NCBI RefSeq assembly: GCF_000421465.1
Contig: NZ_ATXB01000001.1
Location: 2,573,001-2,637,000 of the forward strand
Length of the DNA stretch: 64,000 nucleotides
Direction: 5' to 3'
From: Methylohalobius crimeensis 10Ki
GTDB taxonomy: Bacteria; Pseudomonadota; Gammaproteobacteria; Methylococcales; Methylothermaceae
Shown here: positions 1-64,000 of the stretch, piece by piece
Layout: every line of letters begins with the position of its first letter
How positions within the stretch are numbered: the first letter of the stretch is position 1
Translations under genes and position numbers: made by a program
The notes under the pieces: generated by a model
Told to the model about the DNA's origin: nothing
Seen by the model: the letters and a program-made list of their open reading frames with translations, nothing else
Database searches by the model: none

Positions 1-1092
1 GCACACCGAGCGGATCGCCGCCTCGAATTCATCCACCCGCACATCGGGCGGCACCCAGCCCGATTCCACGTGCATCGCCGCCACTTTGCGGTAATCGCGA
101 TTGAAGAAGGCCAGCAGATTGGCCGCCAAATAATACTGATCGGCCTCGGTGAGGCTGGCGACGATGCCGAAATCCACCGCCATATAACGCGCTTCCCGGG
201 CGGGATCGACGAAGATATTGCCCGGATGCATATCGGCGTGAAAGTAATTGTCCCGGAACACCTGGGTGAAGAAGATTTCCACGCCCCGCTCGGCGAGTAA
301 TTTCAAATCGACCCCGGCCTGCTCCAAGGCCGGCCGGTTGGCCACCGGAATGCCGCGAATCCGCTCCAGCACCAACACCCGAGGACAGGTCCAATCCCAA
401 TACACCTTGGGCACATAAAGAATGTCGGAGTTTTGGAAATGCCGCCGGAGCTGGGCCGCATTGGCCGCCTCGCGCACCATGTCCAATTCGTCCAGGATGG
501 TTTTTTCGAATTCGGCCACCACTTCCACCGGCCTCAAACGGCGGGCCTCGGGAATGAAGTTCAGCGCCAAGCGGGCGAAGGCGTACATCAGTCTCAGGTC
601 CTGACGGATGCGGGCCTCGATGCCCGGACGCAACACCTTCACCACCACCTCGGCGCCGTCCCGAAGCCGGGCGGAATGCACCTGGGCGATGGAGGCCGAA
701 GCCAGCGGGACCTCGTCGAATTCGGCGAACAGCTCGGTCACCTCGGCGCCCAAACCCGCCTCGATCATGCGGCGTGCTTGCACGCCCGGAAACGGGGGCA
801 CCCGGTCCTGGAGCTTTTCCAGTTCCAAGGCGATGTCGTCGGGCAACAGGTCGCGGCGGGTGGAGATCGCCTGGCCGAACTTGACGTAGATCGGTCCCAA
901 TTCCTCCAGCGCCAGGCGAATACGCTCCCCCCGCGGAGGCCGCCGGCGCCGGCGCCAGGTGTTGGGGGAAAACCACCGCAGGAAACGCAGCGGACGCAGC
1001 CAGGGGAGCCCCAGGATCAATTCGTCCAAGCCGTGGCGCAGAAGAATCTGCTGGACCCCGATCAGACGCCAAAGAATCTTTATACCCAACAC
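1..1092 (-). CDS. ubiB: UbiB, ubiquinone biosynthesis ABC1/ADCK-like kinase (partial, C-terminus beyond window)
   Basis: This is the N-terminal 364 residues of UbiB, an atypical protein-kinase-like membrane-associated protein needed for ubiquinone synthesis. The frame is open through base 1, so roughly the last 180 residues (family length about 540) are outside the window. The family hallmark KFGQ is at residues 71-74, the alanine-rich loop [11 protein letters not shown] near 130, and the catalytic-loop segment [11 protein letters not shown] and the DFG-like VDFGI follow. I chose a GTG start at 1092 because GGGAGAG lies just upstream and the protein begins like UbiB. It follows ubiJ and ubiE on the same strand, the usual gammaproteobacterial ubi order. 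Confidence 0.95.
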
Positions 1093-1103
1093 GGTTGCTC
1101 TCC

Positions 1104-1748
1104 CTAGCTCTCCCCCCGACGGGGGGAGGGTTGGGTGGGGGGGTGTTTCCGCACCAGTCGCCTCACCCTCGCCGCCAAGCGTTCGGTGTCGTCGCGCAGC
1201 CGGGCGATCTCCCGGTATTGATTCTCCGCCTCCAGGGGCGCGGGCAAGGCGTGGGTTTCTTCTTGCAGAAATTCGGTCAGATTCCACTGAAAAGTCCGCC
1301 AGGCGTGGCGATGCCAATCCGCAACCGATCGGATCGGGGCGGCCATTCGCTGGGCGACCTGTTCCCCGGCCAACTCCGCCAACCATGCTTCCCAGTCCAG
1401 ATCCAAGCGCTGGACCAGGTTCTGAAGCCTGCGGGCCGCATCCATGTCTCCCTCCACCTCGATATCACTCCCGAACAGTTCGTGCTGGGGCTGACGGCTC
1501 AGAGCCATTCGCGCGAATGCCAAGGGAGTTCCGCGCAAGATCACATCGGCGGGGGCATCACCGTCCGCCAGAACCAATACCGAATCCCAAGTGGGGCTCA
1601 AGACAATACGTCGCCGCCACGGCAAGAGTTCCACCACGAAGATCTTACCCGCCACGGGCCTCAACAGGCGGACATGGTTGGGGTCGAGCGCCAAGAACCG
1701 CTTGAGTGCCGCCGTGAAGGCTTCGGAAAAAGCCGTTTCCGCCAACAT
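1104..1748 (-). CDS. ubiJ: UbiJ, SCP2-domain ubiquinone biosynthesis accessory factor
   Basis: A 214-residue protein with an N-terminal SCP2-like lipid-binding region and a charged C-terminal half, matching UbiJ, which with UbiK organises the soluble Ubi complex. Its start codon at 1748 directly abuts the ubiE stop at 1749, and it ends 12 bp before the ubiB start, so ubiE-ubiJ-ubiB look co-transcribed. The last dozen residues ([13 protein letters not shown]) are encoded by a GC-rich palindromic repeat and are unlike a conserved UbiJ tail. The repeat has probably supplied a new C-terminus. The assignment rests on length, domain type and position. Confidence 0.88.
1107..1141. repeat. Palindromic extragenic-type repeat overlapping the 3' end of ubiJ
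   Basis: The stretch has a C-run and G-run stem (CTCCCCCCGACGGGGGGAG) followed by GGTTGGGTGGGG. It has the same architecture as the hairpins at 24577-24600 and 24664-24687: a short GC-rich hairpin and then a G-rich TGGGGTGAGGG-like tail. Here it runs into the ubiJ reading frame and lies just before the ubiB ribosome binding site. Confidence 0.55.
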
Positions 1749-2507
1749 TTACAGTTTATATCCGCGGTGGATGGCAACCACCCCTTGAGTCAGATTGAAA
1801 TATTCGATCCGGTCGAACCCGACCGCCGCCATCATCCCCTTGAGGGTATTCTGATCCGGATGAACGCGGATGGATTCGGCCAGATAGCGATAGCTGTCGG
1901 CGTCCCCTGCCACCAGCTTGCCCATCAGGGGCAACATTTTGAAGGAGTAAAAATCGTAGAACTTGCCGAACAACTCGCCCTTGGGCTTGGAGAACTCCAG
2001 GATCAACAACCGCCCCCCGGGCTTGAGCACCCGGTACATGGCTTGCAAGGCCTTGTTTTTGTCGGTGACGTTGCGAAGCCCGAAACCGATGGTGACGCAA
2101 TCGAATGTCTCGTCCGCAAAGGGCAAATACTGGGCGTCCACCTGCACGTAGCGCACGCCTCGAATCAATCCTTCGTCGGTGAGGCGATCGCGACCTCTTC
2201 TCAGCATGGCGGCGTTGATATCGGCCAGAATCACTTCCCCTCCGTCGCCCACCCGAGGGCGGAACAGCCGGGTCAGGTCGCCGGTCCCGCCGGCCAGATC
2301 CAGCACCCGCTCCCCGTAGCGCACATTGCTCAGATGAATGGTCAGGTGTTTCCACAAGCGGTGGACGCCGAAGGACATCAGATCGTTCATCAGATCGTAA
2401 CTGTCGGCCACCGAATCGAAGACGCCCCGGACCAGTTTGGATTTTTCGCCGAAGGGGACCTGACGAAAGCCGAAATGCGTGGTCTGATCTCGTTTGTTGT
2501 CGCTCAT
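1749..2507 (-). CDS. ubiE: UbiE, demethylmenaquinone / 2-methoxy-6-polyprenyl-1,4-benzoquinol C-methyltransferase
   Basis: A 252-residue class I SAM methyltransferase that carries out the C-methylation step of ubiquinone (and menaquinone) synthesis. Visible motifs are the SAM-binding [15 protein letters not shown], the UbiE signature [13 protein letters not shown], and [20 protein letters not shown]. The length matches E. coli UbiE (251). The longer upstream reading is rejected because the UbiE-like sequence begins at [14 protein letters not shown], and that ATG overlaps the stop of the DUF971 gene by 4 bp (ATGA). The next gene, ubiJ, starts immediately after the stop. Confidence 0.97.
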
Positions 2508-2788
2508 GAGGATTCCTGCTCGGACGCCTTTCGGGCGCCCAGATGATAAAGCACCTCCCAGGTGTACAAACCGCTGTCGTGGCCGTCGCTGAATACCAAC
2601 CGGACGGCGTAGTTGCCCACCGGCTCGATGGCGGTGACGGTCACGTCCGGATTGTCCGGATGTTCGCCGGCGGCCGGGGAGTGGGCCCGCAGATAAGCGC
2701 ACGGCAATAGGAAGCGAGCACCGTCGTCGAAGATCAATTCGAGCTGGCGCGACTGGCGGTGTAATTTGATTTCCAGAGGCGTAGGCAT
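2504..2788 (-). CDS. DUF971 / gamma-butyrobetaine hydroxylase-like N-terminal domain protein
   Basis: A 94-residue protein of the DUF971 family (GBBH-like N-terminal domain). The family pattern is a beta-rich domain with [10 protein letters not shown] in the middle and the terminal [10 protein letters not shown] motif. In gammaproteobacteria this gene commonly sits between hslU and ubiE, as here: it begins 6 bp after the hslU stop and overlaps ubiE by 4 bp. It lacks the catalytic oxygenase domain of gamma-butyrobetaine hydroxylase, so no enzymatic activity is inferred. Some members have been linked to Fe-S cluster work, which cannot be judged from sequence. Confidence 0.88.
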
Positions 2789-2794
2789 GTCAGA

Positions 2795-4126
2795 TCACAA
2801 AATATAGCGGCTCAGATCCTCGTCCTGGGCCAGATCCTCCAAGTGCTCGTCCACGTAAGCCGCGTCGAGGGTCAGGGTCTGCCCGGTGAGGTCGGAAGCC
2901 TGGAAGGAAATCTCCTCCAGCAGCTTTTCCAGCACCGTATGCAAACGGCGGGCGCCGATATTTTCCACCTGCTCATTGACCTGCCAGGCGATTTCCGCGA
3001 TCCGCTCGATGCCGTCTTCGGTAAATATCAGATTGACTTCCTCGGTGGCCAGCAAGGCCCGATATTGTTCGGTCAAGGAAGCATCGGGTTCGGTCAGGAT
3101 GCGCGTGAAGTCGGCCACCGACAGGGCACCCAGCTCCACTCGGATGGGGAAGCGGCCCTGGAGTTCGGGAATCAGGTCCGAAGGTTTGGACACATGAAAC
3201 GCGCCGGAAGCGATGAACAGCACGTGGTCGGTGCGCACCATGCCGTGCTTGGTGCTCACGGTACTGCCTTCCACCAACGGCAACAGGTCCCGCTGGACGC
3301 CTTCGCGCGACACGTCGCCCCCCGAGCCGCCCATCTCGGAGCGGCGGCAAATCTTGTCGATTTCGTCCAAAAACACGATGCCGTTCTGCTCCACCGCTTC
3401 CACCGCGCGCAGCTTGATGTCCTCCTCATTGACCAGCTTGGCCGCTTCCTCCTCGCGCAGCGCCTCCAAGGCATCCTTGACCTTCATCTTGCGCTGGCGC
3501 GTGCGTCCGGTGGAAAGGTTCTGGAACATGTTCTGCAGCTGGCTGGTCATCTCCTCCATGCCCGGCGGCGCCATGATCTCGACGCCCATGGTCGGAGACT
3601 GCACTTCGATTTCGATTTCCATGTCGTCCAATTGCCCGTCGCGGAGTTTGTCGCGGAAACGCTGACGGGCCGGCGATTCCTTTTCCTGGGCCTGCTGCTG
3701 GGACCAACTGGAAGGCGGCGGCACCAAGACGTCCAACACCCGCTCCTCGGCGGCCTTTTCGGCGCGCGAGCGGACTTTTTCCATCTCCCCTTCGCGGACC
3801 AGCTTGACCGCCACCTCCACCAAATCGCGGACGATGGACTCCACGTCGCGCCCCACATAGCCCACTTCGGTGAACTTGGTCGCCTCCACCTTGATGAAGG
3901 GCGCATGGGCGAGTTTCGCCAAGCGGCGGGCGATTTCCGTCTTGCCCACCCCCGTAGGCCCGATCATGAGAATATTTTTAGGCGTGATCTCCTCGCGCAG
4001 GGACGCATCCAAGCGGCTGCGCCGCCAACGGTTGCGGAGGGCGATGGCCACAGCACGCTTGGCTTGCTGCTGGCCGATGATGTGCTTGTCGAGTTCGTGA
4101 ACGATCTCGCGGGGGGTCATGCTCAT
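2795..4126 (-). CDS. hslU: HslU, ATPase/unfoldase subunit of the HslUV (ClpYQ) protease
   Basis: A 443-residue AAA+ ATPase that unfolds substrates and feeds them to HslV. The Walker A motif [15 protein letters not shown] lies near residue 60 and Walker [10 protein letters not shown] near 255. The charged I-domain lies between them and contains long Glu/Lys/Arg-rich helices. The C-terminus ends in RYIL, typical of HslU, where the tail inserts into HslV. The length equals that of E. coli HslU. Its start overlaps the hslV stop by 4 bp (ATGA), so the two subunits are translationally coupled. Confidence 0.98.
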
Positions 4127-4671
4127 GGTTTATGGGACTCCAGCTCTTCCAGGATCAGATTGTGATTGGTGTAAATACAAATATCGGCGGCGATGTTGAG
4201 GGATTTTTCGACGATCTCGGGCGCGCCCAGTTCCGTATTCTCCAGCAAGGCGCGGGCGGCGGACAGGGCGTAGAAACCGCCGGAGCCGATCGCGATGATA
4301 TCCTGCTCGGGCTCGATCACGTCGCCGGTGCCGGAGATGATCAGCGAGGCACTGGCGTCGGCGATCGCCAGCAATGCCTCCAGGCGCCGCAAGGTCCGGT
4401 CGGTACGCCAATCCTTCGCCATTTCCACCGCCGACCGCACCAGATTGCCGCGGTGCTTTTCCAGCTTCCCTTCGAAGTGCTCGAACAGGGTGAAGGCATC
4501 GGCGGTCGCCCCGGCGAAACCGGCCAGCACCCGATCGTGATACAAACGCCGCACCTTGCGGGCGTTTCCCTTCATCACCGTATCGCCCATGGAAACCTGT
4601 CCGTCGCCGCCGATGGCCACCCGATCTCCCCGGCGCACGGACAGGATGGTGGTGCCTTTGAATGTTTCCAT
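4123..4671 (-). CDS. hslV: HslV, peptidase subunit of the HslUV protease
   Basis: A 182-residue N-terminal-nucleophile peptidase related to proteasome beta subunits. The conserved segment [19 protein letters not shown] begins at residue 7, whereas in E. coli the catalytic Thr is residue 2. If the annotated ATG is right, a six-residue leader (METFKG) must be removed to expose the nucleophile. The start is supported by AAGGAGT six bases upstream. Other hallmarks are [25 protein letters not shown] and AIGSGG. It is the first gene of the hslVU-DUF971-ubi run. Confidence 0.97.
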
Positions 4672-4699
4672 GAATACTCCTTAAATGCCAATGTGAACG

Positions 4700-4705
4700 A
4701 TTATA
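4700..4705 (-). promoter_or_regulatory. -10 element (TATAAT) of the hslVU promoter
   Basis: On the minus strand a perfect TATAAT lies 29 bp upstream of the hslV ATG, followed by a short leader carrying AAGGAGT. No clear -35 hexamer at 16-18 bp spacing is seen (TTCCCC at 19 bp is the best). A C-rich stretch sits upstream, but I could not fit a heat-shock sigma-32 consensus. Confidence 0.45.
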
Positions 4706-4755
4706 CCTTTGGAAAGGGGGAGACGGGGAAATCGGGCGAAGGCGCGCCGCTCGCC

Positions 4756-5175
4756 TCAATGCATATAATTGATGACGAATATAACCGCAGTGACGGTCAA
4801 TCCAAGCGACCAGAACATGAAACGATCCAAACGGCGGGTCAAGGATTGGAAATGGCGGTCCATTTGCTCGAAGCGCTTGTCCATCTGCTCGAAGCGTTTG
4901 TCCAGACTTTTATCCATCTGCTCAAAGCGCTTATCCACTTGTTCGAACCGCCTTTCCATCTGCTCAAAGCGCTTATCCACCTGCTCGAATCGCTTCTCCA
5001 TCAAGTGGAACCCTTGCTCCATCAGCTCCCGCTGATGCTTGAGCTCCTCCTCCACGCGCACCATCCGCTCACGCAATTCCAAATCGCGCTGCGCGTAAAG
5101 GGCGGTGATTCGCTCCTCAACGAGCCGTTCCACCATCTCACGAATTTGACTCAAATCTCCTTCCGCCAAGGTCAT
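4756..5175 (-). CDS. Heptad-repeat coiled-coil protein with C-terminal membrane anchor
   Basis: A 139-residue protein. Residues 1-50 are charged helix. Residues 55-110 are near-perfect heptads of the type KRFEQMD / KRFEQVD, and the end is one hydrophobic helix (about 120-136: FWSLGLTVTAVIFVINYM). The predicted form is a long cytoplasmic coiled coil held to the inner membrane by a C-terminal tail anchor. At DNA level the heptads are 21-bp tandem units, which can expand or contract by recombination. Similar proteins are often annotated as DUF1640-like or plain coiled-coil proteins. The function is unknown and neighbours give no clue. Confidence 0.75.
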   Translation of the reverse strand: MTLAEGDLSQIREMVERLVEERITALYAQRDLELRERMVRVEEELKHQRELMEQGFHLMEKRFEQVDKRFEQMERRFEQVDKRFEQMDKSLDKRFEQMDKRFEQMDRHFQSLTRRLDRFMFWSLGLTVTAVIFVINYMH

Positions 5176-5215
5176 TGTTCAAACGCTTCGAGATCTTTGC
5201 GATCCAAACAGTATA

Positions 5216-6295
5216 TCATTGGATCGATTCCTTCCTTCGAAACCTGCCCTCGGACACCCCCGCACCGGCTCGCCATGCGATCCCAAGCAAGGGCAAATAG
5301 GCGATGACAATCCAGCCGATCGCCCGGTCGGGATAGACGCTGGCTACCCACGCCCAAGGCAGCAGCCAGAAAAGATTGAGCGCACCCACCGCCAGCGTCA
5401 CCGGAAGATGGCCGAAGCGCCGGGCCAAATGCTGATAAGCATGGCTTCGGTGCGCCTGCCACCAGCGCTCCCCGGCCGCCATGCGCCGCAGCAGGGTCAC
5501 GCTGGCGTCGGTGATGAACACCGCCAGCAAAACGCCCCAAGACCATGCCGTCATCGCGCCGCCAGCGACCGTCACCAAGGCCAACATGCCCAGGACGCCG
5601 CCGAGAAAACCGCTGCCCACATCCCCCAGGAAGATTTTCGCCGGCGGGAAGTTCCAAACCAGAAATCCGCCCGTGGCGGCGGCCAGTCCCAGAAGCCATA
5701 ATCCCAGATCCCCTCGTTGCTCCAGAAACAATATCCCTGCCGCCCCCGAGGCCACGGTGATCGCCTCCACCGCCGCCAGACCGTCGATGCCGTCCATGAA
5801 GTTGTACAGATTGATCAGCCAAACCAGCATCAATCCAGCCGCCACCAACATGGCGTAGGGGCAACCCCCCGTGGTTGCCCAATGCCCCTCGGCGATTGTC
5901 CAACCCCGCCCGGCGGTCACCCAAACCAACCCCCAGACCGCCGCACCTCCATGGACAACTAGGCGCCACCCGATGGGTACGTGGCCCAGGTCGTCCCAAA
6001 ACCCGATCGCCGCCACCCCTAGCCCCGCGCCCACAACGGCCAGCGCGGCCCAACCCGGAATCAGCCCGGCGCCCCATAATCCCAGCGAAACCACTAAAAA
6101 ACCCGCCACGACCCCCACTCCGCCCCCGCGTGGGGTGGGCACGGTATGGGAACTGCGGAGATTGGGGCGATCCAACAAGCGCTCCCGGCCCTGCCAAAGC
6201 AGCAGCCGGCGGGTCGTCCACCAGGCAACGCCGAAGCCAGCGACGATTACCATAGCCCCTAGAACGTGTTGCCACTTAGTCATGCCAAACGCCAT
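5216..6295 (-). CDS. WecA/WbpL-like undecaprenyl-phosphate sugar-1-phosphate transferase (glycosyltransferase family 4)
   Basis: A 359-residue polytopic membrane enzyme of the MraY/WecA/TagO superfamily. It would transfer a (HexNAc-like) sugar-1-phosphate to undecaprenyl phosphate and so start polysaccharide synthesis. The N-terminal DRPNLRSSHTVPTPRGGG loop is seen, then FMDGIDGLAA and FLGDVGSGFLGG with the Mg-binding aspartates, and the cytoplasmic HRSHAYQHLARR loop, typical of the WbpL branch. About ten hydrophobic segments alternate with these loops. MTKWQHV four codons downstream is an alternative start. It sits at the edge of a glycosyltransferase and ABC-exporter locus, consistent with initiating that glycan. 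Confidence 0.9.
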   Translation of the reverse strand: MAFGMTKWQHVLGAMVIVAGFGVAWWTTRRLLLWQGRERLLDRPNLRSSHTVPTPRGGGVGVVAGFLVVSLGLWGAGLIPGWAALAVVGAGLGVAAIGFWDDLGHVPIGWRLVVHGGAAVWGLVWVTAGRGWTIAEGHWATTGGCPYAMLVAAGLMLVWLINLYNFMDGIDGLAAVEAITVASGAAGILFLEQRGDLGLWLLGLAAATGGFLVWNFPPAKIFLGDVGSGFLGGVLGMLALVTVAGGAMTAWSWGVLLAVFITDASVTLLRRMAAGERWWQAHRSHAYQHLARRFGHLPVTLAVGALNLFWLLPWAWVASVYPDRAIGWIVIAYLPLLGIAWRAGAGVSEGRFRRKESIQ

Positions 6296-6299
6296 TTGA

Positions 6300-6400
6300 G
6301 AGCCGGAGAGAGCGCTTCGGAACCGTTCGCAGCATGGATGCTGCGATTCGAGCGTACATGGAGGTATTTACAGCGTGTTCCGGAGCGCTCTCTCCGGCTC
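6300..6400. repeat. Large inverted repeat with internal palindrome (REP/BIME-like)
   Basis: Two 22-nt arms (6300-6321 and 6379-6400, starting GAGCCGGAGAGAGCGCT) are complementary with one G:T-type mismatch and flank a 57-bp centre. The centre holds a second, perfect palindrome (CGCAGCAT-GG-ATGCTGCG, 6328-6345). No reading frame of note covers it. It lies between two minus-strand genes and could act as an RNA hairpin barrier or mobile palindromic repeat. My impression is that similar repeats are frequent in methanotroph genomes, but I cannot check this here. Confidence 0.75.
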
Positions 6401-6421
6401 CCCTGCAAATGTCAACAGAGC

Positions 6422-7243
6422 TTACACCCATCGCCAGCCGTGCCGATTGAAAAACCGCCATCCCGAGCGCACGAACCATCGCCTATGGCGCCAACCTTTG
6501 CGCGCCGCATCGCCGCCCAGATGGGTGACCCGGAAATCAGGCGCATAGGCGATTTGCGTTCTTTCCCGCGCTCGGAGGGCAAAATCGAAATCCTCGAAAT
6601 AGAGGAAATAATCGGGACAAAAACCACCGGTCTCCTGCCACACCCGGGCGCGCATCAGCAAGCAACACCCGCTGACCACCTCCAAATCCGTGCGCGGGCG
6701 GTTCCAGTCCAGATCCTGCATTTCGTAATCGGCCAAATACTTGGCGAAGCGGTGTTTCAGCCGGGCGGGCGCGAAGCCACGCAGCCCCAGGACCGAGACG
6801 CTGGGATAGCGCTTGCACAAATACGCCGGGCGGCCCTGGTCGTCCACGACCCGAGGCACGACGACACCGGTCCGGGGATGCCGGCGGAGATAAGCCAATC
6901 CCCGGATCAGGCTGTCCGGCTCCAGGAAGACATCCGGATTCAGGATCAGGCGAAAGTCCCCACCGTCGGTCGCGACTTCGTTGTGACCTTGAGCGTAACC
7001 TCCGTTGCTAGAGCGCCGAATCAGGTCCACTGCCATTCCGGCCGCTTCGAGATGGCCGATCAATGCCGCCAGCTCGGCCCCGTAGTCACCCGCCGAACCG
7101 TTGTCCACCACGACGACTTTCACCGCGCTCACCGCCTCGGCGGCCACCGCGCGCCCCCCCGCTTCCCGAAGGCACGTCAAGGTTTGGGTCAGTACCGGCA
7201 ACGGCGAGCAGTGGACGACCACCGAAACGATCAGCCGTCCCAC
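6422..7243 (-). CDS. Family 2 glycosyltransferase (rhamnosyltransferase-like)
   Basis: A 273-residue cytoplasmic GT-A glycosyltransferase. N-terminal nucleotide-binding strands read VSVVVHCSPLPVL and VVVVDNGSAGDYG, and the catalytic metal motif region is LILNPDVFLEPDSL. The acceptor-side block DYFLYFEDFDFALR is typical of WbbL-like rhamnosyl or related transferases. A much longer open frame extends upstream but is meaningless in the upstream gene. I place the start at GTG 7243, directly after GGAGGTGAC and overlapping the previous glycosyltransferase by 13 bp. The short ribosome-site spacing makes the exact start uncertain. The sugar is not predictable. Confidence 0.87.
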   Translation of the reverse strand: MGRLIVSVVVHCSPLPVLTQTLTCLREAGGRAVAAEAVSAVKVVVVDNGSAGDYGAELAALIGHLEAAGMAVDLIRRSSNGGYAQGHNEVATDGGDFRLILNPDVFLEPDSLIRGLAYLRRHPRTGVVVPRVVDDQGRPAYLCKRYPSVSVLGLRGFAPARLKHRFAKYLADYEMQDLDWNRPRTDLEVVSGCCLLMRARVWQETGGFCPDYFLYFEDFDFALRARERTQIAYAPDFRVTHLGGDAARKGWRHRRWFVRSGWRFFNRHGWRWV

Positions 7244-8271
7244 GTCACCTCCGGCGCGGTTTCGGGTCGCTTCGGCCGCCGGCGGATGCGCCAGGCGCGA
7301 TACAGTCCGGACCAACGTTCCATGGTATCGGTCACGGTCGAGGCCGGATCGCGGACGACCGCTCGCCGTTTTTGCAATACCCCGGGCAATCCCCGCAGGG
7401 CGTCCCACTGGGCTCGCAGGACCGTCTTGGCTTGACCCCGGCGCCAGGCGTTCAAAAGCAAGCCCAGGTTCAGGCCGATATGGCCGGGCAGATGCTGCCA
7501 CAATAAGCGACCGGGGGTATTTTTGAAATAACACCAAACCAAATTCCGATAGCCGTGATAGACGGAAAAATCGCTGCGGTGGCCGGTGGAAGCGGAACCC
7601 ACGTGATAGACGACCGCCTCGGGGAGATAAAAGCATTTGCGGCCGGCCAACTGCAAGCGGAAGCCCAGGTCCACGTCCTCGAAATAACAAAAGAAGGTTT
7701 CGTCGAACCCTCCCACCGCCAGGACGTCTTCCCTTCGGTACAAGGCCGCCGCGGCGCAAGGGGCGAAAATCTCCCCCGGCGCCAAATGCCCGCGCGCCTC
7801 GGGAAGGCCGAAATCCCGCCGCCACGCCCAACCGGAGGGGTGATAGCAGTCGCCGGTACCGTCCAACCGGCCCGGGTCGCCGAAGCGCCGCATCCGGCAG
7901 CCGTAGGCGCTGTAACCGGGATGGGTCTCGATCCCGCGCCAGAATTCCTCCAGCCAGCGCGGGTCCGGCACCGCGTCGGGATTGAGAAGCGCCACCCAGG
8001 GGGTCGCCACTTCTTCCCGCAAGGCCAGGTTGTTGGCGGCGGCGAATCCCAAATTGGCGCCCATTCGCCGCAGCCAAATTTCGGGAAAACGGCGCGCCGC
8101 TTCCTCGGCGGAACCGTCGCCGCTGCCGTTGTCCATCACCACGATTCGGGCCGGCGCCACGGTCTGGCCCCGGAGCCCCTCCAGCACCTTGAGAAGATAT
8201 TCCCCGCCGTTCCAGTTGACGATCACGACCGTCACCGAAGCCGTCGCTTCGGCGTGTTTCGAATCAGACAC
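7231..8271 (-). CDS. Family 2 glycosyltransferase (WbbL/rhamnosyltransferase-like)
   Basis: About 346 residues. The GT-A fold opens with VTVVIVNWNGGEYLLKVLEGL and VVMDNGSGDGS, followed by LLNPDAVPDPRWLEE and the acceptor motif FFCYFEDVDLGFRLQLAG. It is closely related in pattern to the next gene downstream. I used the GTG at 8271, which overlaps the upstream methyltransferase stop by 8 bp. The ATG at 8295 (eight codons longer) is possible but has no visible ribosome site. It probably adds one sugar to the polyprenol-linked glycan exported by the Wzm/Wzt pair nearby. Confidence 0.88.
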   Translation of the reverse strand: MSDSKHAEATASVTVVIVNWNGGEYLLKVLEGLRGQTVAPARIVVMDNGSGDGSAEEAARRFPEIWLRRMGANLGFAAANNLALREEVATPWVALLNPDAVPDPRWLEEFWRGIETHPGYSAYGCRMRRFGDPGRLDGTGDCYHPSGWAWRRDFGLPEARGHLAPGEIFAPCAAAALYRREDVLAVGGFDETFFCYFEDVDLGFRLQLAGRKCFYLPEAVVYHVGSASTGHRSDFSVYHGYRNLVWCYFKNTPGRLLWQHLPGHIGLNLGLLLNAWRRGQAKTVLRAQWDALRGLPGVLQKRRAVVRDPASTVTDTMERWSGLYRAWRIRRRPKRPETAPEVTWDG

Positions 8272-9406
8272 GCCGCGCCCCGATCGTAAAGCCATGGGTG
8301 CGAAGCGAAGATTCGTCCCCTTCTCCGCCTTCGACCAGTTTGCGGATGAATACCTCGCCCGCCGGCGTCGGGGGAACCACCTGACGTTCCAATATCTCGA
8401 TCGCCAATCCCGCCTCCTCGCACATTTCTCTGAGTGAACTTTCGGTAAACCAACGCAAATGCGTGACGCAAGTCAGTCCATACGGCAAATAATCCCAGCG
8501 TCCCTGCGCCAAATCCCGCACCAGGGACCAATGACCGGCGTTGGGAACGCTCATCAGCAAGCAACCATCGCGATTCAGCCAGCCGGCCAAGCGATCGACC
8601 ACCTTCCAAGGATCGATCAGGTGTTCGAGGATATCCCCGCAGACGATGCAATCGTAGCGGCAGTCCGCCTCGAAGGTCTCCACCGCACCCACGTGCACGC
8701 GCCCATAATAGGGCAAGGCCTCCTCGGCAAGCGCCGCGGAAGACTCCACCCCGGTCAAGTCCGCTTGCCTGGCTAAAGTATGCAGCCAGCGTCCCAATCC
8801 GCCGCGGCCGCATCCCACATCCAGGATCGTCTGAGCGGTAGCCGGAATCCGTCCCCAAAGATCGGCGCGTTCCATCCCGGCATAATTTTCGAATCGATGG
8901 ACCAGCGCATTTTCGGCCAACGTCACCTCGGCGGGCCAGGCGAAATCGCCAATCCGCGAAGCGGATACGGCCTTTTCCGGGTACAGCATGATACATCCGG
9001 AATCATAAGGGGTTCGAAGCAACGTGGCCGATGGGGTCGGTCGCTCCGCGACCCGCCCGGCAAGCTCGAAGAAGGTGCTCACGGTGGTGTAAACCCCCGG
9101 CAAATCGGCCCTCTGCGGTGGATTGGCAGTGCTATTATACAGCGGCACCGCCGCCCCACCGCCTTCCTGCAAGACCTTGAACATATTCTCCGCCGCCAAC
9201 CGCGAAACGACCAGTTGCGGATCGGTCTCAAACAGGACACAATCACTCGATTCCAGCTTGGGGAGCCGCTGCGTCCTTGGATGGTACTCGCGCCAATCGG
9301 CCGCATTCAGCTCGCGCCGGCTCAACCGCCGACAAAACCGATGGGCAAAGGCGATTTCCGCCACCGCCGAGGGCTCGGGCCGCGGCCATAAAACTTGAAT
9401 CTTCAT
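8264..9406 (-). CDS. Class I SAM-dependent methyltransferase of the surface-glycan locus
   Basis: A 380-residue protein. Residues 1-180 are an uncharacterised N-terminal region. Residues 190-330 are a Rossmann methyltransferase with motif I ILDVGCGRGGLGRWL, the YDCIVCGDILEHLIDPW block and LMSVPNAGHWSLV. This resembles methyltransferases of O-antigen and capsule clusters that cap or decorate sugars. The start ATG (9404-9406) overlaps the start of the divergent glycosyltransferase by two bases, so neither has a conventional intergenic promoter. The acceptor is not predictable. Confidence 0.82.
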   Translation of the reverse strand: MKIQVLWPRPEPSAVAEIAFAHRFCRRLSRRELNAADWREYHPRTQRLPKLESSDCVLFETDPQLVVSRLAAENMFKVLQEGGGAAVPLYNSTANPPQRADLPGVYTTVSTFFELAGRVAERPTPSATLLRTPYDSGCIMLYPEKAVSASRIGDFAWPAEVTLAENALVHRFENYAGMERADLWGRIPATAQTILDVGCGRGGLGRWLHTLARQADLTGVESSAALAEEALPYYGRVHVGAVETFEADCRYDCIVCGDILEHLIDPWKVVDRLAGWLNRDGCLLMSVPNAGHWSLVRDLAQGRWDYLPYGLTCVTHLRWFTESSLREMCEEAGLAIEILERQVVPPTPAGEVFIRKLVEGGEGDESSLRTHGFTIGARRV

Positions 9407-10490
9407 GCAAACCCAATCAAAAAATCATTCGACCGAAACCACCGCCATCAGCGTCAACTACCATACCGAATCCCTGCTGGCGGGCCTTCACGCCTCCCTG
9501 TCCTGGCAAGACGCCGTCGCCGAACTGATCGTCGTCGACAACAGCGGCACCCTATCTCGCTCCGTCTCGACGACGGGATCCCATCCTCCCATCCGAATGC
9601 TTTCGCCGGGAGAGAATCTGGGTTATGCCGCCGCGGTCAACCGCGCACTTGAACAAACCCGAACACGCTGGGTCCTGCTTCTCAATCCCGACGCCCGGCT
9701 CTGCCCGAACGCCCTGGAACGCCTTCGCGAGACCGCCGCCGGCACCCGGACTCCCCTCTGCGGGCCACGGCTCTACTGGGACGACCAGCGGCGTTTTCGC
9801 ATGCCGCCGGCGCCCGGGGATCATCCTTCTCTGGCCACCGCTTTCGACGCCGCCGGTCGCCAGCGGATCGAGGCTACCCTGCTCGATCACGCCTGGCAAA
9901 TCCGGCACCAGCATTTCTGGCGGCAAACGCAAGCTTTTCCCGAACCTTTCCTGTCCGGCGCTTGCCTGCTGCTGGATCTGGATTGGTTCGAGAAAACCGG
10001 CGAACCGGTGTTCGACGAACGCTTCTTTCTCTACTACGAGGATACCGATCTTTGCCTTCGCTTACTGCAGCGCGGGATATTTCCCCGCGTCGCACCGGCC
10101 GCCGAGGCGATCCATTACTTCGATCAAAGCCCCGGTCCCTCAACCGGCAAAGCGGAACTGCTGGCCCGCGCCCGGCGCCAATATTATCGCAAGCATTTTC
10201 GCGATTTGCCGCCCCCTCTCCCATTGGACTTCGATCCGTCGCCGGCCCCGCCGGATCTCGGGGAACGATCGAATCCGCCGGTCTTCGCCGTCGCCGCCAG
10301 CGACTCCCCGGTGTATCTGGAACTGGCTTTGAACCCCTGGTTCGTCCCGTTTATTCAAACTCAAGTCACCGGGCCCGAATATCTCCTTCCAGCCCCCGTC
10401 TGGCGGCGCTTGGCGCCGGGACGCTATTTCGCCCGAGCGCGCGATCCCGAGGGGGAGGTCTGCGGACGCTGGAGCTGGGCGAAAGTTTAA
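9405..10490 (+). CDS. Family 2 glycosyltransferase
   Basis: A 361-residue GT-A glycosyltransferase and the only plus-strand gene in this locus. It carries AISVNYHTESLLAGLHASL, ELIVVDNSG, LLLNPDARLCPNALERL and the acceptor motif DERFFLYYEDTDLCLRLL, as in rhamnosyltransferase-like GT2 enzymes. After residue 270 it has an extra C-terminal beta-rich region of about 90 residues ending ARDPEGEVCGRWSWAKV. Its 5' end overlaps the divergent methyltransferase start (shared CATG), and its stop overlaps the stop of the convergent GNAT gene by 4 bp, so it is tightly wedged in. The true start may lie a few codons downstream. Confidence 0.85.
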   Translation: MQTQSKNHSTETTAISVNYHTESLLAGLHASLSWQDAVAELIVVDNSGTLSRSVSTTGSHPPIRMLSPGENLGYAAAVNRALEQTRTRWVLLLNPDARLCPNALERLRETAAGTRTPLCGPRLYWDDQRRFRMPPAPGDHPSLATAFDAAGRQRIEATLLDHAWQIRHQHFWRQTQAFPEPFLSGACLLLDLDWFEKTGEPVFDERFFLYYEDTDLCLRLLQRGIFPRVAPAAEAIHYFDQSPGPSTGKAELLARARRQYYRKHFRDLPPPLPLDFDPSPAPPDLGERSNPPVFAVAASDSPVYLELALNPWFVPFIQTQVTGPEYLLPAPVWRRLAPGRYFARARDPEGEVCGRWSWAKV

Positions 10491-11536
10491 AACAAATCGC
10501 CGTCTCCCATGGTGTAATACAGATTCGCCGCGGCCCATCGCCCATCCAGATCCGGGCTAAAGGAGCGCCCGGTGGGAATGATGCCCAAAGGTTCGGGCCG
10601 GGGCTCGAATCCCGCCGCTTGGAGACAGCGCCGGGCGGGATGATTGGCGGGCACCCATGTCCTGATACACCGCCATCCCGCCCGGTGCCATTCCCCGATA
10701 AGTCGGCGAAGGAAGCGCAGGGATTCCGCGTTCCCTTCCGGCAAGATCAAATCCACCAGGATGCCGGTATCGTCGTCCTCCGCGGCGGTCACCGCCATGC
10801 CTTTGAGCGCGCGAGACCAAAATTTGCGCAGGCCGTAGACCCGGTAGCGCCGGCGCGGATGGTCGAAATACCGCCATTGGACGAAGCGGCGATCGCGCCG
10901 GACCCAGAACGGATAAATCCGGTCCAGCTCGGCGGCCATGTGATCCAAGCGTTCATCCGCCCGGACCATGAGATCCGCCCGCGCGGAAATATTCCAGCTC
11001 GCCGAAGGGGACAGTTCCAATTCGAGGCAGGCGGCTTCGGCCAAGCGGCCGTAACGCAAGGTCCGCCGCCCCAGGCGGAAATGCCGATCCCCCGGAAAGC
11101 CGTACAGGAAAATCGCTTTGCCCGGCCCGCAATAGGTTTCGATAAACGCGTCCACGGTGCGGACATAGACGCCCCGCCGTCCGCCCAACAACCCGCGATA
11201 GGCGGGATGGGACATATTGTCCCAGAGATGGACGATCTCCACCGTATTTCCCCGCAGCGAGGCCGCGCAGGGCACCCCGCCGAACATCGCCACCAACCGG
11301 CCGGAGCGATGTTCGGCCACCATCGCCCGATGACCGAATTCGCCGTGATACTTCCACTGCCAGACCGCTTCTTCGAGGGTCCCCCCGAAAGCAGCCCGCC
11401 ATAACGCCAAGGCCTGTTCCCGGTCCGCTTGGTTGAGCGGCCGGAGGAGGCACTCAGGCCGCCGACTCGCGGATAGGGGCGGCAAACTCGAACCAAGGCT
11501 TTTGAAGTCGGGGCGCATCGGCGATGGAAAAGTCAT
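10487..11536 (-). CDS. GNAT-family acyl/acetyltransferase of the glycan locus
   Basis: A 349-residue protein with a GNAT-like N-terminal half (LRPLNQADREQALALWRAAFGG, MVAEHRSGRLVAMFGGVPC, WDNMSHPAYRGLLGGRRGVYVR) and a second GNAT-like segment near the end (WRCIRTWVPANHPARRCLQAAGFE). The pattern fits a tandem GNAT protein that may acylate a sugar or amino sugar of the exported glycan. Its 5' end overlaps the 3' end of the giant glycosyltransferase gene by 83 bp if the first ATG is used; ATG 11518 would shorten the overlap. Substrate and donor are unknown. Confidence 0.7.
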   Translation of the reverse strand: MTFPSPMRPDFKSLGSSLPPLSASRRPECLLRPLNQADREQALALWRAAFGGTLEEAVWQWKYHGEFGHRAMVAEHRSGRLVAMFGGVPCAASLRGNTVEIVHLWDNMSHPAYRGLLGGRRGVYVRTVDAFIETYCGPGKAIFLYGFPGDRHFRLGRRTLRYGRLAEAACLELELSPSASWNISARADLMVRADERLDHMAAELDRIYPFWVRRDRRFVQWRYFDHPRRRYRVYGLRKFWSRALKGMAVTAAEDDDTGILVDLILPEGNAESLRFLRRLIGEWHRAGWRCIRTWVPANHPARRCLQAAGFEPRPEPLGIIPTGRSFSPDLDGRWAAANLYYTMGDGDLF

Positions 11537-14500
11537 AGCGATCGAGAGTCAGATTGGGATTGTACGACGGATCCCGGTGCAACAAACTGCCCCAGCGTCG
11601 CTGCATGATCCGAATTTCGCGCTGAAAACGGGCCTGCTTGGCCGCGGTATCCTCGGGGCCGCGGGTGGCCGACTCGTGATGATAGAGTTCGGCGAAAGGC
11701 GTCCAGACATTGGAATAGCCCTGTTGGCGAATCTTGAGGCACAAATCCACATCGTTGAAAGCGACCGCCAACTCCCCCTCGTCGAATCCGCCCACCTGTT
11801 CGAACACCTGCCTGCGCACCACCAAGCACGCGGCGGTCACGGCGGCCAGAAACTGGGGCAAGAGATTGCGTCCGAATTGACCGGGATGATTGCGCGGCAT
11901 CCCCCACCAAGCATGGCCGGCTATGCCGCCCAACCCCAGAATCACGCCGGCGTGCTGAATCCGCTCGTCGGGATAATAAAGTTTGGCGCCCACCGCGCCG
12001 ACTTCGGGACGCACCGCGTAGGCCGCCATTTCCCGCAGCCAATGAGGAGAAATGACTTCCACATCGTCGTTGACGAAACCGAGCAGTTCACCGCTGGCCT
12101 CTCCGGCAGCGAAATTATTGATGGCGGAAAAATTGAAGGGGGCGTCGTAGCGCAATACCCGAACTTGCGGATGTTCCGCCAAGGATTCCAGATAGCGCAG
12201 GGTCTCGGGGGCATCGGATTGATTGTCCACCACCAGCAGTTCGAAGTCCGGATAATCGGTCTTTTCCAGCACCGAATCCAGGCAGCGCCGCAGCAAGTTA
12301 CCCCCGTTTCGGGTGGGAACGACGAGGGAGACCCGAGGAGCGGGATCGGGCAGCGTCGGCTGGATACGGCAAAATCCGCCCAGCCAGGGCTTCACCGCTA
12401 CCTTTTCCCCGCACCGTTGGAAGTGGTCCCTGACCACCCGCACCGAAGCCTCGCGAACGTACTGCTTTTCCCCCGTGGCCAGCGCGGTGGACCCCGGAAT
12501 CGCCCGCCAGTGATAAAGCACATAGGGAATGTGCCGGATCTGTCCGGGTTTGAGGCGCTCGCTGACGCGCAAGGCCAAATCCCAGTCCTGACTGCCCTCC
12601 ACGCCCTGGCGAAACCCGCCCGCTTCTCGCACGCACTCGGTCCGGTACACCGAAAGATGGCTGAGATAATTCTGTCCGCAGAGCAGAAGTGGGTTCCAAT
12701 CGGGCTTGAAATAAGGGTCGTAACGCTTGCCCTCGGCGTCGATCTTGTCCTCGTCGGAATAGATCAAAGCCGCGTCCGGGTGTTTATCGATCTCCACCGC
12801 CACCCAATACAAGGCATGGGGCGCCAACTCGTCATCGTGATCCATCAAGGCCACGTATTCGCCGCTTACCTGGGCCAAGGCGGAATTGGAAGCGGCGGCG
12901 ATATGGCCGTTTTCCTCCCGATAGACCACCTTGATCCGAGCATCCCGCCGGCGGTATTCTTCCAGCACCCGCCTCACATGAGACGCAGTGGAGGCATCGT
13001 CGGCGATGCACAATTCCCAGTTCGGGTAGAGTTGCCCCAACACCGATTCCAGCGCGCCCCTGAGCCAGTTTTCCGGCGGATTGTAAACCGGCATCAAAAC
13101 GGAGATCTTGGGTTTTCGGGCAAGACGCCCGATATGCTCCCGGATCGCCGAGATGTCGGCGCTTCCCAGATAATCGAAGCGCGTCAGCCAGACATCGTAG
13201 TCTTGCTGCGAACGCGGCGGCGCGGTCAGGGCAAGCTTCAGACCCAAAATGCCCTGATGCCGGTAGACGGACCAGGCCCGGGCAGCCAGATCCCGCCAGC
13301 GTGGAGGGTTTGCGGACAGCCCTTTGAGCCGCAGCCGAACGAAAAAGGCGCCGGCCTGGAATACGCCGATCTCGCGCATGGAAAAATCGTCGCATAGATA
13401 AGTCCCGGCATGATCGCCGGGATCCAAGCGCAAAGCCTGGACCCGCTCCGGCAAGCGCACCGGCCCCCTGAGGCGCTCGCCGTGATGAAGGTGCCCCAGG
13501 GAAAAACTGTCGCGCTCGGTAAAACCATCCCCCCCATCCACGTAAAGCACCGGCCGCAGGGGACCCGAGGCCGATAACTTCCCTTCGATCCAGACCCACC
13601 CATGGGGCAAACGGTCGCGGTCGGACCGGAGCTGGAAATGAGGATCGGGACCGCTGCCGCGATAACGCCCCGACGCCAGTTCCTGCAAATCGTTGGCGGG
13701 CTGCAATCGTATCCGGTGGCGGCGGTGCCGGTACAGGCGGGCGAAGCGCCGGGCGGCCCGGGAGAACGCCCGCAGGGGCGCGGTAACCCGCCAACTGCTG
13801 GATGCCAGGGTCGCCTCGTAGGCGCCACGCCACTGAGCGATCATATTTTCTTGATCGAGAATTCTTTGCTCACGCTCGGAAAGCGCCTGGCGCAACTGGT
13901 GTCGTTCGCGCCGCGCCGATTGCAACGATTGTTCCAAATTGCCGGCATGGGCCCGGGTCAACCTCAGCTCTTCATCCAAGCGTTGATGCTGCGCCTCTTG
14001 CCGGGCGAGGGTCTTTTCCTGATGCTGGACGACTTCGTTCAGATTATTCGCGTGGGCCCGGGTCAAGGCCTGGGTCTCCCGAACCTCGCGCAGGGCCTGC
14101 TCCAACTGCCGGATTCTCTCCTCGGACACGGCCTGATCGAGGCCTCGCCGGGCTTCCTCGAGCATCCGCTGCAAGGTTTCCACCGACCAACGGCCCTGCC
14201 ATTTGGCCAACAGACGCCGCACGCCTTCCTGCTGCAAGGCGCCGTCGGGACGGATGCCGAAACCTCCTTGGGACAACAGCCGGTAACACGCGGTCACCCG
14301 GGAGCAATGATAAAAATCGGTCTGTTCGGCCACCTGCATCCAGAAATCCCAATCTTCATACACGGGAAACGCTTCATCCAGACGGCAACCCGACTTCAAC
14401 AACGAGCGCTCGAACAAGACACCGTGAATGGGGAGGTAATTATTGCAACACAGCCTCAGCCGATCGAAGGGTTGGTTGAACACATGGACTTCCCGCCATT

Positions 14501-15686
14501 CTCCGTTATCCTTTTGGAGGCAGCGCACATCGCTGTAGGCGGCCTTCTCGGGACGTTCCAGCAAGGCCGCGGCCAGAAGAGAGACATGCCCGGGCAGCAG
14601 CCAGTCGTCATCGTCCAGAAACCCCAGAAATTCTCCCGACGCCTTCTCCAGGCCGGCGTTGCCCGCCGCCGAGCGTCCCCGCCCCGGCTGCAGATCGTGA
14701 TAATGCAAGGCGGCGAATCGCGGGCGGTAAGCTTGGACGGCGTCGGCCACATCCTCGCCGCCGTCGTTGACCACGATCACCTCCAGATTGGGGTAGGTTT
14801 GCGCGGCCAGGGAATCGAGGGCCTCGCCCAGCAAGCGGGGACGGTCCTTGGTGCGCACGATAATGGACACCAGAGGGGCTTTGTCCGCTTCCCATGCCGG
14901 CGAAGGCGGTTGAACTTCCGGCTCGGCCGCGGGCGCCGCCGCGTCTGGCTCGGATTCGATCACCGCTCCGCGCCAGTACGGCGTCAGGGTCTCGTAAACC
15001 GCTTCCGCGAACGGACGTCCGCCATGGGAGGTAAAATCGTAAAACCCTTCCGCGTAACGGACCTGAGCGGGGAGCGAATAGGTGCGGGCGCGGTTCAGCC
15101 CCATGATTTTGTCCGGATAGTCGTTTTCCGCCAGCTGGCTACGGTAAACCGCCATCAAATCGCGTTTTGCCTCGGCCACGGCGGTAATATCGATCAACCG
15201 GTCGACGCGTCCCTCGGTACTGATCTCGTAGGCCCACAGTTTCCCCTGGAAGCCGGCCCGGCCGGCCGCTTCCCAAACCGACCGGGCGGTCACGCGGTGG
15301 TCGGGATGGTATTCCATCGGCGAGGGGAAAAACACCGTCGCCGGAGCGGCCTGTTTCAGCAGCTCGCCGATTTTCGCTACCAAGGCGGGGGCGGGACGCA
15401 AATCCCGGTCCGGTTCGCGCCAGAAGTCGATTGTTTGGATACCGAGCCTTTCCGCCGCCGCCCGGGCCTCGTGCTCGCGCGCCTCGACCAAGGCGGCATC
15501 ATCGCCGCCGCCCAAGCGTCCGTCGGTGAGCACCACCAGGGTGACCGGTATCCGGTTTTCCTTCGCCAACAACAAAGCACCGCCCATGCCGAAGGTTTCG
15601 TCGTCGGGATGGGGGGCGAACACCAGCCAGGGACTGGGTGGCAAAGGGGACACTTGGAAGGGAATCAGATCTTGTTCCAGCAACAT
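11454..15686 (-). CDS. Giant PIG-L deacetylase plus triple GT2 glycosyltransferase fusion
   Basis: A 1410-residue multidomain protein. Residues about 15-230 are a PIG-L/LmbE-type deacetylase with the zinc motifs PHPDDE and HPDH. Residues 285-520 are a GT2 domain (VSIIVRTKDRPRLL, DDDDW). Residues 540-650 are a Glu/Gln/Arg-rich coiled coil. Residues 690-830 look like a beta-rich region. Two further GT2 domains follow, 870-1110 (ISVLMPVYNPPENWL, MDHDDE) and 1150-1390 (VSLVVPTRNGGNLL, FVNDDVEV). I use ATG 15686, 10 bp beyond the wzt stop; a longer frame would run back into wzt. The arrangement suggests one polypeptide that de-N-acetylates a sugar and adds several residues. Confidence 0.9.
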   Translation of the reverse strand: MLLEQDLIPFQVSPLPPSPWLVFAPHPDDETFGMGGALLLAKENRIPVTLVVLTDGRLGGGDDAALVEAREHEARAAAERLGIQTIDFWREPDRDLRPAPALVAKIGELLKQAAPATVFFPSPMEYHPDHRVTARSVWEAAGRAGFQGKLWAYEISTEGRVDRLIDITAVAEAKRDLMAVYRSQLAENDYPDKIMGLNRARTYSLPAQVRYAEGFYDFTSHGGRPFAEAVYETLTPYWRGAVIESEPDAAAPAAEPEVQPPSPAWEADKAPLVSIIVRTKDRPRLLGEALDSLAAQTYPNLEVIVVNDGGEDVADAVQAYRPRFAALHYHDLQPGRGRSAAGNAGLEKASGEFLGFLDDDDWLLPGHVSLLAAALLERPEKAAYSDVRCLQKDNGEWREVHVFNQPFDRLRLCCNNYLPIHGVLFERSLLKSGCRLDEAFPVYEDWDFWMQVAEQTDFYHCSRVTACYRLLSQGGFGIRPDGALQQEGVRRLLAKWQGRWSVETLQRMLEEARRGLDQAVSEERIRQLEQALREVRETQALTRAHANNLNEVVQHQEKTLARQEAQHQRLDEELRLTRAHAGNLEQSLQSARRERHQLRQALSEREQRILDQENMIAQWRGAYEATLASSSWRVTAPLRAFSRAARRFARLYRHRRHRIRLQPANDLQELASGRYRGSGPDPHFQLRSDRDRLPHGWVWIEGKLSASGPLRPVLYVDGGDGFTERDSFSLGHLHHGERLRGPVRLPERVQALRLDPGDHAGTYLCDDFSMREIGVFQAGAFFVRLRLKGLSANPPRWRDLAARAWSVYRHQGILGLKLALTAPPRSQQDYDVWLTRFDYLGSADISAIREHIGRLARKPKISVLMPVYNPPENWLRGALESVLGQLYPNWELCIADDASTASHVRRVLEEYRRRDARIKVVYREENGHIAAASNSALAQVSGEYVALMDHDDELAPHALYWVAVEIDKHPDAALIYSDEDKIDAEGKRYDPYFKPDWNPLLLCGQNYLSHLSVYRTECVREAGGFRQGVEGSQDWDLALRVSERLKPGQIRHIPYVLYHWRAIPGSTALATGEKQYVREASVRVVRDHFQRCGEKVAVKPWLGGFCRIQPTLPDPAPRVSLVVPTRNGGNLLRRCLDSVLEKTDYPDFELLVVDNQSDAPETLRYLESLAEHPQVRVLRYDAPFNFSAINNFAAGEASGELLGFVNDDVEVISPHWLREMAAYAVRPEVGAVGAKLYYPDERIQHAGVILGLGGIAGHAWWGMPRNHPGQFGRNLLPQFLAAVTAACLVVRRQVFEQVGGFDEGELAVAFNDVDLCLKIRQQGYSNVWTPFAELYHHESATRGPEDTAAKQARFQREIRIMQRRWGSLLHRDPSYNPNLTLDRYDFSIADAPRLQKPWFEFAAPIRESAA

Positions 15687-15696
15687 AAGCGCTCGA

Positions 15697-16908
15697 TTAA
15701 ATATTTTCCTGGGGCGGCTGCCAATAGTGTACCATCCAGCACATGCCAACGGCCTTCATCGACTGGCGGACCCGGAACGGCAAACACGACTGGCGGCTAT
15801 CGTAGACATGCACGCCGCTGGTGTCGATGAGCCATACGTCCAGGGAATACTCTCCCGACAACAGGGGCAAGGCGGGAATCTCGTAGACAATCCCGAACCG
15901 GTGGCCGGACAATTTCGCCAGCGCCATCCCGTCCGCCTCCGTACTGGCGCCAAAGCACTGGATGCCGTCGTTGCGCTTGATCACCACCCCCACATGGATA
16001 TCTTCCAGCGCCACCGTCTCGGATTCGGCGACGACTTCGAGCCGGAAAGGGCCATCGGTGACAAAGCGCGTTTCTCCTTCCGAATCGGTTTCCCCGCCCA
16101 GCAAACGCGCGCTTTCGATCCACGCCCGTTTCTCCACCGGCGCCTCGGGCCGGTCGGCGCCGCGGGCGGGATGGCTGAGATCCTGGCGGCGGACGTGATC
16201 CTGATAGCTGTCCACCACCTCTTCCGCGGGACCGGCCAAGCGCACCCGTCCATGATCCAGCCACACCACCCGATCGCACAAATGACGTACCTGATAGAGG
16301 GCGTGGGAGCAGAACAACAGGGCTTTTCCCCGGCGGCGAAAATCGGTCATCCGGTCCATGCATTTTTTCTGGAAATGGGCGTCCCCCACCGCCAGCGCCT
16401 CGTCCACGATCAAAATGTCGGGATCGACGCAGGTGACCACGGAAAACGCCAACCGCACCTGCATGCCCGAGGAATAAGTCTTGAGCGGTTGATGGATGAA
16501 CGCTTCCAACTCGGAAAATTCGATCACCTCCGGAATCCGGGACTCGGTCTCGGCCTCGTCCAAGCCCAACAAGGACAACCCCAGACGAATATTTTCCAAC
16601 CCCGAGAAATCCGGATGAAAACCGGCGCCCAATTCGAGGATCGCCGCCACCCGGCCATTCACCTCGAGGGTGCCGGCGCTCGGCTGGATGGTGCCGGCCA
16701 GAATTTTCAGCAAGGTGCTCTTGCCGGCGCCGTTGTCGCCGATGATCCCCACCGTCTCGCCGAAATTGAATTCGAAGCTGACCTCGGACAAGGCATGGAA
16801 AGGGGTGTGCCGGGGCAGTCTGAGCAGCATCTCCACGAGACTGTCCAGCGGCCGCGCGTAACGCCGGTACACCTTGGTCAAGTGGGTGGCGGTGATGGCG
16901 CGGCTCAC
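15697..16908 (-). CDS. wzt: Wzt-like ATP-binding subunit of a polysaccharide ABC exporter
   Basis: A 403-residue protein. The N-terminal ABC ATPase has Walker A GDNGAGKSTLLKIL, signature YSSGMQVRLAFSV and Walker B DILIVDEALAVGD. The C-terminal half from about residue 250 is a beta-sandwich extension like the Wzt carbohydrate-binding domain that recognises the finished glycan end. The GTG start at 16908 overlaps the permease stop (GTGA), replacing a 120-residue longer frame that runs antisense-like through wzm. Together with wzm it exports a polyprenol-linked polysaccharide across the inner membrane. Confidence 0.92.
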   Translation of the reverse strand: MSRAITATHLTKVYRRYARPLDSLVEMLLRLPRHTPFHALSEVSFEFNFGETVGIIGDNGAGKSTLLKILAGTIQPSAGTLEVNGRVAAILELGAGFHPDFSGLENIRLGLSLLGLDEAETESRIPEVIEFSELEAFIHQPLKTYSSGMQVRLAFSVVTCVDPDILIVDEALAVGDAHFQKKCMDRMTDFRRRGKALLFCSHALYQVRHLCDRVVWLDHGRVRLAGPAEEVVDSYQDHVRRQDLSHPARGADRPEAPVEKRAWIESARLLGGETDSEGETRFVTDGPFRLEVVAESETVALEDIHVGVVIKRNDGIQCFGASTEADGMALAKLSGHRFGIVYEIPALPLLSGEYSLDVWLIDTSGVHVYDSRQSCLPFRVRQSMKAVGMCWMVHYWQPPQENI

Positions 16909-17729
16909 AGGAAATCCTTGGCCCGATTGAGGGCGCGCTCGAAAAAAATCAATGCCAACACGGCGAGCAAGGCGCTCCCGCCCAACAGCCACCAGAACCC
17001 TTCGGGCGGCGGCGCCCCCTCGAGAAACACCGCCCGATACCCCGTTACCAGCCAGTAGAAGGGATTGCCCGCCTCCAGCCATTTCCACTCGGCGGGAATC
17101 AGCGTCGGCGGATAGATGATGGGCGTGGCGAAGAAGCACAAGGTCAATACCATCCGGAGCAGTTGGGCGAAGTCCCCCACGAACACCGCCAGCACGCTGG
17201 CGATCCAGGCCACGCCCAAGGTCATCAGCAAGCGCGCCAAAACCAGGCAGGGAATCGACACCCACCACACGGACGCACCCTGCCCCCAGCCAAGCACCGC
17301 CAGTCCCAACAACCCCAGTCCGATCGTCTCGGTGACGAGACCGGTCAAAACTTCCACCAGCGGCAGCAAATTCCCCGGAAAACGGGCGTGGATGAGCAGC
17401 GGCCGGTTGGCGGTGAGCACCCCGGTGCTGCGCTGAACGCTTTGCTGAAAGGCGTCGAAGGGAATCAAGCCGGCGAGCAGATAAAGAGCGAAATGGCCGA
17501 TCCCGCTATCGGCGTCGAAGCGCACTTTCAACAGATAACCGAAGACCACCGTGTAGACGCTGAACAGAAACAAGGGCTCCAACAGCAGCCACCCCAGCCC
17601 CAGCACCGATCCCTTGGTGTGCTGGGCCAGATTGCGAACGGTGAGCTGCGCCACCGCGCGGCGGAAACGCCATCCCTCGCGCAAGGCGCGGCTTGTCTCC
17701 TGCCAGCCGGCGAGGCGCGGGAATCTCAT
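16905..17729 (-). CDS. wzm: Wzm-like permease of a polysaccharide ABC exporter (ABC-2 type)
   Basis: A 274-residue integral membrane protein with an amphipathic N-terminus (RRAVAQLTVRNLAQHTKGSVLGLGW) and about six transmembrane helices, as in Wzm/TagG/KpsM-type ABC-2 permeases. The conserved C-terminal loop reads ATPIIYPPTLIPAEWKWLEAGNPFYWLVTGYRAVFLEG. It is translationally coupled to wzt (4-bp overlap) and lies 112 bp downstream of the parvulin gene on the same strand. Confidence 0.93.
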   Translation of the reverse strand: MRFPRLAGWQETSRALREGWRFRRAVAQLTVRNLAQHTKGSVLGLGWLLLEPLFLFSVYTVVFGYLLKVRFDADSGIGHFALYLLAGLIPFDAFQQSVQRSTGVLTANRPLLIHARFPGNLLPLVEVLTGLVTETIGLGLLGLAVLGWGQGASVWWVSIPCLVLARLLMTLGVAWIASVLAVFVGDFAQLLRMVLTLCFFATPIIYPPTLIPAEWKWLEAGNPFYWLVTGYRAVFLEGAPPPEGFWWLLGGSALLAVLALIFFERALNRAKDFL

Positions 17730-17841
17730 GATGGGTCGTGCTTCACGAATGGGCTACAGCGGGGCAAAGGCATGAAGGGGCAGCGAGTTGGTCCAGTGCT
17801 AGCACATCAATTGAAACAGGCAAGGCGAATAACAATCCGCC

Positions 17842-18801
17842 CTACTCTTTCGCAGCCGGCGTCAGCGGCTCGGCCTTCTTTTGGATCGGCTTGGCGGACA
17901 CATCGACCTTGCCTTCCAAATCCCGAAGTCTTTCATTCACGTACGCATCGAGCAGTTTCTGCTCGACGCCGATATCCTTTTGCCGGAACGAATCCACATA
18001 CTTTTTCACCCGATCCTCGCGGTAATCTTTTTCCAATTTGGCGACGATGGCTTTTTTGGCCTCCTCGAAAGGAATCTGCTCGGCTGGCTTTTTGTCCCAG
18101 ACCTTGGCCACGTGGTAACCGAAACGGGTCTCGAACACCTCGCTCACCTCGCCCGTTTCGAGAACGAACACCTTTTTGGAAAACGGCTTGACCAGCTTGT
18201 CGGCGGTAACCCAGCCGAGACGGCCGTGGTTGGCCTTGACCGAAGGGTCTTCGGAATATTCGCCCGCCAGTTCGGCGAAATCCCCACCCGCCAAAATTTT
18301 CTCGCGCACCTGTTGGGCCAGCTTTTCGGCCTTATCCCGGGGGCGCTTGCCTTTCCATTGAATCAGGACGTGCGACACATCGACCTGGGCGGGACGCTTG
18401 AATTCGTCGTAATGGGCCTTGTAGTATTCGCGCGCGGCGTCGGTCATGTCCGGCACCGGCTCGTCGCGGACCGCATCGAGGCGCGCCAAGGCCAGGCGGC
18501 GCTGGATGTAATTGTCGATTTCCGCCTGAAGGCGCTTGTCCTGATCCAGGCCCAGCTCGCGGGCCTCCGAGGCCAAGGCGCGATTCAAATACTGATGATA
18601 GAGCACCTCCTTGAGACGCTCGGCATCGGTCAGGAGCTTGTACTGCCCTTCCGGGGGGGCGTCGGAAAGATAGACGTCGAAATTGATCAGGGGCACGTTG
18701 ATCCGGCCGTCGCCGATCACATCGGCGTCCAGATCCACGGCCGCGGCGATCGACCCCCAAGCGAGCAGCATCATTCCCATCCAGAATCCGCGCAAATCCA
18801 T
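17842..18801 (-). CDS. Periplasmic parvulin-type peptidyl-prolyl cis/trans isomerase
   Basis: A 319-residue protein with a Sec signal peptide (MDLRGFWMGMMLLAWGSIAAA, predicted cleavage near residue 21). An N-terminal helical SurA-like region follows (about 40-140), then a parvulin domain (VDVSHVLIQWKG, GGDFAELAGEYSEDPSVKANHGRLGWV, GEVSEVFETRFGYHVAKV). The start is set by GGAGA eight bases before ATG 18801; longer readings run through an AT-rich leader. Parvulin isomerases of the EpsD type occur beside exopolysaccharide loci, but this one has no lipobox, so a SurA/PpiC-like chaperone is the safer name. The neighbouring secreted protein may be a client. Confidence 0.88.
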   Translation of the reverse strand: MDLRGFWMGMMLLAWGSIAAAVDLDADVIGDGRINVPLINFDVYLSDAPPEGQYKLLTDAERLKEVLYHQYLNRALASEARELGLDQDKRLQAEIDNYIQRRLALARLDAVRDEPVPDMTDAAREYYKAHYDEFKRPAQVDVSHVLIQWKGKRPRDKAEKLAQQVREKILAGGDFAELAGEYSEDPSVKANHGRLGWVTADKLVKPFSKKVFVLETGEVSEVFETRFGYHVAKVWDKKPAEQIPFEEAKKAIVAKLEKDYREDRVKKYVDSFRQKDIGVEQKLLDAYVNERLRDLEGKVDVSAKPIQKKAEPLTPAAKE

Positions 18802-18865
18802 TCTCCTATTCTCCGTTTCGACTTGTGTCAATCCCAACATTCGTTTTCCGGTCTCACTAAATAGG

Positions 18866-18889
18866 AAAGGCGGACCGAAGTCCGCCTTT
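18866..18889 (-). terminator. Intrinsic terminator-like hairpin after the secreted-protein gene
   Basis: A perfect 10-bp stem (AAAGGCGGAC / GTCCGCCTTT) with a tetraloop lies 29 bp past the 18918 stop on the minus strand and is followed by CCTATTTA. The T tract is short, so strength is uncertain. Its placement between the secreted protein and the parvulin gene fits. Confidence 0.7.
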
Positions 18890-18917
18890 CGTCTCATCAA
18901 GACTCAAAGAGTCTTTA

Positions 18918-20600
18918 TCATTGAGGTACACCCGGGCCGATGTTCGGGGTGACGTTCCGCACGAAGCGGTGGTCGATGGTTTCCCCGAAGCTCGATCCCA
19001 CCGGGTTGTTGCCCTGGAGGGCGGCGAAGCCGATTGCCGGCACCCCGCACTGGCCATTGTGCTGGCCAGTCAGATTGGACCCACCTTCAGACCCATCAGA
19101 AACACCGAAGTCAGCAGTGCCATCGCTCAACTGGGTTTCGGTGAAGCAGTACTTGCTGTTGAAGGTCATCATCATCCAGCCGTCGACGAAATCGGCGCCC
19201 AACTGGACCGATACCGCTTCGTCGGATCCCAGCACCGAATCGCCGTTGAAGGTCAGGACGTTGACTTCGCGCGGCAATATGGTGTCCGGCGTGCCGATCA
19301 CCGGAGAGACGCCGAATCCGCCTGGCGCCGGTTCCTGCTCTTCGCGGTCGAACGGACGGGCGGAAATGGCCACGTCAGCGGTCCGGCTTTCAAAGCAAGT
19401 ATTGGTGCCTTCAGTACCCGGAGTAGTGGAAGTGCTGCCACCGCCGTCACCATCGCAGTCTTCCGTGTATTGGCCGTTGAAGATGCCGTGCTTGCGCATG
19501 GGGAAGGTGACCACCCAGTCGGTTCTACCATCGTAGACCGGATCGATGAAGAAATCGTTCACGATCGCGCTCGCCTGCAGCACGTGAGCGACCGGGAACG
19601 GGTTGGTGCCGGAAGCCGGGGTATTGGTATCCCCGTCGTTCAAGGTGGCGTCCACCGCCGCCGGCCAATCGGTGATGCTCAAGGCCGAATCGGTCGAGGG
19701 ATCCACCACCAGGGTGCTGGTCACGTCACCGGAAGCCAGGGACGGCAACAGGAAGTTGGTCGCATCGTCCGGACGGAAGTGCTGGTCGCGGGTGCTCCAG
19801 TTGTCGATCGCGGTGGCCTGGGCCACATAGGCGGCGCCAGTGGCGACGTTGAGAAAGATGGAGTGACCGTACAAACCGCCGGTGGGCGCGTCCAAGCCAG
19901 CCACATTGTTCATGCCACCCCAGTTGGTGACCGACGCACCGCCCTGACCGCCAGCGCTCACGCCATGGGTATCGGTCCAGGCGTTGGTGACCACCGTGCA
20001 GTCGGCCGGCACGCCATCGGATCCATGCTTAAGCCCGCTATTGACGGTCCTATCGCCATCATCCGAAGTACTATTGTTACCGGTCATATCCACCCAGGTA
20101 TCATCGGGAATCACCCCGACTTCCAAGATCTCAATGTAGCCTTCGCGGGCGTCGGAATCGTCCACGTCCGGATACACGGTGTTCATGGGCCAACCCGAGG
20201 TCGGATCGTTCAACACCCCGGTAACCGTGCCGGCATCGGTAGCGAAGGCCACCGGCGCGTCATTGGCGGGCAAGGTGCAGGTGTTGTCGTTGCTGGTCAG
20301 GTTGGCCTTGCCGTCCACGTTGCGGATCACACCGGTCCACACGTCGTAGGGCGACATGTAGATATTGAAGTCGAGCACGTCCTGCGAGTTGCCGCTTTCA
20401 CGAATCCGCAGCTTGACGATCTTGTACTCGTTCTTGGTGTTGACGACGTGAACGTTGGTCTGGAAGTTGTTGTTCACGTTGTAGTACGGATAGATGAGCG
20501 CCTGGCCCAACCCGTCCGCGTTCTCGGTCACCGCCTGCGCGCTGCCGGCAGCACCGACCGCGAGCATGGCGGCTGCAAGTTTGGAAAACTTCGGTTTCAT
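18918..20600 (-). CDS. Large secreted protein of unknown function
   Basis: A 560-residue protein. It has a clean Sec signal peptide (MKPKFSKLAAAMLAVGAAGSAQA, cleavage near 23/24) and then a low-lysine, Asn/Thr/Asp/Gly-rich exported body. The N-terminal mature part contains ALIYPYYNVNNNFQTNVHVVNT. No lipobox, PEP-CTERM tail, LPXTG or C-terminal porin strand is evident. It has four or more cysteines (for example CTLPAND, CDGDGG, NTCFESR), which may form disulfides. AGGAG nine bases before ATG 20600 and the hairpin after the stop suggest a well-expressed single-gene unit. The 265 bp upstream to the IS630 element holds its leader and no other gene; I saw no clear promoter hexamers there. Confidence 0.85.
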   Translation of the reverse strand: MKPKFSKLAAAMLAVGAAGSAQAVTENADGLGQALIYPYYNVNNNFQTNVHVVNTKNEYKIVKLRIRESGNSQDVLDFNIYMSPYDVWTGVIRNVDGKANLTSNDNTCTLPANDAPVAFATDAGTVTGVLNDPTSGWPMNTVYPDVDDSDAREGYIEILEVGVIPDDTWVDMTGNNSTSDDGDRTVNSGLKHGSDGVPADCTVVTNAWTDTHGVSAGGQGGASVTNWGGMNNVAGLDAPTGGLYGHSIFLNVATGAAYVAQATAIDNWSTRDQHFRPDDATNFLLPSLASGDVTSTLVVDPSTDSALSITDWPAAVDATLNDGDTNTPASGTNPFPVAHVLQASAIVNDFFIDPVYDGRTDWVVTFPMRKHGIFNGQYTEDCDGDGGGSTSTTPGTEGTNTCFESRTADVAISARPFDREEQEPAPGGFGVSPVIGTPDTILPREVNVLTFNGDSVLGSDEAVSVQLGADFVDGWMMMTFNSKYCFTETQLSDGTADFGVSDGSEGGSNLTGQHNGQCGVPAIGFAALQGNNPVGSSFGETIDHRFVRNVTPNIGPGVPQ

Positions 20601-20940
20601 AGTTTCAGTCTCCTTTTTCTCCGGTTTACAAGTTTGTTCAATCCGAATCTCCGGCCCGTCCCTGCCATTTACTCGCCCTCCCTTGGCAGGACCGAGCGGT
20701 GGGCCGCGACCATATCCTCTGCAGAAAAGCTTAAGGGTTTTGTCTCCGGGCCGCAAGCACGAAATCTCAATCTCCCCCGCACCCCGAATCACCCGCTGGA
20801 CAGGCATCCCCACGGCCCTCCTGCAAATCGCTTGGCGAAGCTACTTCTGTCAGAGTCCAATGCTAGTAGACCTTCAATTTAATATTGCCTAATGTTAATG
20901 TGCTTTCTCAATGTTATCCAGCAACATGCTGAGAAGGCGT

Positions 20941-21387
20941 ATGAAGAAGAAATACATTGTCCGCCTGACGGCGGAGGAGCGCCAGAGCTTGGAAGCTTTG
21001 GTGCGCAAAGGCAAAACGGCAGCCTATCGACGCACCCACGCGCAAATACTGCTGTGGGCCGATGAGGGCGATCAAGGCCCGGGCCTGCTGGACAGCGAAG
21101 TGGCTGAGACTGTCGGGGTCAACGCACGCACGGTGTCGCGGTTGCGTCAACGCTGTGTAGAGGAAGGCCTCGATGCGGCCTTGGAGCGCAAGCGGCGTAT
21201 GCGGGAAAAGCGGCGCGTCCTCGACGGTGATGGCGAGGCGCAGTTGGTGGCGCTGATGTGCAGTGAGCCGCCACCGGGGCAATCGCGCTGGACGTTGCAT
21301 CTGTTGAGCGATCGACTGGTTGAGTTGGGTGTTGTGGAGTCGATTTCGCACGAATCGGTAAGACGCGTTTTAAAAAAACGCCTTTAA
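20941..21387 (+). CDS. IS630 transposase, N-terminal DNA-binding half (frame 1)
   Basis: 148 residues with the helix-turn-helix region of IS630 transposases (LLDSEVAETVGVNARTVSRLRQRC, then SRWTLHLLSDRLVELGVVESISHESVRRVLKK). I start at MKKKYIVRLTAEE, preceded by GAGAAGG. The usual continuation after VRRVLKK is a short Asn-x-x-Lys-Pro-Trp block, but here the frame hits TAA just after an A7 run at 21372-21378. The continuation (AFKPWRKAMWCIPPK) is present in the next frame. Removing one A, or adding two, would restore a full-length transposase, so this may be programmed slippage rather than decay. Confidence 0.85.
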   Translation: MKKKYIVRLTAEERQSLEALVRKGKTAAYRRTHAQILLWADEGDQGPGLLDSEVAETVGVNARTVSRLRQRCVEEGLDAALERKRRMREKRRVLDGDGEAQLVALMCSEPPPGQSRWTLHLLSDRLVELGVVESISHESVRRVLKKRL

Positions 21388-21403
21388 ACCGTGGCGGAAA
21401 GCG

Positions 21404-22069
21404 ATGTGGTGTATTCCGCCCAAACAGAATGCCGCGTTTGTGTGCGCGATGGAGCGCGTCCTGGAGGTTTACAAGCGCCCCTTCGATCCGGACTATCCGG
21501 TGGTGTGCATGGACGAAACCAGCGTGCAATGTGTGAGGGAAGTGCGACCTCGCGTGCCGGGCAAGCCCGGGCAAATCGAGCGCTACGATGTGGAGTACGA
21601 GCGCAACGGTGTCGCCCACCTGATTCAGTTTTATGCCCCGTTTAGGGGGTGGAGACGGATAGAGGTCGCAGACAATCATGCGGCGCCGCAATGGGCAGAG
21701 GGGGTTCGGGCGTTGGTGGAGAAAGACTTTCCGGATGCCCGGCGTATTACCCTGGTCATGGATAACTTAAGCACACATACGGGAGCTTCTTTGTATAAAG
21801 CATTTGAGCCACAGGTCGCACGCGCTCTGCTGGATAAACTGGAATTTGTGTATACACCAAAGCATGGCAGTTGGTTGAATATGGCGGAATGCGAATTCAG
21901 CGTGTTGTCGCGACAATGTCTTGATCGGCGGCTACCGGATAGGGAAACCGTGCGCAGAGAGGTCGAAGCCTGGGCGGCGGCACGCAACCAAGCTGCGGTG
22001 ACCGTCGATTGGCGGTTTACGACTGAGGATGCCCGGATAAAGCTGAAACAGCTCTACCCGACAATATAA
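21404..22069 (+). CDS. IS630 transposase, catalytic DDE half (frame 2)
   Basis: 221 residues from the internal ATG, with all three catalytic acidic residues in context: VCMDETSVQ, LVMDNLSTHTG and LNMAECEFSVLS. The C-terminal region ends LKQLYPTI, as in intact IS630 members, so the domain looks functional. The reading frame is open upstream of this ATG back to the A7 run, so the natural product is more likely a fusion with the preceding half than a separate protein. Confidence 0.85.
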   Translation: MWCIPPKQNAAFVCAMERVLEVYKRPFDPDYPVVCMDETSVQCVREVRPRVPGKPGQIERYDVEYERNGVAHLIQFYAPFRGWRRIEVADNHAAPQWAEGVRALVEKDFPDARRITLVMDNLSTHTGASLYKAFEPQVARALLDKLEFVYTPKHGSWLNMAECEFSVLSRQCLDRRLPDRETVRREVEAWAAARNQAAVTVDWRFTTEDARIKLKQLYPTI

Positions 22070-22149
22070 AATTGAAAGAGCACTAGCACACTTCAGCCAA
22101 AACACAACAAAAAAACAACAAGTCGTCGGCACCTCCCTCATGTCACCCA

Positions 22150-22169
22150 GCCTGAATCGTTATTCAGGC
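22150..22169. terminator. Hairpin between the IS630 element and the lipoprotein gene
   Basis: A perfect 8-bp stem (GCCTGAAT-CGTT-ATTCAGGC), without a convincing T tract on either strand. It may weakly terminate transcription from either side. The rest of 22086-22210 holds no gene. Confidence 0.35.
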
Positions 22170-22210
22170 AGTATTAAAGCAGTTGCATGGTTACAACAAC
22201 GTGACCGGCG

Positions 22211-22618
22211 TCACTGATTGGGCACGTGCCACCACTGTCCGTCCTCCAGAATCCAGCGTTCGTACACCGGGCTCGTGGACTCCATCGGGGTTCCCACCCG
22301 CGGCACCACCAATCGGCTGCTGACCTGCACGGTCACCTTGCACACCTCGGGACGCTCGCAAACCACCTTGTCCACCTTCGCTCCCTGCCAGATTCCAACG
22401 CCGAGAATCCCGCGCTGATACCGTTCGAAGGATTTCGCCTGGCGGTAGCCGGGAGAAAGGTATTCGTAGGCGGTTTTCAAGTCCCCCTCGACGAGACTGT
22501 CCCAGCGCGCCTGGGCTCTTTGGGCCACCCGCTCTTCCTCGGATTTGCTTCCGAATCCGGCGCATCCCTGAAACAGAACGAGCGCCATCAAAAGACATGA
22601 GGTCTTCCTGATCATCAT
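22211..22618 (-). CDS. Small outer-membrane or periplasmic lipoprotein of unknown function
   Basis: 135 residues. The signal peptide MMIRKTSCLLMALVLFQGC ends in a lipobox (LFQGC, lipidated Cys 19). The mature part has a helix-rich start (SEEERVAQRAQARWDSLVEGDLKTAYEYLSPGYR), the pattern of small NTF2-like or DUF4878-type proteins, and two cysteines (VCERPEVCKVTV) likely to pair in the periplasm. It ends with a short beta region (YERWILEDGQWWHVPNQ). I place the start at the first of two adjacent ATGs (22618), since a longer frame would be non-secretory. No operon partner. The function is unknown. Confidence 0.75.
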   Translation of the reverse strand: MMIRKTSCLLMALVLFQGCAGFGSKSEEERVAQRAQARWDSLVEGDLKTAYEYLSPGYRQAKSFERYQRGILGVGIWQGAKVDKVVCERPEVCKVTVQVSSRLVVPRVGTPMESTSPVYERWILEDGQWWHVPNQ

Positions 22619-22763
22619 ATCGGTTATCTTTTCTCCAAACCTGAAACCAATATACAATCGAGCAAAACACCGATCGCTGTCAAGTGGCTCGCTACGTGTG
22701 AACCCACCCCCGAAGCGCCTCATGCCGTCGTTAATGAAAATATAGCACACCCTTCGGAGAACC

Positions 22764-24464
22764 ATGATTCCTTTTCGTTCAACCCACCTTCCTTTCCGTT
22801 ATTTTGGGGCCATTGTCCCGCCCGCGCTGGGTTCCATCTATCTGATACGCCAAGCGGATACCTTGCCCGACAACGATTACTGGGAATATTTAACCTCGGT
22901 ACTGACTCCGAACGGCCTCTCCCACTCCGCCTCCGACTGGTTTTCCCACGGCACCGAGCATTGGGTCCTGCTGCCCAAGCTCATCTACGCCGCCAATCTG
23001 CTTTTGACCCATGGCGACAATCAGGGACTGGGGGCGTTCGCCTTCGCATTCGCTTTGGTGGAACTCCTGCTGCTTCTGCGATTGGCGGCGCCGGTTTTCA
23101 CCCGACCCGCCCTGCGCTGGACGGGTCCATTCATCTGCGCCGCCCTGGTCTTCACCCCGCGGGCCGCCCACAATTGGATGATGCCCATGAGCGGGGTCGC
23201 GTGGTTCGGCGCCAACCTGGCCACCATCGTTGCGATTTACTTCCTCTGTCGAAATAGATTTTATCCAGCCGTGGCGGCCGGATTGGCCGGTTTGACGGTC
23301 TATAGCACCGCCTTGGCGGTTTGGCCGGCGCTGGTGGCGGGGGCGTTTTTGCTAGGGTATAAATGGCAGCGCATCGGCGGACTGATCCTGCTGACCGGGC
23401 TGATCTACGCCGGATTTCTGGCCGGCTTTCACACCCCGGCGGAGCATCCCCCCATCGCCCGGGACGGTTTTCTCATCGGCCGCTATGGGTTGATTTTCAT
23501 CGGCGGCCTGGCTGCCGATCGAACCGGGGCGGCGTTGGCAATAGGATTGGTCGGCCTCATCGCAAGTATTTTGCTTTATGGGCATTTTTCCCGGCGGCGC
23601 GCCCTCTGGCCCCTTTGCGCGCCCTGGGTCATGCTTCAGGTGTACGCCCTGGGCAATGCCGGCATGGCGGCCCTGGCCCGAGCCGGGTTCGGGCTGGAGC
23701 AAGCGCTCTCCTCCCGCTACGCCAGCCTGCCGGCGCTGTTCTGGCTGGGGCTGTTCATACTCGCCCTGATCGCACTTCAGCACCGTCACCGGCATCCCGA
23801 AGCAAGCCGGAGTGAAATTGCCTCCGCCGGCCCGGTGATCGGTTGCGCCTTGGGGCTGATCGCCTGCACGGTTTACGCCAGCCTACCTCTGATCTCCCAT
23901 TTCATCGCACGCAATAAAAACAAACCCCTGGCCATGATTTCCCTCTATACCGGCGCCTATGATCTACCCCTGCTGGCCGACACCGTCACTCCCTTGTTGG
24001 CCCAACCGCAATTGGCGGGCCTGATGAAAAGGGAGCTCCCCTTGCTCAAGCGCTTCCGACACGTTCCCTTCGACGATACTTTTGCCACCTGCCCGCCCAT
24101 GGGGGCCGTATTGCCACCGGCTCCGATAAATGATGCGAAGGTGCGGGGATTCATCGATCAGGCCGACGGGGTCGCGCCGCTGGTCTACCGAGTCCGAGGC
24201 TGGGCGAATGCCGACGAAGACCCCATCCGCTGCATCGTCCTGGTCAACCGGGACCGAATCGTCCGTGGCATTGCCGTGCCGGGCCTGGAACCGCGCCCCG
24301 ATGTGGTCCGCCATCTCGGCGTGACCGATCCGAACAGCGGATGGATTGGCTACGCCCGGTGCCAACCGGGGGATCTGAGCTTGACGGCCCAAGTGCCGAC
24401 CGCCACCGGATGGCGGCGGCTGAACGGATCGATTGCGTTGGCATCGACGGGGGGAGCCCCTTAG
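22764..24464 (+). CDS. Polytopic membrane protein of unknown function (GT-C/Gtr-like)
   Basis: 566 residues. About ten to eleven hydrophobic helices occupy residues 10-380, and a soluble C-terminal domain of about 180 residues follows. The early extracytoplasmic loop contains DNDYWEYL and HGTEHWVLLPKL, acidic and aromatic patterns like those of GT-C polyprenol-dependent sugar transferases or GtrIII-type serotype-conversion proteins, but I see no decisive motif. CGGAG precedes the ATG. Downstream, after a non-coding repeat, lie a GtrB-like transferase and a flippase-like protein. A lipid-linked sugar pathway is therefore plausible but unproven. Confidence 0.72.
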   Translation: MIPFRSTHLPFRYFGAIVPPALGSIYLIRQADTLPDNDYWEYLTSVLTPNGLSHSASDWFSHGTEHWVLLPKLIYAANLLLTHGDNQGLGAFAFAFALVELLLLLRLAAPVFTRPALRWTGPFICAALVFTPRAAHNWMMPMSGVAWFGANLATIVAIYFLCRNRFYPAVAAGLAGLTVYSTALAVWPALVAGAFLLGYKWQRIGGLILLTGLIYAGFLAGFHTPAEHPPIARDGFLIGRYGLIFIGGLAADRTGAALAIGLVGLIASILLYGHFSRRRALWPLCAPWVMLQVYALGNAGMAALARAGFGLEQALSSRYASLPALFWLGLFILALIALQHRHRHPEASRSEIASAGPVIGCALGLIACTVYASLPLISHFIARNKNKPLAMISLYTGAYDLPLLADTVTPLLAQPQLAGLMKRELPLLKRFRHVPFDDTFATCPPMGAVLPPAPINDAKVRGFIDQADGVAPLVYRVRGWANADEDPIRCIVLVNRDRIVRGIAVPGLEPRPDVVRHLGVTDPNSGWIGYARCQPGDLSLTAQVPTATGWRRLNGSIALASTGGAP

Positions 24465-24465
24465 C

Positions 24466-24819
24466 GTCTGTTTCAAAACTCGTGTGAGAGTCAGGGTAAT
24501 CGCGAATGCCATTCCCCTTCTCCCCCTTGGGGAGGAGTGTCGCAAAAGCCCCCGCTGGAAAGGTGTCGCAAATGCCCCCTCTCCCGCTGGCGGGAGAGGG
24601 ATGGGGTGAGGGTGGTTTAAATCAAAATGCTTTTAATTTCAATTAGATCCACCCTCATCCTAACCTTCTCCCGCCAGCGGGAGAAGGGACCTAAACAGAT
24701 GTTGCGACGTCCTCGCTGGGGGGAAGGGGACGCTTCTTGAGTCATTTCCGGACGGAGAGGAAATGAAGGGGACGTCATGCCTCATAGGCTTGTACGGTAT
24801 ATCGAGTTTTGAAACAGAC
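24466..24819. repeat. Nested palindromic non-coding element (MITE-like with internal REP hairpins)
   Basis: A perfect 17-bp inverted repeat (GTCTGTTTCAAAACTCG at 24466-24482 and its complement at 24803-24819) encloses 320 bp with no convincing gene. Inside are two hairpins in opposite orientation, 24577-24600 (CCCTCTCCCG-CTGG-CGGGAGAGGG) and 24664-24687 (CCTTCTCCCG-CCAG-CGGGAGAAGG). Each is flanked by a GATGGGGTGAGGGTGG-type tail facing inward, with an AT-rich centre between. A third related half (CTTCTCCCCCTTGGGGAGGAG) lies near 24520. This fills the whole gap between the membrane protein and the GtrB-like gene. Confidence 0.75.
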
Positions 24820-24834
24820 TGTTAGAATAAATTC

Positions 24835-25803
24835 ATGAAAAACAACACGAACCCGTATCGAATCAGCTTCGTCGTACCGGTCCGGGACGAGCAGGAAACC
24901 CTTCGGCCTTTATCTTCGGGTATCGCCCAGGTGATGGCGACGCTCGGGGAGGCGGATTTCGAACTGATCTTCGTCGACGACGGCAGCCGCGACGCCTCCT
25001 GGCTAGCCATGCGGGAACTGGCCGCCGACTATCCCACGCGTGTCCGCGCCATCCGCCTCAGGCGCAACTTCGGCAAGGCCTTTGCCCTAGCCACCGGGTT
25101 TCGGCACAGCCGCGGCGCCCTCGTCTTCACCATGGACGCCGATCTCCAGGACGACCCGACCGAAATTCCCAAATTTCTGGCCCAATTGGACGCCGGCTGC
25201 GATGTGGTCTCCGGTTGGAAAATGAACCGCCAGGACCCCCTCTCCAAGACCTTGCCTTCCAAGCTGTTCAACTGGGTGACGGCCAAGCTGACCGGCATTC
25301 CGCTGCACGATTTCAATTGCGGCTTCAAGGCTTACCGGCGCGAGGTGCTGGAGAGTATCCGCCTGTACGGCGAATTGCACCGCTATTTGCCGGTATTGGC
25401 GCACGATCTGGGTTTCCGCATCGGCGAAGTGCCGATTCACCACCACCCGCGCCGCCAGGGACGATCCAAATATGGCTGGGAACGTTATAGCCGGGGCTCG
25501 CTGGATCTTTTGACGGTCCTGACCACCACCCGATACCGGCACCGGCCCGGACATTTATTCGGCGGCGTCGGCTTGCTGGCCGGTTTGCTAGGGGGCGCCA
25601 TTCTTGCGTATCTGGCAACGCTCTGGTTCGCCGGCGTCCGGCCGGTGGGCACCCGGCCCCTGTTTTTCGTCGGGATTCTGCTGGTGATCCTATCCATTCA
25701 ATTGATATCGGTGGGACTTTTGGCGGAACTGACCACCCATCACGCCGACCGGGGGCCGCCCGCCGCGGCGATCATGGAACAAATCGGCGGCGAACAGGCA
25801 TGA
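24835..25803 (+). CDS. GtrB/DPMS-like polyprenyl-phosphate glycosyltransferase
   Basis: 322 residues. The cytoplasmic GT2 domain (residues 8-230) has ISFVVPVRDEQETL, LIFVDDGSRDAS, FTMDADLQDDP and the family block RQGRSKYGWERY. Two C-terminal transmembrane helices follow (about 240-265 and 280-300). This layout is that of bactoprenol-phosphate glucosyl or mannosyl transferases (GtrB, ArnC, DPM1-like), which charge undecaprenyl phosphate with one sugar. It overlaps the next gene by 4 bp (ATGA), forming a three-gene translationally coupled unit. The sugar is not predictable. Confidence 0.92.
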   Translation: MKNNTNPYRISFVVPVRDEQETLRPLSSGIAQVMATLGEADFELIFVDDGSRDASWLAMRELAADYPTRVRAIRLRRNFGKAFALATGFRHSRGALVFTMDADLQDDPTEIPKFLAQLDAGCDVVSGWKMNRQDPLSKTLPSKLFNWVTAKLTGIPLHDFNCGFKAYRREVLESIRLYGELHRYLPVLAHDLGFRIGEVPIHHHPRRQGRSKYGWERYSRGSLDLLTVLTTTRYRHRPGHLFGGVGLLAGLLGGAILAYLATLWFAGVRPVGTRPLFFVGILLVILSIQLISVGLLAELTTHHADRGPPAAAIMEQIGGEQA

Positions 25804-26444
25804 ACCGCAAAACGCCTTTGATCGAAAACGGTGTCGTGGTGGGCACCGGTTCGGACAAATACGAAACCAAAAACCCGTTGGCGCGCCGATTGCTGGCGCA
25901 ATTCGACCAGTCGGTGGGTCAACTGGCGGCGCAGGTCGATCCGCGGCATATCGTGGAAGTCGGCTGCGGCGAGGGACACGTGACCGAAGTGTTGCTGAAA
26001 TATACCGAGGCGACCATCCGCGCCACCGATCTTTCCCCCACCATCATCGACATCGCGCGCCGGCGAGTGACTTCCGAGCGGGTGACATTCACCGCCCGAG
26101 ACATCTACGATTTGCAGCCGCCCCCCGATGCCGGCGAGCCGGGAACGGAATTGGCGGTCTGTTGCGAGGTGCTCGAGCACCTGCCGGATCCGGCCAGGGG
26201 GCTCGAGCAACTGGCCCGGCTCGCTCACCCTTATGTCGTACTGAGCGTTCCCCGAGAACCCCTGTGGCGCGTCCTGAACTTTCTTCGCGGCGCCCATTGG
26301 CAAGCTTGGGGCAACAGTCCGGGGCACATCCAGCACTGGTCCCAATCCCGTTTTCTGGCGTTCGTCCGGACCGAATTCGACATCCTGGCCGTCCGCGCCC
26401 CCCTGCCCTGGACGGTCGTTCTGGGCCGCTCCCGCCGCGCATGA
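25800..26444 (+). CDS. Class I SAM-dependent methyltransferase
   Basis: 214 residues. SAM motif I is IVEVGCGEGHVTEVLLKY, followed by IRATDLSPTIIDIARRRV and CCEVLEHLPDPARGLEQLARLA with YVVLSVPREPLWRVLNF. This is the generic class I fold, in the subfamily that often accompanies lipid-linked sugar genes. It starts inside the stop of the GtrB-like gene and ends overlapping the flippase-like gene (ATGA at both joints), so all three are made together. The acceptor is unknown. Confidence 0.87.
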   Translation: MNRKTPLIENGVVVGTGSDKYETKNPLARRLLAQFDQSVGQLAAQVDPRHIVEVGCGEGHVTEVLLKYTEATIRATDLSPTIIDIARRRVTSERVTFTARDIYDLQPPPDAGEPGTELAVCCEVLEHLPDPARGLEQLARLAHPYVVLSVPREPLWRVLNFLRGAHWQAWGNSPGHIQHWSQSRFLAFVRTEFDILAVRAPLPWTVVLGRSRRA

Positions 26445-27361
26445 ACCGCAAATCCCTGATCACCGCCCTGGGCGGCGCGCTGGCCCTGGCCACCCTTTAT
26501 TACGCGGGTTTGCGCCTGAAAGCCGAATGGCGCATGCTGCAAGATTGGCATCCCGATTTTCGGATTTGGGCGGTACTGGCCGCGGCCGCGCTGGGCTACG
26601 CCCTCGCCTGTCTGCTGCTGGTCTCCGGATGGCGCCGATTGCTGGCGGGGCTGGGAGCCGAAAATCCGGCCTGGACGCCGGTCTGCCGCATCTATGCCCG
26701 CAGCCAGCTGGGCAAATATTTGCCCGGCAACATTTTCCATCTGCTCGGACGGCAGGCGCTCGGCCACCGTTACGGAATCGGTCAGAAAGTGCTGGCCGCC
26801 TCTACTTTCTACGAACTGACCGGCCTCGGCGTCGCCGCCGCGACCCTCGCCCTGCCCACCCTTTCCTGGGTCGGCCTTCACTTGGCGGCTTTTCATCTGC
26901 CGCCGGCTTGGCTCGGCATAGGACTCACGGGATTGGGCTTGGTGATGTCGGCGGGACTCGCCCGCCGGCTCAGGCATACCCGGTGGCATTGGATTCTCAA
27001 TCGAGGGGTGACGGTGGCATGGCTGTGGGCTTATTTGAACTATCTGATTTTCTTCCTGCTGGCCGGGGGATTGCTGGTCGTCGTGACGCTGACCCTGACG
27101 CCCCGGACGCCGGACAGTCTTGCCGTGGGCTTGCTGCCGGGGCTTTTCGCCGCCGGCTGGCTGGCAGGCTTCGTCACCCCCGGCGCGCCTTCCGGGATCG
27201 GTATCCGCGAAGGCATCCTGATCCTGGGTTTGGAACACATGGCGCCAGGCGCGCCGGGGGCATTGATCGCCCTGCTCCTCAGGGGCGCGACCGTCCTCGG
27301 CGACGGACTGTTCTTCCTGCTCTTCGGCAACCCCTGGACATTCATTAAAGAAAGACATTGA
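26441..27361 (+). CDS. Lysylphosphatidylglycerol synthetase-TM / UPF0104-family membrane protein (flippase-like)
   Basis: 306 residues with about eight transmembrane helices in the pattern of the LPG_synthase_TM family (AglD/MprF membrane domain). Typical blocks are [23 protein letters not shown] and the C-terminal [19 protein letters not shown]. Family members are membrane carriers or flippases for lipids and polyprenyl-linked sugars. The start (ATG 26441) overlaps the methyltransferase stop; a longer upstream frame is antisense-like and rejected. With the preceding GtrB-like enzyme it may move or use a polyprenyl-phosphate sugar. Confidence 0.85.
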
Positions 27362-27368
27362 CTTGCTT

Positions 27369-28835
27369 ATGGATTACCACGACCTGCGCGACTTTATCCG
27401 CCAACTGGAACGACGGGAACAACTCAAGCGGATTTCCCCGGAAGTCGATCCTCATTTGGAAATCACCGAAATCTGCGACCGCACCCTCAAGGCCGAAGGG
27501 CCGGCGCTGCTGTTCGAGCGCCCCAAAGGCTCGGAGATTCCTCTGCTGGGTAATCTATTCGGCACGCCGGAGCGGGTCGCCTTGGGGATGGGGGCCGAAT
27601 CGGTGGAAGCGCTGCGCGAGGTGGGCAAGCTTTTGGCTTTCCTGAAGGAGCCGGACCCGCCCAAGGGCATGCGCGACGCGTGGGAGAAATGGCCGGTGTT
27701 CAAGAAAGTGCTGAGCATGGCGCCGAAAGTGCTCAAACACGCTCCTTGCCAGGAAGTCATTCTAGAAGGCTCGGAGGTGGACCTGGGCCGCTACCCCATT
27801 CAGACCTGCTGGCCCGACGATGTCGGCCCTTTGATCACCTGGCCCTTGGTCATCACCAAGGGGCCGCACAAGGAACGGCAAAATCTGGGCATCTACCGGA
27901 TGCAGGTGCTGGAACGGAATAAAACCATCATGCGCTGGCTCGCCCACCGCGGCGGCGCCCTGGATTTCCGGGAGTGGCAACAAAGCCGGCCGGGCGAGCC
28001 CTTTCCGGTGGCGGTGGCCCTGGGCGCGGACCCGGCGACGATTTTGGCGGCGGTCACCCCCGTCCCCGACACTTTGTCGGAATACGCCTTCGCGGGACTG
28101 CTTCGAGGCGGCAAGACGGAAGTGACCCGGGCGCGCCTGAGCGACCTGCAAGTGCCCGCCAGCGCCGAGATCGTCCTGGAGGGTTTCATTTATCCGGAAG
28201 AAACCGCCCCCGAGGGCCCCTTCGGCGACCACACCGGCTACTACAACGAGGTGGAGAAATTTCCGGTCTTCACCGTCGAATCCATCACCCAACGCCAAAG
28301 CCCCATCTACCACAGTACCTATACCGGCCGCCCGCCGGACGAACCGGCGGTATTGGGAGTGGCGCTCAACGAGGTGTTCGTGCCGATTCTGCAAAAGCAG
28401 TTCCCGGAAATCACCGATTTCTATCTGCCCCCGGAAGGCTGTTCCTATCGCCTGGCGATCATCGGCATGAAAAAGCAGTACCCCGGTCACGCCAAGCGGG
28501 TGATGTTGGGGCTGTGGTCCTTCCTGCGCCAGTTCATGTATACCAAGTTCGTGATCGTCACCGACGACGACATCGACATCCGCAATTGGAAGGACGTGAT
28601 CTGGGCCATGACCACGCGCATGGACCCGGCCCGCGACATGACCACGATCGAACACACCCCGATCGATTATCTCGATTTCGCCTCGCCGGTGGCGGGTCTG
28701 GGGTCGAAAATCGGCTTCGACGCCACCCACAAATGGCCGGGGGAAACCAACCGCGAATGGGGCCGGCCCATCGTCATGGACGCGGCGGTCAGGCGGCGGG
28801 TGGACGAAATTTGGGAGGATCTTAAAATTTTTTGA
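27369..28835 (+). CDS. ubiD: UbiD, 3-octaprenyl-4-hydroxybenzoate carboxy-lyase
   Basis: 488 residues, very close to E. coli UbiD (497) along its length. UbiD is a prenylated-FMN-dependent decarboxylase of ubiquinone synthesis. Conserved blocks are [89 protein letters not shown] and [31 protein letters not shown] start at ATG 27369 (MDYHDLRDF) rather than the TTG two codons before. It lies 7 bp after the flippase-like gene. The partner UbiX is not in the window. Confidence 0.98.
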
Positions 28836-28839
28836 TGAT

Positions 28840-28858
28840 CGATGGGGGCGCCCCATCG
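28840..28858 (+). terminator. Hairpin terminator candidate downstream of ubiD
   Basis: A perfect 8-bp stem (CGATGGGG-GCG-CCCCATCG) begins 5 bp after the ubiD stop and is followed by only two T residues. The next base pairs begin the REP cluster, so the hairpin could itself be a degenerate repeat. Confidence 0.5.
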
Positions 28859-28878
28859 TTTGTAGGGCGACCGGATAT

Positions 28879-28906
28879 GTAGGGGCGACCGGCCGGTCGC
28901 CCCTAC
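28879..28906. repeat. REP palindrome copy 1 (28 bp, perfect)
   Basis: A perfect palindrome with half-site GTAGGGGCGACCGG. Identical copies lie at 29147-29174 and 29495-29522. A degenerate half (TGTAGGGCGACCGG) lies at 28861-28874. The stop codon TAG of the RAYT gene is taken from this copy. Confidence 0.95.
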
Positions 28907-29469
28907 GGGCCCGGATTTTCCGGATCGTCAGGCCAATTCATTGGATTGACAGCAATATATTGCCGGATTCGGTTCAAGGATTCCTCGTCGCGAATGATAT
29001 GTTCGTAATAATTTCGCTGCCACAATACCGCACCAGGTGTTTGGCGCAAGACATTGATACGTTTGGTGGCGACGGATTTGAATCCGGCCACAACCGCACT
29101 GATGGACCGTGATTGCTGTCCCTTAGGGGAGCCCCTCCGGCGAATGGTAGGGGCGACCGGCCGGTCGCCCCTACAGCAACGTTGCGATAATGACGCCCCA
29201 TCGCTGATCACCACAACCCCGTGGATATGGTTGGGCATGATCACCCATTCATCCAATTCGATTTCATCGCGAATTTCGGCGGTTTTCATCCATTCTTCGG
29301 CAACGATTTGCCCCGCCTCATTCAGCCGCATTTCCCCATCCACAATATCCCCGAATAGGCATTCTCGATTTCGGGTACAAATCGTCACGAAATAAGACCC
29401 GGCCCGGGAATAATCATATCCCGGCAAACGAATGGTGCGGCGATGGTGGAGGTCGGGATCGTATGCCAT
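28903..29469 (-). CDS. REP-associated tyrosine transposase (RAYT, Y1/HUH family)
   Basis: 188 residues, the normal length for RAYT/TnpA_REP proteins related to IS200. The N-terminal block is RTIRLPGYDYSRAGSYFVTICTRNRECLFG. The HUH motif MPNHIHG has histidines at 81 and 83, and the catalytic Tyr region is NYYEHIIRDEESLNRIRQYI near 154. Such enzymes bind and cleave the REP palindromes they live among. Here identical 28-bp palindromes flank the gene on both sides and a third copy lies inside it in frame, encoding CRGDRPVAPT at residues 99-108. The gene ends within copy 1. It is intact and plausibly active. Confidence 0.93.
   Translation of the reverse strand: MAYDPDLHHRRTIRLPGYDYSRAGSYFVTICTRNRECLFGDIVDGEMRLNEAGQIVAEEWMKTAEIRDEIELDEWVIMPNHIHGVVVISDGASLSQRCCRGDRPVAPTIRRRGSPKGQQSRSISAVVAGFKSVATKRINVLRQTPGAVLWQRNYYEHIIRDEESLNRIRQYIAVNPMNWPDDPENPGP
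29147..29174. repeat. REP palindrome copy 2, inside the RAYT coding sequence
   Basis: This copy is identical to copies 1 and 3. Its 28 bp sit without disrupting the frame, in a linker between the HUH motif and the catalytic Tyr helix, and are read as CRGDRPVAPT. Confidence 0.95.
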
Positions 29470-29494
29470 TCAAATACCGGAACCGACCGGGTAT

Positions 29495-29522
29495 GTAGGG
29501 GCGACCGGCCGGTCGCCCCTAC
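29495..29522. repeat. REP palindrome copy 3, overlapping the 3' end of hemY
   Basis: This copy is identical to copies 1 and 2. The hemY stop codon TAG (29519-29521) is part of the palindrome. It lies 26 bp upstream of the RAYT start on the same strand, so it also occupies the RAYT promoter region. Confidence 0.95.
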
Positions 29523-30763
29523 CCCTCGGGATGGGCCTGGACTTCTTCGATTACCGCCTGCGAGGCCAGCATCATGCCGCGCCGGTAACATTCACAGGCG
29601 TCTTTCCAGGCATTTTTTTCCTCCAGTAGATCTCCCAGCAAGCGGTAGGCTTCGACCGAAGGCTGGATTTTCAGGCTGCGGTGGAGATATGTCTCGGCTT
29701 GCTCGGATTGGCCGGTACGCCAAGCGAGTTTACCGAGCACCTGAAGCAGGACCGGATCATCCGGATGCCGTTTCAGCCACTGCTCGGCTTGCTGCAGCTG
29801 CGCGGCGACATCGGACAACTCGAGACCGCCGTATAGGATCAACAGCGGTGCCTCCCAATGTTTTTCCAGCGCTGCGCGCAACGGAGCTTCGATGCGCTCG
29901 CCGGCGCCGCATTCGATCATGGCGGCGAAATAGATGGCCTGGAGATCGGGTAATTGCCGCATATGCTCGGGCAGTTCCTGCCAGTGCGCCTGCAGCGTCT
30001 CGGCGTCCCCGGCCGCGGACCGCTCCCTCAGCATCGCGCTGTAGGTTTCCAGTTCCAGCAAGTGGACTTCCGCTTCCAGGAGCACTTTGTTTTCATGGAG
30101 ACGAGGCAACAGCTTGTGCAGCGCTTCCCAGTCCTCCAGCTTGGCGTAGGCCTCGTGCAGCAGACGCAGCACCCGCGCGTTGCGGGGAGCGACTTTCTCC
30201 AACTGGGTGAGGGATTCGAGCGCCTGGTCGAAATTTTCATCGGCCAGGTGCAATTCGGCCTCGGTCAAGCGAACCGCCAATTGAGCATCCGGTTCCGCCT
30301 CGTAGGCCTGCTTCAGATAGGTGTCGCGCTCGGACTTGGCGCCGCGGTGGTGGGCGAATCGAGCGGCGGTCAAATAATGGGCCAAGGACTGGCTACTGAC
30401 GGCGGCGTTCTCGATCAGTGTCTTTTCGGCCCGCTCCCAATTGCCCTCGGCGGCCTCGCGCATGCCTTCCACCAAACGGCGAAAGGCGGCTTCCCGCTGC
30501 CGGGCCTCTTTCTTCTGCTTTTGCTGAAGGGGAAAATTGACCGCCAAGCTGATCAAGCGCAAGGCGGCATAAAACAGAATAAATCCGATGACCACGATCA
30601 ACGCCAAGGTGAGCGTGGTCAGTTCGATCTCCCACCGCCCCCAGCCGATCAAGGTGTAACCGGCGTCGCGCAACAGTTTCAAACCGGGCAGCAGGGCGGC
30701 GGCGCCCGCCGCGAGCACCAAAATGACGGTCCAGAGGATAAGCTGCTTTTTCCACGCCTGCAT
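29519..30763 (-). CDS. hemY: HemY, TPR-containing inner-membrane protein of heme biosynthesis
   Basis: 414 residues. Two N-terminal transmembrane helices (about 8-28 and 44-68) are joined by a short loop with GWGRWEIELTTLTL, then a soluble TPR-like helical repeat domain runs to the end. This is the proteobacterial HemY of the hemCDXY cassette, a membrane organiser of late heme synthesis, not the Gram-positive protoporphyrinogen oxidase of the same name. It starts 9 bp after hemX. Its terminal codons and stop derive from a REP palindrome. Confidence 0.95.
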   Translation of the reverse strand: MQAWKKQLILWTVILVLAAGAAALLPGLKLLRDAGYTLIGWGRWEIELTTLTLALIVVIGFILFYAALRLISLAVNFPLQQKQKKEARQREAAFRRLVEGMREAAEGNWERAEKTLIENAAVSSQSLAHYLTAARFAHHRGAKSERDTYLKQAYEAEPDAQLAVRLTEAELHLADENFDQALESLTQLEKVAPRNARVLRLLHEAYAKLEDWEALHKLLPRLHENKVLLEAEVHLLELETYSAMLRERSAAGDAETLQAHWQELPEHMRQLPDLQAIYFAAMIECGAGERIEAPLRAALEKHWEAPLLILYGGLELSDVAAQLQQAEQWLKRHPDDPVLLQVLGKLAWRTGQSEQAETYLHRSLKIQPSVEAYRLLGDLLEEKNAWKDACECYRRGMMLASQAVIEEVQAHPEG

Positions 30764-30772
30764 AAATCCCCC

Positions 30773-31996
30773 TTACGGCTGCGCCGGCTTTGGTGGTTGC
30801 GATCGGGGTGCCTGCTCGGGTTGGGGCGATTCCTCTCGCGGCGGCTTCGATCCATTCCCGGCGGACTTATCGGATGCCGCCTCGGACGGCGTCAGCCGAT
30901 CCATCTCCAAGCGCAGTTGGGGAAGCCGGCGCAGCAACTGCAGCGCCCGCCCGACTTCGGGAACTTTCACCGCCACCGGACGTGCTTTCAGTTCCTCCAA
31001 ATCGGTCATAAATTCCTGCACCGATTCGGTTTCGGGATCGAAATGCTCTTGGACCCACCTCTTGGCCCCTTCCAGGCTGCTTCGGAAAAGCTCGGATTCC
31101 CCCCGCACCGCGGCCAAGCGCGCGGTTTCCAGCTTCAGAATCAAGGCATGGCGGATCGCTTCCACTTCCTCCGGGGTCAAGATCGCCTCCACCGACTGGT
31201 CGGTCTCGCGGCGGCGGATGGTGAGCACTTCCTGCCATTTCTCGAGCAAACCGCCTTCCTCGCCGTCGCCTTCCTGCTTGGGAGCGACTTTCCCCATGTG
31301 GGGCAGGCGGAGAGACAAGGCTGAAATTCGGTCTTCCAGGGCCATGATCTGTGCCGAGACACCCACGACATCCGGCGTTTGGACCTTTTTCAACGCGCCG
31401 ATCTCGCGGGCAAGCGCCTCGCGCACCCGATACAAGGCGGGATCGTCGGCAAGCCGCAGCAACTCGTCGGCGGCCTGCATCGCCTTCAGCGCCGATTCCA
31501 CATCCCCCACCAGGCGAAGTTTCTGGCTGGCGACGTTGAGCAGGTATTCGGCATCGGCGATCATCACATCGCTGCGCGTCTGGCCGATCTGGCGCTGGAG
31601 GGCGCCGATATGGGACTGCAGCTTGGCGTGGCTCATCTCCAATTGCTTTTCCAGGGCGGCCAAATTTTTATCGAACGCCTCGGCCTGATCGTCCAGCATA
31701 TTCTGCCAGCGTTGCCGCTGAGTCGATTCCTTGCCTTCCAGCTGGGTCACCTGGGAATGGAGCGTCGCCACCTCCTTTTGCAGGGCGGTTATCTGCTGGG
31801 TCAGATTGAGCACCCTTTCGGTTTCCTTGCCCACTTCGCCGCCCAATCCCTTCTGCTCGGTCCGCAGCATCTGGAAGACGTAGTAGCCCGCGCCCCCCAA
31901 GCTCGCCAGCAGAATCAGCAGAACCACCGCAATCCAGATACCGAGACGCGACAGGCCCTCGTCCTCAAACTCGTCTTCGTGGTGCAAATCCGCCAT
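30773..31996 (-). CDS. hemX: HemX, membrane protein of the hem cassette (uroporphyrinogen-III C-methyltransferase-like annotation)
   Basis: 407 residues. It has a short cytoplasmic acidic N-terminus (MADLHHEDEFEDEG), a single transmembrane helix (about 18-40), a coiled-coil stalk (Leu/Gln-rich, about 45-130) and a helical periplasmic domain. The Pro/Gln/Ser-rich tail ends QPPKPAQP. The protein matches HemX in length and layout. Despite the common name it lacks SAM methyltransferase motifs. hemD ends 21 bp upstream and hemY begins 9 bp downstream. Confidence 0.95.
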   Translation of the reverse strand: MADLHHEDEFEDEGLSRLGIWIAVVLLILLASLGGAGYYVFQMLRTEQKGLGGEVGKETERVLNLTQQITALQKEVATLHSQVTQLEGKESTQRQRWQNMLDDQAEAFDKNLAALEKQLEMSHAKLQSHIGALQRQIGQTRSDVMIADAEYLLNVASQKLRLVGDVESALKAMQAADELLRLADDPALYRVREALAREIGALKKVQTPDVVGVSAQIMALEDRISALSLRLPHMGKVAPKQEGDGEEGGLLEKWQEVLTIRRRETDQSVEAILTPEEVEAIRHALILKLETARLAAVRGESELFRSSLEGAKRWVQEHFDPETESVQEFMTDLEELKARPVAVKVPEVGRALQLLRRLPQLRLEMDRLTPSEAASDKSAGNGSKPPREESPQPEQAPRSQPPKPAQP

Positions 31997-32017
31997 GGTA
32001 TGTTTCCTATTCTCCCG

Positions 32018-32776
32018 TCACTTCAAACCGAAGCGCGCCCTCAAGGTTTCCAGGACCACTTCATCCAGCGCCGAAGGGGCCTCGATCACATCCGCAAAAC
32101 CGGCTTGCAGCGCCGCCTCGGCCGACCTCGGACTGACCACGACCACCGGTAAGGCGCGAAGCCCATCGATCCACTCGCCCGCGGCCACCAATAAATTGGC
32201 CAAGCCTTCGCCGCTGCTGACCAGGACCACATCGAGCTCGCTTCGAGCCAGCAATGACCGTAGCCGCGCGATGGTGTCCGAATGCGGAGGGTTTCGCCGA
32301 TACAGTTCCCGATATTCCACCCGGGCCCCTCGCTCGGTCAAGGTCCGTCCCAAATCGGGCCGCCCGCCCACGCCCCGCACGATCAAAATGCGTTGCCCCG
32401 CCACTTGCTCGAAGGGTGGCTCCGCGAGCAGGGCTTCGGAAGTATAGGGCGGCGGCGCCTCGCACGCCACCGCCAATCCCCCTTCCCTCAACGCCGCGGC
32501 GGTAGCCTTCCCCACCGCCGCCAAGCGAGGGGGATGCGCCGCCCGCGCCAACCCCGCCTCGAGGGCGAACCGAACCGCGTTCGCGCTGACGACAATCAAC
32601 CAGTCGAAACCTCGCCACCAATCGGGCGGGGGCGGATCGACGGGATCGATCTCCAACATCGGACAAGGATAGGCGCTGCCGCCAAGGGACTCGATCGCCC
32701 GGCACAATGCCCGTCCTTGCTTCCGCGGCCGGGTCACCAGGATTCGCAACCCGGCAAGCGCCTCGGCATCAGGCAT
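32018..32776 (-). CDS. hemD: HemD, uroporphyrinogen-III synthase
   Basis: 252 residues, close to the usual 245-260. It cyclises and inverts ring D of hydroxymethylbilane to uroporphyrinogen III. The family is poorly conserved, but the first block LRILVTRPRKQGRALCRAIESLGG, the hinge around ILIVRGVGGRPDLGRTL and the late LVSSGEGLANLL are characteristic. Its start overlaps the hemC stop by 8 bp (ATGCCTGA), as is typical for coupled hemCD. Confidence 0.95.
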   Translation of the reverse strand: MPDAEALAGLRILVTRPRKQGRALCRAIESLGGSAYPCPMLEIDPVDPPPPDWWRGFDWLIVVSANAVRFALEAGLARAAHPPRLAAVGKATAAALREGGLAVACEAPPPYTSEALLAEPPFEQVAGQRILIVRGVGGRPDLGRTLTERGARVEYRELYRRNPPHSDTIARLRSLLARSELDVVLVSSGEGLANLLVAAGEWIDGLRALPVVVVSPRSAEAALQAGFADVIEAPSALDEVVLETLRARFGLK

Positions 32777-33692
32777 AAACCGCCTTCAAGATTCGTCCCG
32801 CCCCTTGGGCGATCAAGGTTTCCCCCACGGCGGTCCCCAGGGCTTCGGCCTCCTCGACCGCCCCTTCAATCTCGGCGGCGATCAGCTCCGACCCATCCGG
32901 CATGCCCACTCGCCCGCGCAGATGGATGCGTTTTCCATGCAACTGGGCATACCCGGCGATGGGCACCTGACAACCGCCTTCCAAACGGGCATTCAACGAC
33001 CGTTCGGCGGCCAGGCATGCGGCCGTATCCGGATGGTGCAGCGGCGCGATCAAGGCATTGAGCTCGGCGTCGTCGCGGCGGCATTCGATGCCCAACGCCC
33101 CCTGACCGATGGCGGGCAGGCTCAAATCCGAATCCAAGTATTGGGTGACCCGATCCGCCCAGCCCAGCCGTTTCAGCCCCACCGCCGCCAGGATGATGGC
33201 GTCGAACTGGCCGGCTTCCAATTTGCCCAGCCGGGTGCCCACATTCCCCCGCAGGGTAGAAACCCGCCACCCCGGATAACGATGCTTCACTTGACACTGG
33301 CGACGCAGGCTGGAGGTGCCGATGCGGGCCTCTTCCGGGAGACTGGCGAGATCGGGATAATTGACGCTGACCAAGGCGTCGCGGGGATCGTCCCGCTCGA
33401 GGATGGCGCCGATATGAAATCCCGACGGAAGCGCCACCGGGACATCCTTCATGGAATGGACGGCGATGTCGGCCTCGCCCGCCATCATTCCCTCTTCCAA
33501 TTCCTTGATGAACAAACCCTTGCCGCCCACTTTGGCCAACGGCGTGTCCAAAATCTTGTCTCCGCGAGTCACCATCCGCACCAAGGACACTTCCAGCCCA
33601 GGATGGGCCTCGCGCAGGCGCTGCGCCACGTATTCGGCCTGCCACAAGGCGAGGGGACTTTTTCGGGTTGCAATTCGGATCGTACGCGCCAC
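32769..33692 (-). CDS. hemC: HemC, porphobilinogen deaminase (hydroxymethylbilane synthase)
   Basis: 307 residues. It polymerises four porphobilinogens into hydroxymethylbilane. It carries IRIATRKSPLALWQAEYV at the N-terminus, KGLFIKELEEGMMAGEADIAVHSMKDVP, and the dipyrromethane-cofactor cysteine in LEGGCQVPIAGYA near residue 242. I use the GTG start at 33692. It leads the hemC-hemD-hemX-hemY cassette, so the 275-bp gap upstream should hold its promoter. Confidence 0.98.
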   Translation of the reverse strand: MARTIRIATRKSPLALWQAEYVAQRLREAHPGLEVSLVRMVTRGDKILDTPLAKVGGKGLFIKELEEGMMAGEADIAVHSMKDVPVALPSGFHIGAILERDDPRDALVSVNYPDLASLPEEARIGTSSLRRQCQVKHRYPGWRVSTLRGNVGTRLGKLEAGQFDAIILAAVGLKRLGWADRVTQYLDSDLSLPAIGQGALGIECRRDDAELNALIAPLHHPDTAACLAAERSLNARLEGGCQVPIAGYAQLHGKRIHLRGRVGMPDGSELIAAEIEGAVEEAEALGTAVGETLIAQGAGRILKAVYA

Positions 33693-33967
33693 TCCAATAC
33701 ACCAGCCAATTGATCAATTTCGGCATTGTAGCAAATTCAGCGCGAGTTGTTTGAATGCCACATTCAGGGGGAATATGGGAAGCGGAAACCCGATACGCGG
33801 GTCGAGACCGAACCTTGCCTCGGCAGGCATCTCAGAGTGTATAGGACACTTTCTCGGGACACCCCCTTAATTCGCGAAACTAGTCGGCATTCCGCGCATT
33901 CGCTACCCGCGAAGCAAACGGGACACGCCGCGCATTTCCCGGCTTCAACCCACGGTTTCTGCACGAA
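33693..33967 (-). promoter_or_regulatory. Upstream region of the hem cassette
   Basis: 275 bp without a gene. On the minus strand a TACAAT (33725-33730) lies 33 bp before the hemC start, with a weak TTCAAA as possible -35 at 19 bp spacing. The remainder, towards the acyltransferase stop, shows no hairpin or repeat I can support. Confidence 0.4.
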
Positions 33968-34759
33968 TCAGGCGTATTTCCCTCCCTCGGTAATCAAATC
34001 CCACACCGCCGGATTGACTTTTCTTATCATGGGCAACACCCGATCCACCTCCGCCAAACACGGCCGCCTGACTCCGTGGTAGTCCGCGTCCGGGCCGATG
34101 GGCGCAAAGCGAATCCCGAACAATCGCAGCAGCCGCAGCAGCGCGGGCTCCATCACCGCATACCAATGAGAGATATCGCGGTCGCGCGTCATGCGCACGA
34201 TGGCGGCGAACAAGCCCACGGTCATATGCGGCAAGATGCGGCGCTCATCGGCCTCGAAATAAACCGCCGGCTGGGGCCCGATGCCGGCGAGGGTGCCGGC
34301 CTCCCCGGGACGTTTCTTGAACTCCTTGGAAACCGCGAGCCGGGAAATCTCCGCCAAATGCGGGCGAATTTTCCGATCGGTCATCGGCTTCTCCAGCCTA
34401 CAGTGTGATTCAATAGGATAAGTCTCCAAGACATCGCCGGCATCCGGCAGCACCAGCCGCACGGTGGCGGCATAGAGCCCGGTGCGGCGATGACGAACAA
34501 GATAGTGATCCGAGCGCCGGTCGTAAATATCCTTCTCCAGGAAAATCTTCCGGCCGCTATCGTTGAAAACCTCGCAATCTTCCTTGCGCTCGAACCCCGT
34601 CTCCACGCAATAGACCTGAAATCTCAACTTGTAAACCTCGCGCTTGAGCGCTTCACTCGTCGCGGGAACGAGTTCGAAGTACTGATAAAACTTGGTGCGC
34701 AATTCGAGCTCGCCTGCGGAAGCGGATGTTTTGATCCGACTTCGCTCCATGCCCGTCAT
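33968..34759 (-). CDS. PEP-CTERM/exosortase system-associated acyltransferase
   Basis: 263 residues. The N-terminal half has the LuxI/GNAT-like pattern of this family: LKREVYKLRFQVYCVETGFE, then DHYLVRHRRTGLYAATVRLVLP and HLAEISRLAVSKEFKKR. The second half is helical with HWYAVMEPALLRLLRLFGIRF and the conserved YHGVRRPCLAEVD. This family (known as exosort_acyl) occurs in genomes with exosortase and PEP-CTERM proteins and is thought to N-acylate an unknown substrate. It is divergent from the ThiF-nitroreductase gene across a region that contains a tandem repeat. It supports the presence of a PEP-CTERM system although the exosortase is elsewhere. Confidence 0.9.
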   Translation of the reverse strand: MTGMERSRIKTSASAGELELRTKFYQYFELVPATSEALKREVYKLRFQVYCVETGFERKEDCEVFNDSGRKIFLEKDIYDRRSDHYLVRHRRTGLYAATVRLVLPDAGDVLETYPIESHCRLEKPMTDRKIRPHLAEISRLAVSKEFKKRPGEAGTLAGIGPQPAVYFEADERRILPHMTVGLFAAIVRMTRDRDISHWYAVMEPALLRLLRLFGIRFAPIGPDADYHGVRRPCLAEVDRVLPMIRKVNPAVWDLITEGGKYA

Positions 34760-34907
34760 TTCGGCTGCCTCCGGAATTTTGAATCTGTTTGGTCTAATTC
34801 TAGACCACGGACTCAGTTAGCAGACATAAGGCCTACGAAAAATTAAACGCAATAGCACCACAAAGATATAGTTCTCGGTGCTTGACATCCTGCACCGGCA
34901 GCCCGAA

Positions 34908-34974
34908 GCACAAAGCACAAAGCACAAAGCACAAAGCACAAAGCACAAAGCACAAAGCACAAAGCACAAAGCAC
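34908..34974. repeat. Heptanucleotide tandem repeat (GCACAAA)9
   Basis: Nine perfect copies of GCACAAA plus a terminal GCAC lie between two divergent genes. They sit 63 bp before the ATG at 35037 (20 bp before the alternative ATG at 34995) and about 150 bp before the acyltransferase start. The unit length is not a multiple of three and the tract is non-coding. Perfect copies imply recent expansion or frequent slippage. Nothing else is seen in 34760-34907. Confidence 0.97.
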
Positions 34975-35036
34975 CCTAATCTTGCCACTCATCTATGCTT
35001 TATACTAAAACCATCACCGCACTGACATTCGACACC

Positions 35037-36995
35037 ATGAACCCATCCCCCCATTTCAGGTATTTCGAGGCTTTCTCCCGCAATCTCGGCTGGATCACCG
35101 CGACCGAACAAAAAATATTGCGCACCAAGCATGTCGCCATCGCCGGGATGGGCGGCGTTGGCGGAAGCCACCTGTTGACTTTGGCCCGCCTCGGTGTTGG
35201 CGCATTTCACATCGCCGACTTCGACGTTTTCGAGCTGGCCAATTTCAACCGTCAGGCCGGCGCCACCGTCAGTCACATAGGCCGGCCCAAAGTGGAAGTG
35301 CTGGCGGAAATGGCCCTTGACATCAACCCCGAGTTGCAAATTCACCGGTTTCCGGAAGGGGTCACCCGAAACAATCTAGCGAAATTTTTTGCCGGCATGG
35401 ACTTGTACGTGGACGGGCTCGATTTTTTCGCCTTCGACGCCCGCAGAATAGTATTCGACCACTGCGCAGAGGAAGGCATTCCCGCCATTACCGCCGCTCC
35501 TCTGGGGATGGGGGTGGCACTGTTGAATTTCTTGCCCGGCGGGATGACTTTCGAGGAATATTTTCGTCTTGAGGGGCAATCCGAAGACGAGCAGATTCTC
35601 CGTTTCCTATTGGGGCTATCCCCGCGGATGCTGCAAACCGGCTATCTCGCCGATCCCACAGGGGTGGACTTGGCCCACCACAAAGGGCCCTCCACTCCCA
35701 TGGCGTGTGAACTCTGCGCGGGGGCCGCCGCCACCGAAGCGCTCAAGATTTTACTGCACCGGGGACCGGTTAAAGCCGCTCCGTGGGGGATGCAGTTCGA
35801 CGCCTATCGCAACCGATGGGTCAAGACCTGGCGCCCCGGAGGCAACCGGAACCCGCTGCAGAAACTCGCCTTAACCATTGCCCGAAAACAGCTCATGGCT
35901 GTAAAAAATTCTGACACCCATCAACAAACACCACCCCGAACCGCGATCGAGGAAATCCTCGATGCCGCCCGCTGGGCCCCTTCCGGGGACAACACCCAGC
36001 CGTGGCGGTTCGAACTCATCGATGATCGGCATCTGGCTGTCCATGCTCACGACACCCGCGATTGGTGCGTGTACGACCTGGAAGGCCGCGCCAGCCAGCT
36101 AGCGGTCGGGGCACTACTGGAATCCATCGCTATCGCCGCCAGTCAGTTCAATCTCAAGGCACGATTCGAACGGCGCCCCGACAGTCCGGAAACCCGCCCG
36201 GTCATCGACGTTTATTTCGAAGAGGATCCCGAGACCCGTCCCGACCCCCTCTACCCCTACCTGCCTTTGCGCTCGGTCAACCGCAGGCCGTACCGGACCC
36301 GTCCCCTCAGCCGGCGGGAAATACGCGCGCTAGAGAAAGCCGTCGGAGATCGTTACCGGATTTTATGGCTGAAAAGTTGGAAACAGCGCTGGCAGGCCGC
36401 CCTGTTGATGTTCCGCAACGCCAAGCTGCGCCTGACCATGCCCGAAGCCTACAAAGTTCACAGTCAAGTGATCGAGTGGAACGCCCGCTTCAGCGAGGAC
36501 AAGATTCCGGATCAATCGGTCGGTCTCGACCCCTTGGCCCTGAAATTGATGCGCTGGGCAATGGTTAGCTGGGAGCGGGTCAAGTTTCTTAACAAATGGC
36601 TTGCCGGTACCTGGCTACCACGCATCGAACTGGACTTCTTGCCGGGGATTTTCTGCGCCGCCCATTTTGCCCTTGTTGCCGGACAGGGACCGAAATCGCT
36701 CGAGGATTACCTGCAAGCCGGGCGCGCCCTGCAGCGCTTCTGGTTGACGGCCGCTTCGCTAGGGCTGCAACTCCAGCCGGAAATGACGCCGTTGATTTTT
36801 TCCGGTTACGTTCAGAAGGGCGTCGAATTTACCCAAACGAACACGGTCCGGAAAGGCGCCCAGCATCTGGCAGAACGATTCCAATCCCTTTACGGCGATC
36901 CGGTTCGGATTGTCTTTGCCGGACGAATCGGCGATGCTCCCCCCGCAATTGCCCGCTCTCTGCGTAGATCCATGGATGCGTTGCGGGTGACGTGA
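35037..36995 (+). CDS. ThiF/E1-like adenylyltransferase fused to a nitroreductase domain (MoeY-like)
   Basis: 652 residues from ATG 35037 (an in-frame ATG at 34995 would add 14). Residues about 15-270 are a ThiF/MoeB/E1-type Rossmann domain (VAIAGMGGVGGSHLLTLARLGVG, ADFDVFELANFNRQ, DINPELQIHRFPEGV) with MACELCAG near its end. Residues about 290-640 are a nitroreductase-like flavin domain starting EEILDAARWAPSGDNTQPWRFEL. The same order of domains occurs in mycobacterial MoeY, whose role in molybdopterin synthesis is only a prediction. No ubiquitin-like or sulfur-carrier partner is adjacent, and the acyltransferase gene is divergent. The substrate is unknown. Confidence 0.85.
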   Translation: MNPSPHFRYFEAFSRNLGWITATEQKILRTKHVAIAGMGGVGGSHLLTLARLGVGAFHIADFDVFELANFNRQAGATVSHIGRPKVEVLAEMALDINPELQIHRFPEGVTRNNLAKFFAGMDLYVDGLDFFAFDARRIVFDHCAEEGIPAITAAPLGMGVALLNFLPGGMTFEEYFRLEGQSEDEQILRFLLGLSPRMLQTGYLADPTGVDLAHHKGPSTPMACELCAGAAATEALKILLHRGPVKAAPWGMQFDAYRNRWVKTWRPGGNRNPLQKLALTIARKQLMAVKNSDTHQQTPPRTAIEEILDAARWAPSGDNTQPWRFELIDDRHLAVHAHDTRDWCVYDLEGRASQLAVGALLESIAIAASQFNLKARFERRPDSPETRPVIDVYFEEDPETRPDPLYPYLPLRSVNRRPYRTRPLSRREIRALEKAVGDRYRILWLKSWKQRWQAALLMFRNAKLRLTMPEAYKVHSQVIEWNARFSEDKIPDQSVGLDPLALKLMRWAMVSWERVKFLNKWLAGTWLPRIELDFLPGIFCAAHFALVAGQGPKSLEDYLQAGRALQRFWLTAASLGLQLQPEMTPLIFSGYVQKGVEFTQTNTVRKGAQHLAERFQSLYGDPVRIVFAGRIGDAPPAIARSLRRSMDALRVT

Positions 36996-37084
36996 CCGCC
37001 TGAGGCACTTTAACCGCTGCTGGAAAACGCTGGAAGCGTACACAATAGTATCTTGATATCGCTTGGCAGGCACCTGATACAGCG

Positions 37085-37113
37085 CCGCCAACTCATCGAC
37101 GATGAGTTGGCGG
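37085..37113. terminator. Hairpin between convergent genes
   Basis: A perfect 13-bp inverted repeat (CCGCCAACTCATC / GATGAGTTGGCGG, 3-nt loop) lies between the ThiF-nitroreductase stop (36995) and the convergent secreted-protein stop (37161). Neither side has a T tract. Position and strength suggest a bidirectional transcription barrier. Confidence 0.6.
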
Positions 37114-37160
37114 CAAATATCGTTAATAACAATTTATGGGATTACGTACGCCCTATGGCT

Positions 37161-38516
37161 TTATGGTCCTCCCCCCTGTACGTTCCGATCCAAGAGCACA
37201 CCATCGGGATCCTGATCAACCAGGTTGCCATCCAGAAGCGTTTGGAAATTGTTCGTGAGATCCGATCCCGGGTCAGTCTCCCCTTCGATACTCTTCGGAT
37301 TCATCCGGATGCGCATGGCATATTCGCCTGAAGGCAAGCCCAAACCGGTGAAGTCAAGCGTCTGATCGGTCAGAGTCGGGTCCGCAAAGCTATCCTGAGT
37401 AATAATTTCGCACTCGAAGCCTGTGTCGGTAGCCACCACTTCGAAGAGCTGCCAAGTCGTCAAGTCCATCTCATAGTCAGGCCCACCGGTTGAACTTTGC
37501 ACGATGTCGACGATGAAGTCGCTGCTGCTTGGGTCAAAATCAAACCGTGTAAAGTAGAAGGCGGCGCCGGGTGTCACATTAAAAACAGAGCCAGATCTTA
37601 CCCGCATATCGAAGCTCTCGAGAATCGAGTCAGGATCATCGTTGACGAAATCTTCACAGGTTGTCCCCGTGGGGGAGACCCGCCCTTGGCCGTCCTCTTC
37701 TTCCTTCGGCGCGACGATTTCCTGAATCTTCAGATCCAGCGCGACCGTCCGCATTTGGTTTTCGTCCGGCAGATTGAGCTGGACTTGCAAGGCCCCGAGA
37801 TTGCTGAGGTCAGCCGTCTGGGGATTCTCCGGTGTTCCACCGCATTCCACATTAAGAATCTGGGGATCGCCAGTCGCTCCCGGGTCTCCACAAAAGTCCG
37901 TCTCTTCAAAGACCGTGAATGGAATGGTTCGCGTTATCGGAAAACCCGGTGCAACCACCGAGGATTGAATGGTAAATATCGTGAAGTGAGTCGCGTCCGT
38001 ATAGGCTTCAATGGTGAAGACGAAGGTCTGATCGGCCTCGTCGATCGTAAATTCGAGACCGCTTGCGGTGCCGCCGGCGGTCAGATCGAACCCTCCCAAT
38101 CCATCGGGCACCAGAGCGATATCTTGATCGTCGCCGTCCCACTGGACGATACCTTCACCGGTCACGCCGGTATCGTTGTTGAACCTAAGCGTGCCGGAAC
38201 TGATGGACATCACCGCACACTTGTCACCTACATCGCAAACGTCGTTACCATTCACATCATTGGTGCCTGACAAGGCGTTGACGAAAATATCGCGCTGCCC
38301 GCCCAGAATGGAGGGGATTCCTGTGCCGGTCGATTGAAAGTCGCCCGCGCCCCCTTCAACCACATCGGAGGCAACCTGCGGCTCGGTGAAAAGGTCGACG
38401 ACCACCTTGTCGCCATTTACAGCCGCGGCATTATGAGCAAGACCAACGAGCAGAGAAAATGCCATCCGCCTCGATGTCAAAGAATACTTTCTAAGCTTTT
38501 GAATGTAAGTACGCAT
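37161..38516 (-). CDS. Secreted paralogue of the adjacent PEP-CTERM protein, lacking a sorting tail
   Basis: 451 residues with a signal peptide (SRRMAFSLLVGLAHNAAA, cleavage near residue 32). Residues 38-140 are clearly homologous to the PEP-CTERM protein next door, sharing VASDVV, ISGxNDVxGN, DVGD, FNNDTGV and IQWDG. The C-terminal 250 residues are unrelated to it, contain several cysteines, and end in a Asp/Gly-rich tail without PEP motif, hydrophobic helix or basic end. ATG 38516 has GGAG eight bases upstream. The function is unknown; probably a soluble or partner form of an extracellular protein. Confidence 0.8.
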   Translation of the reverse strand: MRTYIQKLRKYSLTSRRMAFSLLVGLAHNAAAVNGDKVVVDLFTEPQVASDVVEGGAGDFQSTGTGIPSILGGQRDIFVNALSGTNDVNGNDVCDVGDKCAVMSISSGTLRFNNDTGVTGEGIVQWDGDDQDIALVPDGLGGFDLTAGGTASGLEFTIDEADQTFVFTIEAYTDATHFTIFTIQSSVVAPGFPITRTIPFTVFEETDFCGDPGATGDPQILNVECGGTPENPQTADLSNLGALQVQLNLPDENQMRTVALDLKIQEIVAPKEEEDGQGRVSPTGTTCEDFVNDDPDSILESFDMRVRSGSVFNVTPGAAFYFTRFDFDPSSSDFIVDIVQSSTGGPDYEMDLTTWQLFEVVATDTGFECEIITQDSFADPTLTDQTLDFTGLGLPSGEYAMRIRMNPKSIEGETDPGSDLTNNFQTLLDGNLVDQDPDGVLLDRNVQGGGP

Positions 38517-38587
38517 GGGAATTCTCCGTTTAAGTTTGGCGGGGTTGCCGGCATTTCTCTGCGAGGGCTCCCCGTATTCACACAAAA

Positions 38588-38618
38588 AAAGCGGCTCCCG
38601 TTGGAAGAAAGCCGCTTT
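38588..38618 (-). terminator. Intrinsic terminator after the PEP-CTERM gene
   Basis: A 9-bp stem (AAAGCGGCT / AGCCGCTTT) is followed on the minus strand by TTTTTTTG, a strong rho-independent terminator. It lies between the PEP-CTERM gene and its paralogue, so the paralogue needs readthrough or its own promoter. The other strand also ends in a T-rich run. Confidence 0.85.
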
Positions 38619-38674
38619 ATTTTTACGATTTCATGGTGCCTCACCAGAGGTTGGAGGATGGATCATCAGGCAAA

Positions 38675-39520
38675 TCAAGCGATCCGCTTTCTGCGCACCA
38701 TGCCTCCTGCCGCCAAACCGACACCCAACAAGGCAAGCGTCGCCGGCTCGGGGACACCTTGTTTCGTGATGGCGCCAATTTCCAGGTCAACAGCGACCGT
38801 TGCTCCATCCGAATTCAATACCACCTGCATGGCACCGACATTGTTAAAGTCGACCACGGAATTACCGGCACCGCACTCGACGGCTGCAACTCCGGGGGAC
38901 GGATTTACCGCACCGCACAGAGCCGCGTTGGTAAAGTCGGAGAACAACAGTTCGCTGACTCCCGGCGTGCCATCGGAGATCAGAGTGAAGTTGGTGAAGT
39001 TATCGTCGTCCGTCCATATCCCAACATCAAATTCAAAACCCTGATCCGCCTCCAGCACCTCAAACACGAATCGATCACAACCGGTAACGGGGCAACCCTC
39101 CTGGTTGATGAAGTCGACTCCCCCGAGGCCGGTCGTATCCAGGCCGCTGGAACCGTCGTTGCCGTCCCATTGGATGGTCCCGATGCCGCTGACGCCGGTG
39201 TCGTTGTTAAATGTCAGGGTGCCGCCGCTGACACTCAAGACGGTACCCGAATCCCCGACATCGAAAACACCGTTTCCACTCACGTCATTCGCACCCGAGA
39301 TGGCGTCCGCTTTCAGATCGCGGTATCCGCCCACGATGGTGGCTGGAAAATTTCCCGCTTCGCTGAAATTGTTCGCATTATCGGCATTCGCTCCATCTAC
39401 GACGTCAGACGCCACCTGTCCCGTCCCCGGGTCCACAAAAAGGTCAATGACTTGCGCGCTGGCGCCACCGCTCAGGAGCAGCGCCCCGATCGCAGCCGCA
39501 GATTTAAAATAAGTCTTCAT
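38675..39520 (-). CDS. PEP-CTERM sorting domain protein
   Basis: 281 residues. The signal peptide is MKTYFKSAAAIGALLLSGGASA. An Asp/Gly/Asn/Val-rich, beta-type mature region follows with two cysteine pairs (CPVTGCDRF, AALCGAV / VECGAG). The C-terminal sorting tail is VPEPATLALLGVGLAAGGMV plus basic RRKRIA, the exosortase recognition signal. It should be exported, cleaved at the PEP tail by an exosortase encoded elsewhere, and attached to or released into the extracellular matrix. ATG 39520 is six bases after AGGAG. A sigma-54-like promoter lies about 80 bp upstream. Confidence 0.93.
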   Translation of the reverse strand: MKTYFKSAAAIGALLLSGGASAQVIDLFVDPGTGQVASDVVDGANADNANNFSEAGNFPATIVGGYRDLKADAISGANDVSGNGVFDVGDSGTVLSVSGGTLTFNNDTGVSGIGTIQWDGNDGSSGLDTTGLGGVDFINQEGCPVTGCDRFVFEVLEADQGFEFDVGIWTDDDNFTNFTLISDGTPGVSELLFSDFTNAALCGAVNPSPGVAAVECGAGNSVVDFNNVGAMQVVLNSDGATVAVDLEIGAITKQGVPEPATLALLGVGLAAGGMVRRKRIA

Positions 39521-39598
39521 GTTCATCTCCTGTTGCAACGTTGTTACCAAGGCTTATAACCTTTGAGATACGTCTTAATTCATATCCCGCCATGGATT

Positions 39599-39616
39599 AA
39601 GCGATATTCATGCCAA
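39599..39616 (-). promoter_or_regulatory. Sigma-54 (-24/-12) promoter of the PEP-CTERM gene
   Basis: The minus strand reads TTGGCATGAATATCGCTT. It has GG and GC dinucleotides separated by exactly 10 bp, and TGGCA-G plus T-GC matches to the TGGCACG-N4-TTGC consensus. It predicts a start near 39589 and a leader of about 70 nt. In other bacteria the PrsK/PrsR two-component system and RpoN control PEP-CTERM genes, which agrees with this site. Confidence 0.7.
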
Positions 39617-39946
39617 AAATAAAAACCTATTTATAAACATAAGGTTACAACAGAGCCTCGGAAATACTGGCGGAGCTCGGCTTGAAACTGTAAATATTTC
39701 TGACAAGGTTTGCTCCAACCTTGCCTTCCCCCGAGGCTCACTTTTATTTCCAACGCTCCGTCCGGGTTCGACTCGATGCTCTCCTCAGATAGTGGGCCGC
39801 CTTCCGGCGGCCCTGGATCAAAGCCAGGCCCCCTATGCCGCTCCGCTGAATCAGTCGCTCAGCACTTTTTTGAATTTTACGGAATGGGAATACTGTAGTT
39901 GCCTATCCGGGAAAAACAGTCTCTTCGCTCTCCCGATAATTCGGGT
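39617..39946. other. Gene-free interval between the PEP-CTERM promoter and the SDR gene
   Basis: 330 bp with no credible gene on either strand. It holds an AT-rich stretch directly upstream of the sigma-54 site and a 9-bp inverted repeat (GAGCCTCGG at 39653-39661 / CCGAGGCTC at 39731-39739). A compact hairpin GGGCCGCC-TTCC-GGCGGCCC (39794-39813) may end the eight-gene operon, although it lacks a T tract. An activator binding site for the sigma-54 promoter would be expected here. Confidence 0.6.
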
Positions 39947-40726
39947 TTAGGTACAGTTTTTCTGGGGGCGGAACATCGTGCCCACCCGGCCGAGGACAAA
40001 GCGAGTAGGCAGCAGGACGAACAGGCGCTGCAAGAAAGTGCCGCGGGCACCGATCACCAAGGGGTGTCCCAACCGGGCAAGAGAGGTCCGTACCATTTCG
40101 GTTGCCGAGCTTCCTCCTTTTATCCCCGCCTGCGCCCCTTCCAGCTTGGTCGGGGTGGGCCCGGGCAGGAAGGTCTGGACCCACACCCCCTTGCCGCGCC
40201 ATTCCTCATGGAGGGCCAGGCTGAAGTGGTGGAGAAGAGCTTTGGTGGCGGCATACACCGCCATGTAGGGAACGGGCTGGTAGGCCGCCGGCGACGACAC
40301 ATTGATAATCACCCCGCGGCCGGAGGAGGCCAAATCGGGCATAAATTCGCGGCACAAGCTGACCGGCGCTACGGCGTTCACCCGGATCATCTCTTCATAG
40401 AAATCGGCGGGACTTTTCTCGAAAGGGGCCCAACGCCCCAGAGCGGCGTTGTTCACCAGCAGCTTTGGACAAATCTCTTCTTCTCGCAGGCGCCGATGCA
40501 ACCGCTCTGCTATCCCTGGCTGCGCCAGGTCTGCGGGAAGGGCAAAGGCGTCGATGCCATGCGTCTCGGAAAGTTCGACCGCCAAGATACGGAGGCGCTC
40601 CGCCCTCCTCGCCACCAAGACGAGATTTACGCCGGCGGCCGCGAGCTGCACCGCGAATTCGCGCCCGATACCCGAGGAAGCACCGGTCACCAGCGCCCAA
40701 TGTCCCTGCAATGCTTCAAGCCGCAT
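39947..40726 (-). CDS. Short-chain dehydrogenase/reductase (SDR)
   Basis: 259 residues, a classical SDR. The NAD(P) motif is TGASSGIG (13-20). Also present are NNAALGRW, the catalytic Ser in INVSSPAAYQPVPY and the catalytic YxxxK (YAATK). The substrate side ends PTRFVLGRVGTMFRP. It is the last gene of the minus-strand operon led by prsT and starts 10 bp after the methyltransferase stop. Class and position suggest oxidation or reduction of a hydroxyl or keto group on the lipid-like product of the operon; the actual substrate is unknown. Confidence 0.9.
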   Translation of the reverse strand: MRLEALQGHWALVTGASSGIGREFAVQLAAAGVNLVLVARRAERLRILAVELSETHGIDAFALPADLAQPGIAERLHRRLREEEICPKLLVNNAALGRWAPFEKSPADFYEEMIRVNAVAPVSLCREFMPDLASSGRGVIINVSSPAAYQPVPYMAVYAATKALLHHFSLALHEEWRGKGVWVQTFLPGPTPTKLEGAQAGIKGGSSATEMVRTSLARLGHPLVIGARGTFLQRLFVLLPTRFVLGRVGTMFRPQKNCT

Positions 40727-40736
40727 GGCCGATCTC

Positions 40737-41339
40737 TCAGAGCCGGAAAGCCACCCCGAACACATAGTCTCCCCCCCCTCGCTCGACCCACTTTTCCCCG
40801 ATCCGGAAGCCCTGCCGCTCCAATTCGGCAACAAACTCGGGACCACTGAAGCGATTATCAGCCGGATGCTCCAGAAAGGTTCGGGCAAACCACTTGTCCA
40901 AAAAGTGGCTGGTGGCCTCCTGAAAATAAAAACGTCCCCCGGATTTGAGCACTCTTCGGATCTCTTTGATCGCGTCTTGCCAAACGGGGACATGATGGAG
41001 GATGGCGAAGTCGAACACCGCATCGAAGCTGGCGTCTTCGGCGTCGATGGCAGTGACATCACCAACTTCAAAGCGAAGCCGCTCGGGAGGAAAATCACTC
41101 AGACGGCGACGCGCCTTGGCTATCATATCGGGATCGATATCAAGGGCATACACGGATTGCGCCCCGAAGCGGCGAAAAATCTCCCGGGTTCCCACGCCGC
41201 GCCCGCAGCCAATCTCCAAAACCCGCATGCCTTCCGTCCGCCCACCCAGCCGCTCCAGGAGGGGCACTTCGTACCATATCTGAAACGCCGCCCGGACGGG
41301 ACTGTTCATCAGAAATTTTTCGACCCGGTTCATCTTCAT
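40737..41339 (-). CDS. Class I SAM-dependent methyltransferase (small)
   Basis: 200 residues starting MKMNRVEKFLMNSPVRAAFQIWYEVPLLERLGG, with SAM motif I MRVLEIGCGRGVGTREIFRRFG, the acidic VYALDIDPDMI and FDAVFDFAILHHVPVWQDAI. The pattern is of ubiquinone/sterol-type small-molecule methyltransferases. The ATG at 41339 overlaps the previous stop (ATGA). Upstream frames are shadows. It is the seventh gene of the prsT operon. Confidence 0.88.
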   Translation of the reverse strand: MKMNRVEKFLMNSPVRAAFQIWYEVPLLERLGGRTEGMRVLEIGCGRGVGTREIFRRFGAQSVYALDIDPDMIAKARRRLSDFPPERLRFEVGDVTAIDAEDASFDAVFDFAILHHVPVWQDAIKEIRRVLKSGGRFYFQEATSHFLDKWFARTFLEHPADNRFSGPEFVAELERQGFRIGEKWVERGGGDYVFGVAFRL

Positions 41340-42220
41340 TTGCTTGCTCCTTGATTGAGAGGCCGGCGCAGAACCACCGCCGGCTCGAAGGCGGAAGGAA
41401 AGAAATACCCCCAAAAAGCGTAAAACCAAAGCCGCGGCCGTCGCAGCATAACCTTGGCTGACGCCGGATCCAGCATCAAGTCCATATCGTGACCCAAGGC
41501 CCGACTGAATTCATCGAGGAAGCGGTAATTGGAAAACGGTATCAAAGTATCCATGTAGGAACGGCGGTAACTCCGAACAAATTCGAAACCCGTTTCTTCA
41601 GCCAAGGCATGTAGGGCTTTCTCGGTGACGATCAGGCGATGGAACGGTTGATGCAATCTCATCAGATGAGACTCAAGATCGTTCATTTTTACCGGTTCGG
41701 AATCAGCAGTGCCCAAATAGAGCAGCCCCCCCGGCCTAACCAGTTCGGAACATTCACGGATGGTTTGGCGAGGATCGGCTACGTGTTCGATCACATCATT
41801 GCCAACGACGCAATCGAACTGACGCTCAGGTTGCTTAGAATAAGCGGCCACAAAAGGGTCGTAACCGGAGACGTCGGTATAACTTTTTTCCTCGAGGTAT
41901 TGAACGAAAACCCCGTTGCCGCAACCATAATCGAGAATCGATGCCTGCTTCGTAAGCCCGGCCCGGCGCAAACGTCTTAAGAGATTGCTGAGGGTGCCTC
42001 GCGCGTAAATATCCAGGCACCGCTTATTTAAAGGATAATCGCGATAGATATCCTCGAAATCCACAGGATCAATGTTATGGATGGTGAAACAGTTTGGGCA
42101 CTTCCACAGATTGTGGAGGCGATCTCGGAAACGTGCGGTATTGCCACGACATGCCCCGACGTCCCCGGCTTCGGGAGCGTCGGTTTCGTAACCACAGATG
42201 AGACATTTGTATTGTGACAT
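41336..42220 (-). CDS. Class I SAM-dependent methyltransferase with N-terminal zinc-ribbon-like region
   Basis: 294 residues. The N-terminus carries CxxC pairs (CLICGYE and CPNC, about residues 6 and 42), a likely small zinc ribbon, then the methyltransferase core ILDYGCGNGVFVQYLEEK, VSGYDPF and DCVVGNDVIEHVADPRQTI. This architecture is frequent among methyltransferases of glycan and lipid modification loci. I use ATG 42220 (MSQYKCLICG), 4 bp after the GMC oxidoreductase stop. Sixth gene of the operon. Confidence 0.87.
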   Translation of the reverse strand: MSQYKCLICGYETDAPEAGDVGACRGNTARFRDRLHNLWKCPNCFTIHNIDPVDFEDIYRDYPLNKRCLDIYARGTLSNLLRRLRRAGLTKQASILDYGCGNGVFVQYLEEKSYTDVSGYDPFVAAYSKQPERQFDCVVGNDVIEHVADPRQTIRECSELVRPGGLLYLGTADSEPVKMNDLESHLMRLHQPFHRLIVTEKALHALAEETGFEFVRSYRRSYMDTLIPFSNYRFLDEFSRALGHDMDLMLDPASAKVMLRRPRLWFYAFWGYFFPSAFEPAVVLRRPLNQGASK

Positions 42221-42224
42221 TGGC

Positions 42225-43850
42225 TTAATTCTCGAATGCATGCTTGACAGTAATCTTATGCGCCACCCGCAAAGCGTTGGCGGCGATGGTCAGACTGGGG
42301 TTAATCCCCGCGCTGCTGGGAAAAAAAGAGGCATCGACGACGTAAAGATTTTCCAATCCGTGGGCACGGTTGTCTCCGTTCAGAACACTGTCGGAAGCAT
42401 TGATCCCGAAGCGACAAGTCCCGCACGCATGCGCCAACCGCTCGTTGTTTTCCGCCTGCTTGATCAGCATGGGTCGATAAGGCTTGAGCAGACGGCGCAT
42501 ATGCGACCGCATCTGCTTCACCCGTTCTTTTTCAACTGGACGCATTCGATAGTAGAAATGTAAACGCCCATTGGCTTCCACTTCGACCCGATTATCCTGA
42601 TAAGGCAAATCCTCCACCATCGAAGCCAAAATAACGCTTCGGGACAAGCGCGCATCAAGATATTTCCGGACCAGCGGCTTCATGGGTCTGAACAAAAATT
42701 CGGCAATGGGAAACGGCCCCTGGCGCAGCTCTTGCGCCAGACTCTCCACGAGCTGAGGTGCCGGCGGAAGGGCGCCGAAACCTTGTACGGAACCATATTT
42801 ACGACCACCTTCAAAATAATAGTCGCTGAAAGCCAACTCTTTCCAGGCCGTTTTTACAGCAACCCCGGTCTTGGGCCGGAGCACATATAAATCAATATAG
42901 TGGCGCATTAAATTCTTGCCCACTAACCCGCTATGGTTGGCCAGTCCATGGGGCCATTCGTCGGAAACCGACTGAAGAAGAATTTTCGGACTGAAGAGTG
43001 CGCCCGCCGCAAGAATTATAATTGATCCCTTCAACCTGATTGTTTGTGATGCGCGCCTGCAGATCACGCCCGTGACCTTATGGTGCGTTGCTTCCAACCT
43101 GAGGATCTCGCAATCGTCCAAAAGCGTTGCACCGTATCTGCTCAGGGCGGGTTGCAAACATATGCGATTGCTGTCATTTTTGCATTCCCTGGCGCATAGA
43201 TAACCTTGACAGCAATTACAATCCGGCCTGTATTCACAGGCAGATGGAAGTCGATAGGGATGACAGCCTTGCTCGCGGAGAAAACTGAATAATTCCCCTC
43301 CTCCCTCTGACAGAGGCGGCGGTTCCAAGTACGGGGGATGGAAATCCTTACCCCGCAAGGCATCGGGGGTACCTCGTACGCGGTAGAGCCTTTCCGCCTC
43401 GGCATAGTAAGGAAGCAAATCTTCGTAGGCGATCGGCCAGCGCTTGGGCAAAGTGCTAGCACCAGCCTCCGGATAACAGGCGCCGGGGGTAAAATCCCCC
43501 GGGAAGAAACGTTCCAAAGCCATACCATAAAGCGCGGTAGAACCGCCTGAGCCTGAACCGACAAATGGAGTGAAAGCCTTAATCCTGCGTTTTGTCCTAT
43601 CTTCGATTTCAGTCCATTCCCTACCTGCATCCTTGAAAATGTTATTCCGACTCAAATTCGGGGACAGGGTCCCGATATAGTCTTCAGCGTAACGACCTTT
43701 CAAACCGGTGGAAGACCAGGGAGATTTTCCCTTTTCACAAAAAAGAACGCTCTTACCGGCTTTTGCCAGGGCATAACCGATAGTGGCCCCACCCATGCCT
43801 GTCCCTACCACGACAACATCCCAGTGTTTGTTAACGATATCTTCGATCAT
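42225..43850 (-). CDS. GMC-family FAD-dependent oxidoreductase
   Basis: 541 residues. The FAD-binding GTGMGGATIGYALAKAGKSVLFCEKG is at residues 16-41. The C-terminal GMC domain contains HACGTCRFG and LYVVDASFFPSSAGINPSLTIAANALRVAHKI, with the expected His pair region. A cysteine-rich insert (CEYRPDCNCCQGYLCARECKN, about 210-230) is unusual. GMC enzymes oxidise alcohols, including sterols, to aldehydes or ketones. It has no signal peptide, so it acts in the cytoplasm. It starts 3 bp after the UGT stop. A hydroxylated lipid or isoprenoid substrate is my inference. Confidence 0.92.
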   Translation of the reverse strand: MIEDIVNKHWDVVVVGTGMGGATIGYALAKAGKSVLFCEKGKSPWSSTGLKGRYAEDYIGTLSPNLSRNNIFKDAGREWTEIEDRTKRRIKAFTPFVGSGSGGSTALYGMALERFFPGDFTPGACYPEAGASTLPKRWPIAYEDLLPYYAEAERLYRVRGTPDALRGKDFHPPYLEPPPLSEGGGELFSFLREQGCHPYRLPSACEYRPDCNCCQGYLCARECKNDSNRICLQPALSRYGATLLDDCEILRLEATHHKVTGVICRRASQTIRLKGSIIILAAGALFSPKILLQSVSDEWPHGLANHSGLVGKNLMRHYIDLYVLRPKTGVAVKTAWKELAFSDYYFEGGRKYGSVQGFGALPPAPQLVESLAQELRQGPFPIAEFLFRPMKPLVRKYLDARLSRSVILASMVEDLPYQDNRVEVEANGRLHFYYRMRPVEKERVKQMRSHMRRLLKPYRPMLIKQAENNERLAHACGTCRFGINASDSVLNGDNRAHGLENLYVVDASFFPSSAGINPSLTIAANALRVAHKITVKHAFEN

Positions 43851-43853
43851 GCT

Positions 43854-45092
43854 TCATCCAAGGGGGGAGGAGTTTCTTCCTCCGCTTGAGTCGACTTGTT
43901 GCGCCACCATTTCTCGAAAACATTGGCCGGAATCGTATTGTTTTAATATATAGGCAGCGTCACCGGCTGCCCGACCATAAGCAACATCTTCCAGTATCAA
44001 GGCTGCCGTTTTACAAATTTCCAGGGGGTCGACGCGAGCAGCGCGGAAAGCAATGCCGGCACCCAAGTGAGCGATAGCCCCCATATTCAGCAATTGATCC
44101 ATATTGGAGCAAATGCCTATTACCGGTATTCCGCACGCCAGTGCCTGGTAGGTAGTCAAGCTGCCCCCATTGCTGACTACCAATTGCGCTCGGCGAGTCA
44201 CCACTTCCATGGGCAGTTCTTCGGCGACAAAAACATTGGCGGGCAATTTGCCGAGATCTATTTTGCCCAAAGTAGCGGCAACGATAGTGACAGGAAGAGA
44301 GGAAAGCCCTTGAATGACCGATGGCAGAAGGTGGGTTCGTCCCGAGCTTCCCAAAGTCACGAATATGACCGGCCGGTCCGAAGGCAAGCGCTCCCACCAC
44401 TCGGGTAACGCCGCTTTGGTGGACCAAAGGACCGGACCCAAAAAGTGATGGTCGGCCGGCAAAGCAAGCCCCGGATAAAGCTCGGGAACATCGGCATACA
44501 ATACGGTATCGCCGTCGGTGTAAAAATACCTGACATCCGGCGGCAGTTCTGCCAAACCGTGGCGCCGGCGTAGGTTATTAAAAGGGCGAGCGTGAATGGC
44601 GAAGACTTGTGAGATGACCTTGCGGAATACAGGTTCCAACCACGCCGGAGGCAACCATTCCAGGGGGGTCAAGCAGGGATAGGGAGGAATCGCGCACCAT
44701 TCCGGTCGCCAGTAGGCGTTGGCAATGTTGACATAAGGCACCTCCTCTGTCCGGGCGCTGATGGAAAGCGACAGGCGGAAATCCCCCACGACCACGTCCG
44801 GCCGGATCTGATTAAGCAGTCGAAGATCGTCGGCGACATAGCGCCTGAGGAGGTTTTTGGAGAAGATACGCAACCCCCAATCCAGCGCTCGCCTGAATTG
44901 GGACGGAGCCATGCTATCAAGAAAATGGATGGGAAGTGTGTAATCAGTCAGGAATTTTCGAAAGCCATTATCCGGACAAGCCAGATGAACATCCCATTCA
45001 TCCGTCGACAACTGGTCGATCAAGGCCAGCGGCCGGGCCAAATGAGCCAGGGTAACCGCCTCGGCGAAGAACAAGATCCGTGTCTTTCCCAT
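43854..45092 (-). CDS. UDP-glycosyltransferase (GT1/MGT family, sterol or macrolide glucosyltransferase-like)
   Basis: 412 residues with the GT-B fold. The N-terminal acceptor domain opens TRILFFAEAVTLAHLARPLALI. The C-terminal donor domain contains VIFVTLGSSGRTHLL and the PSPG-like region VVSNGGSLTTYQALACGIPVIGICSNMDQLLNMGAIAHLGAGIAF. Members glycosylate small hydrophobic acceptors such as sterols, polyketides or carotenoids using UDP-sugars. The start ATG 45092 lies just after the upstream stop (TGA-T-ATG). Its presence suggests that the operon makes a glycosylated hydrophobic molecule. Confidence 0.88.
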   Translation of the reverse strand: MGKTRILFFAEAVTLAHLARPLALIDQLSTDEWDVHLACPDNGFRKFLTDYTLPIHFLDSMAPSQFRRALDWGLRIFSKNLLRRYVADDLRLLNQIRPDVVVGDFRLSLSISARTEEVPYVNIANAYWRPEWCAIPPYPCLTPLEWLPPAWLEPVFRKVISQVFAIHARPFNNLRRRHGLAELPPDVRYFYTDGDTVLYADVPELYPGLALPADHHFLGPVLWSTKAALPEWWERLPSDRPVIFVTLGSSGRTHLLPSVIQGLSSLPVTIVAATLGKIDLGKLPANVFVAEELPMEVVTRRAQLVVSNGGSLTTYQALACGIPVIGICSNMDQLLNMGAIAHLGAGIAFRAARVDPLEICKTAALILEDVAYGRAAGDAAYILKQYDSGQCFREMVAQQVDSSGGRNSSPLG

Positions 45093-45093
45093 A

Positions 45094-45897
45094 TCAGGGC
45101 AACCGCGGCAGGATGGCGGGATTGAACATCTCCACACGGATTTCGGAACTGTGAAAACGATAATCCTCCCACACCAAAACGGTGGCCTTACCGGTTTGAT
45201 GGTTGATCATCAACATCCTGCCCGGCCGCCAAAACTTACCCAAGTAGTGTTTGTATCGATGATAGGTGAGGGATTTCAAATGATCGCCGCGACGATTATA
45301 GTATTCAATCTTCCAAGGAATATAATGTTCCTGATCGGTCCAGATCACCTGTTTACTGTAAAGAGAGTTCTCGTCCTTGGGATAACGTTCAGTTACGAAT
45401 ACCGAACGCCCTTTGTAATTATCGTCACGCAAGTATTTATAGGTGTATTTCTCGAGCACCGGTGCAGTCATGTCCTCGTAAGAAAATTCGCTGCCCATAA
45501 AAGAACCGCCCTTGTTGGCGGCAGAAATCCTTTTCACCCGTTTGAGTGCAGGCAGATACAGCCACTGGTCATCGTCTCCTTGCTTATGGGAGAAAGTCAG
45601 GAACTTGGTGCCGGCCACGTCGGCGGGGCTGTCGAAAATCAATAGGCTTTTGTCGCCATCATCGTTTCCTTCTAAATTGAAACTGCGAAGGTAGCGTTTG
45701 CTAGTTTCGCCGCGCTGATTACGCAGCAGCATCATTAGGTCGACCCGGAAATCTCGCCACCCTTCGTCGCGCCGCTCGACCTCACGCGCGATTTCCAGAC
45801 CCCGCTCTTCTGGCGTTAAAGCGAAAACGCTGGGATACCAAAACAAACAGACAAACCACAAAGATAATTTAATTATCGATTTGCGTCGCATTGGCAT
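45094..45897 (-). CDS. LolA-like outer-membrane lipoprotein-sorting family protein
   Basis: 267 residues. The signal peptide (LSLWFVCLFWYPSVFA, cleavage near residue 27) is followed by a beta-rich domain with RDFRVDLMMLLRNQRG, LIFDSPADVAGTKFL, DDQWLYLPALKRVKRI and WKIEYYNRRGDHLKSL, the pattern of the LolA-like family (outer membrane lipoprotein-sorting protein). These proteins are commonly encoded beside MMPL/RND transporters and are thought to carry lipids across the periplasm. It overlaps the MMPL gene by 29 bp if ATG 45897 is used; ATG 45891 is equally possible. Confidence 0.85.
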   Translation of the reverse strand: MPMRRKSIIKLSLWFVCLFWYPSVFALTPEERGLEIAREVERRDEGWRDFRVDLMMLLRNQRGETSKRYLRSFNLEGNDDGDKSLLIFDSPADVAGTKFLTFSHKQGDDDQWLYLPALKRVKRISAANKGGSFMGSEFSYEDMTAPVLEKYTYKYLRDDNYKGRSVFVTERYPKDENSLYSKQVIWTDQEHYIPWKIEYYNRRGDHLKSLTYHRYKHYLGKFWRPGRMLMINHQTGKATVLVWEDYRFHSSEIRVEMFNPAILPRLP

Positions 45898-48205
45898 ACT
45901 TTTTTTCCCTCTCACTTGCAAGCAACAAAGGCGGCAACAGAAGAAAATCTGCCATCAGCGCAAAGCTGATGGTAACCGCAACCAAAAGACCCATTTGGGC
46001 GTTGATCTCAAAATCCGACAGAGTCAGCACCAGGAAACCCGCCGCCAAAACCAATGAAGTAACCCATATGGCCCTGCCCACCTGCTCAAAAGCATAGTTG
46101 ATCGCAGCCACGGGCGAATATTGCAAATAATTTCGACCGCGAAGATATTTACTCAGAAAATGGACCGTATCATCCACCACGATCCCCAGCGTCATACTCG
46201 CCACCACCGATAAGCCCATGCTGATCTGCCCGTGGATTATTCCCCACAATCCGAAGGCCATAAGCGCCGGAACCACGTTAGGGATCAGACTGACCAGCCC
46301 CCAAAAAGCAGAACGGAAAGCAACGACCAGCGTCAAGGAAATCACCGCAAAAGCCACCCCTACGCCCAGCAACATGCCACGGATATTGCTTTGGCCGATA
46401 TGGGCGAACATGACTGTTCCCGCCGCTTGTGCCTGCATGTAATCAGGGGTGTTTTGCTGCAGCCAACGGTCGGAACGCTGTTCCAGGTCTAACAACTGAT
46501 TGCTAGAAAGGTTTTTTAGGGTAATGGTAATGCGCGAAGCCGACTTATCTACATTGATGCGATCATTGAGCTCCAATCCTGCCGGTAGGGACATCTGGTA
46601 TAACAAAAGATATTGTGCGGCCAATTCCCGGCTGTTCGGAATTCGATACCAAGCCGGATCGTTGGCATGCATGTTTCTATTAAGGCGCTTGATAATATCG
46701 GCGATCGAATAGACATGAAGGGTCTCGGGTTGGTTTCGGAACCAATGGGCAAAGCGATTCAAGGATTTCAGATACTCCGGCTCGGTAATACTTCCTCCTT
46801 GGGGAGCCCGAAGCGAATATTCCATAATATACATACCTGTTAGACGGGAGGTGGCGTACTCCGTATCCGCTCTGAATGTCACCGAAGGCGAAAAGTATTT
46901 AATCAGATCGTCGTTGAGTTCATTGCGTAGAGCAAAACCAGACAAGCAAAGCACAATTGCCGGCATGATAACCAACAACGCTTGACGTCGGTTAACCACG
47001 AAATTCGCCAGTTTTCCCATCCAAATAGCATCATGGCTGACGGCACTAGAAATGCCAATCGGCATGAACATGGCCAGCAATGGCAATAGCAGCAGGGTAT
47101 AGATAAACGCGAACCCCACTCCCATAGCCGAGATGTTTCCCAAATCGCGAAACGGAGGAGAATCGCTGAAATTCAGACTCAAAAACCCTAATGCGGTGGT
47201 AAAGCTGGTTAGAAAAACTGGCTGGAGATTGGTTTTCAAGCTTTCGGTCATAGCATTGAACTGAAATTGACGCCAGTCAAGTGGGCTGAGCCAGCCACGC
47301 CGCAAAACAATCAGAAAAGTCATCAGAACATGAACGCAATCAGCCACCGCCAAGGTTAGAATGATGTTGGGCGCCGCTGCCGAAGGGGGGGAAATGCGAA
47401 AACCCAACCAGCCGGCCAAACCCATGGTCGCACCAATAGACAGCAAGAGAGCGAGATAAGCCCACAAAGCGGCAACCAGGGAACGCAATAGCAGCCACAT
47501 AGCAACAAACACAAGACCGAACATGAGAGGGAACAGCGTTCCCATGTCCTGCTGGGAGGCTTCAGGGAAAGCTTGGCTCATCATCACGCCGCCGGTCAGC
47601 CGGACTTCCAGCAAAGGATCGCGTTCCTCCAATTGCCGCGCCAACTGCCGCACATGCGCCACTACCTTGGGGATCTCGGTCTGTTCATCAACTTCGGGCA
47701 GACGGACTGTCACGTGTACTCCCGTCACTCGCCCGTCGGGAGATACGACTCTTTGAACCAGCAAGGGTTCACTAAGTGCAATCCGGCGAATTGCAGCCAT
47801 ATCGCCCTGCGTTAGGGTTTCAGCATCTCGATAGAGATCGCGCACGATAAGTTCATTGCTACGCCCTACCGTGTACTGAAAGTTTTGCAGGGAATCGACC
47901 CTTTGCACATAGGGGATTAACCATGCTTGCTGCGTCAGCCATTCCACGTCATCAAGAACGCGGAGATTAAATACGCTGCCTTCCTTGGGAGTTAGGACAA
48001 ACAACACCGTGTCATCCTTGGTATAGGTGTCGTGAATGGTGTCAAGGGCCTGGAGGTATGGATTATCGGGATTGAAAAATACCCGATAGTTGGTGGTAAA
48101 AGTCAGGAATCGGGCACCGCTGATAAGCGCACCTGTTGCCAAAAGAAGCGTCACTAGCACCCACCAGCGCCAGCGATGCATCCATTTGAGGTAGCTTCGA
48201 TGCAT
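45869..48205 (-). CDS. MMPL/RND-family lipid transporter
   Basis: 778 residues. A first transmembrane helix (about 14-34) precedes a large periplasmic domain (about 40-220), then five helices (PLMFGLVFVAMWLLLRSL onward), a second periplasmic domain (420-600) and a final set of helices containing GIVVDDTVHFLSKYLRG near residue 670. This is the duplicated RND fold of MMPL exporters, related to hopanoid transporter HpnN and mycobacterial MmpL proteins. It lies 1 bp after prsT. With the LolA-like protein it forms a plausible inner-membrane-to-outer-membrane path for the lipid product of the downstream enzymes. Confidence 0.92.
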   Translation of the reverse strand: MHRSYLKWMHRWRWWVLVTLLLATGALISGARFLTFTTNYRVFFNPDNPYLQALDTIHDTYTKDDTVLFVLTPKEGSVFNLRVLDDVEWLTQQAWLIPYVQRVDSLQNFQYTVGRSNELIVRDLYRDAETLTQGDMAAIRRIALSEPLLVQRVVSPDGRVTGVHVTVRLPEVDEQTEIPKVVAHVRQLARQLEERDPLLEVRLTGGVMMSQAFPEASQQDMGTLFPLMFGLVFVAMWLLLRSLVAALWAYLALLLSIGATMGLAGWLGFRISPPSAAAPNIILTLAVADCVHVLMTFLIVLRRGWLSPLDWRQFQFNAMTESLKTNLQPVFLTSFTTALGFLSLNFSDSPPFRDLGNISAMGVGFAFIYTLLLLPLLAMFMPIGISSAVSHDAIWMGKLANFVVNRRQALLVIMPAIVLCLSGFALRNELNDDLIKYFSPSVTFRADTEYATSRLTGMYIMEYSLRAPQGGSITEPEYLKSLNRFAHWFRNQPETLHVYSIADIIKRLNRNMHANDPAWYRIPNSRELAAQYLLLYQMSLPAGLELNDRINVDKSASRITITLKNLSSNQLLDLEQRSDRWLQQNTPDYMQAQAAGTVMFAHIGQSNIRGMLLGVGVAFAVISLTLVVAFRSAFWGLVSLIPNVVPALMAFGLWGIIHGQISMGLSVVASMTLGIVVDDTVHFLSKYLRGRNYLQYSPVAAINYAFEQVGRAIWVTSLVLAAGFLVLTLSDFEINAQMGLLVAVTISFALMADFLLLPPLLLASEREKKYANATQIDN

Positions 48206-48206
48206 A

Positions 48207-50999
48207 TTAATCAGGGTGTAAATCTTTCAATAAGGCTTGTGCCGCCGGACGTTTCGGGAATTGCTCCGCCTGGGTCAAAAGCGATTCCAATACCTGACGT
48301 GCCTTGTTCTTTTGGCCGTCGGCAATTAATAACTTAGCCCAGTGGTATTGAATTAGAGGATTTTCTGGCTGCTTTGCGACAGCCAATTGCATTTCTTCCA
48401 ATGCGCGGCTGTTATTCCCATTGATACTGAGAGTCCAAGCCAATGTGTCGCGCATGCGAGCGGACTCCGGCATCAACTTAACCGCCCGTTCCGCGTAACG
48501 CAATGCTTCTCGGGGGGCTTTATTCCGCAGCAGCCACGCCAGATCATTCAGCGCCATGGCATGATCCGGATATATCTTCAACAAAGCACGCAAGCGATCT
48601 ATCGTTTCATCCAGACGATCACTTTTCCACAGCAGGTTGGCATAAGCGTAGGCAGCAGATCCGTCGCCCGGATGTTTACTCATCCAAGTCTTCAGAATCT
48701 CTTCGGAGCGCTTTTTGTCTCCACTGAACCAGTAAGCGCGAGCCAGGTTGATCGTCCAGCTGGAATCGGCCGATTGTGCCAATGCCTTTTCGTAATTGGA
48801 GATCACCGCCTCCCAGTCACCCGACTTCATCGCCAGCTCAGCTCGAAAGGCGAGCACACCCGCATTGTCCGGATAATTTTCAAATAATCTCTGTGCGTCT
48901 TCCTGGGCCTGTTGGATCTTGTTTTGCGACAATTTCAGCTTGATCAACGCCAGCCTCGCAGGAATAAAAGCGGGATCTAATTCCGCAGCCTTCTTCCACA
49001 TGCGTTCGGCTTTCACAAAATCGTCATTTCCAAGTGCCACTTTGCCAGCCAAATAATGGGCTTCAGCCGAGGATGGCGACGCTTCCAGAAGTTGCTGAAC
49101 GCTTTCGCGGGCGCTCGTCAATTGGTCGGTCTGCATCTGGGCTTTGACCAACAACATCAATAGATCTACCTGTTGCGGATATCTCGGCAGGATCTTTTCT
49201 ACTAAAGTTTGCGCTTTCTGGAACTCCCCGTAATTCAAATAAAATTGGGCCAGAATTACATGGGGAGCTAGGCTTTCAGGATGATCGCTAACAGCCTGTT
49301 CCAATTTTTGGCGGAAATCCTCCAACTTGCCTTCCTTTTCATCCAGCTCAGCTAAACGAAGCTGCGTGGCCAGATCTTTCGGATGTCGTTTTAAAACAAC
49401 TTCGTATAAGTCCCGAGCATCGCTATATTTTTGGTCTTTGATTGCAAACTGCGCCAAATTGTGAGCAATTGCAGGATTGCCGGGTTCTCTCTCCCAGGCC
49501 ATTTGAAAAGTGCTCTCCGCCTGCTCGCTTTCCCCCCGCGCAAGCTGAAGCGCACCAAGCAGATTAAATGGCAAGGCGCTGTCCACTAAATCCTTCTCGT
49601 CTTGCAAGCTCTGGATCAACTCCTCCGCTTCATTGAATTTCTTGGTCCGCAGATAGGACAAGGCTAATTGGACCTTGGCAGGAATCAGACCGGGATCCTG
49701 AACCAAGGCTTCCTTGAGTTCCTTGATTCCTAACTCACTCTCTCCACCGGCCAATAGCCCCAAACCTAACTTAGTTCGATATTCGGCTGATTCCGGTTCC
49801 AGCCCCACCATTTTCTGCAGATATTCAATACCCTTGTCTTGATTTCCCAGCGCAAACTCTATCTTGCTCATAATTTCTAGAACAACGCGATTCTCCGGTT
49901 GAAAAAGTAAAACCGGCTCCAGCGTCTTTTTGGCCTCTTTAGCCGCCCCCAGTCTGAGCTGGGTTAAGGCCAATACTTTTCTCGCTCGAACTGAATTGGG
50001 AGCGGACGTCATAAAGCGCGACAAATTTTCTTCTGCCTGGGCCAAATGATTCTGCAACAGATGGGCCACGCCGAGAAAATAATAGCCGGGCAGATATTGG
50101 TTATTGAGAGTAAGGACTTGCTCCAACTGGGTCTGAGCCTCGGCGTATCGTTTTTGCTGCAAAGCTAATAAACCAGCAGCATAGTGGGTCATAAAATAGC
50201 GAGGCGCGATTTTCTGAAGCCGTTGGATGTCCTCGGTCGCCCCTGCATACTTTTGACGCTCGATACGAACTAAAGCACGATCGACAAGGTCTGAAATGTT
50301 GATTGTATTAAAGTCGATTGCCTTGTCATAAGCCTCCTCGGCCTCTTCATAATTTTCCGCAACCCTTGCCAATTCAGCCTTAAAGCGCCATAGGCGTCCC
50401 TCCTCGGGAGCAACCTGCAATGCTTCGTCGAGCAGCCTTTCCGCCCGCCCCAAGTCATTATTTTTTGCCGCCAATCGCGCCATCCCAAGTTTCGGCAGAG
50501 GAGCTTGTGGATCAATTGCCAACCCCCGTCGATACTCAGCCTCGGCATTGTCGAGATTCCCCACCATTAGCCAGGCATCGCCGCGCAAAGACATTAATTT
50601 CACTTGCTGTTGAGGGGGAAGATTCGGCGGCACCTCGATTTTATCCAAGATTTCTCGATGTTTGTTCTGCAATATCAGTGCTTCAGCCAGAGAAATCATA
50701 ATCGCTTCTTTAGCCACACCCAATTCCACCGCGCGACGCAATTCCTTTTCTGCCGAGGCCCCATTGCCGGCTTGGACATAAAGTTGTCCCAAAAGCCTTC
50801 TTGCCTCAGGGTTTTTCGGGTTTTTCTGCAGGGCGTTCTTGAGTTCAATTATGCTCGCGCGCAGGTCACCTTGCGCCTGATATTCCTTTGCCCGGGAAAT
50901 GTGTTCTGCGTCGGTCAGATCGGGGGAGCAGGCACTGATTGTCAATGCGGCTATCAACGCCACGCTTAAGCGGCGTAAACTTAGTGCGGAATGGGCCAT
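48207..50999 (-). CDS. prsT: PrsT, PEP-CTERM system TPR-repeat lipoprotein
   Basis: 930 residues. A signal peptide ends in the lipobox ISAC (lipidated Cys 24), and more than 20 TPR-type helical repeats then run to the C-terminus. Typical repeat starts are SIIELKNALQKNPKNPEARRLLGQLYV, AERLLDEALQVAPEEG and YLAGKVALGNDDFVKAERMWKKAAELDP. Length, lipobox and repeat pattern match the PEP-CTERM-associated TPR lipoprotein family. ATG 50999 has AGGAG eight bases upstream. It is the first gene of the apparent eight-gene operon down to 39947. It may scaffold outer-membrane or periplasmic assembly of surface material. Confidence 0.93.
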   Translation of the reverse strand: MAHSALSLRRLSVALIAALTISACSPDLTDAEHISRAKEYQAQGDLRASIIELKNALQKNPKNPEARRLLGQLYVQAGNGASAEKELRRAVELGVAKEAIMISLAEALILQNKHREILDKIEVPPNLPPQQQVKLMSLRGDAWLMVGNLDNAEAEYRRGLAIDPQAPLPKLGMARLAAKNNDLGRAERLLDEALQVAPEEGRLWRFKAELARVAENYEEAEEAYDKAIDFNTINISDLVDRALVRIERQKYAGATEDIQRLQKIAPRYFMTHYAAGLLALQQKRYAEAQTQLEQVLTLNNQYLPGYYFLGVAHLLQNHLAQAEENLSRFMTSAPNSVRARKVLALTQLRLGAAKEAKKTLEPVLLFQPENRVVLEIMSKIEFALGNQDKGIEYLQKMVGLEPESAEYRTKLGLGLLAGGESELGIKELKEALVQDPGLIPAKVQLALSYLRTKKFNEAEELIQSLQDEKDLVDSALPFNLLGALQLARGESEQAESTFQMAWEREPGNPAIAHNLAQFAIKDQKYSDARDLYEVVLKRHPKDLATQLRLAELDEKEGKLEDFRQKLEQAVSDHPESLAPHVILAQFYLNYGEFQKAQTLVEKILPRYPQQVDLLMLLVKAQMQTDQLTSARESVQQLLEASPSSAEAHYLAGKVALGNDDFVKAERMWKKAAELDPAFIPARLALIKLKLSQNKIQQAQEDAQRLFENYPDNAGVLAFRAELAMKSGDWEAVISNYEKALAQSADSSWTINLARAYWFSGDKKRSEEILKTWMSKHPGDGSAAYAYANLLWKSDRLDETIDRLRALLKIYPDHAMALNDLAWLLRNKAPREALRYAERAVKLMPESARMRDTLAWTLSINGNNSRALEEMQLAVAKQPENPLIQYHWAKLLIADGQKNKARQVLESLLTQAEQFPKRPAAQALLKDLHPD

Positions 51000-51107
51000 G
51001 AGTAAACTCCTGTGAATAATGTACAACATGTAAATTCCGGCGCGGCTTTTTTCGAACGCTAGAAAAACACTTGTGCTTGTCCCCGAAAGGGATAAGGTAT
51101 CGCTTTT

Positions 51108-51584
51108 TCACTCCTCCTGTTCCTCAATCCGCCGCTTATGAATCTGCTCGCGGGCTTGCCGAGCCAAGTCCAGATAACGCTGACGCAGGATCTCCAATTC
51201 TTTCTCCTCCATTTCCTCCAGATCCAAAAGGATGTTTTCGGCCGAATCCATCGCGCGGATGAGTTCGTCGAGCTTGATCTGGATGGCGTCGGTGTCGCGA
51301 TTCTGGGTGTGTTGGATCAAGAACACCATCAGGAAAGTCACGATCGTGGTGGCGGTATTGATGATCAACTGCCAGGTGTCGCTGAAGCCAAACACCGGCC
51401 CGCTCAGCATCCACAGCAAAATAATGGCGATGGCGATGCTGAAGGCGAAGGGCCTTCCCGCCAAGCGCGAAGACAAACGGGCGAAGTGGTCGAAACGGCT
51501 GATCCAATAACCGGTATTGACACCCCATCGCCGGAACCGAGCTTCGATTGCAGCGGCGATTTTCAGTTCCTCTCTTTTAGCCAT
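51108..51584 (-). CDS. Low-affinity iron permease family protein
   Basis: 158 residues with two transmembrane helices (about 46-64 and 70-95) and the family block FAFSIAIAIILLWMLSGPVFGFSDTWQLIINTATTIVTFLMVFLIQHTQNRD, followed by a charged coiled-coil tail of 50 residues rich in Glu and Arg. The family name comes from weak similarity to fungal Fet4; in bacteria its transport role is unproven. AGGAGG lies six bases before the ATG. It starts 37 bp after the glutamate dehydrogenase stop, so it is probably the tail of that operon. Confidence 0.85.
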   Translation of the reverse strand: MAKREELKIAAAIEARFRRWGVNTGYWISRFDHFARLSSRLAGRPFAFSIAIAIILLWMLSGPVFGFSDTWQLIINTATTIVTFLMVFLIQHTQNRDTDAIQIKLDELIRAMDSAENILLDLEEMEEKELEILRQRYLDLARQAREQIHKRRIEEQEE

Positions 51585-51621
51585 GGGTTCTCCTCCTCTT
51601 GGGGTATGTTTTTTTATAAAT

Positions 51622-54600
51622 TTAATCCAGGCTATCCAAAACCCCTTCCAGCTCCAGGGTCAGGGCGGCGAAAAGGGTCAGATCTCCCGGCGGGCAAAGC
51701 TCGATCTCCCGGCCCAAGCGCTGGAAACGGGTGAATTTCTGCAGGCAATTGGGACAGCGTAGCAAATCGCCAATGGCTCGTCCGTCCTTGACCATAAAGC
51801 GGGCAATCCGGGCGCACGCCCCTTCGAGACGTTCCTCCAGGGTATTTTGGAGTCGACTTTCGCCTTCGGAACGGACCGCGACCTTGGCCAGCAGATCGAG
51901 CAATCCCGGCACCCCCAAGAATTCGGCCACTTCCCGGAAGATGCGCGCCACCTCGGCGAAATCGCCTTCCAAATCCAGGGTCAACCCCACCAACACGGGG
52001 AATTCCCGTATCTTGTCCAGCTGCATCAGCCGTTGCACCAATGCCTCCGGCAAACCTTCGGCGAGCAAATAGGCCGCTTCCCGCTCTTCCATCGAAAGGG
52101 ACAGTTGGCGGGTGTAAATTTGCCAATCATCCCGACAGCGGGCAAGGGTTTCCGCGGCCGGCTCGATTCGTCTTCCCTGCTCCAAAAACCAGCGGCAGCA
52201 CAACGCCAGGGCCTCCTCCACCCGCAGCAGCCAGACGTACACGCTCTGCGTGGATAAGGGCCCTTCCCGGGCCAGAAGCGCCTTGCGCAGCGCTTGACCT
52301 TCGATCACGGCATCGAAGGTCAAATACAAACCCACCGCCGACTCGATCAGGGAGCTGCCGATATCCTCCACCCAGGTCAGAAAAGTGACCCCGGCCCGGT
52401 CGATCAGAAAATTGCTCAAACAGGTGGCGGTAATCTCCCGCGCCAAGGGGTGGCAAACAATTTCTTCGCCGAAATGCTCCGCAAGAACGGGGGGGAAATA
52501 ACCCATCAAACAGGAGTGTAAAAAATCCTGACAGAGAAAATCCGGACGCGCCAGCAAGGCCTGCTTGAGCTGCATCTTGGCGTGGGAAGAGAGGACCGCC
52601 AGCTCGGGCCGGGTAAGATCGGCTTGGGAACGGGCCATCACCGTCTCCCGGCCGGGGAAATCCTCCGCGATTCGGTCCAGGAGACCGGCGTTTTCCAGCC
52701 GATCGGCCAGCCTCAAAAACGGCGCCACGTCCCGGCGCGACCGCGCCGCCTCCAAGGATATTCCCAACCCCTGGCCGGCGTTGTGCGCCAAAACGTGCGC
52801 CACCGCGGCCTCGCTGATCCGGTCCAGCCACCGGTGGGGGGTATCCTCCAGCTTACCCGCCCGTTGGAGCTGATCGAGCAAAATCTTGAAATTGACTTCG
52901 TGATCGGAAAGATCCACGCCGCCGGAGTTGTCGATGGCATCCAAATTGATTTTGCCGCCACTCAGCGCATATTCGATCCGACCCTTTTGCGTGAAGCCGA
53001 GATTGGCGCCCTCGGCCACCACGGACACCTTGAGCTGCCGGCCATCCACCCGCACGCCGTCGTTGCCGGGATCGCCCACGGCTTCGTTTTTCTCCTCCTC
53101 GGCCTTGACGTAGGTGCCGATCCCTCCCAGCCAAAGCAGATCGGCCTCGGCGGTGAGTAAATAATGCATCAAGCGCTCGCCGTCCAAGGTCGTCTGTCTG
53201 ATACCGAGCCAGCGCCGCACCCGGGGGGAAAGCTGGATTTCCTTGGCCTCCCGCGACCAAACGCCGCCCCCCTCGGAGATCAGGGAGCGGTCGTAGCGGT
53301 CCCAGTCGGCCGCCTCTTCGAACAGGCGCTTGCGCTCTCGATAGGAAACCTCGGGGTCGGAGTCGGGATCGAGGAAGATATAGCGCCCGGAAAAGGCCGC
53401 CAACAGCTTCAGGCGCGAAGACATGAGAAGCCCGTTACCGAACACATCGCCGTCCATGCTGCCGATCCCGATGGCGGTCACGGTTTCTCGATCCAGATCG
53501 CGGTCCAATTCGCGAAAGTGGCGTCGGGCGCATTCCCAAGCGCCCTTGGCGGTGATCCCCAATCGCTTGTGATCGTAGCCGTGGGAACCGCCGCTGGCGA
53601 AGGCGTCTCCGAGCCAGAATTGATAGTCCGCCGCCACCTGGTTGGCGGTATCCGACAGGCGGGCGGTTCCTTTGTCGGCCGCCACCACCAGATAATCGTC
53701 GTCGCCGTCGTAGCAAAGCACCCCGGGCGGGTGAACCACGCGGCCGTCCTCCCGGTTATCGGTCAAATCCAACAGGGCGCGCATGAAGTTGATGTAGGCA
53801 TGCTTGAGATCGGAGGGAGCGGCATTCGGCCGTTTGACCACGAACCCGCCCTTGGCGCCCTCGGGGACGATCAAGGCGTTCTTGAGCATCTGAGTTCGCA
53901 TGAGCTCCCAAATCTCGGTGCGAAAATCCTCCCGCCGCTCGGACCAGCGGATACCGCCCCGCGCCACTCGGCTGCCGCGCAGGTGCACCGCCTCCATGGT
54001 GGCGTGATGGACATAGATTTCGAACAAGGGCCGGGGAGCCGGCATCTCGATCACGCCCAAGCCGCTGAGCTTGAAAGCGAATCGGTCCTCGGCGCCGGGA
54101 CGGAAAAAATTGGTCCGCACCGTGGCATCGATCAAATTGAACACCATTCGCAGCAAGCGGTCGGCATGGAGGTCATCCACGCCGGCCAAGACTTCTTGGA
54201 GCTGCAAGCGCAGCGGCAAAAGCCCCTCTTCTTCGCGCTCGGTCAGCGTGGGCCAGGCAAGGCCGGGATCGAAGCGGATACGGAAATACTCACAGAGCAG
54301 CCGCGCCGCTTCCGGGTAATCCAGCAACGCCCGATGAAAGCTTTCCCGGCTGCCGCGTCCGTCCAGTTGCAGGTAGTAATTGCGATAGCCGCGCAGCACG
54401 TCGATCCGGCGCCAATCGAGCCCGGCTCCGAGCGCCAAGCCGTTCAAGGGATCGTCTTCGACCCGACCGGCCAAGATCGCGGCCAACAGCCCCAGCACGC
54501 CCTCGCGGGCGGCGGTCAAACGCTCCCGGCCGCTCGGGTCCTCCACTTGGAAACAACGCAGGTGGATCGTCTCTTGCGGCGCATGGATACGGAAACTGCG

Positions 54601-54873
54601 CTGATCGGCCACTCTCAAGCCCAGATTTTTAAGGAGCGGCAGCCATTCATCCAGATAGCTGGCTTGACGCAGATAAAACCTAAGGCAAGGACGGGGGGCT
54701 TCCGGCCATAGATCCACCCCCGACGGTGCCGAGCAACCTTCGATAAAACGGATATCCCGCAGCGCCTGGCGCGGACTAACCACGCGCCGATAGGCTCCGG
54801 GAAAGGCATCCCGGTAACGGGCGGCCATCTCGGGGTCCGCCAAGGCTTCGAATTCCGTTTCCCAGGCCCCCAT
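51622..54873 (-). CDS. NAD-specific glutamate dehydrogenase, large-type (short form)
   Basis: 1083 residues of the bacterial GDH180-type family. It interconverts glutamate with 2-oxoglutarate and ammonia using NAD. Catalytic blocks are RGGIRWSERREDFRTEI, the lysine region VPEGAKGGFVVKRP, DGDDDYLVVAADKGTARLSDTAN, AIGIGSMDGDVFGNGLL (NAD-binding) and VVAEGANLGFTQKGRI. Typical members have 1500-1650 residues; this one lacks most of the long N-terminal regulatory (ACT-containing) part. The 5' end follows the anti-sigma gene by 3 bp with no room for missing coding sequence, so it is a genuinely shorter form. Confidence 0.93.
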   Translation of the reverse strand: MGAWETEFEALADPEMAARYRDAFPGAYRRVVSPRQALRDIRFIEGCSAPSGVDLWPEAPRPCLRFYLRQASYLDEWLPLLKNLGLRVADQRSFRIHAPQETIHLRCFQVEDPSGRERLTAAREGVLGLLAAILAGRVEDDPLNGLALGAGLDWRRIDVLRGYRNYYLQLDGRGSRESFHRALLDYPEAARLLCEYFRIRFDPGLAWPTLTEREEEGLLPLRLQLQEVLAGVDDLHADRLLRMVFNLIDATVRTNFFRPGAEDRFAFKLSGLGVIEMPAPRPLFEIYVHHATMEAVHLRGSRVARGGIRWSERREDFRTEIWELMRTQMLKNALIVPEGAKGGFVVKRPNAAPSDLKHAYINFMRALLDLTDNREDGRVVHPPGVLCYDGDDDYLVVAADKGTARLSDTANQVAADYQFWLGDAFASGGSHGYDHKRLGITAKGAWECARRHFRELDRDLDRETVTAIGIGSMDGDVFGNGLLMSSRLKLLAAFSGRYIFLDPDSDPEVSYRERKRLFEEAADWDRYDRSLISEGGGVWSREAKEIQLSPRVRRWLGIRQTTLDGERLMHYLLTAEADLLWLGGIGTYVKAEEEKNEAVGDPGNDGVRVDGRQLKVSVVAEGANLGFTQKGRIEYALSGGKINLDAIDNSGGVDLSDHEVNFKILLDQLQRAGKLEDTPHRWLDRISEAAVAHVLAHNAGQGLGISLEAARSRRDVAPFLRLADRLENAGLLDRIAEDFPGRETVMARSQADLTRPELAVLSSHAKMQLKQALLARPDFLCQDFLHSCLMGYFPPVLAEHFGEEIVCHPLAREITATCLSNFLIDRAGVTFLTWVEDIGSSLIESAVGLYLTFDAVIEGQALRKALLAREGPLSTQSVYVWLLRVEEALALCCRWFLEQGRRIEPAAETLARCRDDWQIYTRQLSLSMEEREAAYLLAEGLPEALVQRLMQLDKIREFPVLVGLTLDLEGDFAEVARIFREVAEFLGVPGLLDLLAKVAVRSEGESRLQNTLEERLEGACARIARFMVKDGRAIGDLLRCPNCLQKFTRFQRLGREIELCPPGDLTLFAALTLELEGVLDSLD

Positions 54874-54876
54874 CGC

Positions 54877-55299
54877 TCAAGACAGCCGTTTTTTCATGAT
54901 CAGGACATTGCCTTTCTCGCCGCGCCGGTATTCCACCTCGTCCATCAAGCTACGGATCAGAAACAGACCGCGTCCTTCATCCGCCAGCGCATCCGGCGGG
55001 GTTTCGGGCAAGGATTCCAAATCGAAGCCCTGGCCTTGATCGTAGACGTGGATGCAAAGTTGCCTGGAGTCGATATGGATCTCGACGCGAACGGTCTGAT
55101 GGGTGTCTTCGCTATGCGCGTGCTTGATGACATTGGCCAAGGCTTCGGTCAGGACCAAATTCAGATGATAGGCCATGGCGTCCCGATCGCCCTGATACAG
55201 CTCCAAATCCTCCCGGGATATGATCTCGCCGATACTGCCGATCAGGCTCAGGTAGCGGGTCTGGTTGGGGACCACCAGGTCCAGATTGATGTCACTCAT
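54877..55299 (-). CDS. RsbW/SpoIIAB-like anti-sigma factor or serine kinase (GHKL ATPase)
   Basis: 140 residues. The HATPase fold has its N box ALANVIKHAHSEDT, G1 box YDQGQGFDL and G2 region DEGRGLFLIRSLMDEVEY. Such proteins phosphorylate a partner STAS protein on Ser/Thr, or bind a sigma factor or other target. The ATG at 55299 overlaps the STAS stop by 8 bp, so the two are a coupled partner-switch pair. The dehydrogenase gene starts 3 bp later. The controlled target is not evident: no sigma factor gene lies nearby. Confidence 0.92.
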   Translation of the reverse strand: MSDINLDLVVPNQTRYLSLIGSIGEIISREDLELYQGDRDAMAYHLNLVLTEALANVIKHAHSEDTHQTVRVEIHIDSRQLCIHVYDQGQGFDLESLPETPPDALADEGRGLFLIRSLMDEVEYRRGEKGNVLIMKKRLS

Positions 55300-55636
55300 G
55301 GCGTGTTTCGCTGATGATTTCATCTATGCCTTCATAGATATCGAACACCCGGCTCAGGCGAGTCAGCTCGAACATCTCCTTGACCCGGGGCTGCAATCCG
55401 GCCAACACCAGCGCCCCTTGATGAAGATTGGCGTTTTTATAACCGGACAAGAGCGCGCCTAGACCGGAACTGTCGATGAAGCGCACCTCCTTCAAATCGA
55501 CCGCCAGATGCTTCTCACCGTTTTCCATGAGCTTCAAAAAATAGTCCTTAAGGGTGTCGGAATTGTGTGCGTCCACGCGAGGCTCGCGAATATGGATCAC
55601 CATCCAGTGCCGGTACTTGTCGGTTTCCAGTCGCAT
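55292..55636 (-). CDS. STAS-domain anti-sigma factor antagonist (SpoIIAA/RsbV-like)
   Basis: 114 residues, a single STAS domain. The motif VRFIDSSGLGALLSGYKNA contains the phosphorylatable Ser of this family (near residue 57), and VLAGLQPRVKEMFELTRLSRVF follows. It is the partner of the adjacent kinase-like ATPase in a partner-switching pair. It leads the STAS-ATPase-GDH-permease operon and is divergent from prkA, across a 291-bp regulatory region. Confidence 0.93.
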   Translation of the reverse strand: MRLETDKYRHWMVIHIREPRVDAHNSDTLKDYFLKLMENGEKHLAVDLKEVRFIDSSGLGALLSGYKNANLHQGALVLAGLQPRVKEMFELTRLSRVFDIYEGIDEIISETRHE

Positions 55637-55818
55637 GACTCACCCTTAATCTACACTTGTCAACAGGAAGCTTATGACAGTTTTTCACAGACTGCAATCC
55701 GGGTATCCTTATGCCTCGTAGACAACCAAAACCCGCCGCCGATTCCCGAAATTGATGGAACCCCCTTCCATCGGAAGGGTCTCACTAACGTGACATCGTT
55801 ACCATCTCGCTCTTTACC

Positions 55819-55835
55819 CTGGCTTTAAGTTTGCG
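55819..55835 (+). promoter_or_regulatory. Sigma-54 (-24/-12) promoter of prkA
   Basis: CTGGCTTTAAGTTTGCG has TGGC and TTGC with exactly 10 bp between GG and GC, an excellent match to the sigma-54 consensus, about 95 bp before the prkA ATG. In E. coli the orthologous yeaGH operon is known to depend on sigma-54 and NtrC. The rest of 55637-55927 contains a hairpin CCCTTCC-ATC-GGAAGGG (55763-55779), which may belong to a regulator site, and no gene. Confidence 0.75.
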
Positions 55836-55927
55836 TTGGCCCGCAAAGCGCGCCAAGATAGAGGCACCGGGGTCACATCACGCCATCCCAGATTGCTCGT
55901 TGTTTTGAAATATATGAGGAGGAACCC

Positions 55928-57850
55928 ATGGGGATCTTCGACCACTACCGCGCCCGTTACGAAACCACCCGAGAGGAAGAATACACCCTCCAAGAGTATC
56001 TGGAAATTTGCCGCGACGATCCGAGCGCCTATGCCTCGCCGGCCGAGCGGATTCTGCTGGCGATCGGCGAGCCCGAGCTGATCGATACCCGGCAAGATCC
56101 GCGCCTGAGCCGGATTTTCGCCAACAAGGTGATCAAGCGCTATCCGGCCTTCTCCGAGTTTTACGGCATGGAGGAGACCATCGAGCAGATCGTTGCCTAT
56201 TTCCGTCACGCCGCCCAGGGGCTGGAGGAAGCCAAACAGATTCTGTACCTTCTGGGCCCGGTGGGCGGGGGCAAATCTTCCCTGGCGGAAAAGCTCAAGA
56301 GCCTGATAGAAAAGGTCCCTTTTTACGCCATCGAGGGATCGCCCATCCATGAAAATCCCCTCGGACTGTTCTCCCCCTCCGAAGACGGCCCCATCCTGGA
56401 GGAGGAGTACGGCATCCCGCGCCGCTACCTCAGTCCCATCATGTCGCCCTGGGCGAGCAAACGGCTGCACGAATTCGGCGGCGACATCACCCGATTCAGG
56501 GTGGTCAAGCTCTATCCCTCGATTCTGAACCAACGCGCCATCGCCAAGACCGAACCGGGGGACGAGAACAATCAGGACATTTCCTCCCTGGTGGGAAAAG
56601 TGGACATCCGCCAGCTGGAGACCTATTCCCAGGACGACCCGGATGCCTACAACTACTCGGGCGGCCTGTGCCGGGGCAACCGCGGCCTGATGGAATTCGT
56701 GGAGATGTTCAAGGCGCCGATCAAGGTGCTGCATCCGCTTCTGACCGCCACCCAGGAGGGCAACTACAAGGGGACCGAGGGATTGCCGGCAATTCCCTTC
56801 GAGGGCATCATTCTCGCCCACTCCAACGAATCCGAGTGGCAGCAATTCAAGAACAACAAAAACAACGAGGCCTTCCTCGACCGAATCTATGTGGTCAAGG
56901 TGCCCTACTGCCTCAGGGTATCCGAGGAAGTCAAGATCTATTCGAAGCTGCTCCGCAACAGCTCCCTCAAAAACGCGCCCTGCGCTCCCTACACCTTGGA
57001 AATGCTGGCCCAATTCGCCAACCTCTCGCGCCTGAAGGAGCCGGAGAATTCCAGCATCTATTCCAAGATGAAGGTCTACGACGGGGAAAACCTGAAGGAC
57101 ACCGACCCGCGCGCCAAATCCTATCAGGAGTACAAGGATTTCGCCGGGGTGGACGAAGGGATGGAAGGGCTTTCCACCCGCTTCGCCTTCAAGATCCTGT
57201 CCAAGGTGTTCAACTTCGACCATTCCGAGGTGGCCGCCAACCCGGTGCATCTCCTGTACATTTTGGAACAGCAGATCATCCAGGAACAGTTCCCCCCGGA
57301 AACCGAGGAGCGCTATCTGCGCTACATCAAGGAATACCTGATCCCGCGTTACATCGACTTCATCGGCAAGGAAATCCAGACCGCCTATCTGGAATCCTAC
57401 GCCGAGTACGGTCAGAACATTTTCGACCGCTACGTCACCTACGCCGACTACTGGATCCAGGATCAGGAGTACCGCGATCTCGACACCGGCGAAATCTTCG
57501 ACCGCCGTGCCCTCAACGAGGAATTGGAGAAGATCGAAAAACCGGCCGGGATCAGCAACCCCAAGGACTTCCGCAACGAAGTGGTCAACTTCGTGCTGCG
57601 GGCGCGGGCCAAGAACGCCGGCAACAATCCCGCCTGGACCAGTTACGAAAAACTGCGTAGAGTAATCGAGAAGAAGATGTTCGCCAACACCGAGGAACTA
57701 TTGCCGGTCATCTCCTTCAACGCCAAGGCCTCGGCGGAGGACAAGAAAAAGCACGAAGACTTCGTCAACCGCATGGTGGAGAAGGGTTATACCCCCAAGC
57801 AGGTCCGCCTGCTGAGCGAATGGTATCTACGTGTGAGGAAATCGACCTGA
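55928..57850 (+). CDS. prkA: PrkA-family serine protein kinase (YeaG)
   Basis: 640 residues, standard PrkA length. The N-terminal AAA-type domain has Walker A GPVGGGKS at 110-117. Conserved blocks follow (PFYAIEGSPIHENPLGLF, GGLCRGNRGLMEFVEMFKAP, GIILAHSNESEW). The C-terminal kinase-like region includes IPRYIDFIGKEIQTAYLESYAEYGQNIFDRYVTYADYW. PrkA phosphorylates proteins under nutrient and stress conditions. AGGAGG precedes the ATG. It leads prkA-yeaH-spoVR, a conserved trio. Confidence 0.97.
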   Translation: MGIFDHYRARYETTREEEYTLQEYLEICRDDPSAYASPAERILLAIGEPELIDTRQDPRLSRIFANKVIKRYPAFSEFYGMEETIEQIVAYFRHAAQGLEEAKQILYLLGPVGGGKSSLAEKLKSLIEKVPFYAIEGSPIHENPLGLFSPSEDGPILEEEYGIPRRYLSPIMSPWASKRLHEFGGDITRFRVVKLYPSILNQRAIAKTEPGDENNQDISSLVGKVDIRQLETYSQDDPDAYNYSGGLCRGNRGLMEFVEMFKAPIKVLHPLLTATQEGNYKGTEGLPAIPFEGIILAHSNESEWQQFKNNKNNEAFLDRIYVVKVPYCLRVSEEVKIYSKLLRNSSLKNAPCAPYTLEMLAQFANLSRLKEPENSSIYSKMKVYDGENLKDTDPRAKSYQEYKDFAGVDEGMEGLSTRFAFKILSKVFNFDHSEVAANPVHLLYILEQQIIQEQFPPETEERYLRYIKEYLIPRYIDFIGKEIQTAYLESYAEYGQNIFDRYVTYADYWIQDQEYRDLDTGEIFDRRALNEELEKIEKPAGISNPKDFRNEVVNFVLRARAKNAGNNPAWTSYEKLRRVIEKKMFANTEELLPVISFNAKASAEDKKKHEDFVNRMVEKGYTPKQVRLLSEWYLRVRKST

Positions 57851-57851
57851 T

Positions 57852-59114
57852 ATGTCCCAGATCATCGACCGCCGCCTCAACCCCAAACACAAAAGCGCCG
57901 TCAACCGGCAGCGCTTTCTGCATCGCTTCCGCAAACAAATCCGCAAGGCGGTGGCGGACGCCGTGGACGGGCGCTCGGTGACCGACACGGAAAGCGGCGA
58001 ACGAATCACCATTCCCGCCAAGGATCTGTCCGAGCCGACCTTCCACCACGGTCCCGGGGGACGGCGGGAGGGCGTCCATCCCGGCAACAAGGAATTCATC
58101 ACCGGCGACCGGATTCCCCGTCCCCAGGGAGGGGAAGGCCGGGGGAACCGCGCCAGCAATCAGGGCGAAGGGATGGATGACTTCGTGTTCGAACTTTCCC
58201 GGGACGAATTTCTGGAGTTTTTCTTCGAGGACCTGGAACTGCCGGATCTGATCAAAACCAAGCTGGCCCAGGAAGTTTCCCAACGGAGCATACCGGCCGG
58301 CTTCAGCAAGGACGGCATCCCCCCCAACCTGCACGTGATCCGGTCCTTGAAAGAAGCCCACGCCCGCCGCATCGCCCTGACCACCGCCAAGCGCCGCCGA
58401 CTACGGGAACTAGAGGCGGAGCTGGAAAGCCTGCAAGCGGCCGGCGCCGGCGAGAACGAGCTGATTGAGCTGCGCCGGGAAATCGAGCACTTGAAGGCCA
58501 AAATCGCCGCCGTTCCTTTCCTCGACACCCTGGACCTGCGCTACCGCAACCGCATCCAGGTGCCCAAGCCCACCACCCAGGCGGTGATGTTCTGCCTGAT
58601 GGACGTTTCCGGTTCCATGGACCAGTACAAGAAAAGCCTGGCCAAGCGCTTCTTCCTGCTCTTATACCTGTTCCTGTCGCGCAATTACGAGCGCACCGAC
58701 GTGGTGTTCATCCGCCATCATACGGTGGCCAAGGAGGTGGACGAGGAAGAATTCTTCTACTCGCGCGAGACCGGCGGCACGGTGGTTTCCAGCGCCCTGG
58801 AGCTGCTGCGCGAGATCATGCGCGAGCGCTATCCCAGCCAAGACTGGAACCTTTACGCCGCCCAGGCATCCGACGGCGACAACTGGCCCGAGGATTCGGG
58901 CAACTGCGGCCATCTCCTGGACGCGGAGATTCTTCCCTATTTGCAATATTACGCCTACATCGAGATCGACAACGAATATCCCCTGGGGCTATGGCAGGAG
59001 TACGAGAAAATCGCCCGCCGTTGGCCCAATTTCGCCATGCAGGCGATCGACGAGCCGGCCGACATCTATCCGGTGTTTCGCGAACTGTTCAAGAAGAAGG
59101 GCGTGAAGGGGTAA
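57852..59114 (+). CDS. yeaH: YeaH/YhbH family protein with von Willebrand A-like domain
   Basis: 420 residues. The N-terminus is basic (RFLHRFRKQIRKAV). A conserved GRREGVHPGNKEFITGDRI block follows, then a coiled stretch (about 165-222), then a vWA-type domain with MIDAS motif DVSGSM (251-256) and FIRHHTVAKEVDEEEFF. It starts 1 bp after prkA, so it is co-translated. The function in the PrkA pathway is not known; the MIDAS suggests metal-dependent protein binding. Confidence 0.96.
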   Translation: MSQIIDRRLNPKHKSAVNRQRFLHRFRKQIRKAVADAVDGRSVTDTESGERITIPAKDLSEPTFHHGPGGRREGVHPGNKEFITGDRIPRPQGGEGRGNRASNQGEGMDDFVFELSRDEFLEFFFEDLELPDLIKTKLAQEVSQRSIPAGFSKDGIPPNLHVIRSLKEAHARRIALTTAKRRRLRELEAELESLQAAGAGENELIELRREIEHLKAKIAAVPFLDTLDLRYRNRIQVPKPTTQAVMFCLMDVSGSMDQYKKSLAKRFFLLLYLFLSRNYERTDVVFIRHHTVAKEVDEEEFFYSRETGGTVVSSALELLREIMRERYPSQDWNLYAAQASDGDNWPEDSGNCGHLLDAEILPYLQYYAYIEIDNEYPLGLWQEYEKIARRWPNFAMQAIDEPADIYPVFRELFKKKGVKG

Positions 59115-59147
59115 TCGGATCTTTCCCAACGTGACGGTGAACCGGGC

Positions 59148-60641
59148 ATGAGTACAAAGACACCCATTTCCACCAGCTCCGAGTGGACCTTCGATTCGCT
59201 GAAGCAATACGACGCGGAAATCGCGCGCATCGCCGCCGATTTCGGGCTCGACACCTATCCCAACCAGATCGAGATCATCTCTTCGGAACAGATGATGGAT
59301 GCTTACGCCAGTTGCGGTCTGCCGGTGTATTACCATCATTGGTCCTTCGGCAAGCAATTCCTATCCATCGAAAAACACTACAAACGCGGCCAAATGGGAC
59401 TGGCCTACGAACTGGTGATCAACTCCAACCCCTGCATCGCCTATCTCATGGAAGAAAACACCACGATGATGCAGATCTTGGTGATCGCCCATGCCTGCTA
59501 CGGCCACAACTCCTTCTTCAAGAACAATTACCTTTTCAAGGCCTGGACCGCCGCCGACGCCATCATCGATTATCTGGTGTTCGCCAAGCACTATATCGCC
59601 GAATGCGAGCAGCGCTACGGGGAAGACGCGGTGGAAGAAATTCTCGACTCGTGCCACGCCTTGATGAACTACGGGGTGGATCGCTACCGTAAACCGTCCC
59701 CGCTTTCGGCGCACGAAGAACGCCAGCGTCAAAAAGAACGCGCCGAATACCTGCAATCCCAGCTCAATGAACTCTGGCGCCGAACGGTACCGGAAAAAAC
59801 CACCCGAACCGAGGAAAAAGCCGACCGCTACCCGTCCGAGCCGGAAGAAAACCTGCTCTACTTCATCGAAAAGAACGCCCCGTTATTGGAGCCGTGGCAA
59901 CGAGAAATCATCCGCATCGTACGCAAAATCGCCCAATATCTTTACCCCCAGCGCCACACCAAGATAATGAACGAGGGGTGGGCCACCTTCTGGCACTACA
60001 CCATCATGCAGCGCCTCTACGACGAAGGACTGGTGACCGACGGCTTCATGCTCGAGTTTCTCGAAGCCCACACCAATGTCATCGCCCAACCGCCCTTCGA
60101 TCACGATTTCTACAACGGCATCAACCCCTATGCCTTGGGCTTCGCCATGTATCGGGACTTGCAGCGGATCTGCCAAAACCCCACCGAGGAGGACCGGCGT
60201 TGGTTCCCGGAAATCGCCGGCAGCGACTGGCTGGAAACGCTGGACTTCGCCATGCGCAACTTCAAGGACGACAGCTTCATCGCCCAATACCTCTCCCCCC
60301 AGGTGATTCGCGATTTTCATCTGTTCAGCGTCCTGGACGAAGAAGCGGATGACGAGTTGGAGATCAGCGCCATCCATGACGAAGGCGGTTATCAAGCCAT
60401 CCGTCACGCCTTGTCGGAACAATACAACCAGGGCAGCCTGGAACCGGACATCCAGGTCTGGTCGGTGAATACCCGCGGCGACCGCTCGTTGACCTTGAGG
60501 CACAGCCAACATCAGCGCCGCCCCCTGGGCGACAGCGCGGAGGAAATGCTAAGGCATATCCACCGTCTGTGGAGCTTCAAGGTCCGGCTGGAAACCGTCG
60601 ATCCCCACGGGCGGGTCAAGGCGTGTCACGAGTGCGGCTGA
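59148..60641 (+). CDS. spoVR: SpoVR family protein (YcgB)
   Basis: 497 residues of the SpoVR family. The signature regions are YYHHWSFGKQFLSIEKHYKRGQMGLAYELVINSNPCIAYLMEENTTMMQILVIAHACYGHNSFFKNNY and the histidine-containing KIMNEGWATFWHYTIM. A zinc or metal site is plausible. In Bacillus it is a sporulation protein; in non-sporulating Gram-negatives it belongs with PrkA and YeaH in stress physiology. It starts 33 bp after yeaH. A REP-like hairpin follows the stop. Confidence 0.96.
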   Translation: MSTKTPISTSSEWTFDSLKQYDAEIARIAADFGLDTYPNQIEIISSEQMMDAYASCGLPVYYHHWSFGKQFLSIEKHYKRGQMGLAYELVINSNPCIAYLMEENTTMMQILVIAHACYGHNSFFKNNYLFKAWTAADAIIDYLVFAKHYIAECEQRYGEDAVEEILDSCHALMNYGVDRYRKPSPLSAHEERQRQKERAEYLQSQLNELWRRTVPEKTTRTEEKADRYPSEPEENLLYFIEKNAPLLEPWQREIIRIVRKIAQYLYPQRHTKIMNEGWATFWHYTIMQRLYDEGLVTDGFMLEFLEAHTNVIAQPPFDHDFYNGINPYALGFAMYRDLQRICQNPTEEDRRWFPEIAGSDWLETLDFAMRNFKDDSFIAQYLSPQVIRDFHLFSVLDEEADDELEISAIHDEGGYQAIRHALSEQYNQGSLEPDIQVWSVNTRGDRSLTLRHSQHQRRPLGDSAEEMLRHIHRLWSFKVRLETVDPHGRVKACHECG

Positions 60642-60644
60642 CCC

Positions 60645-60674
60645 GTCGGGGCGAACCTATGTGTTCGCCCCTAC
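60645..60674. terminator. Hairpin between convergent spoVR and AI-2E transporter genes
   Basis: An inverted repeat GTCGGGGCGAAC / GTTCGCCCCTAC (one mismatch, 6-nt loop) begins 4 bp after the spoVR stop and touches the stop of the convergent transporter gene. Its core GGGGCGA...TCGCCCC is shared with the RAYT REP palindrome, so it may be a divergent REP recruited as a bidirectional terminator. Confidence 0.7.
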
Positions 60675-61726
60675 TATTCCACATCATCGTAAAACGCGCT
60701 GTCCTTATAGAGGTCGTAGATGTGGCGCACCAACACCATGACGACCGAGGCCGCCGGCAGCGCCAACAGCACCCCTAGAAAGCCGAACACATGCCCTCCG
60801 GCCATCACCGCGAAGATCACCATCACCGGATGCAGGCCGATCTTATCGCCCACCAACAGGGGCGTGAGCACCATGCCTTCGAGTATCTGTCCGGCCCAAA
60901 ATACCAGCAGAACCAAAATCACGTGCCAGACATCCTGGAACTGCACCAAGGCCGCCAGCACGCCCAGGATGACACCCACGAAGGTTCCCAGATAAGGGAT
61001 GAAACTGATCAAGCCGGCGATCATACCGATCACCAGAGCGGTATTGAGACCCACCGCCCATAGACCCATGCTGTAAATCGATCCCAAAGCCAACATCACC
61101 GAGAGCTGGCCGCGCAAAAACGCGCTCAACACCTCGTCGGATTCGCGCGCCAAACGCGCGACGACGGGCAGATTGGCGCGCGGAATCAAATCGGCGATGT
61201 TGCTCATCAACCGATCCCAGTCCCGCAACAGATAAAACATCACCACCGGCACCAACAAGACGTCGATCAGCCAACCGATGATCGCCGCCCCCGAACGGCT
61301 GATCGAGCCGGCCACCGAGGCGGCGATGCCGCCGGCACGCTGCCAGTCGCGCTTGAGCAATTCGATGACGTCGGCCGGGTCGTACTCGGCGATATTCACT
61401 TGCAAGCGACTTTCCAGCCACGGGACCAAGGAGGTCCTGATCCAGGCCAGATAACGGGGCAGATCGCTTAAAAACTGGGAGACTTGTCTTTCCAGGGCGG
61501 GAATCAGAATCAACAACACCACGCTCAGGATCAACGCCAATCCGACGAACACCACCGACACCGCCGCAGTCCGACTGAGTTTCCAGCGCTCCAAACGGTC
61601 CGCGACCGGATCGGCCAGATAGGCCAACAACGCTCCGACGACAAAGGGGGTGAGAATGGGCGCCAAAAGATAGATCAGCCCCCCTACCCCCAGGGGAATC
61701 AACAGCCACGACCATCTTGACTTCAT
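60674..61726 (-). CDS. AI-2E family transporter (PerM/YdiK-type membrane protein)
   Basis: 350 residues with about eight transmembrane helices: an N-terminal pair (WLLIPLGVGGLIYLLAPILTPFVVGALLAYLADP), a large amphipathic loop, and the conserved C-terminal block LISFIPYLGTFVGVILGVLAALVQF with VGDKIGLHPVMVIFAVMAGG. The name AI-2E comes from a proposed role in autoinducer export, not shown for most members; other members are Na+/H+ antiporters. GGAG eight bases before ATG 61726. It is convergent with spoVR. Confidence 0.93.
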   Translation of the reverse strand: MKSRWSWLLIPLGVGGLIYLLAPILTPFVVGALLAYLADPVADRLERWKLSRTAAVSVVFVGLALILSVVLLILIPALERQVSQFLSDLPRYLAWIRTSLVPWLESRLQVNIAEYDPADVIELLKRDWQRAGGIAASVAGSISRSGAAIIGWLIDVLLVPVVMFYLLRDWDRLMSNIADLIPRANLPVVARLARESDEVLSAFLRGQLSVMLALGSIYSMGLWAVGLNTALVIGMIAGLISFIPYLGTFVGVILGVLAALVQFQDVWHVILVLLVFWAGQILEGMVLTPLLVGDKIGLHPVMVIFAVMAGGHVFGFLGVLLALPAASVVMVLVRHIYDLYKDSAFYDDVE

Positions 61727-61841
61727 TGGTTTTCTCCGCTGATATCGTTCATTCCAAAATTATAAGCCCGGACTTTGCCAAATGCCTCCCCACTGGGTAA
61801 GATTCGTCAAGACGAACCGCAACCTGCGAGGTACGAGAATC

Positions 61842-62426
61842 ATGGCCAAAAAGATCCTGATGCTGATAGGCGATTTCGTGGAAGACTACGAGGCGATGGT
61901 GCCCTACCAAATGCTATTGATGGCGGGCCACCGAGTGGATACGGTTTGTCCCGGAAAGAAAGCCGGGGAGACGGTCAAAACCGCGGTGCACGATTTCGAG
62001 GGCGATCAAACCTATACGGAGAAAACGGGCCACCATTTCGCAGTCACCGCCGATTTCGACCGAGCGGATCCGGCCGCCTACGACGGCCTGGTCATTCCGG
62101 GCGGGCGGGCGCCGGAATACCTGCGCCTCGAACCCCGGGTATTGGCTATCGTCCGCCAATTCGCTGAAGCGGAAAAGCCCATCGCCTCCATTTGTCACGG
62201 CGCCCAAATCCTGTCCGCGGCCAGGGTCATCGAAGGCAAGGAAATCTGCGCCTATCCGGCGGTGGCGCCGGAAGTCGAGCTGGCCGGCGCCCGCTTCATC
62301 TCCAATAACGAGACCTTTACCAACGCCCACGTGGACGATCCATTCGTCACCGCTCCGGCCTGGCCGGCACATCCCCAATGGATGGGCAAATTTCTGGAGC
62401 TGCTCGGCACTCGGATAGAGACCTAA
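61842..62426 (+). CDS. DJ-1/PfpI family protein (class I glutamine amidotransferase-like)
   Basis: 194 residues with the DJ-1/PfpI fold. The nucleophile elbow SICHGAQIL carries Cys118. [17 protein letters not shown] near residue 14 and the downstream GAR[FI]ISNNE pattern fit the PfpI/YhbO branch, which includes stress-protective deglycase or protease-like proteins. I start at [12 protein letters not shown], since the 20 extra upstream residues are atypical; GAGG precedes it. The last bases overlap the convergent radA stop. Confidence 0.9.
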
Positions 62427-63796
62427 AGCGCGCTCAACGCCTCCTGAAGCGTTTTCACCCGGACGATTTCCATGCCCTCGACGCCCCCTTTGGGAGCGTT
62501 GTGGTGGGGCACGATGGCGCGCTTGAAACCGTGCTTGGCCGCCTCGTGCAATCGCTCCTCGCCGTGGGGGACGGGGCGCACCTCGCCGGTCAAGCCCACC
62601 TCGCCGAAACTCACCCAGTCCCGCGGCAGGGGGCGATCGCGCAGGCTCGACAACACCGCCAACACCACCGCCAGATCGCCGGCGGTCTCGGCCAACCGCA
62701 CCCCGCCCACCACATTGACGAATACGTCCTGCCCGGCGAGGGGCACGCCGCCGTGGCGATGGAGCACCGCCAGCAGCATCGCCAGGCGATTGTGTTCCAT
62801 CCCCACCGTCACCCGGCGCGGATTGGCCAGGGAGGTATCGTCCACCAGCGCCTGCACCTCCACCAGCAAGGGACGGCTCCCCTCGCGGGTCACGCAAACG
62901 GCGCTGCCGGGGGTTTCCGCAATCTGGCGGGTGAGGAAAATCGCCGAAGGATTCTTGACTTCCTTGAGCCCGCCTTCAGTCATGGCGAATACCCCCAATT
63001 CGTTGACCGCGCCGAAACGATTCTTCACCGCCCGGATCACCCGGAAGCGACTGCCCGCCTCCCCCTCGAAGTAAAGCACCGTATCCACCATATGCTCCAG
63101 TACCCGGGGGCCGGCGATGGCGCCCTCCTTGGTCACGTGCCCCACTAGAAATACCGTGATTTGCTGGGCTTTGGCCAGGCGCACCAAGCGGGCGGCGCAT
63201 TCGCGCACCTGGGAAACCGACCCGGGGGCGGAGTTGAGCAACTCGGTATAGACGGTCTGGATCGAATCGATCACCGCCACTTCCGGCCGCTGCGATTCGA
63301 TCGCGGAAATCATCCGATCCAGGGAGGTTTCCGCCAGCACCGGCACTTGCCCGCAATCCACGCTCAGGCGCCGGCCGCGCAAACCGATCTGCTGCACCGA
63401 TTCTTCGCCGGTGACATAAAGCAGGCGCTGGCCGGCGCTCAATTTCGCCATCGCCTGAAGCAGGAGGGTGGACTTGCCGATGCCCGGATCGCCACCGATC
63501 AGGATCGCCGATCCCGGAACCAATCCGCCGCCCAATACCCGATCCAGCTCGCCGAGGGTGGTGGACAAACGCGCCACTTCTTCCGCCTTCACATCCTTGA
63601 GCGCGATCACGCCGGCTTCGCCGGCGCTGCCGGCATAGCCGGCATAGCCGGCAAAACGCGGATTGGCGGGAGCCGCCGGCTCCCGCACCGTCTCTTCCAG
63701 GGTTCCCCAGGCACCGCAACCGGGGCAACGGCCGGCCCATTTGGGCTGGTCGTGCCCGCATTCGCTGCAGCTATAAACGATTTTCGCGCGCGCCAT
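62423..63796 (-). CDS. radA: RadA (Sms), DNA repair ATPase
   Basis: 457 residues. The N-terminal C4 zinc finger is [18 protein letters not shown], then Walker [11 protein letters not shown], the RadA-specific [13 protein letters not shown] motif and the C-terminal Lon-like domain ([21 protein letters not shown]). RadA helps to process recombination intermediates and branch migration. Between zinc finger and ATPase is a peptide of five xAG repeats encoded by a 45-bp minisatellite, not a usual RadA element. The start overlaps the alr 3' end by 26 bp; its stop overlaps the PfpI gene stop. Confidence 0.97.
63611..63655. repeat. 9-bp minisatellite within radA
   Basis: Five tandem 9-bp units GCCGGCNNN (TTC, GCT, ATA, ATA, AAA) encode the interdomain peptide [15 protein letters not shown] on the minus strand. 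Units are in frame, so copy number can vary without truncating RadA. Confidence 0.9.
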
Positions 63797-64000
63797 AATT
63801 CGCCTGCACCTCGATCATCGGCACCCGGGCGGCCACCCGGCACATCAGAGTATAGGGAATGGTTTCCGCCTTTTGTGCGATCACTTCCACGGGCAGCCCC
63901 TCCCCCCACAAAGTCGCTTCCGAGCCTACCCCGACCTGGGGAAAATCGGTGATATCCACGCTCAGAACGTCCATGGATACCCTGCCCACCAGCGGCACCC
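63771..64000 (-). CDS. alr: Alanine racemase, C-terminal part (runs off the window)
   Basis: About 76 C-terminal residues of a PLP-dependent alanine racemase that makes D-alanine for peptidoglycan. [15 protein letters not shown] contains the conserved GRVSMD with the catalytic-site Met/Asp, and [31 protein letters not shown] is the typical end of the C-terminal beta domain. The frame is open to base 64000, so the start is outside the window. The 3' end overlaps radA by 26 bp, and both are on the minus strand, so they are likely co-transcribed. Confidence 0.95.

Follow-up and report, generated by a model that had tools for sequence, protein, structure and literature searches.

A PrsT-led operon and its flanking genes in a bacterium of a methanotroph family: a candidate system for making and exporting a glycosylated lipid of the N-acyl-amino-acid or oxazolone type, linked to PEP-CTERM proteins

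The closest described systems

In OxzAB of Pseudoalteromonas rubra, in TyzACB and in TrzAS of mycobacteria, an N-acyl amino acid synthase (NAS) lies beside a ThiF cyclase fused to or next to a nitroreductase-type desaturase, and the oxazolone chemistry of this gene pair has already been worked out elsewhere, as described for TyzA, TyzB and TyzC and for TrzA and TrzS. The same three functions are found in the clusters for stieleriacine, kyonggic acid and thalassotalic acid, which are N-acyl dehydrotyrosines. A second set of related systems involves PEP-CTERM, which sorts proteins to the cell surface and is associated with the clumping of cells. In the XrtA/PEP-CTERM system of Aquincola, floc formation requires prsT, and overexpression of pepA restores flocs in an rpoN1 mutant. 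In Methylomonas LW13, disruption of a NAS-type gene (ExoAT) results in the loss of a distinct polysaccharide band. A polysaccharide cluster of Rubrivivax gelatinosus (RGS1_10373 onward) codes for PEP-CTERM TPR lipoproteins, a PEP_exosortase protein, an ABC permease and ATPase, and UBA/ThiF proteins; the cluster rows examined contain no MMPL, UGT or GMC and do not mention a lipid role (PMC3684757). These comparisons draw on excerpts of PMC11072679, PMC1569441, PMC9850573, PMC3684757, PMC7293339, PMC12856293, PMC10404671, PMC12479983 and PMC11631085.

The locus studied here comes from a member of a family of methane-eaters. Its NAS and ThiF-nitroreductase genes resemble OxzAB, TyzACB and TrzAS, and an MMPL gene is found near the pair, as mmpL9 is a neighbour of tyz. 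Unlike in these three systems, the pair is located on opposite strands and is accompanied by genes for a GT1-type glycosyltransferase, a GMC dehydrogenase, methyltransferases, a short-chain dehydrogenase (SDR), a LolA-like protein, PrsT and a PEP-CTERM protein. A methyltransferase gene is also present in the Stieleria cluster, and a PEP-CTERM gene in that of S. maiorica. None of the terms "glycosyltransferase", "PEP-CTERM" or "transporter" occurs in the body of the 2025 paper on N-acyl dehydrotyrosines, and the 2020 paper, in the excerpts examined, names putative transporters and gives them no role. A PrsT equivalog with a nearby PEP-CTERM gene is shared with Aquincola, from which the locus differs in that lipid-tailoring and export genes lie in the prsT operon, and in that its PEP-CTERM protein was rejected as PepA (NF033554, 28.5 bits against a cut-off of 80). 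Among the open-licence matches listed, the oxazolone papers make no mention of PEP-CTERM or exosortase, and none was seen to connect oxazolone genes with PEP-CTERM together with MMPL, GMC or UGT genes; a glycosylated oxazolone, stieleriacine or kyonggic acid was not found in the literature excerpts examined.

We consider it somewhat probable that the locus makes a glycosylated lipid, of the N-acyl-amino-acid or oxazolone type, and exports it for use by the PEP-CTERM surface system. In this pathway the operon would constitute the tailoring and export half and the flanking NAS and ThiF-nitroreductase pair the synthesis half. A synthase, a cyclase-desaturase, sugar and methyl tailoring enzymes, a putative lipid exporter, PrsT and a PEP-CTERM protein are united in one place, a combination partly repeated across Proteobacteria. 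The locus suggests which class of lipids might belong to a surface system that has been connected with flocculation and, in a methanotroph, with the formation of polysaccharide.

The operon and the genes at its border

In the window, i.e. the whole stretch of 64,000 nucleotides that was analysed, eight genes occupy positions 50999-39947 of the minus strand in the order prsT, MMPL, LolA-like, GT1, GMC, MT1, MT2 and SDR (Table 1), with successive intergenic gaps of 1, -29, 1, 3, 4, -4 and 10 bp. This one-strand arrangement and its gaps were part of the original prediction, and all eight genes were confirmed at the stated positions. From their spacing we infer that the eight genes are co-transcribed, a point which promoter and terminator scans do not settle: between 37000 and 51700, five sigma-70-like sites were found against 10.4 in shuffled sequences, four of them on the operon strand, and 27 terminator-like sites against 19.1 (sd 5.5), several of which lie inside operon genes. 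The operon is probably a mosaic in origin, since its G+C content differs between prsT through MT1 (49-55%), MT2 (58%) and SDR (63%), the window as a whole having 59%.

Table 1. Features of the PrsT-led operon and of its border, in the order of their positions in the window
Feature	Position	Strand	Basis
PEP-CTERM-associated acyltransferase, N-acyl amino acid synthase-like (NAS/OxzA-like)	33968..34759	-	TIGR03694
ThiF-like cyclase fused to FMN nitroreductase (OxzB/TrzS-like; ThiF-NR)	34995..36995	+	PF00899 + PF00881
Paralogue of PEP-CTERM protein, without PEP-CTERM tail	37161..38519	-	42% over 241 columns
Terminator-like stem, 12 pairs, behind PEP-CTERM gene	38588..38618	-	Terminator scan
PEP-CTERM protein, signal-like N-terminus, VPEP...RRKR sorting tail	38675..39520	-	PF07589, TIGR02595
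Sigma-54-like -24/-12 site, upstream of PEP-CTERM gene	39600..39616	-	One mismatch; suggestive only
SDR oxidoreductase	39947..40726	-	PF00106
SAM methyltransferase 2 (MT2)	40737..41339	-	PF13649/PF08241
SAM methyltransferase 1 (MT1)	41336..42220	-	PF13489
GMC flavoprotein dehydrogenase	42225..43850	-	PF00732/PF05199; glucose/fructose dehydrogenases in PDB
GT1-type glycosyltransferase (UGT)	43854..45092	-	PF06722; best PDB match CalG1
LolA-like periplasmic lipid carrier (putative), signal-like N-terminus	45094..45897	-	PF17131, 210 bits
MMPL/RND-type lipid exporter (putative), both halves	45869..48205	-	PF03176, two stretches
prsT, lipoprotein-like TPR protein of XrtA/PEP-CTERM system	48207..50999	-	TIGR02917; N-terminus ...ALTISAC

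The original prediction did not include the two flanking genes at 33968-36995. Neither of them lies inside the operon: the NAS gene shares its strand but is separated from it by other genes, and the ThiF-NR gene is on the opposite strand. NAS reached 238 bits against a TIGR03694 cut-off of 112. Its structure model (pLDDT 79) matched LasI, TofI, RpaI, BjaI and FeeM, with Foldseek values of 3.7e-09 for LasI and 7.0e-07 for FeeM at a TM-score of about 0.5 by query length, and a phmmer search of NAS against the PDB gave no matches. The modelled fold does not settle the substrate, as acyl-homoserine lactone synthases rank above FeeM. ThiF-NR scored above the cut-off of NF006077 and below that of NF011424, and its 202.6 bits for the Rv1355c family NF005901 (cut-off 476) indicate a homologous protein that is not an equivalog. 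As expected of a ThiF cyclase with its nucleotide-binding and acidic residues, G51, G53, G54, G56, D75, D77, R86, K99, D136 and D140 show a conservation of 93% or more across 38 sequences.

In the reading that we favour, NAS would attach a fatty acyl chain to what is probably an aromatic amino acid. The ThiF domain would then activate and cyclise the carboxylate, and the nitroreductase domain would desaturate the 2,3-bond, yielding an acyl-oxazolone or, once opened, an N-acyl dehydro-amino acid, as shown for homologous pairs.

Tailoring enzymes, exporter and the nature of the product

The proposed intermediate would receive a sugar from GT1 and methyl groups from the two methyltransferases, in whatever order, and the GMC dehydrogenase and SDR may change the oxidation level of a hydroxyl group, which might be one of the sugar's own. 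GMC carries a cysteine motif (C211-x2-C214-x4-C219-x3-C223); the structures that it matches best in the PDB are FAD glucose and fructose dehydrogenases, Fe-S sugar dehydrogenases being nearest. The label "cholesterol-oxidase-like" initially given to it was not borne out (NF058674, 47.7 bits against a cut-off of 850), and "sterol-glucosyltransferase-like" proved a loose description of UGT, whose nearest solved structures are CalG1 and oleandomycin-type glycosyltransferases. A sterol- or hopanoid-like glycolipid, put forward on these labels as one option for the operon product, now appears extremely improbable. MMPL is weakly similar to the hopanoid transporter HpnN, and its low-confidence model resembles, among others, HpnN and NPC1-like proteins, but it misses both HpnN cut-offs by far (TIGR03480, 91.9 against 751.85 bits; NF052374, 23.9 against 1100); GMC and UGT are closest to other families, and the twenty window proteins scanned with profiles include no cyclase or hopanoid gene.

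That sugar dehydrogenases are nearest to GMC also speaks for another explanation, namely that the substrate of the tailoring enzymes is a glycan, be it an exopolysaccharide or the sugars of the PEP-CTERM protein, with MMPL-LolA having a general outer-membrane role. The acceptors of GT1 enzymes are mostly small and hydrophobic, and a lipid-type exporter adjoins several such clusters; both points argue against a glycan substrate, which we regard as quite unlikely. In its favour, PEP-CTERM systems are tied to exopolysaccharide (PMC1569441), and a shift from soluble to bound polysaccharide upon pepA overexpression has been described.

For a lipid product, MMPL would extract the molecule from the inner membrane, and its LolA-like partner would then carry it towards the outer membrane. 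This export role is proposed because of the protein families involved and because LolCDE-like or DevABC-like proteins take the same place in relatives. The MMPL domain is duplicated, and the adjacent LolA-like gene overlaps the MMPL gene by 29 bp. The LolA-like protein matched 3bk5, 9tp6, 4z48 and 3buu in the PDB, and the MMPL model (pLDDT 67.6) matched MmpL3/4/5, HpnN, NPC1-like and Dispatched structures, a ranking taken for the superfamily level only in view of the low model confidence. The exporter alternatives at related loci comprise a LolCE-like permease with a LolD-like ATPase, DevA/B/C-like proteins, and MMPL-LolA, the LolCE-, LolD- and Dev-like proteins all scoring below their own curated cut-offs.

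Distribution in relatives and the PEP-CTERM surface system

A scan for GMC relatives was limited to the best 80 of 179 places, from which 38 loci were classed as actinobacterial and 41 as non-actinobacterial by their record titles; one of the 41 (L048) is the same contig as that of a genus relative. Neighbours were called with presence thresholds of our own and counted by tblastn, because a simple gene caller is unreliable at G+C-rich loci, where it predicts antisense ORFs. Among the 41 non-actinobacterial loci, UGT was present at 28, a PEP-CTERM gene at 25, ThiF-NR at 18 and PrsT at 16, with MMPL near just 3, whereas every module gene was absent from the 38 actinobacterial ones (0/38). Together with the PEP-CTERM gene directly behind the operon, the contrast for PrsT and PEP-CTERM supports that part of the original prediction by which the operon makes and exports a lipid or glycolipid in connection with PEP-CTERM.

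Uncoupled occurrence of prsT and the other genes in relatives, which was to count against that prediction, was found in part. MMPL, PrsT and TIGR03694 are present in all ten genomes of the genus, whereas UGT (4/10) and GMC (3/10) are accessory in it; in the order, PrsT and MMPL are mostly uncoupled, PrsT having an MMPL homologue within 8 kb at 8 of 83 loci, seven of which belong to the genus.

The different distribution of the gene sets within the genus is consistent with two separate neighbouring systems, in which NAS and ThiF-NR would make an oxazolone or N-acyl dehydro-amino acid, UGT, GMC, SDR and the methyltransferases an unrelated glycolipid, and MMPL-LolA would serve one of them. Clusters of UGT, GMC and SDR do occur without a flanking ThiF-NR (e.g. 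L024, L030 and L067), and 5 of the 11 genomes with a GMC locus lacking ThiF-NR have no ThiF-NR match at all. In the other six, however, both sets are present though unlinked, and at several loci ThiF-NR directly adjoins GMC on the same strand: it lies immediately upstream in two genus relatives, with an 11-bp overlap (L016) or a 4-bp gap (L015), and the two genes are same-strand neighbours at L025, L028, L029, L035, L041 and L045. Also against separate systems, TIGR03694 was found in 9 of 13 module genomes; it was absent from the three genomes in which GMC stands alone, one of which (Bdellovibrionaceae) has a ThiF match. The four module genomes without TIGR03694 include a Duganella with ThiF-NR beside the cluster. 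On balance, we judge two independent systems to be unlikely.

Linkage of the synthesis pair to an exporter was assessed at 59 ThiF-NR loci. An MMPL homologue lies within 8 kb at 16 of them, or 16 of the 24 in MMPL-positive genomes, where roughly 0.3 of 24 would be expected by chance as an upper estimate; the remaining 43 have none at that distance, and the window's own ThiF-NR and MMPL genes, 9.4 kb apart, fall outside the 16. At least 20 of the 59 ThiF-NR loci have TIGR03694 within 500 bp, and at least 30 have it no more than 10 kb away.

As for the use of the glycosylated lipid, PrsT and the adjacent PEP-CTERM protein may employ or accompany it in surface or matrix assembly, a step suggested by gene linkage and by the effects on flocs and polysaccharide that have been described for prsT, pepA and a NAS gene. 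Archaeosortase and rhombosortase have lipid acceptors. Conceivably, though we think it very unlikely, the lipid or reactive oxazolone acts in a comparable role as a membrane anchor or coupling partner, joined to or holding the cleaved PEP-CTERM protein or its polysaccharide; exosortase A would then gain a lipid acceptor of its own. PrsT itself scored 722 bits for TIGR02917 (cut-off 312), which places it in the XrtA/PEP-CTERM system. The genome also codes for one EpsH-family exosortase and one PrsK, both above cut-off and located 1.0 Mb and 1.2 Mb from the locus, respectively, and for three PEP-CTERM matches, including the one behind the operon (26.7 bits for both PF07589, cut-off 20.7, and TIGR02595, cut-off 16).

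A PEP-CTERM gene was found at 19 of 20 Methylococcales loci, which were picked for module genes and are therefore not an unbiased sample. NF033554 (PepA) was the top family for all eight PEP-CTERM proteins scanned from related loci, three of them above cut-off; a 44% identity between the window protein and a related-locus protein was discarded, the likeness being limited to the tail. The paralogue at 37161-38519 has no PF07589 or NCBIfam match, and the three minus-strand frames read contain no frameshifted PEP-CTERM tail. The sigma-54-like pattern found upstream of the PEP-CTERM gene has 14 matches in the window against 3.8 expected and is not specific alone.

Gene content of the operon and its surroundings

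The window's organism belongs to the Methylothermaceae (order Methylococcales), a family of methanotrophs. All eight genes of the operon were found as the original prediction had described them, with intergenic gaps of 1, -29, 1, 3, 4, -4 and 10 bp. Family scans of the window identified PrsT (TIGR02917, 722 bits, cut-off 312), an MMPL protein, a LolA_like protein (PF17131, 210 bits), a glycosyltransferase (UGT) whose C-terminal domain is EryCIII-like, a GMC oxidoreductase, two SAM methyltransferases (MT1 and MT2) and an SDR. Read from its G+C content (49-55% from prsT to MT1 and 63% in the SDR gene, with 59% for the window), the operon is probably mosaic or acquired. A glutamate dehydrogenase gene and a small gene (51108-51584) lie 5' of prsT both here and at locus L018 of the related genome G018, and thus the operon site is shared.

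Three genes outside the operon, encoding a PEP-CTERM protein, an N-acyl amino acid synthase-like acyltransferase (NAS) and a ThiF-nitroreductase fusion (ThiF-NR), change its reading.

Operon and neighbouring features in the window
Feature	Position	Strand	Evidence and context
Eight-gene operon, prsT to SDR	50999-39947	-	family scans
PEP-CTERM protein, complete sorting tail	39520-38675	-	family scans; directly 3' of operon
Paralogue of adjacent PEP-CTERM protein	37161-38519	-	42% over 241 columns; after PEP-CTERM gene
ThiF domain fused to nitroreductase domain	34995-36995		family scans
TIGR03694 PEP-CTERM/exosortase-associated acyltransferase (NAS)	33968-34759		238 bits, cut-off 112

The PEP-CTERM protein behind the operon is one of three matches in the genome. 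Its paralogue is extended at the C-terminus by roughly 180 residues, and no PEP-CTERM tail was found in it or in its other minus-strand frames. The exosortase and PrsK are encoded 1.0 and 1.2 Mb from the locus, respectively, and a second PrsT gene adjoins that of PrsK. Craig reportedly linked N-acyl amino acid synthases to PEP-CTERM systems in 2011. The predicted NAS model (pLDDT 79) matched best the acyl-homoserine lactone synthases LasI, TofI, RpaI and BjaI, the N-acyl amino acid synthase FeeM ranking eighth. The nucleotide-binding and acidic residues of ThiF are kept across 38 sequences; its domain is fused to the nitroreductase domain in six related loci, the two being separate genes in the others.

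Linkage across Methylococcales and around GMC loci

Gene content, order and linkage were observed directly. Among 201 Methylococcales genomes, ThiF-NR occurs at 59 loci in 56 genomes, with TIGR03694 within 500 bp at no fewer than 20 of the 59 and within 10 kb at 30 or more. Homologues of the window's MMPL protein lie within 8 kb at 16 of the 59, equivalent to 16 of 24 because just 24 loci are in genomes with an MMPL match, against a chance expectation of about 0.3 (a rough upper estimate); the window pair, 9.4 kb apart, is outside these 16. PrsT and UGT genes lie within 8 kb of ThiF-NR at eight and seven of the 59 loci. Coupling of prsT to MMPL is uncommon across the order: the genes are within 8 kb at just 8 of 83 PrsT loci, and seven of these eight are in the window's genus.

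At the E-value limits of each homology search, NAS, MMPL and PrsT are each present in all ten genomes of the genus, and ThiF-NR in six, UGT in four and GMC in three; NAS, MMPL and PrsT therefore form the core and the tailoring genes are accessory. At two loci of genus relatives ThiF-NR precedes GMC, with an 11-bp overlap (L016) or a 4-bp gap (L015). A PEP-CTERM gene was present in 19 of 20 fetched Methylococcales loci, which had been selected for holding module genes. For eight PEP-CTERM proteins from related loci the top family was flocculation protein PepA, three exceeding its cut-off; the window's own PEP-CTERM protein, tried as PepA, did not reach it.

Named genomes were also scanned with four GMC sequences, and 79 loci were taken from the best of 179 matching places. 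Around the 41 non-actinobacterial loci of this best-of-179 set, some of them on short contigs, we counted a UGT relative (28 loci), a PEP-CTERM gene (25), ThiF-NR (18), SDR (17), PrsT (16), a hexapeptide transferase (14), a LolCE-like permease (13), MT1 (12), NAS and LolA-like (7 each), MT2 and an ABC ATPase (6 each) and MMPL (3). Three of these 41 loci, two from Pseudomonas and one from Bdellovibrionaceae, had none of the counted genes nearby, and neither did any of the 38 actinobacterial loci. Many mycobacteria among the latter (L052-L097) carry proteins related to GMC, at 43-47% identity to that of the window and sometimes two to a locus, with none of the module genes; this is a separate use of the same enzyme family. 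The hexapeptide-repeat protein (220-250 aa), which also recurs at related loci L130, L131, L133 and L135, shows weak similarity to the terminal domain of Pls/PosA and had no counterpart among the window proteins scanned.

Enzyme and exporter assignments

The sterol-like reading of the tailoring enzymes was not sustained: GMC, proposed as cholesterol-oxidase-like, missed the cholesterol oxidase cut-off by far, and its closest relatives of solved structure are FAD glucose and fructose dehydrogenases; UGT, proposed as sterol-glucosyltransferase-like, is nearest to CalG1. An iron-sulphur cluster is known for FAD glucose and fructose dehydrogenases, and is the basis for assigning one here. This kinship, together with the motif C211-x2-C214-x4-C219-x3-C223, points to GMC as a putative iron-sulphur flavoprotein dehydrogenase, whose substrate is plausibly a sugar. 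In the non-actinobacterial set, which counts the window sequence among its 44 members, 43 retain the first three cysteines and 40 the last; all four are present in 38 of 38 actinobacterial sequences.

Three types of exporter occupy the same slot in related loci, namely MMPL-LolA, LolCE/LolD-like ABC proteins joined by a protein weakly resembling LolA, and DevA/B/C-like proteins, the ABC types scoring under their curated cut-offs. The MMPL protein scored far below the cut-off for the hopanoid transporter HpnN.

Proposed pathway

In mycobacteria, tyrosine is acylated by TyzA and cyclised by the ThiF protein TyzB, and TyzC, of the nitroreductase superfamily, desaturates the product to acyl-tyrazolones; TrzA and the fused TrzS produce tryptazolones, mmpL9 flanks the tyz cluster, and the same chemistry is cited for OxzA and the fused OxzB of Pseudoalteromonas rubra (relevant sections of PMC10404671, PMC12856293). 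NAS, ThiF and nitroreductase genes are common to the bacteria that make stieleriacines, kyonggic acids and thalassotalic acids, compounds with a dehydrotyrosine core (as outlined in PMC12479983). The Stieleria maiorica cluster includes a PEP-CTERM gene (described in part of PMC7293339), and a Rubrivivax cluster is tabulated with PEP-CTERM TPR lipoproteins, ABC and ThiF genes (in a table of PMC3684757).

We infer every catalytic step and the product of the following pathway. An acyl group would be transferred to an amino acid, and the N-acyl amino acid cyclised and desaturated, glycosylated and tailored by redox steps and methyl transfer; MMPL would extract the lipid and the LolA-like protein carry it, and it would serve at the cell surface alongside PrsT and the PEP-CTERM protein. 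Such a surface role fits published phenotypes, in that prsT is needed for flocculation and overexpression of pepA, the PEP-CTERM gene adjoining it, restores flocculation in an rpoN1 mutant (as reported in sections of PMC9850573).

We regard the whole pathway as the best explanation with slightly better than even confidence, lowered a little by the NAS fold ranking and by a ThiF match in one of the three genomes in which the GMC gene stands alone. Some results, the distant exosortase and PrsK genes among them, count against the pathway in its simple form. TIGR03694 was found in 9 of 13 module genomes versus none of the three lone-GMC genomes. Eleven genomes have module genes at the GMC locus and no ThiF-NR nearby; six carry it elsewhere, and a genome-wide search found no match in the other five. 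Therefore the UGT-GMC set can probably act, even where no cyclisation takes place, on N-acyl amino acids or on lipids of another kind. TIGR03694 is absent from a Duganella module genome in which ThiF-NR lies next to the cluster, so a synthase of a different type may do the work in that genome.

Each half, the lipid-making gene pair and the PEP-CTERM system, is already known; their joining with a glycosyltransferase, GMC, SDR and lipid exporter was not found in the open-licence literature searched.

Elsewhere in the window, a 1431-aa ORF (11454-15749, minus strand) combines an N-terminal PIG-L de-N-acetylase domain with three family 2 glycosyltransferase stretches and adjoins a Wzt-like ABC ATPase with a Wzt_C domain (15697-17268). 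Judged from the beginnings of their translations, two adjoining ORFs (20911-22069, plus strand) resemble a split IS630-type transposase, and another (28903-29469, minus strand) a REP-associated tyrosine transposase.
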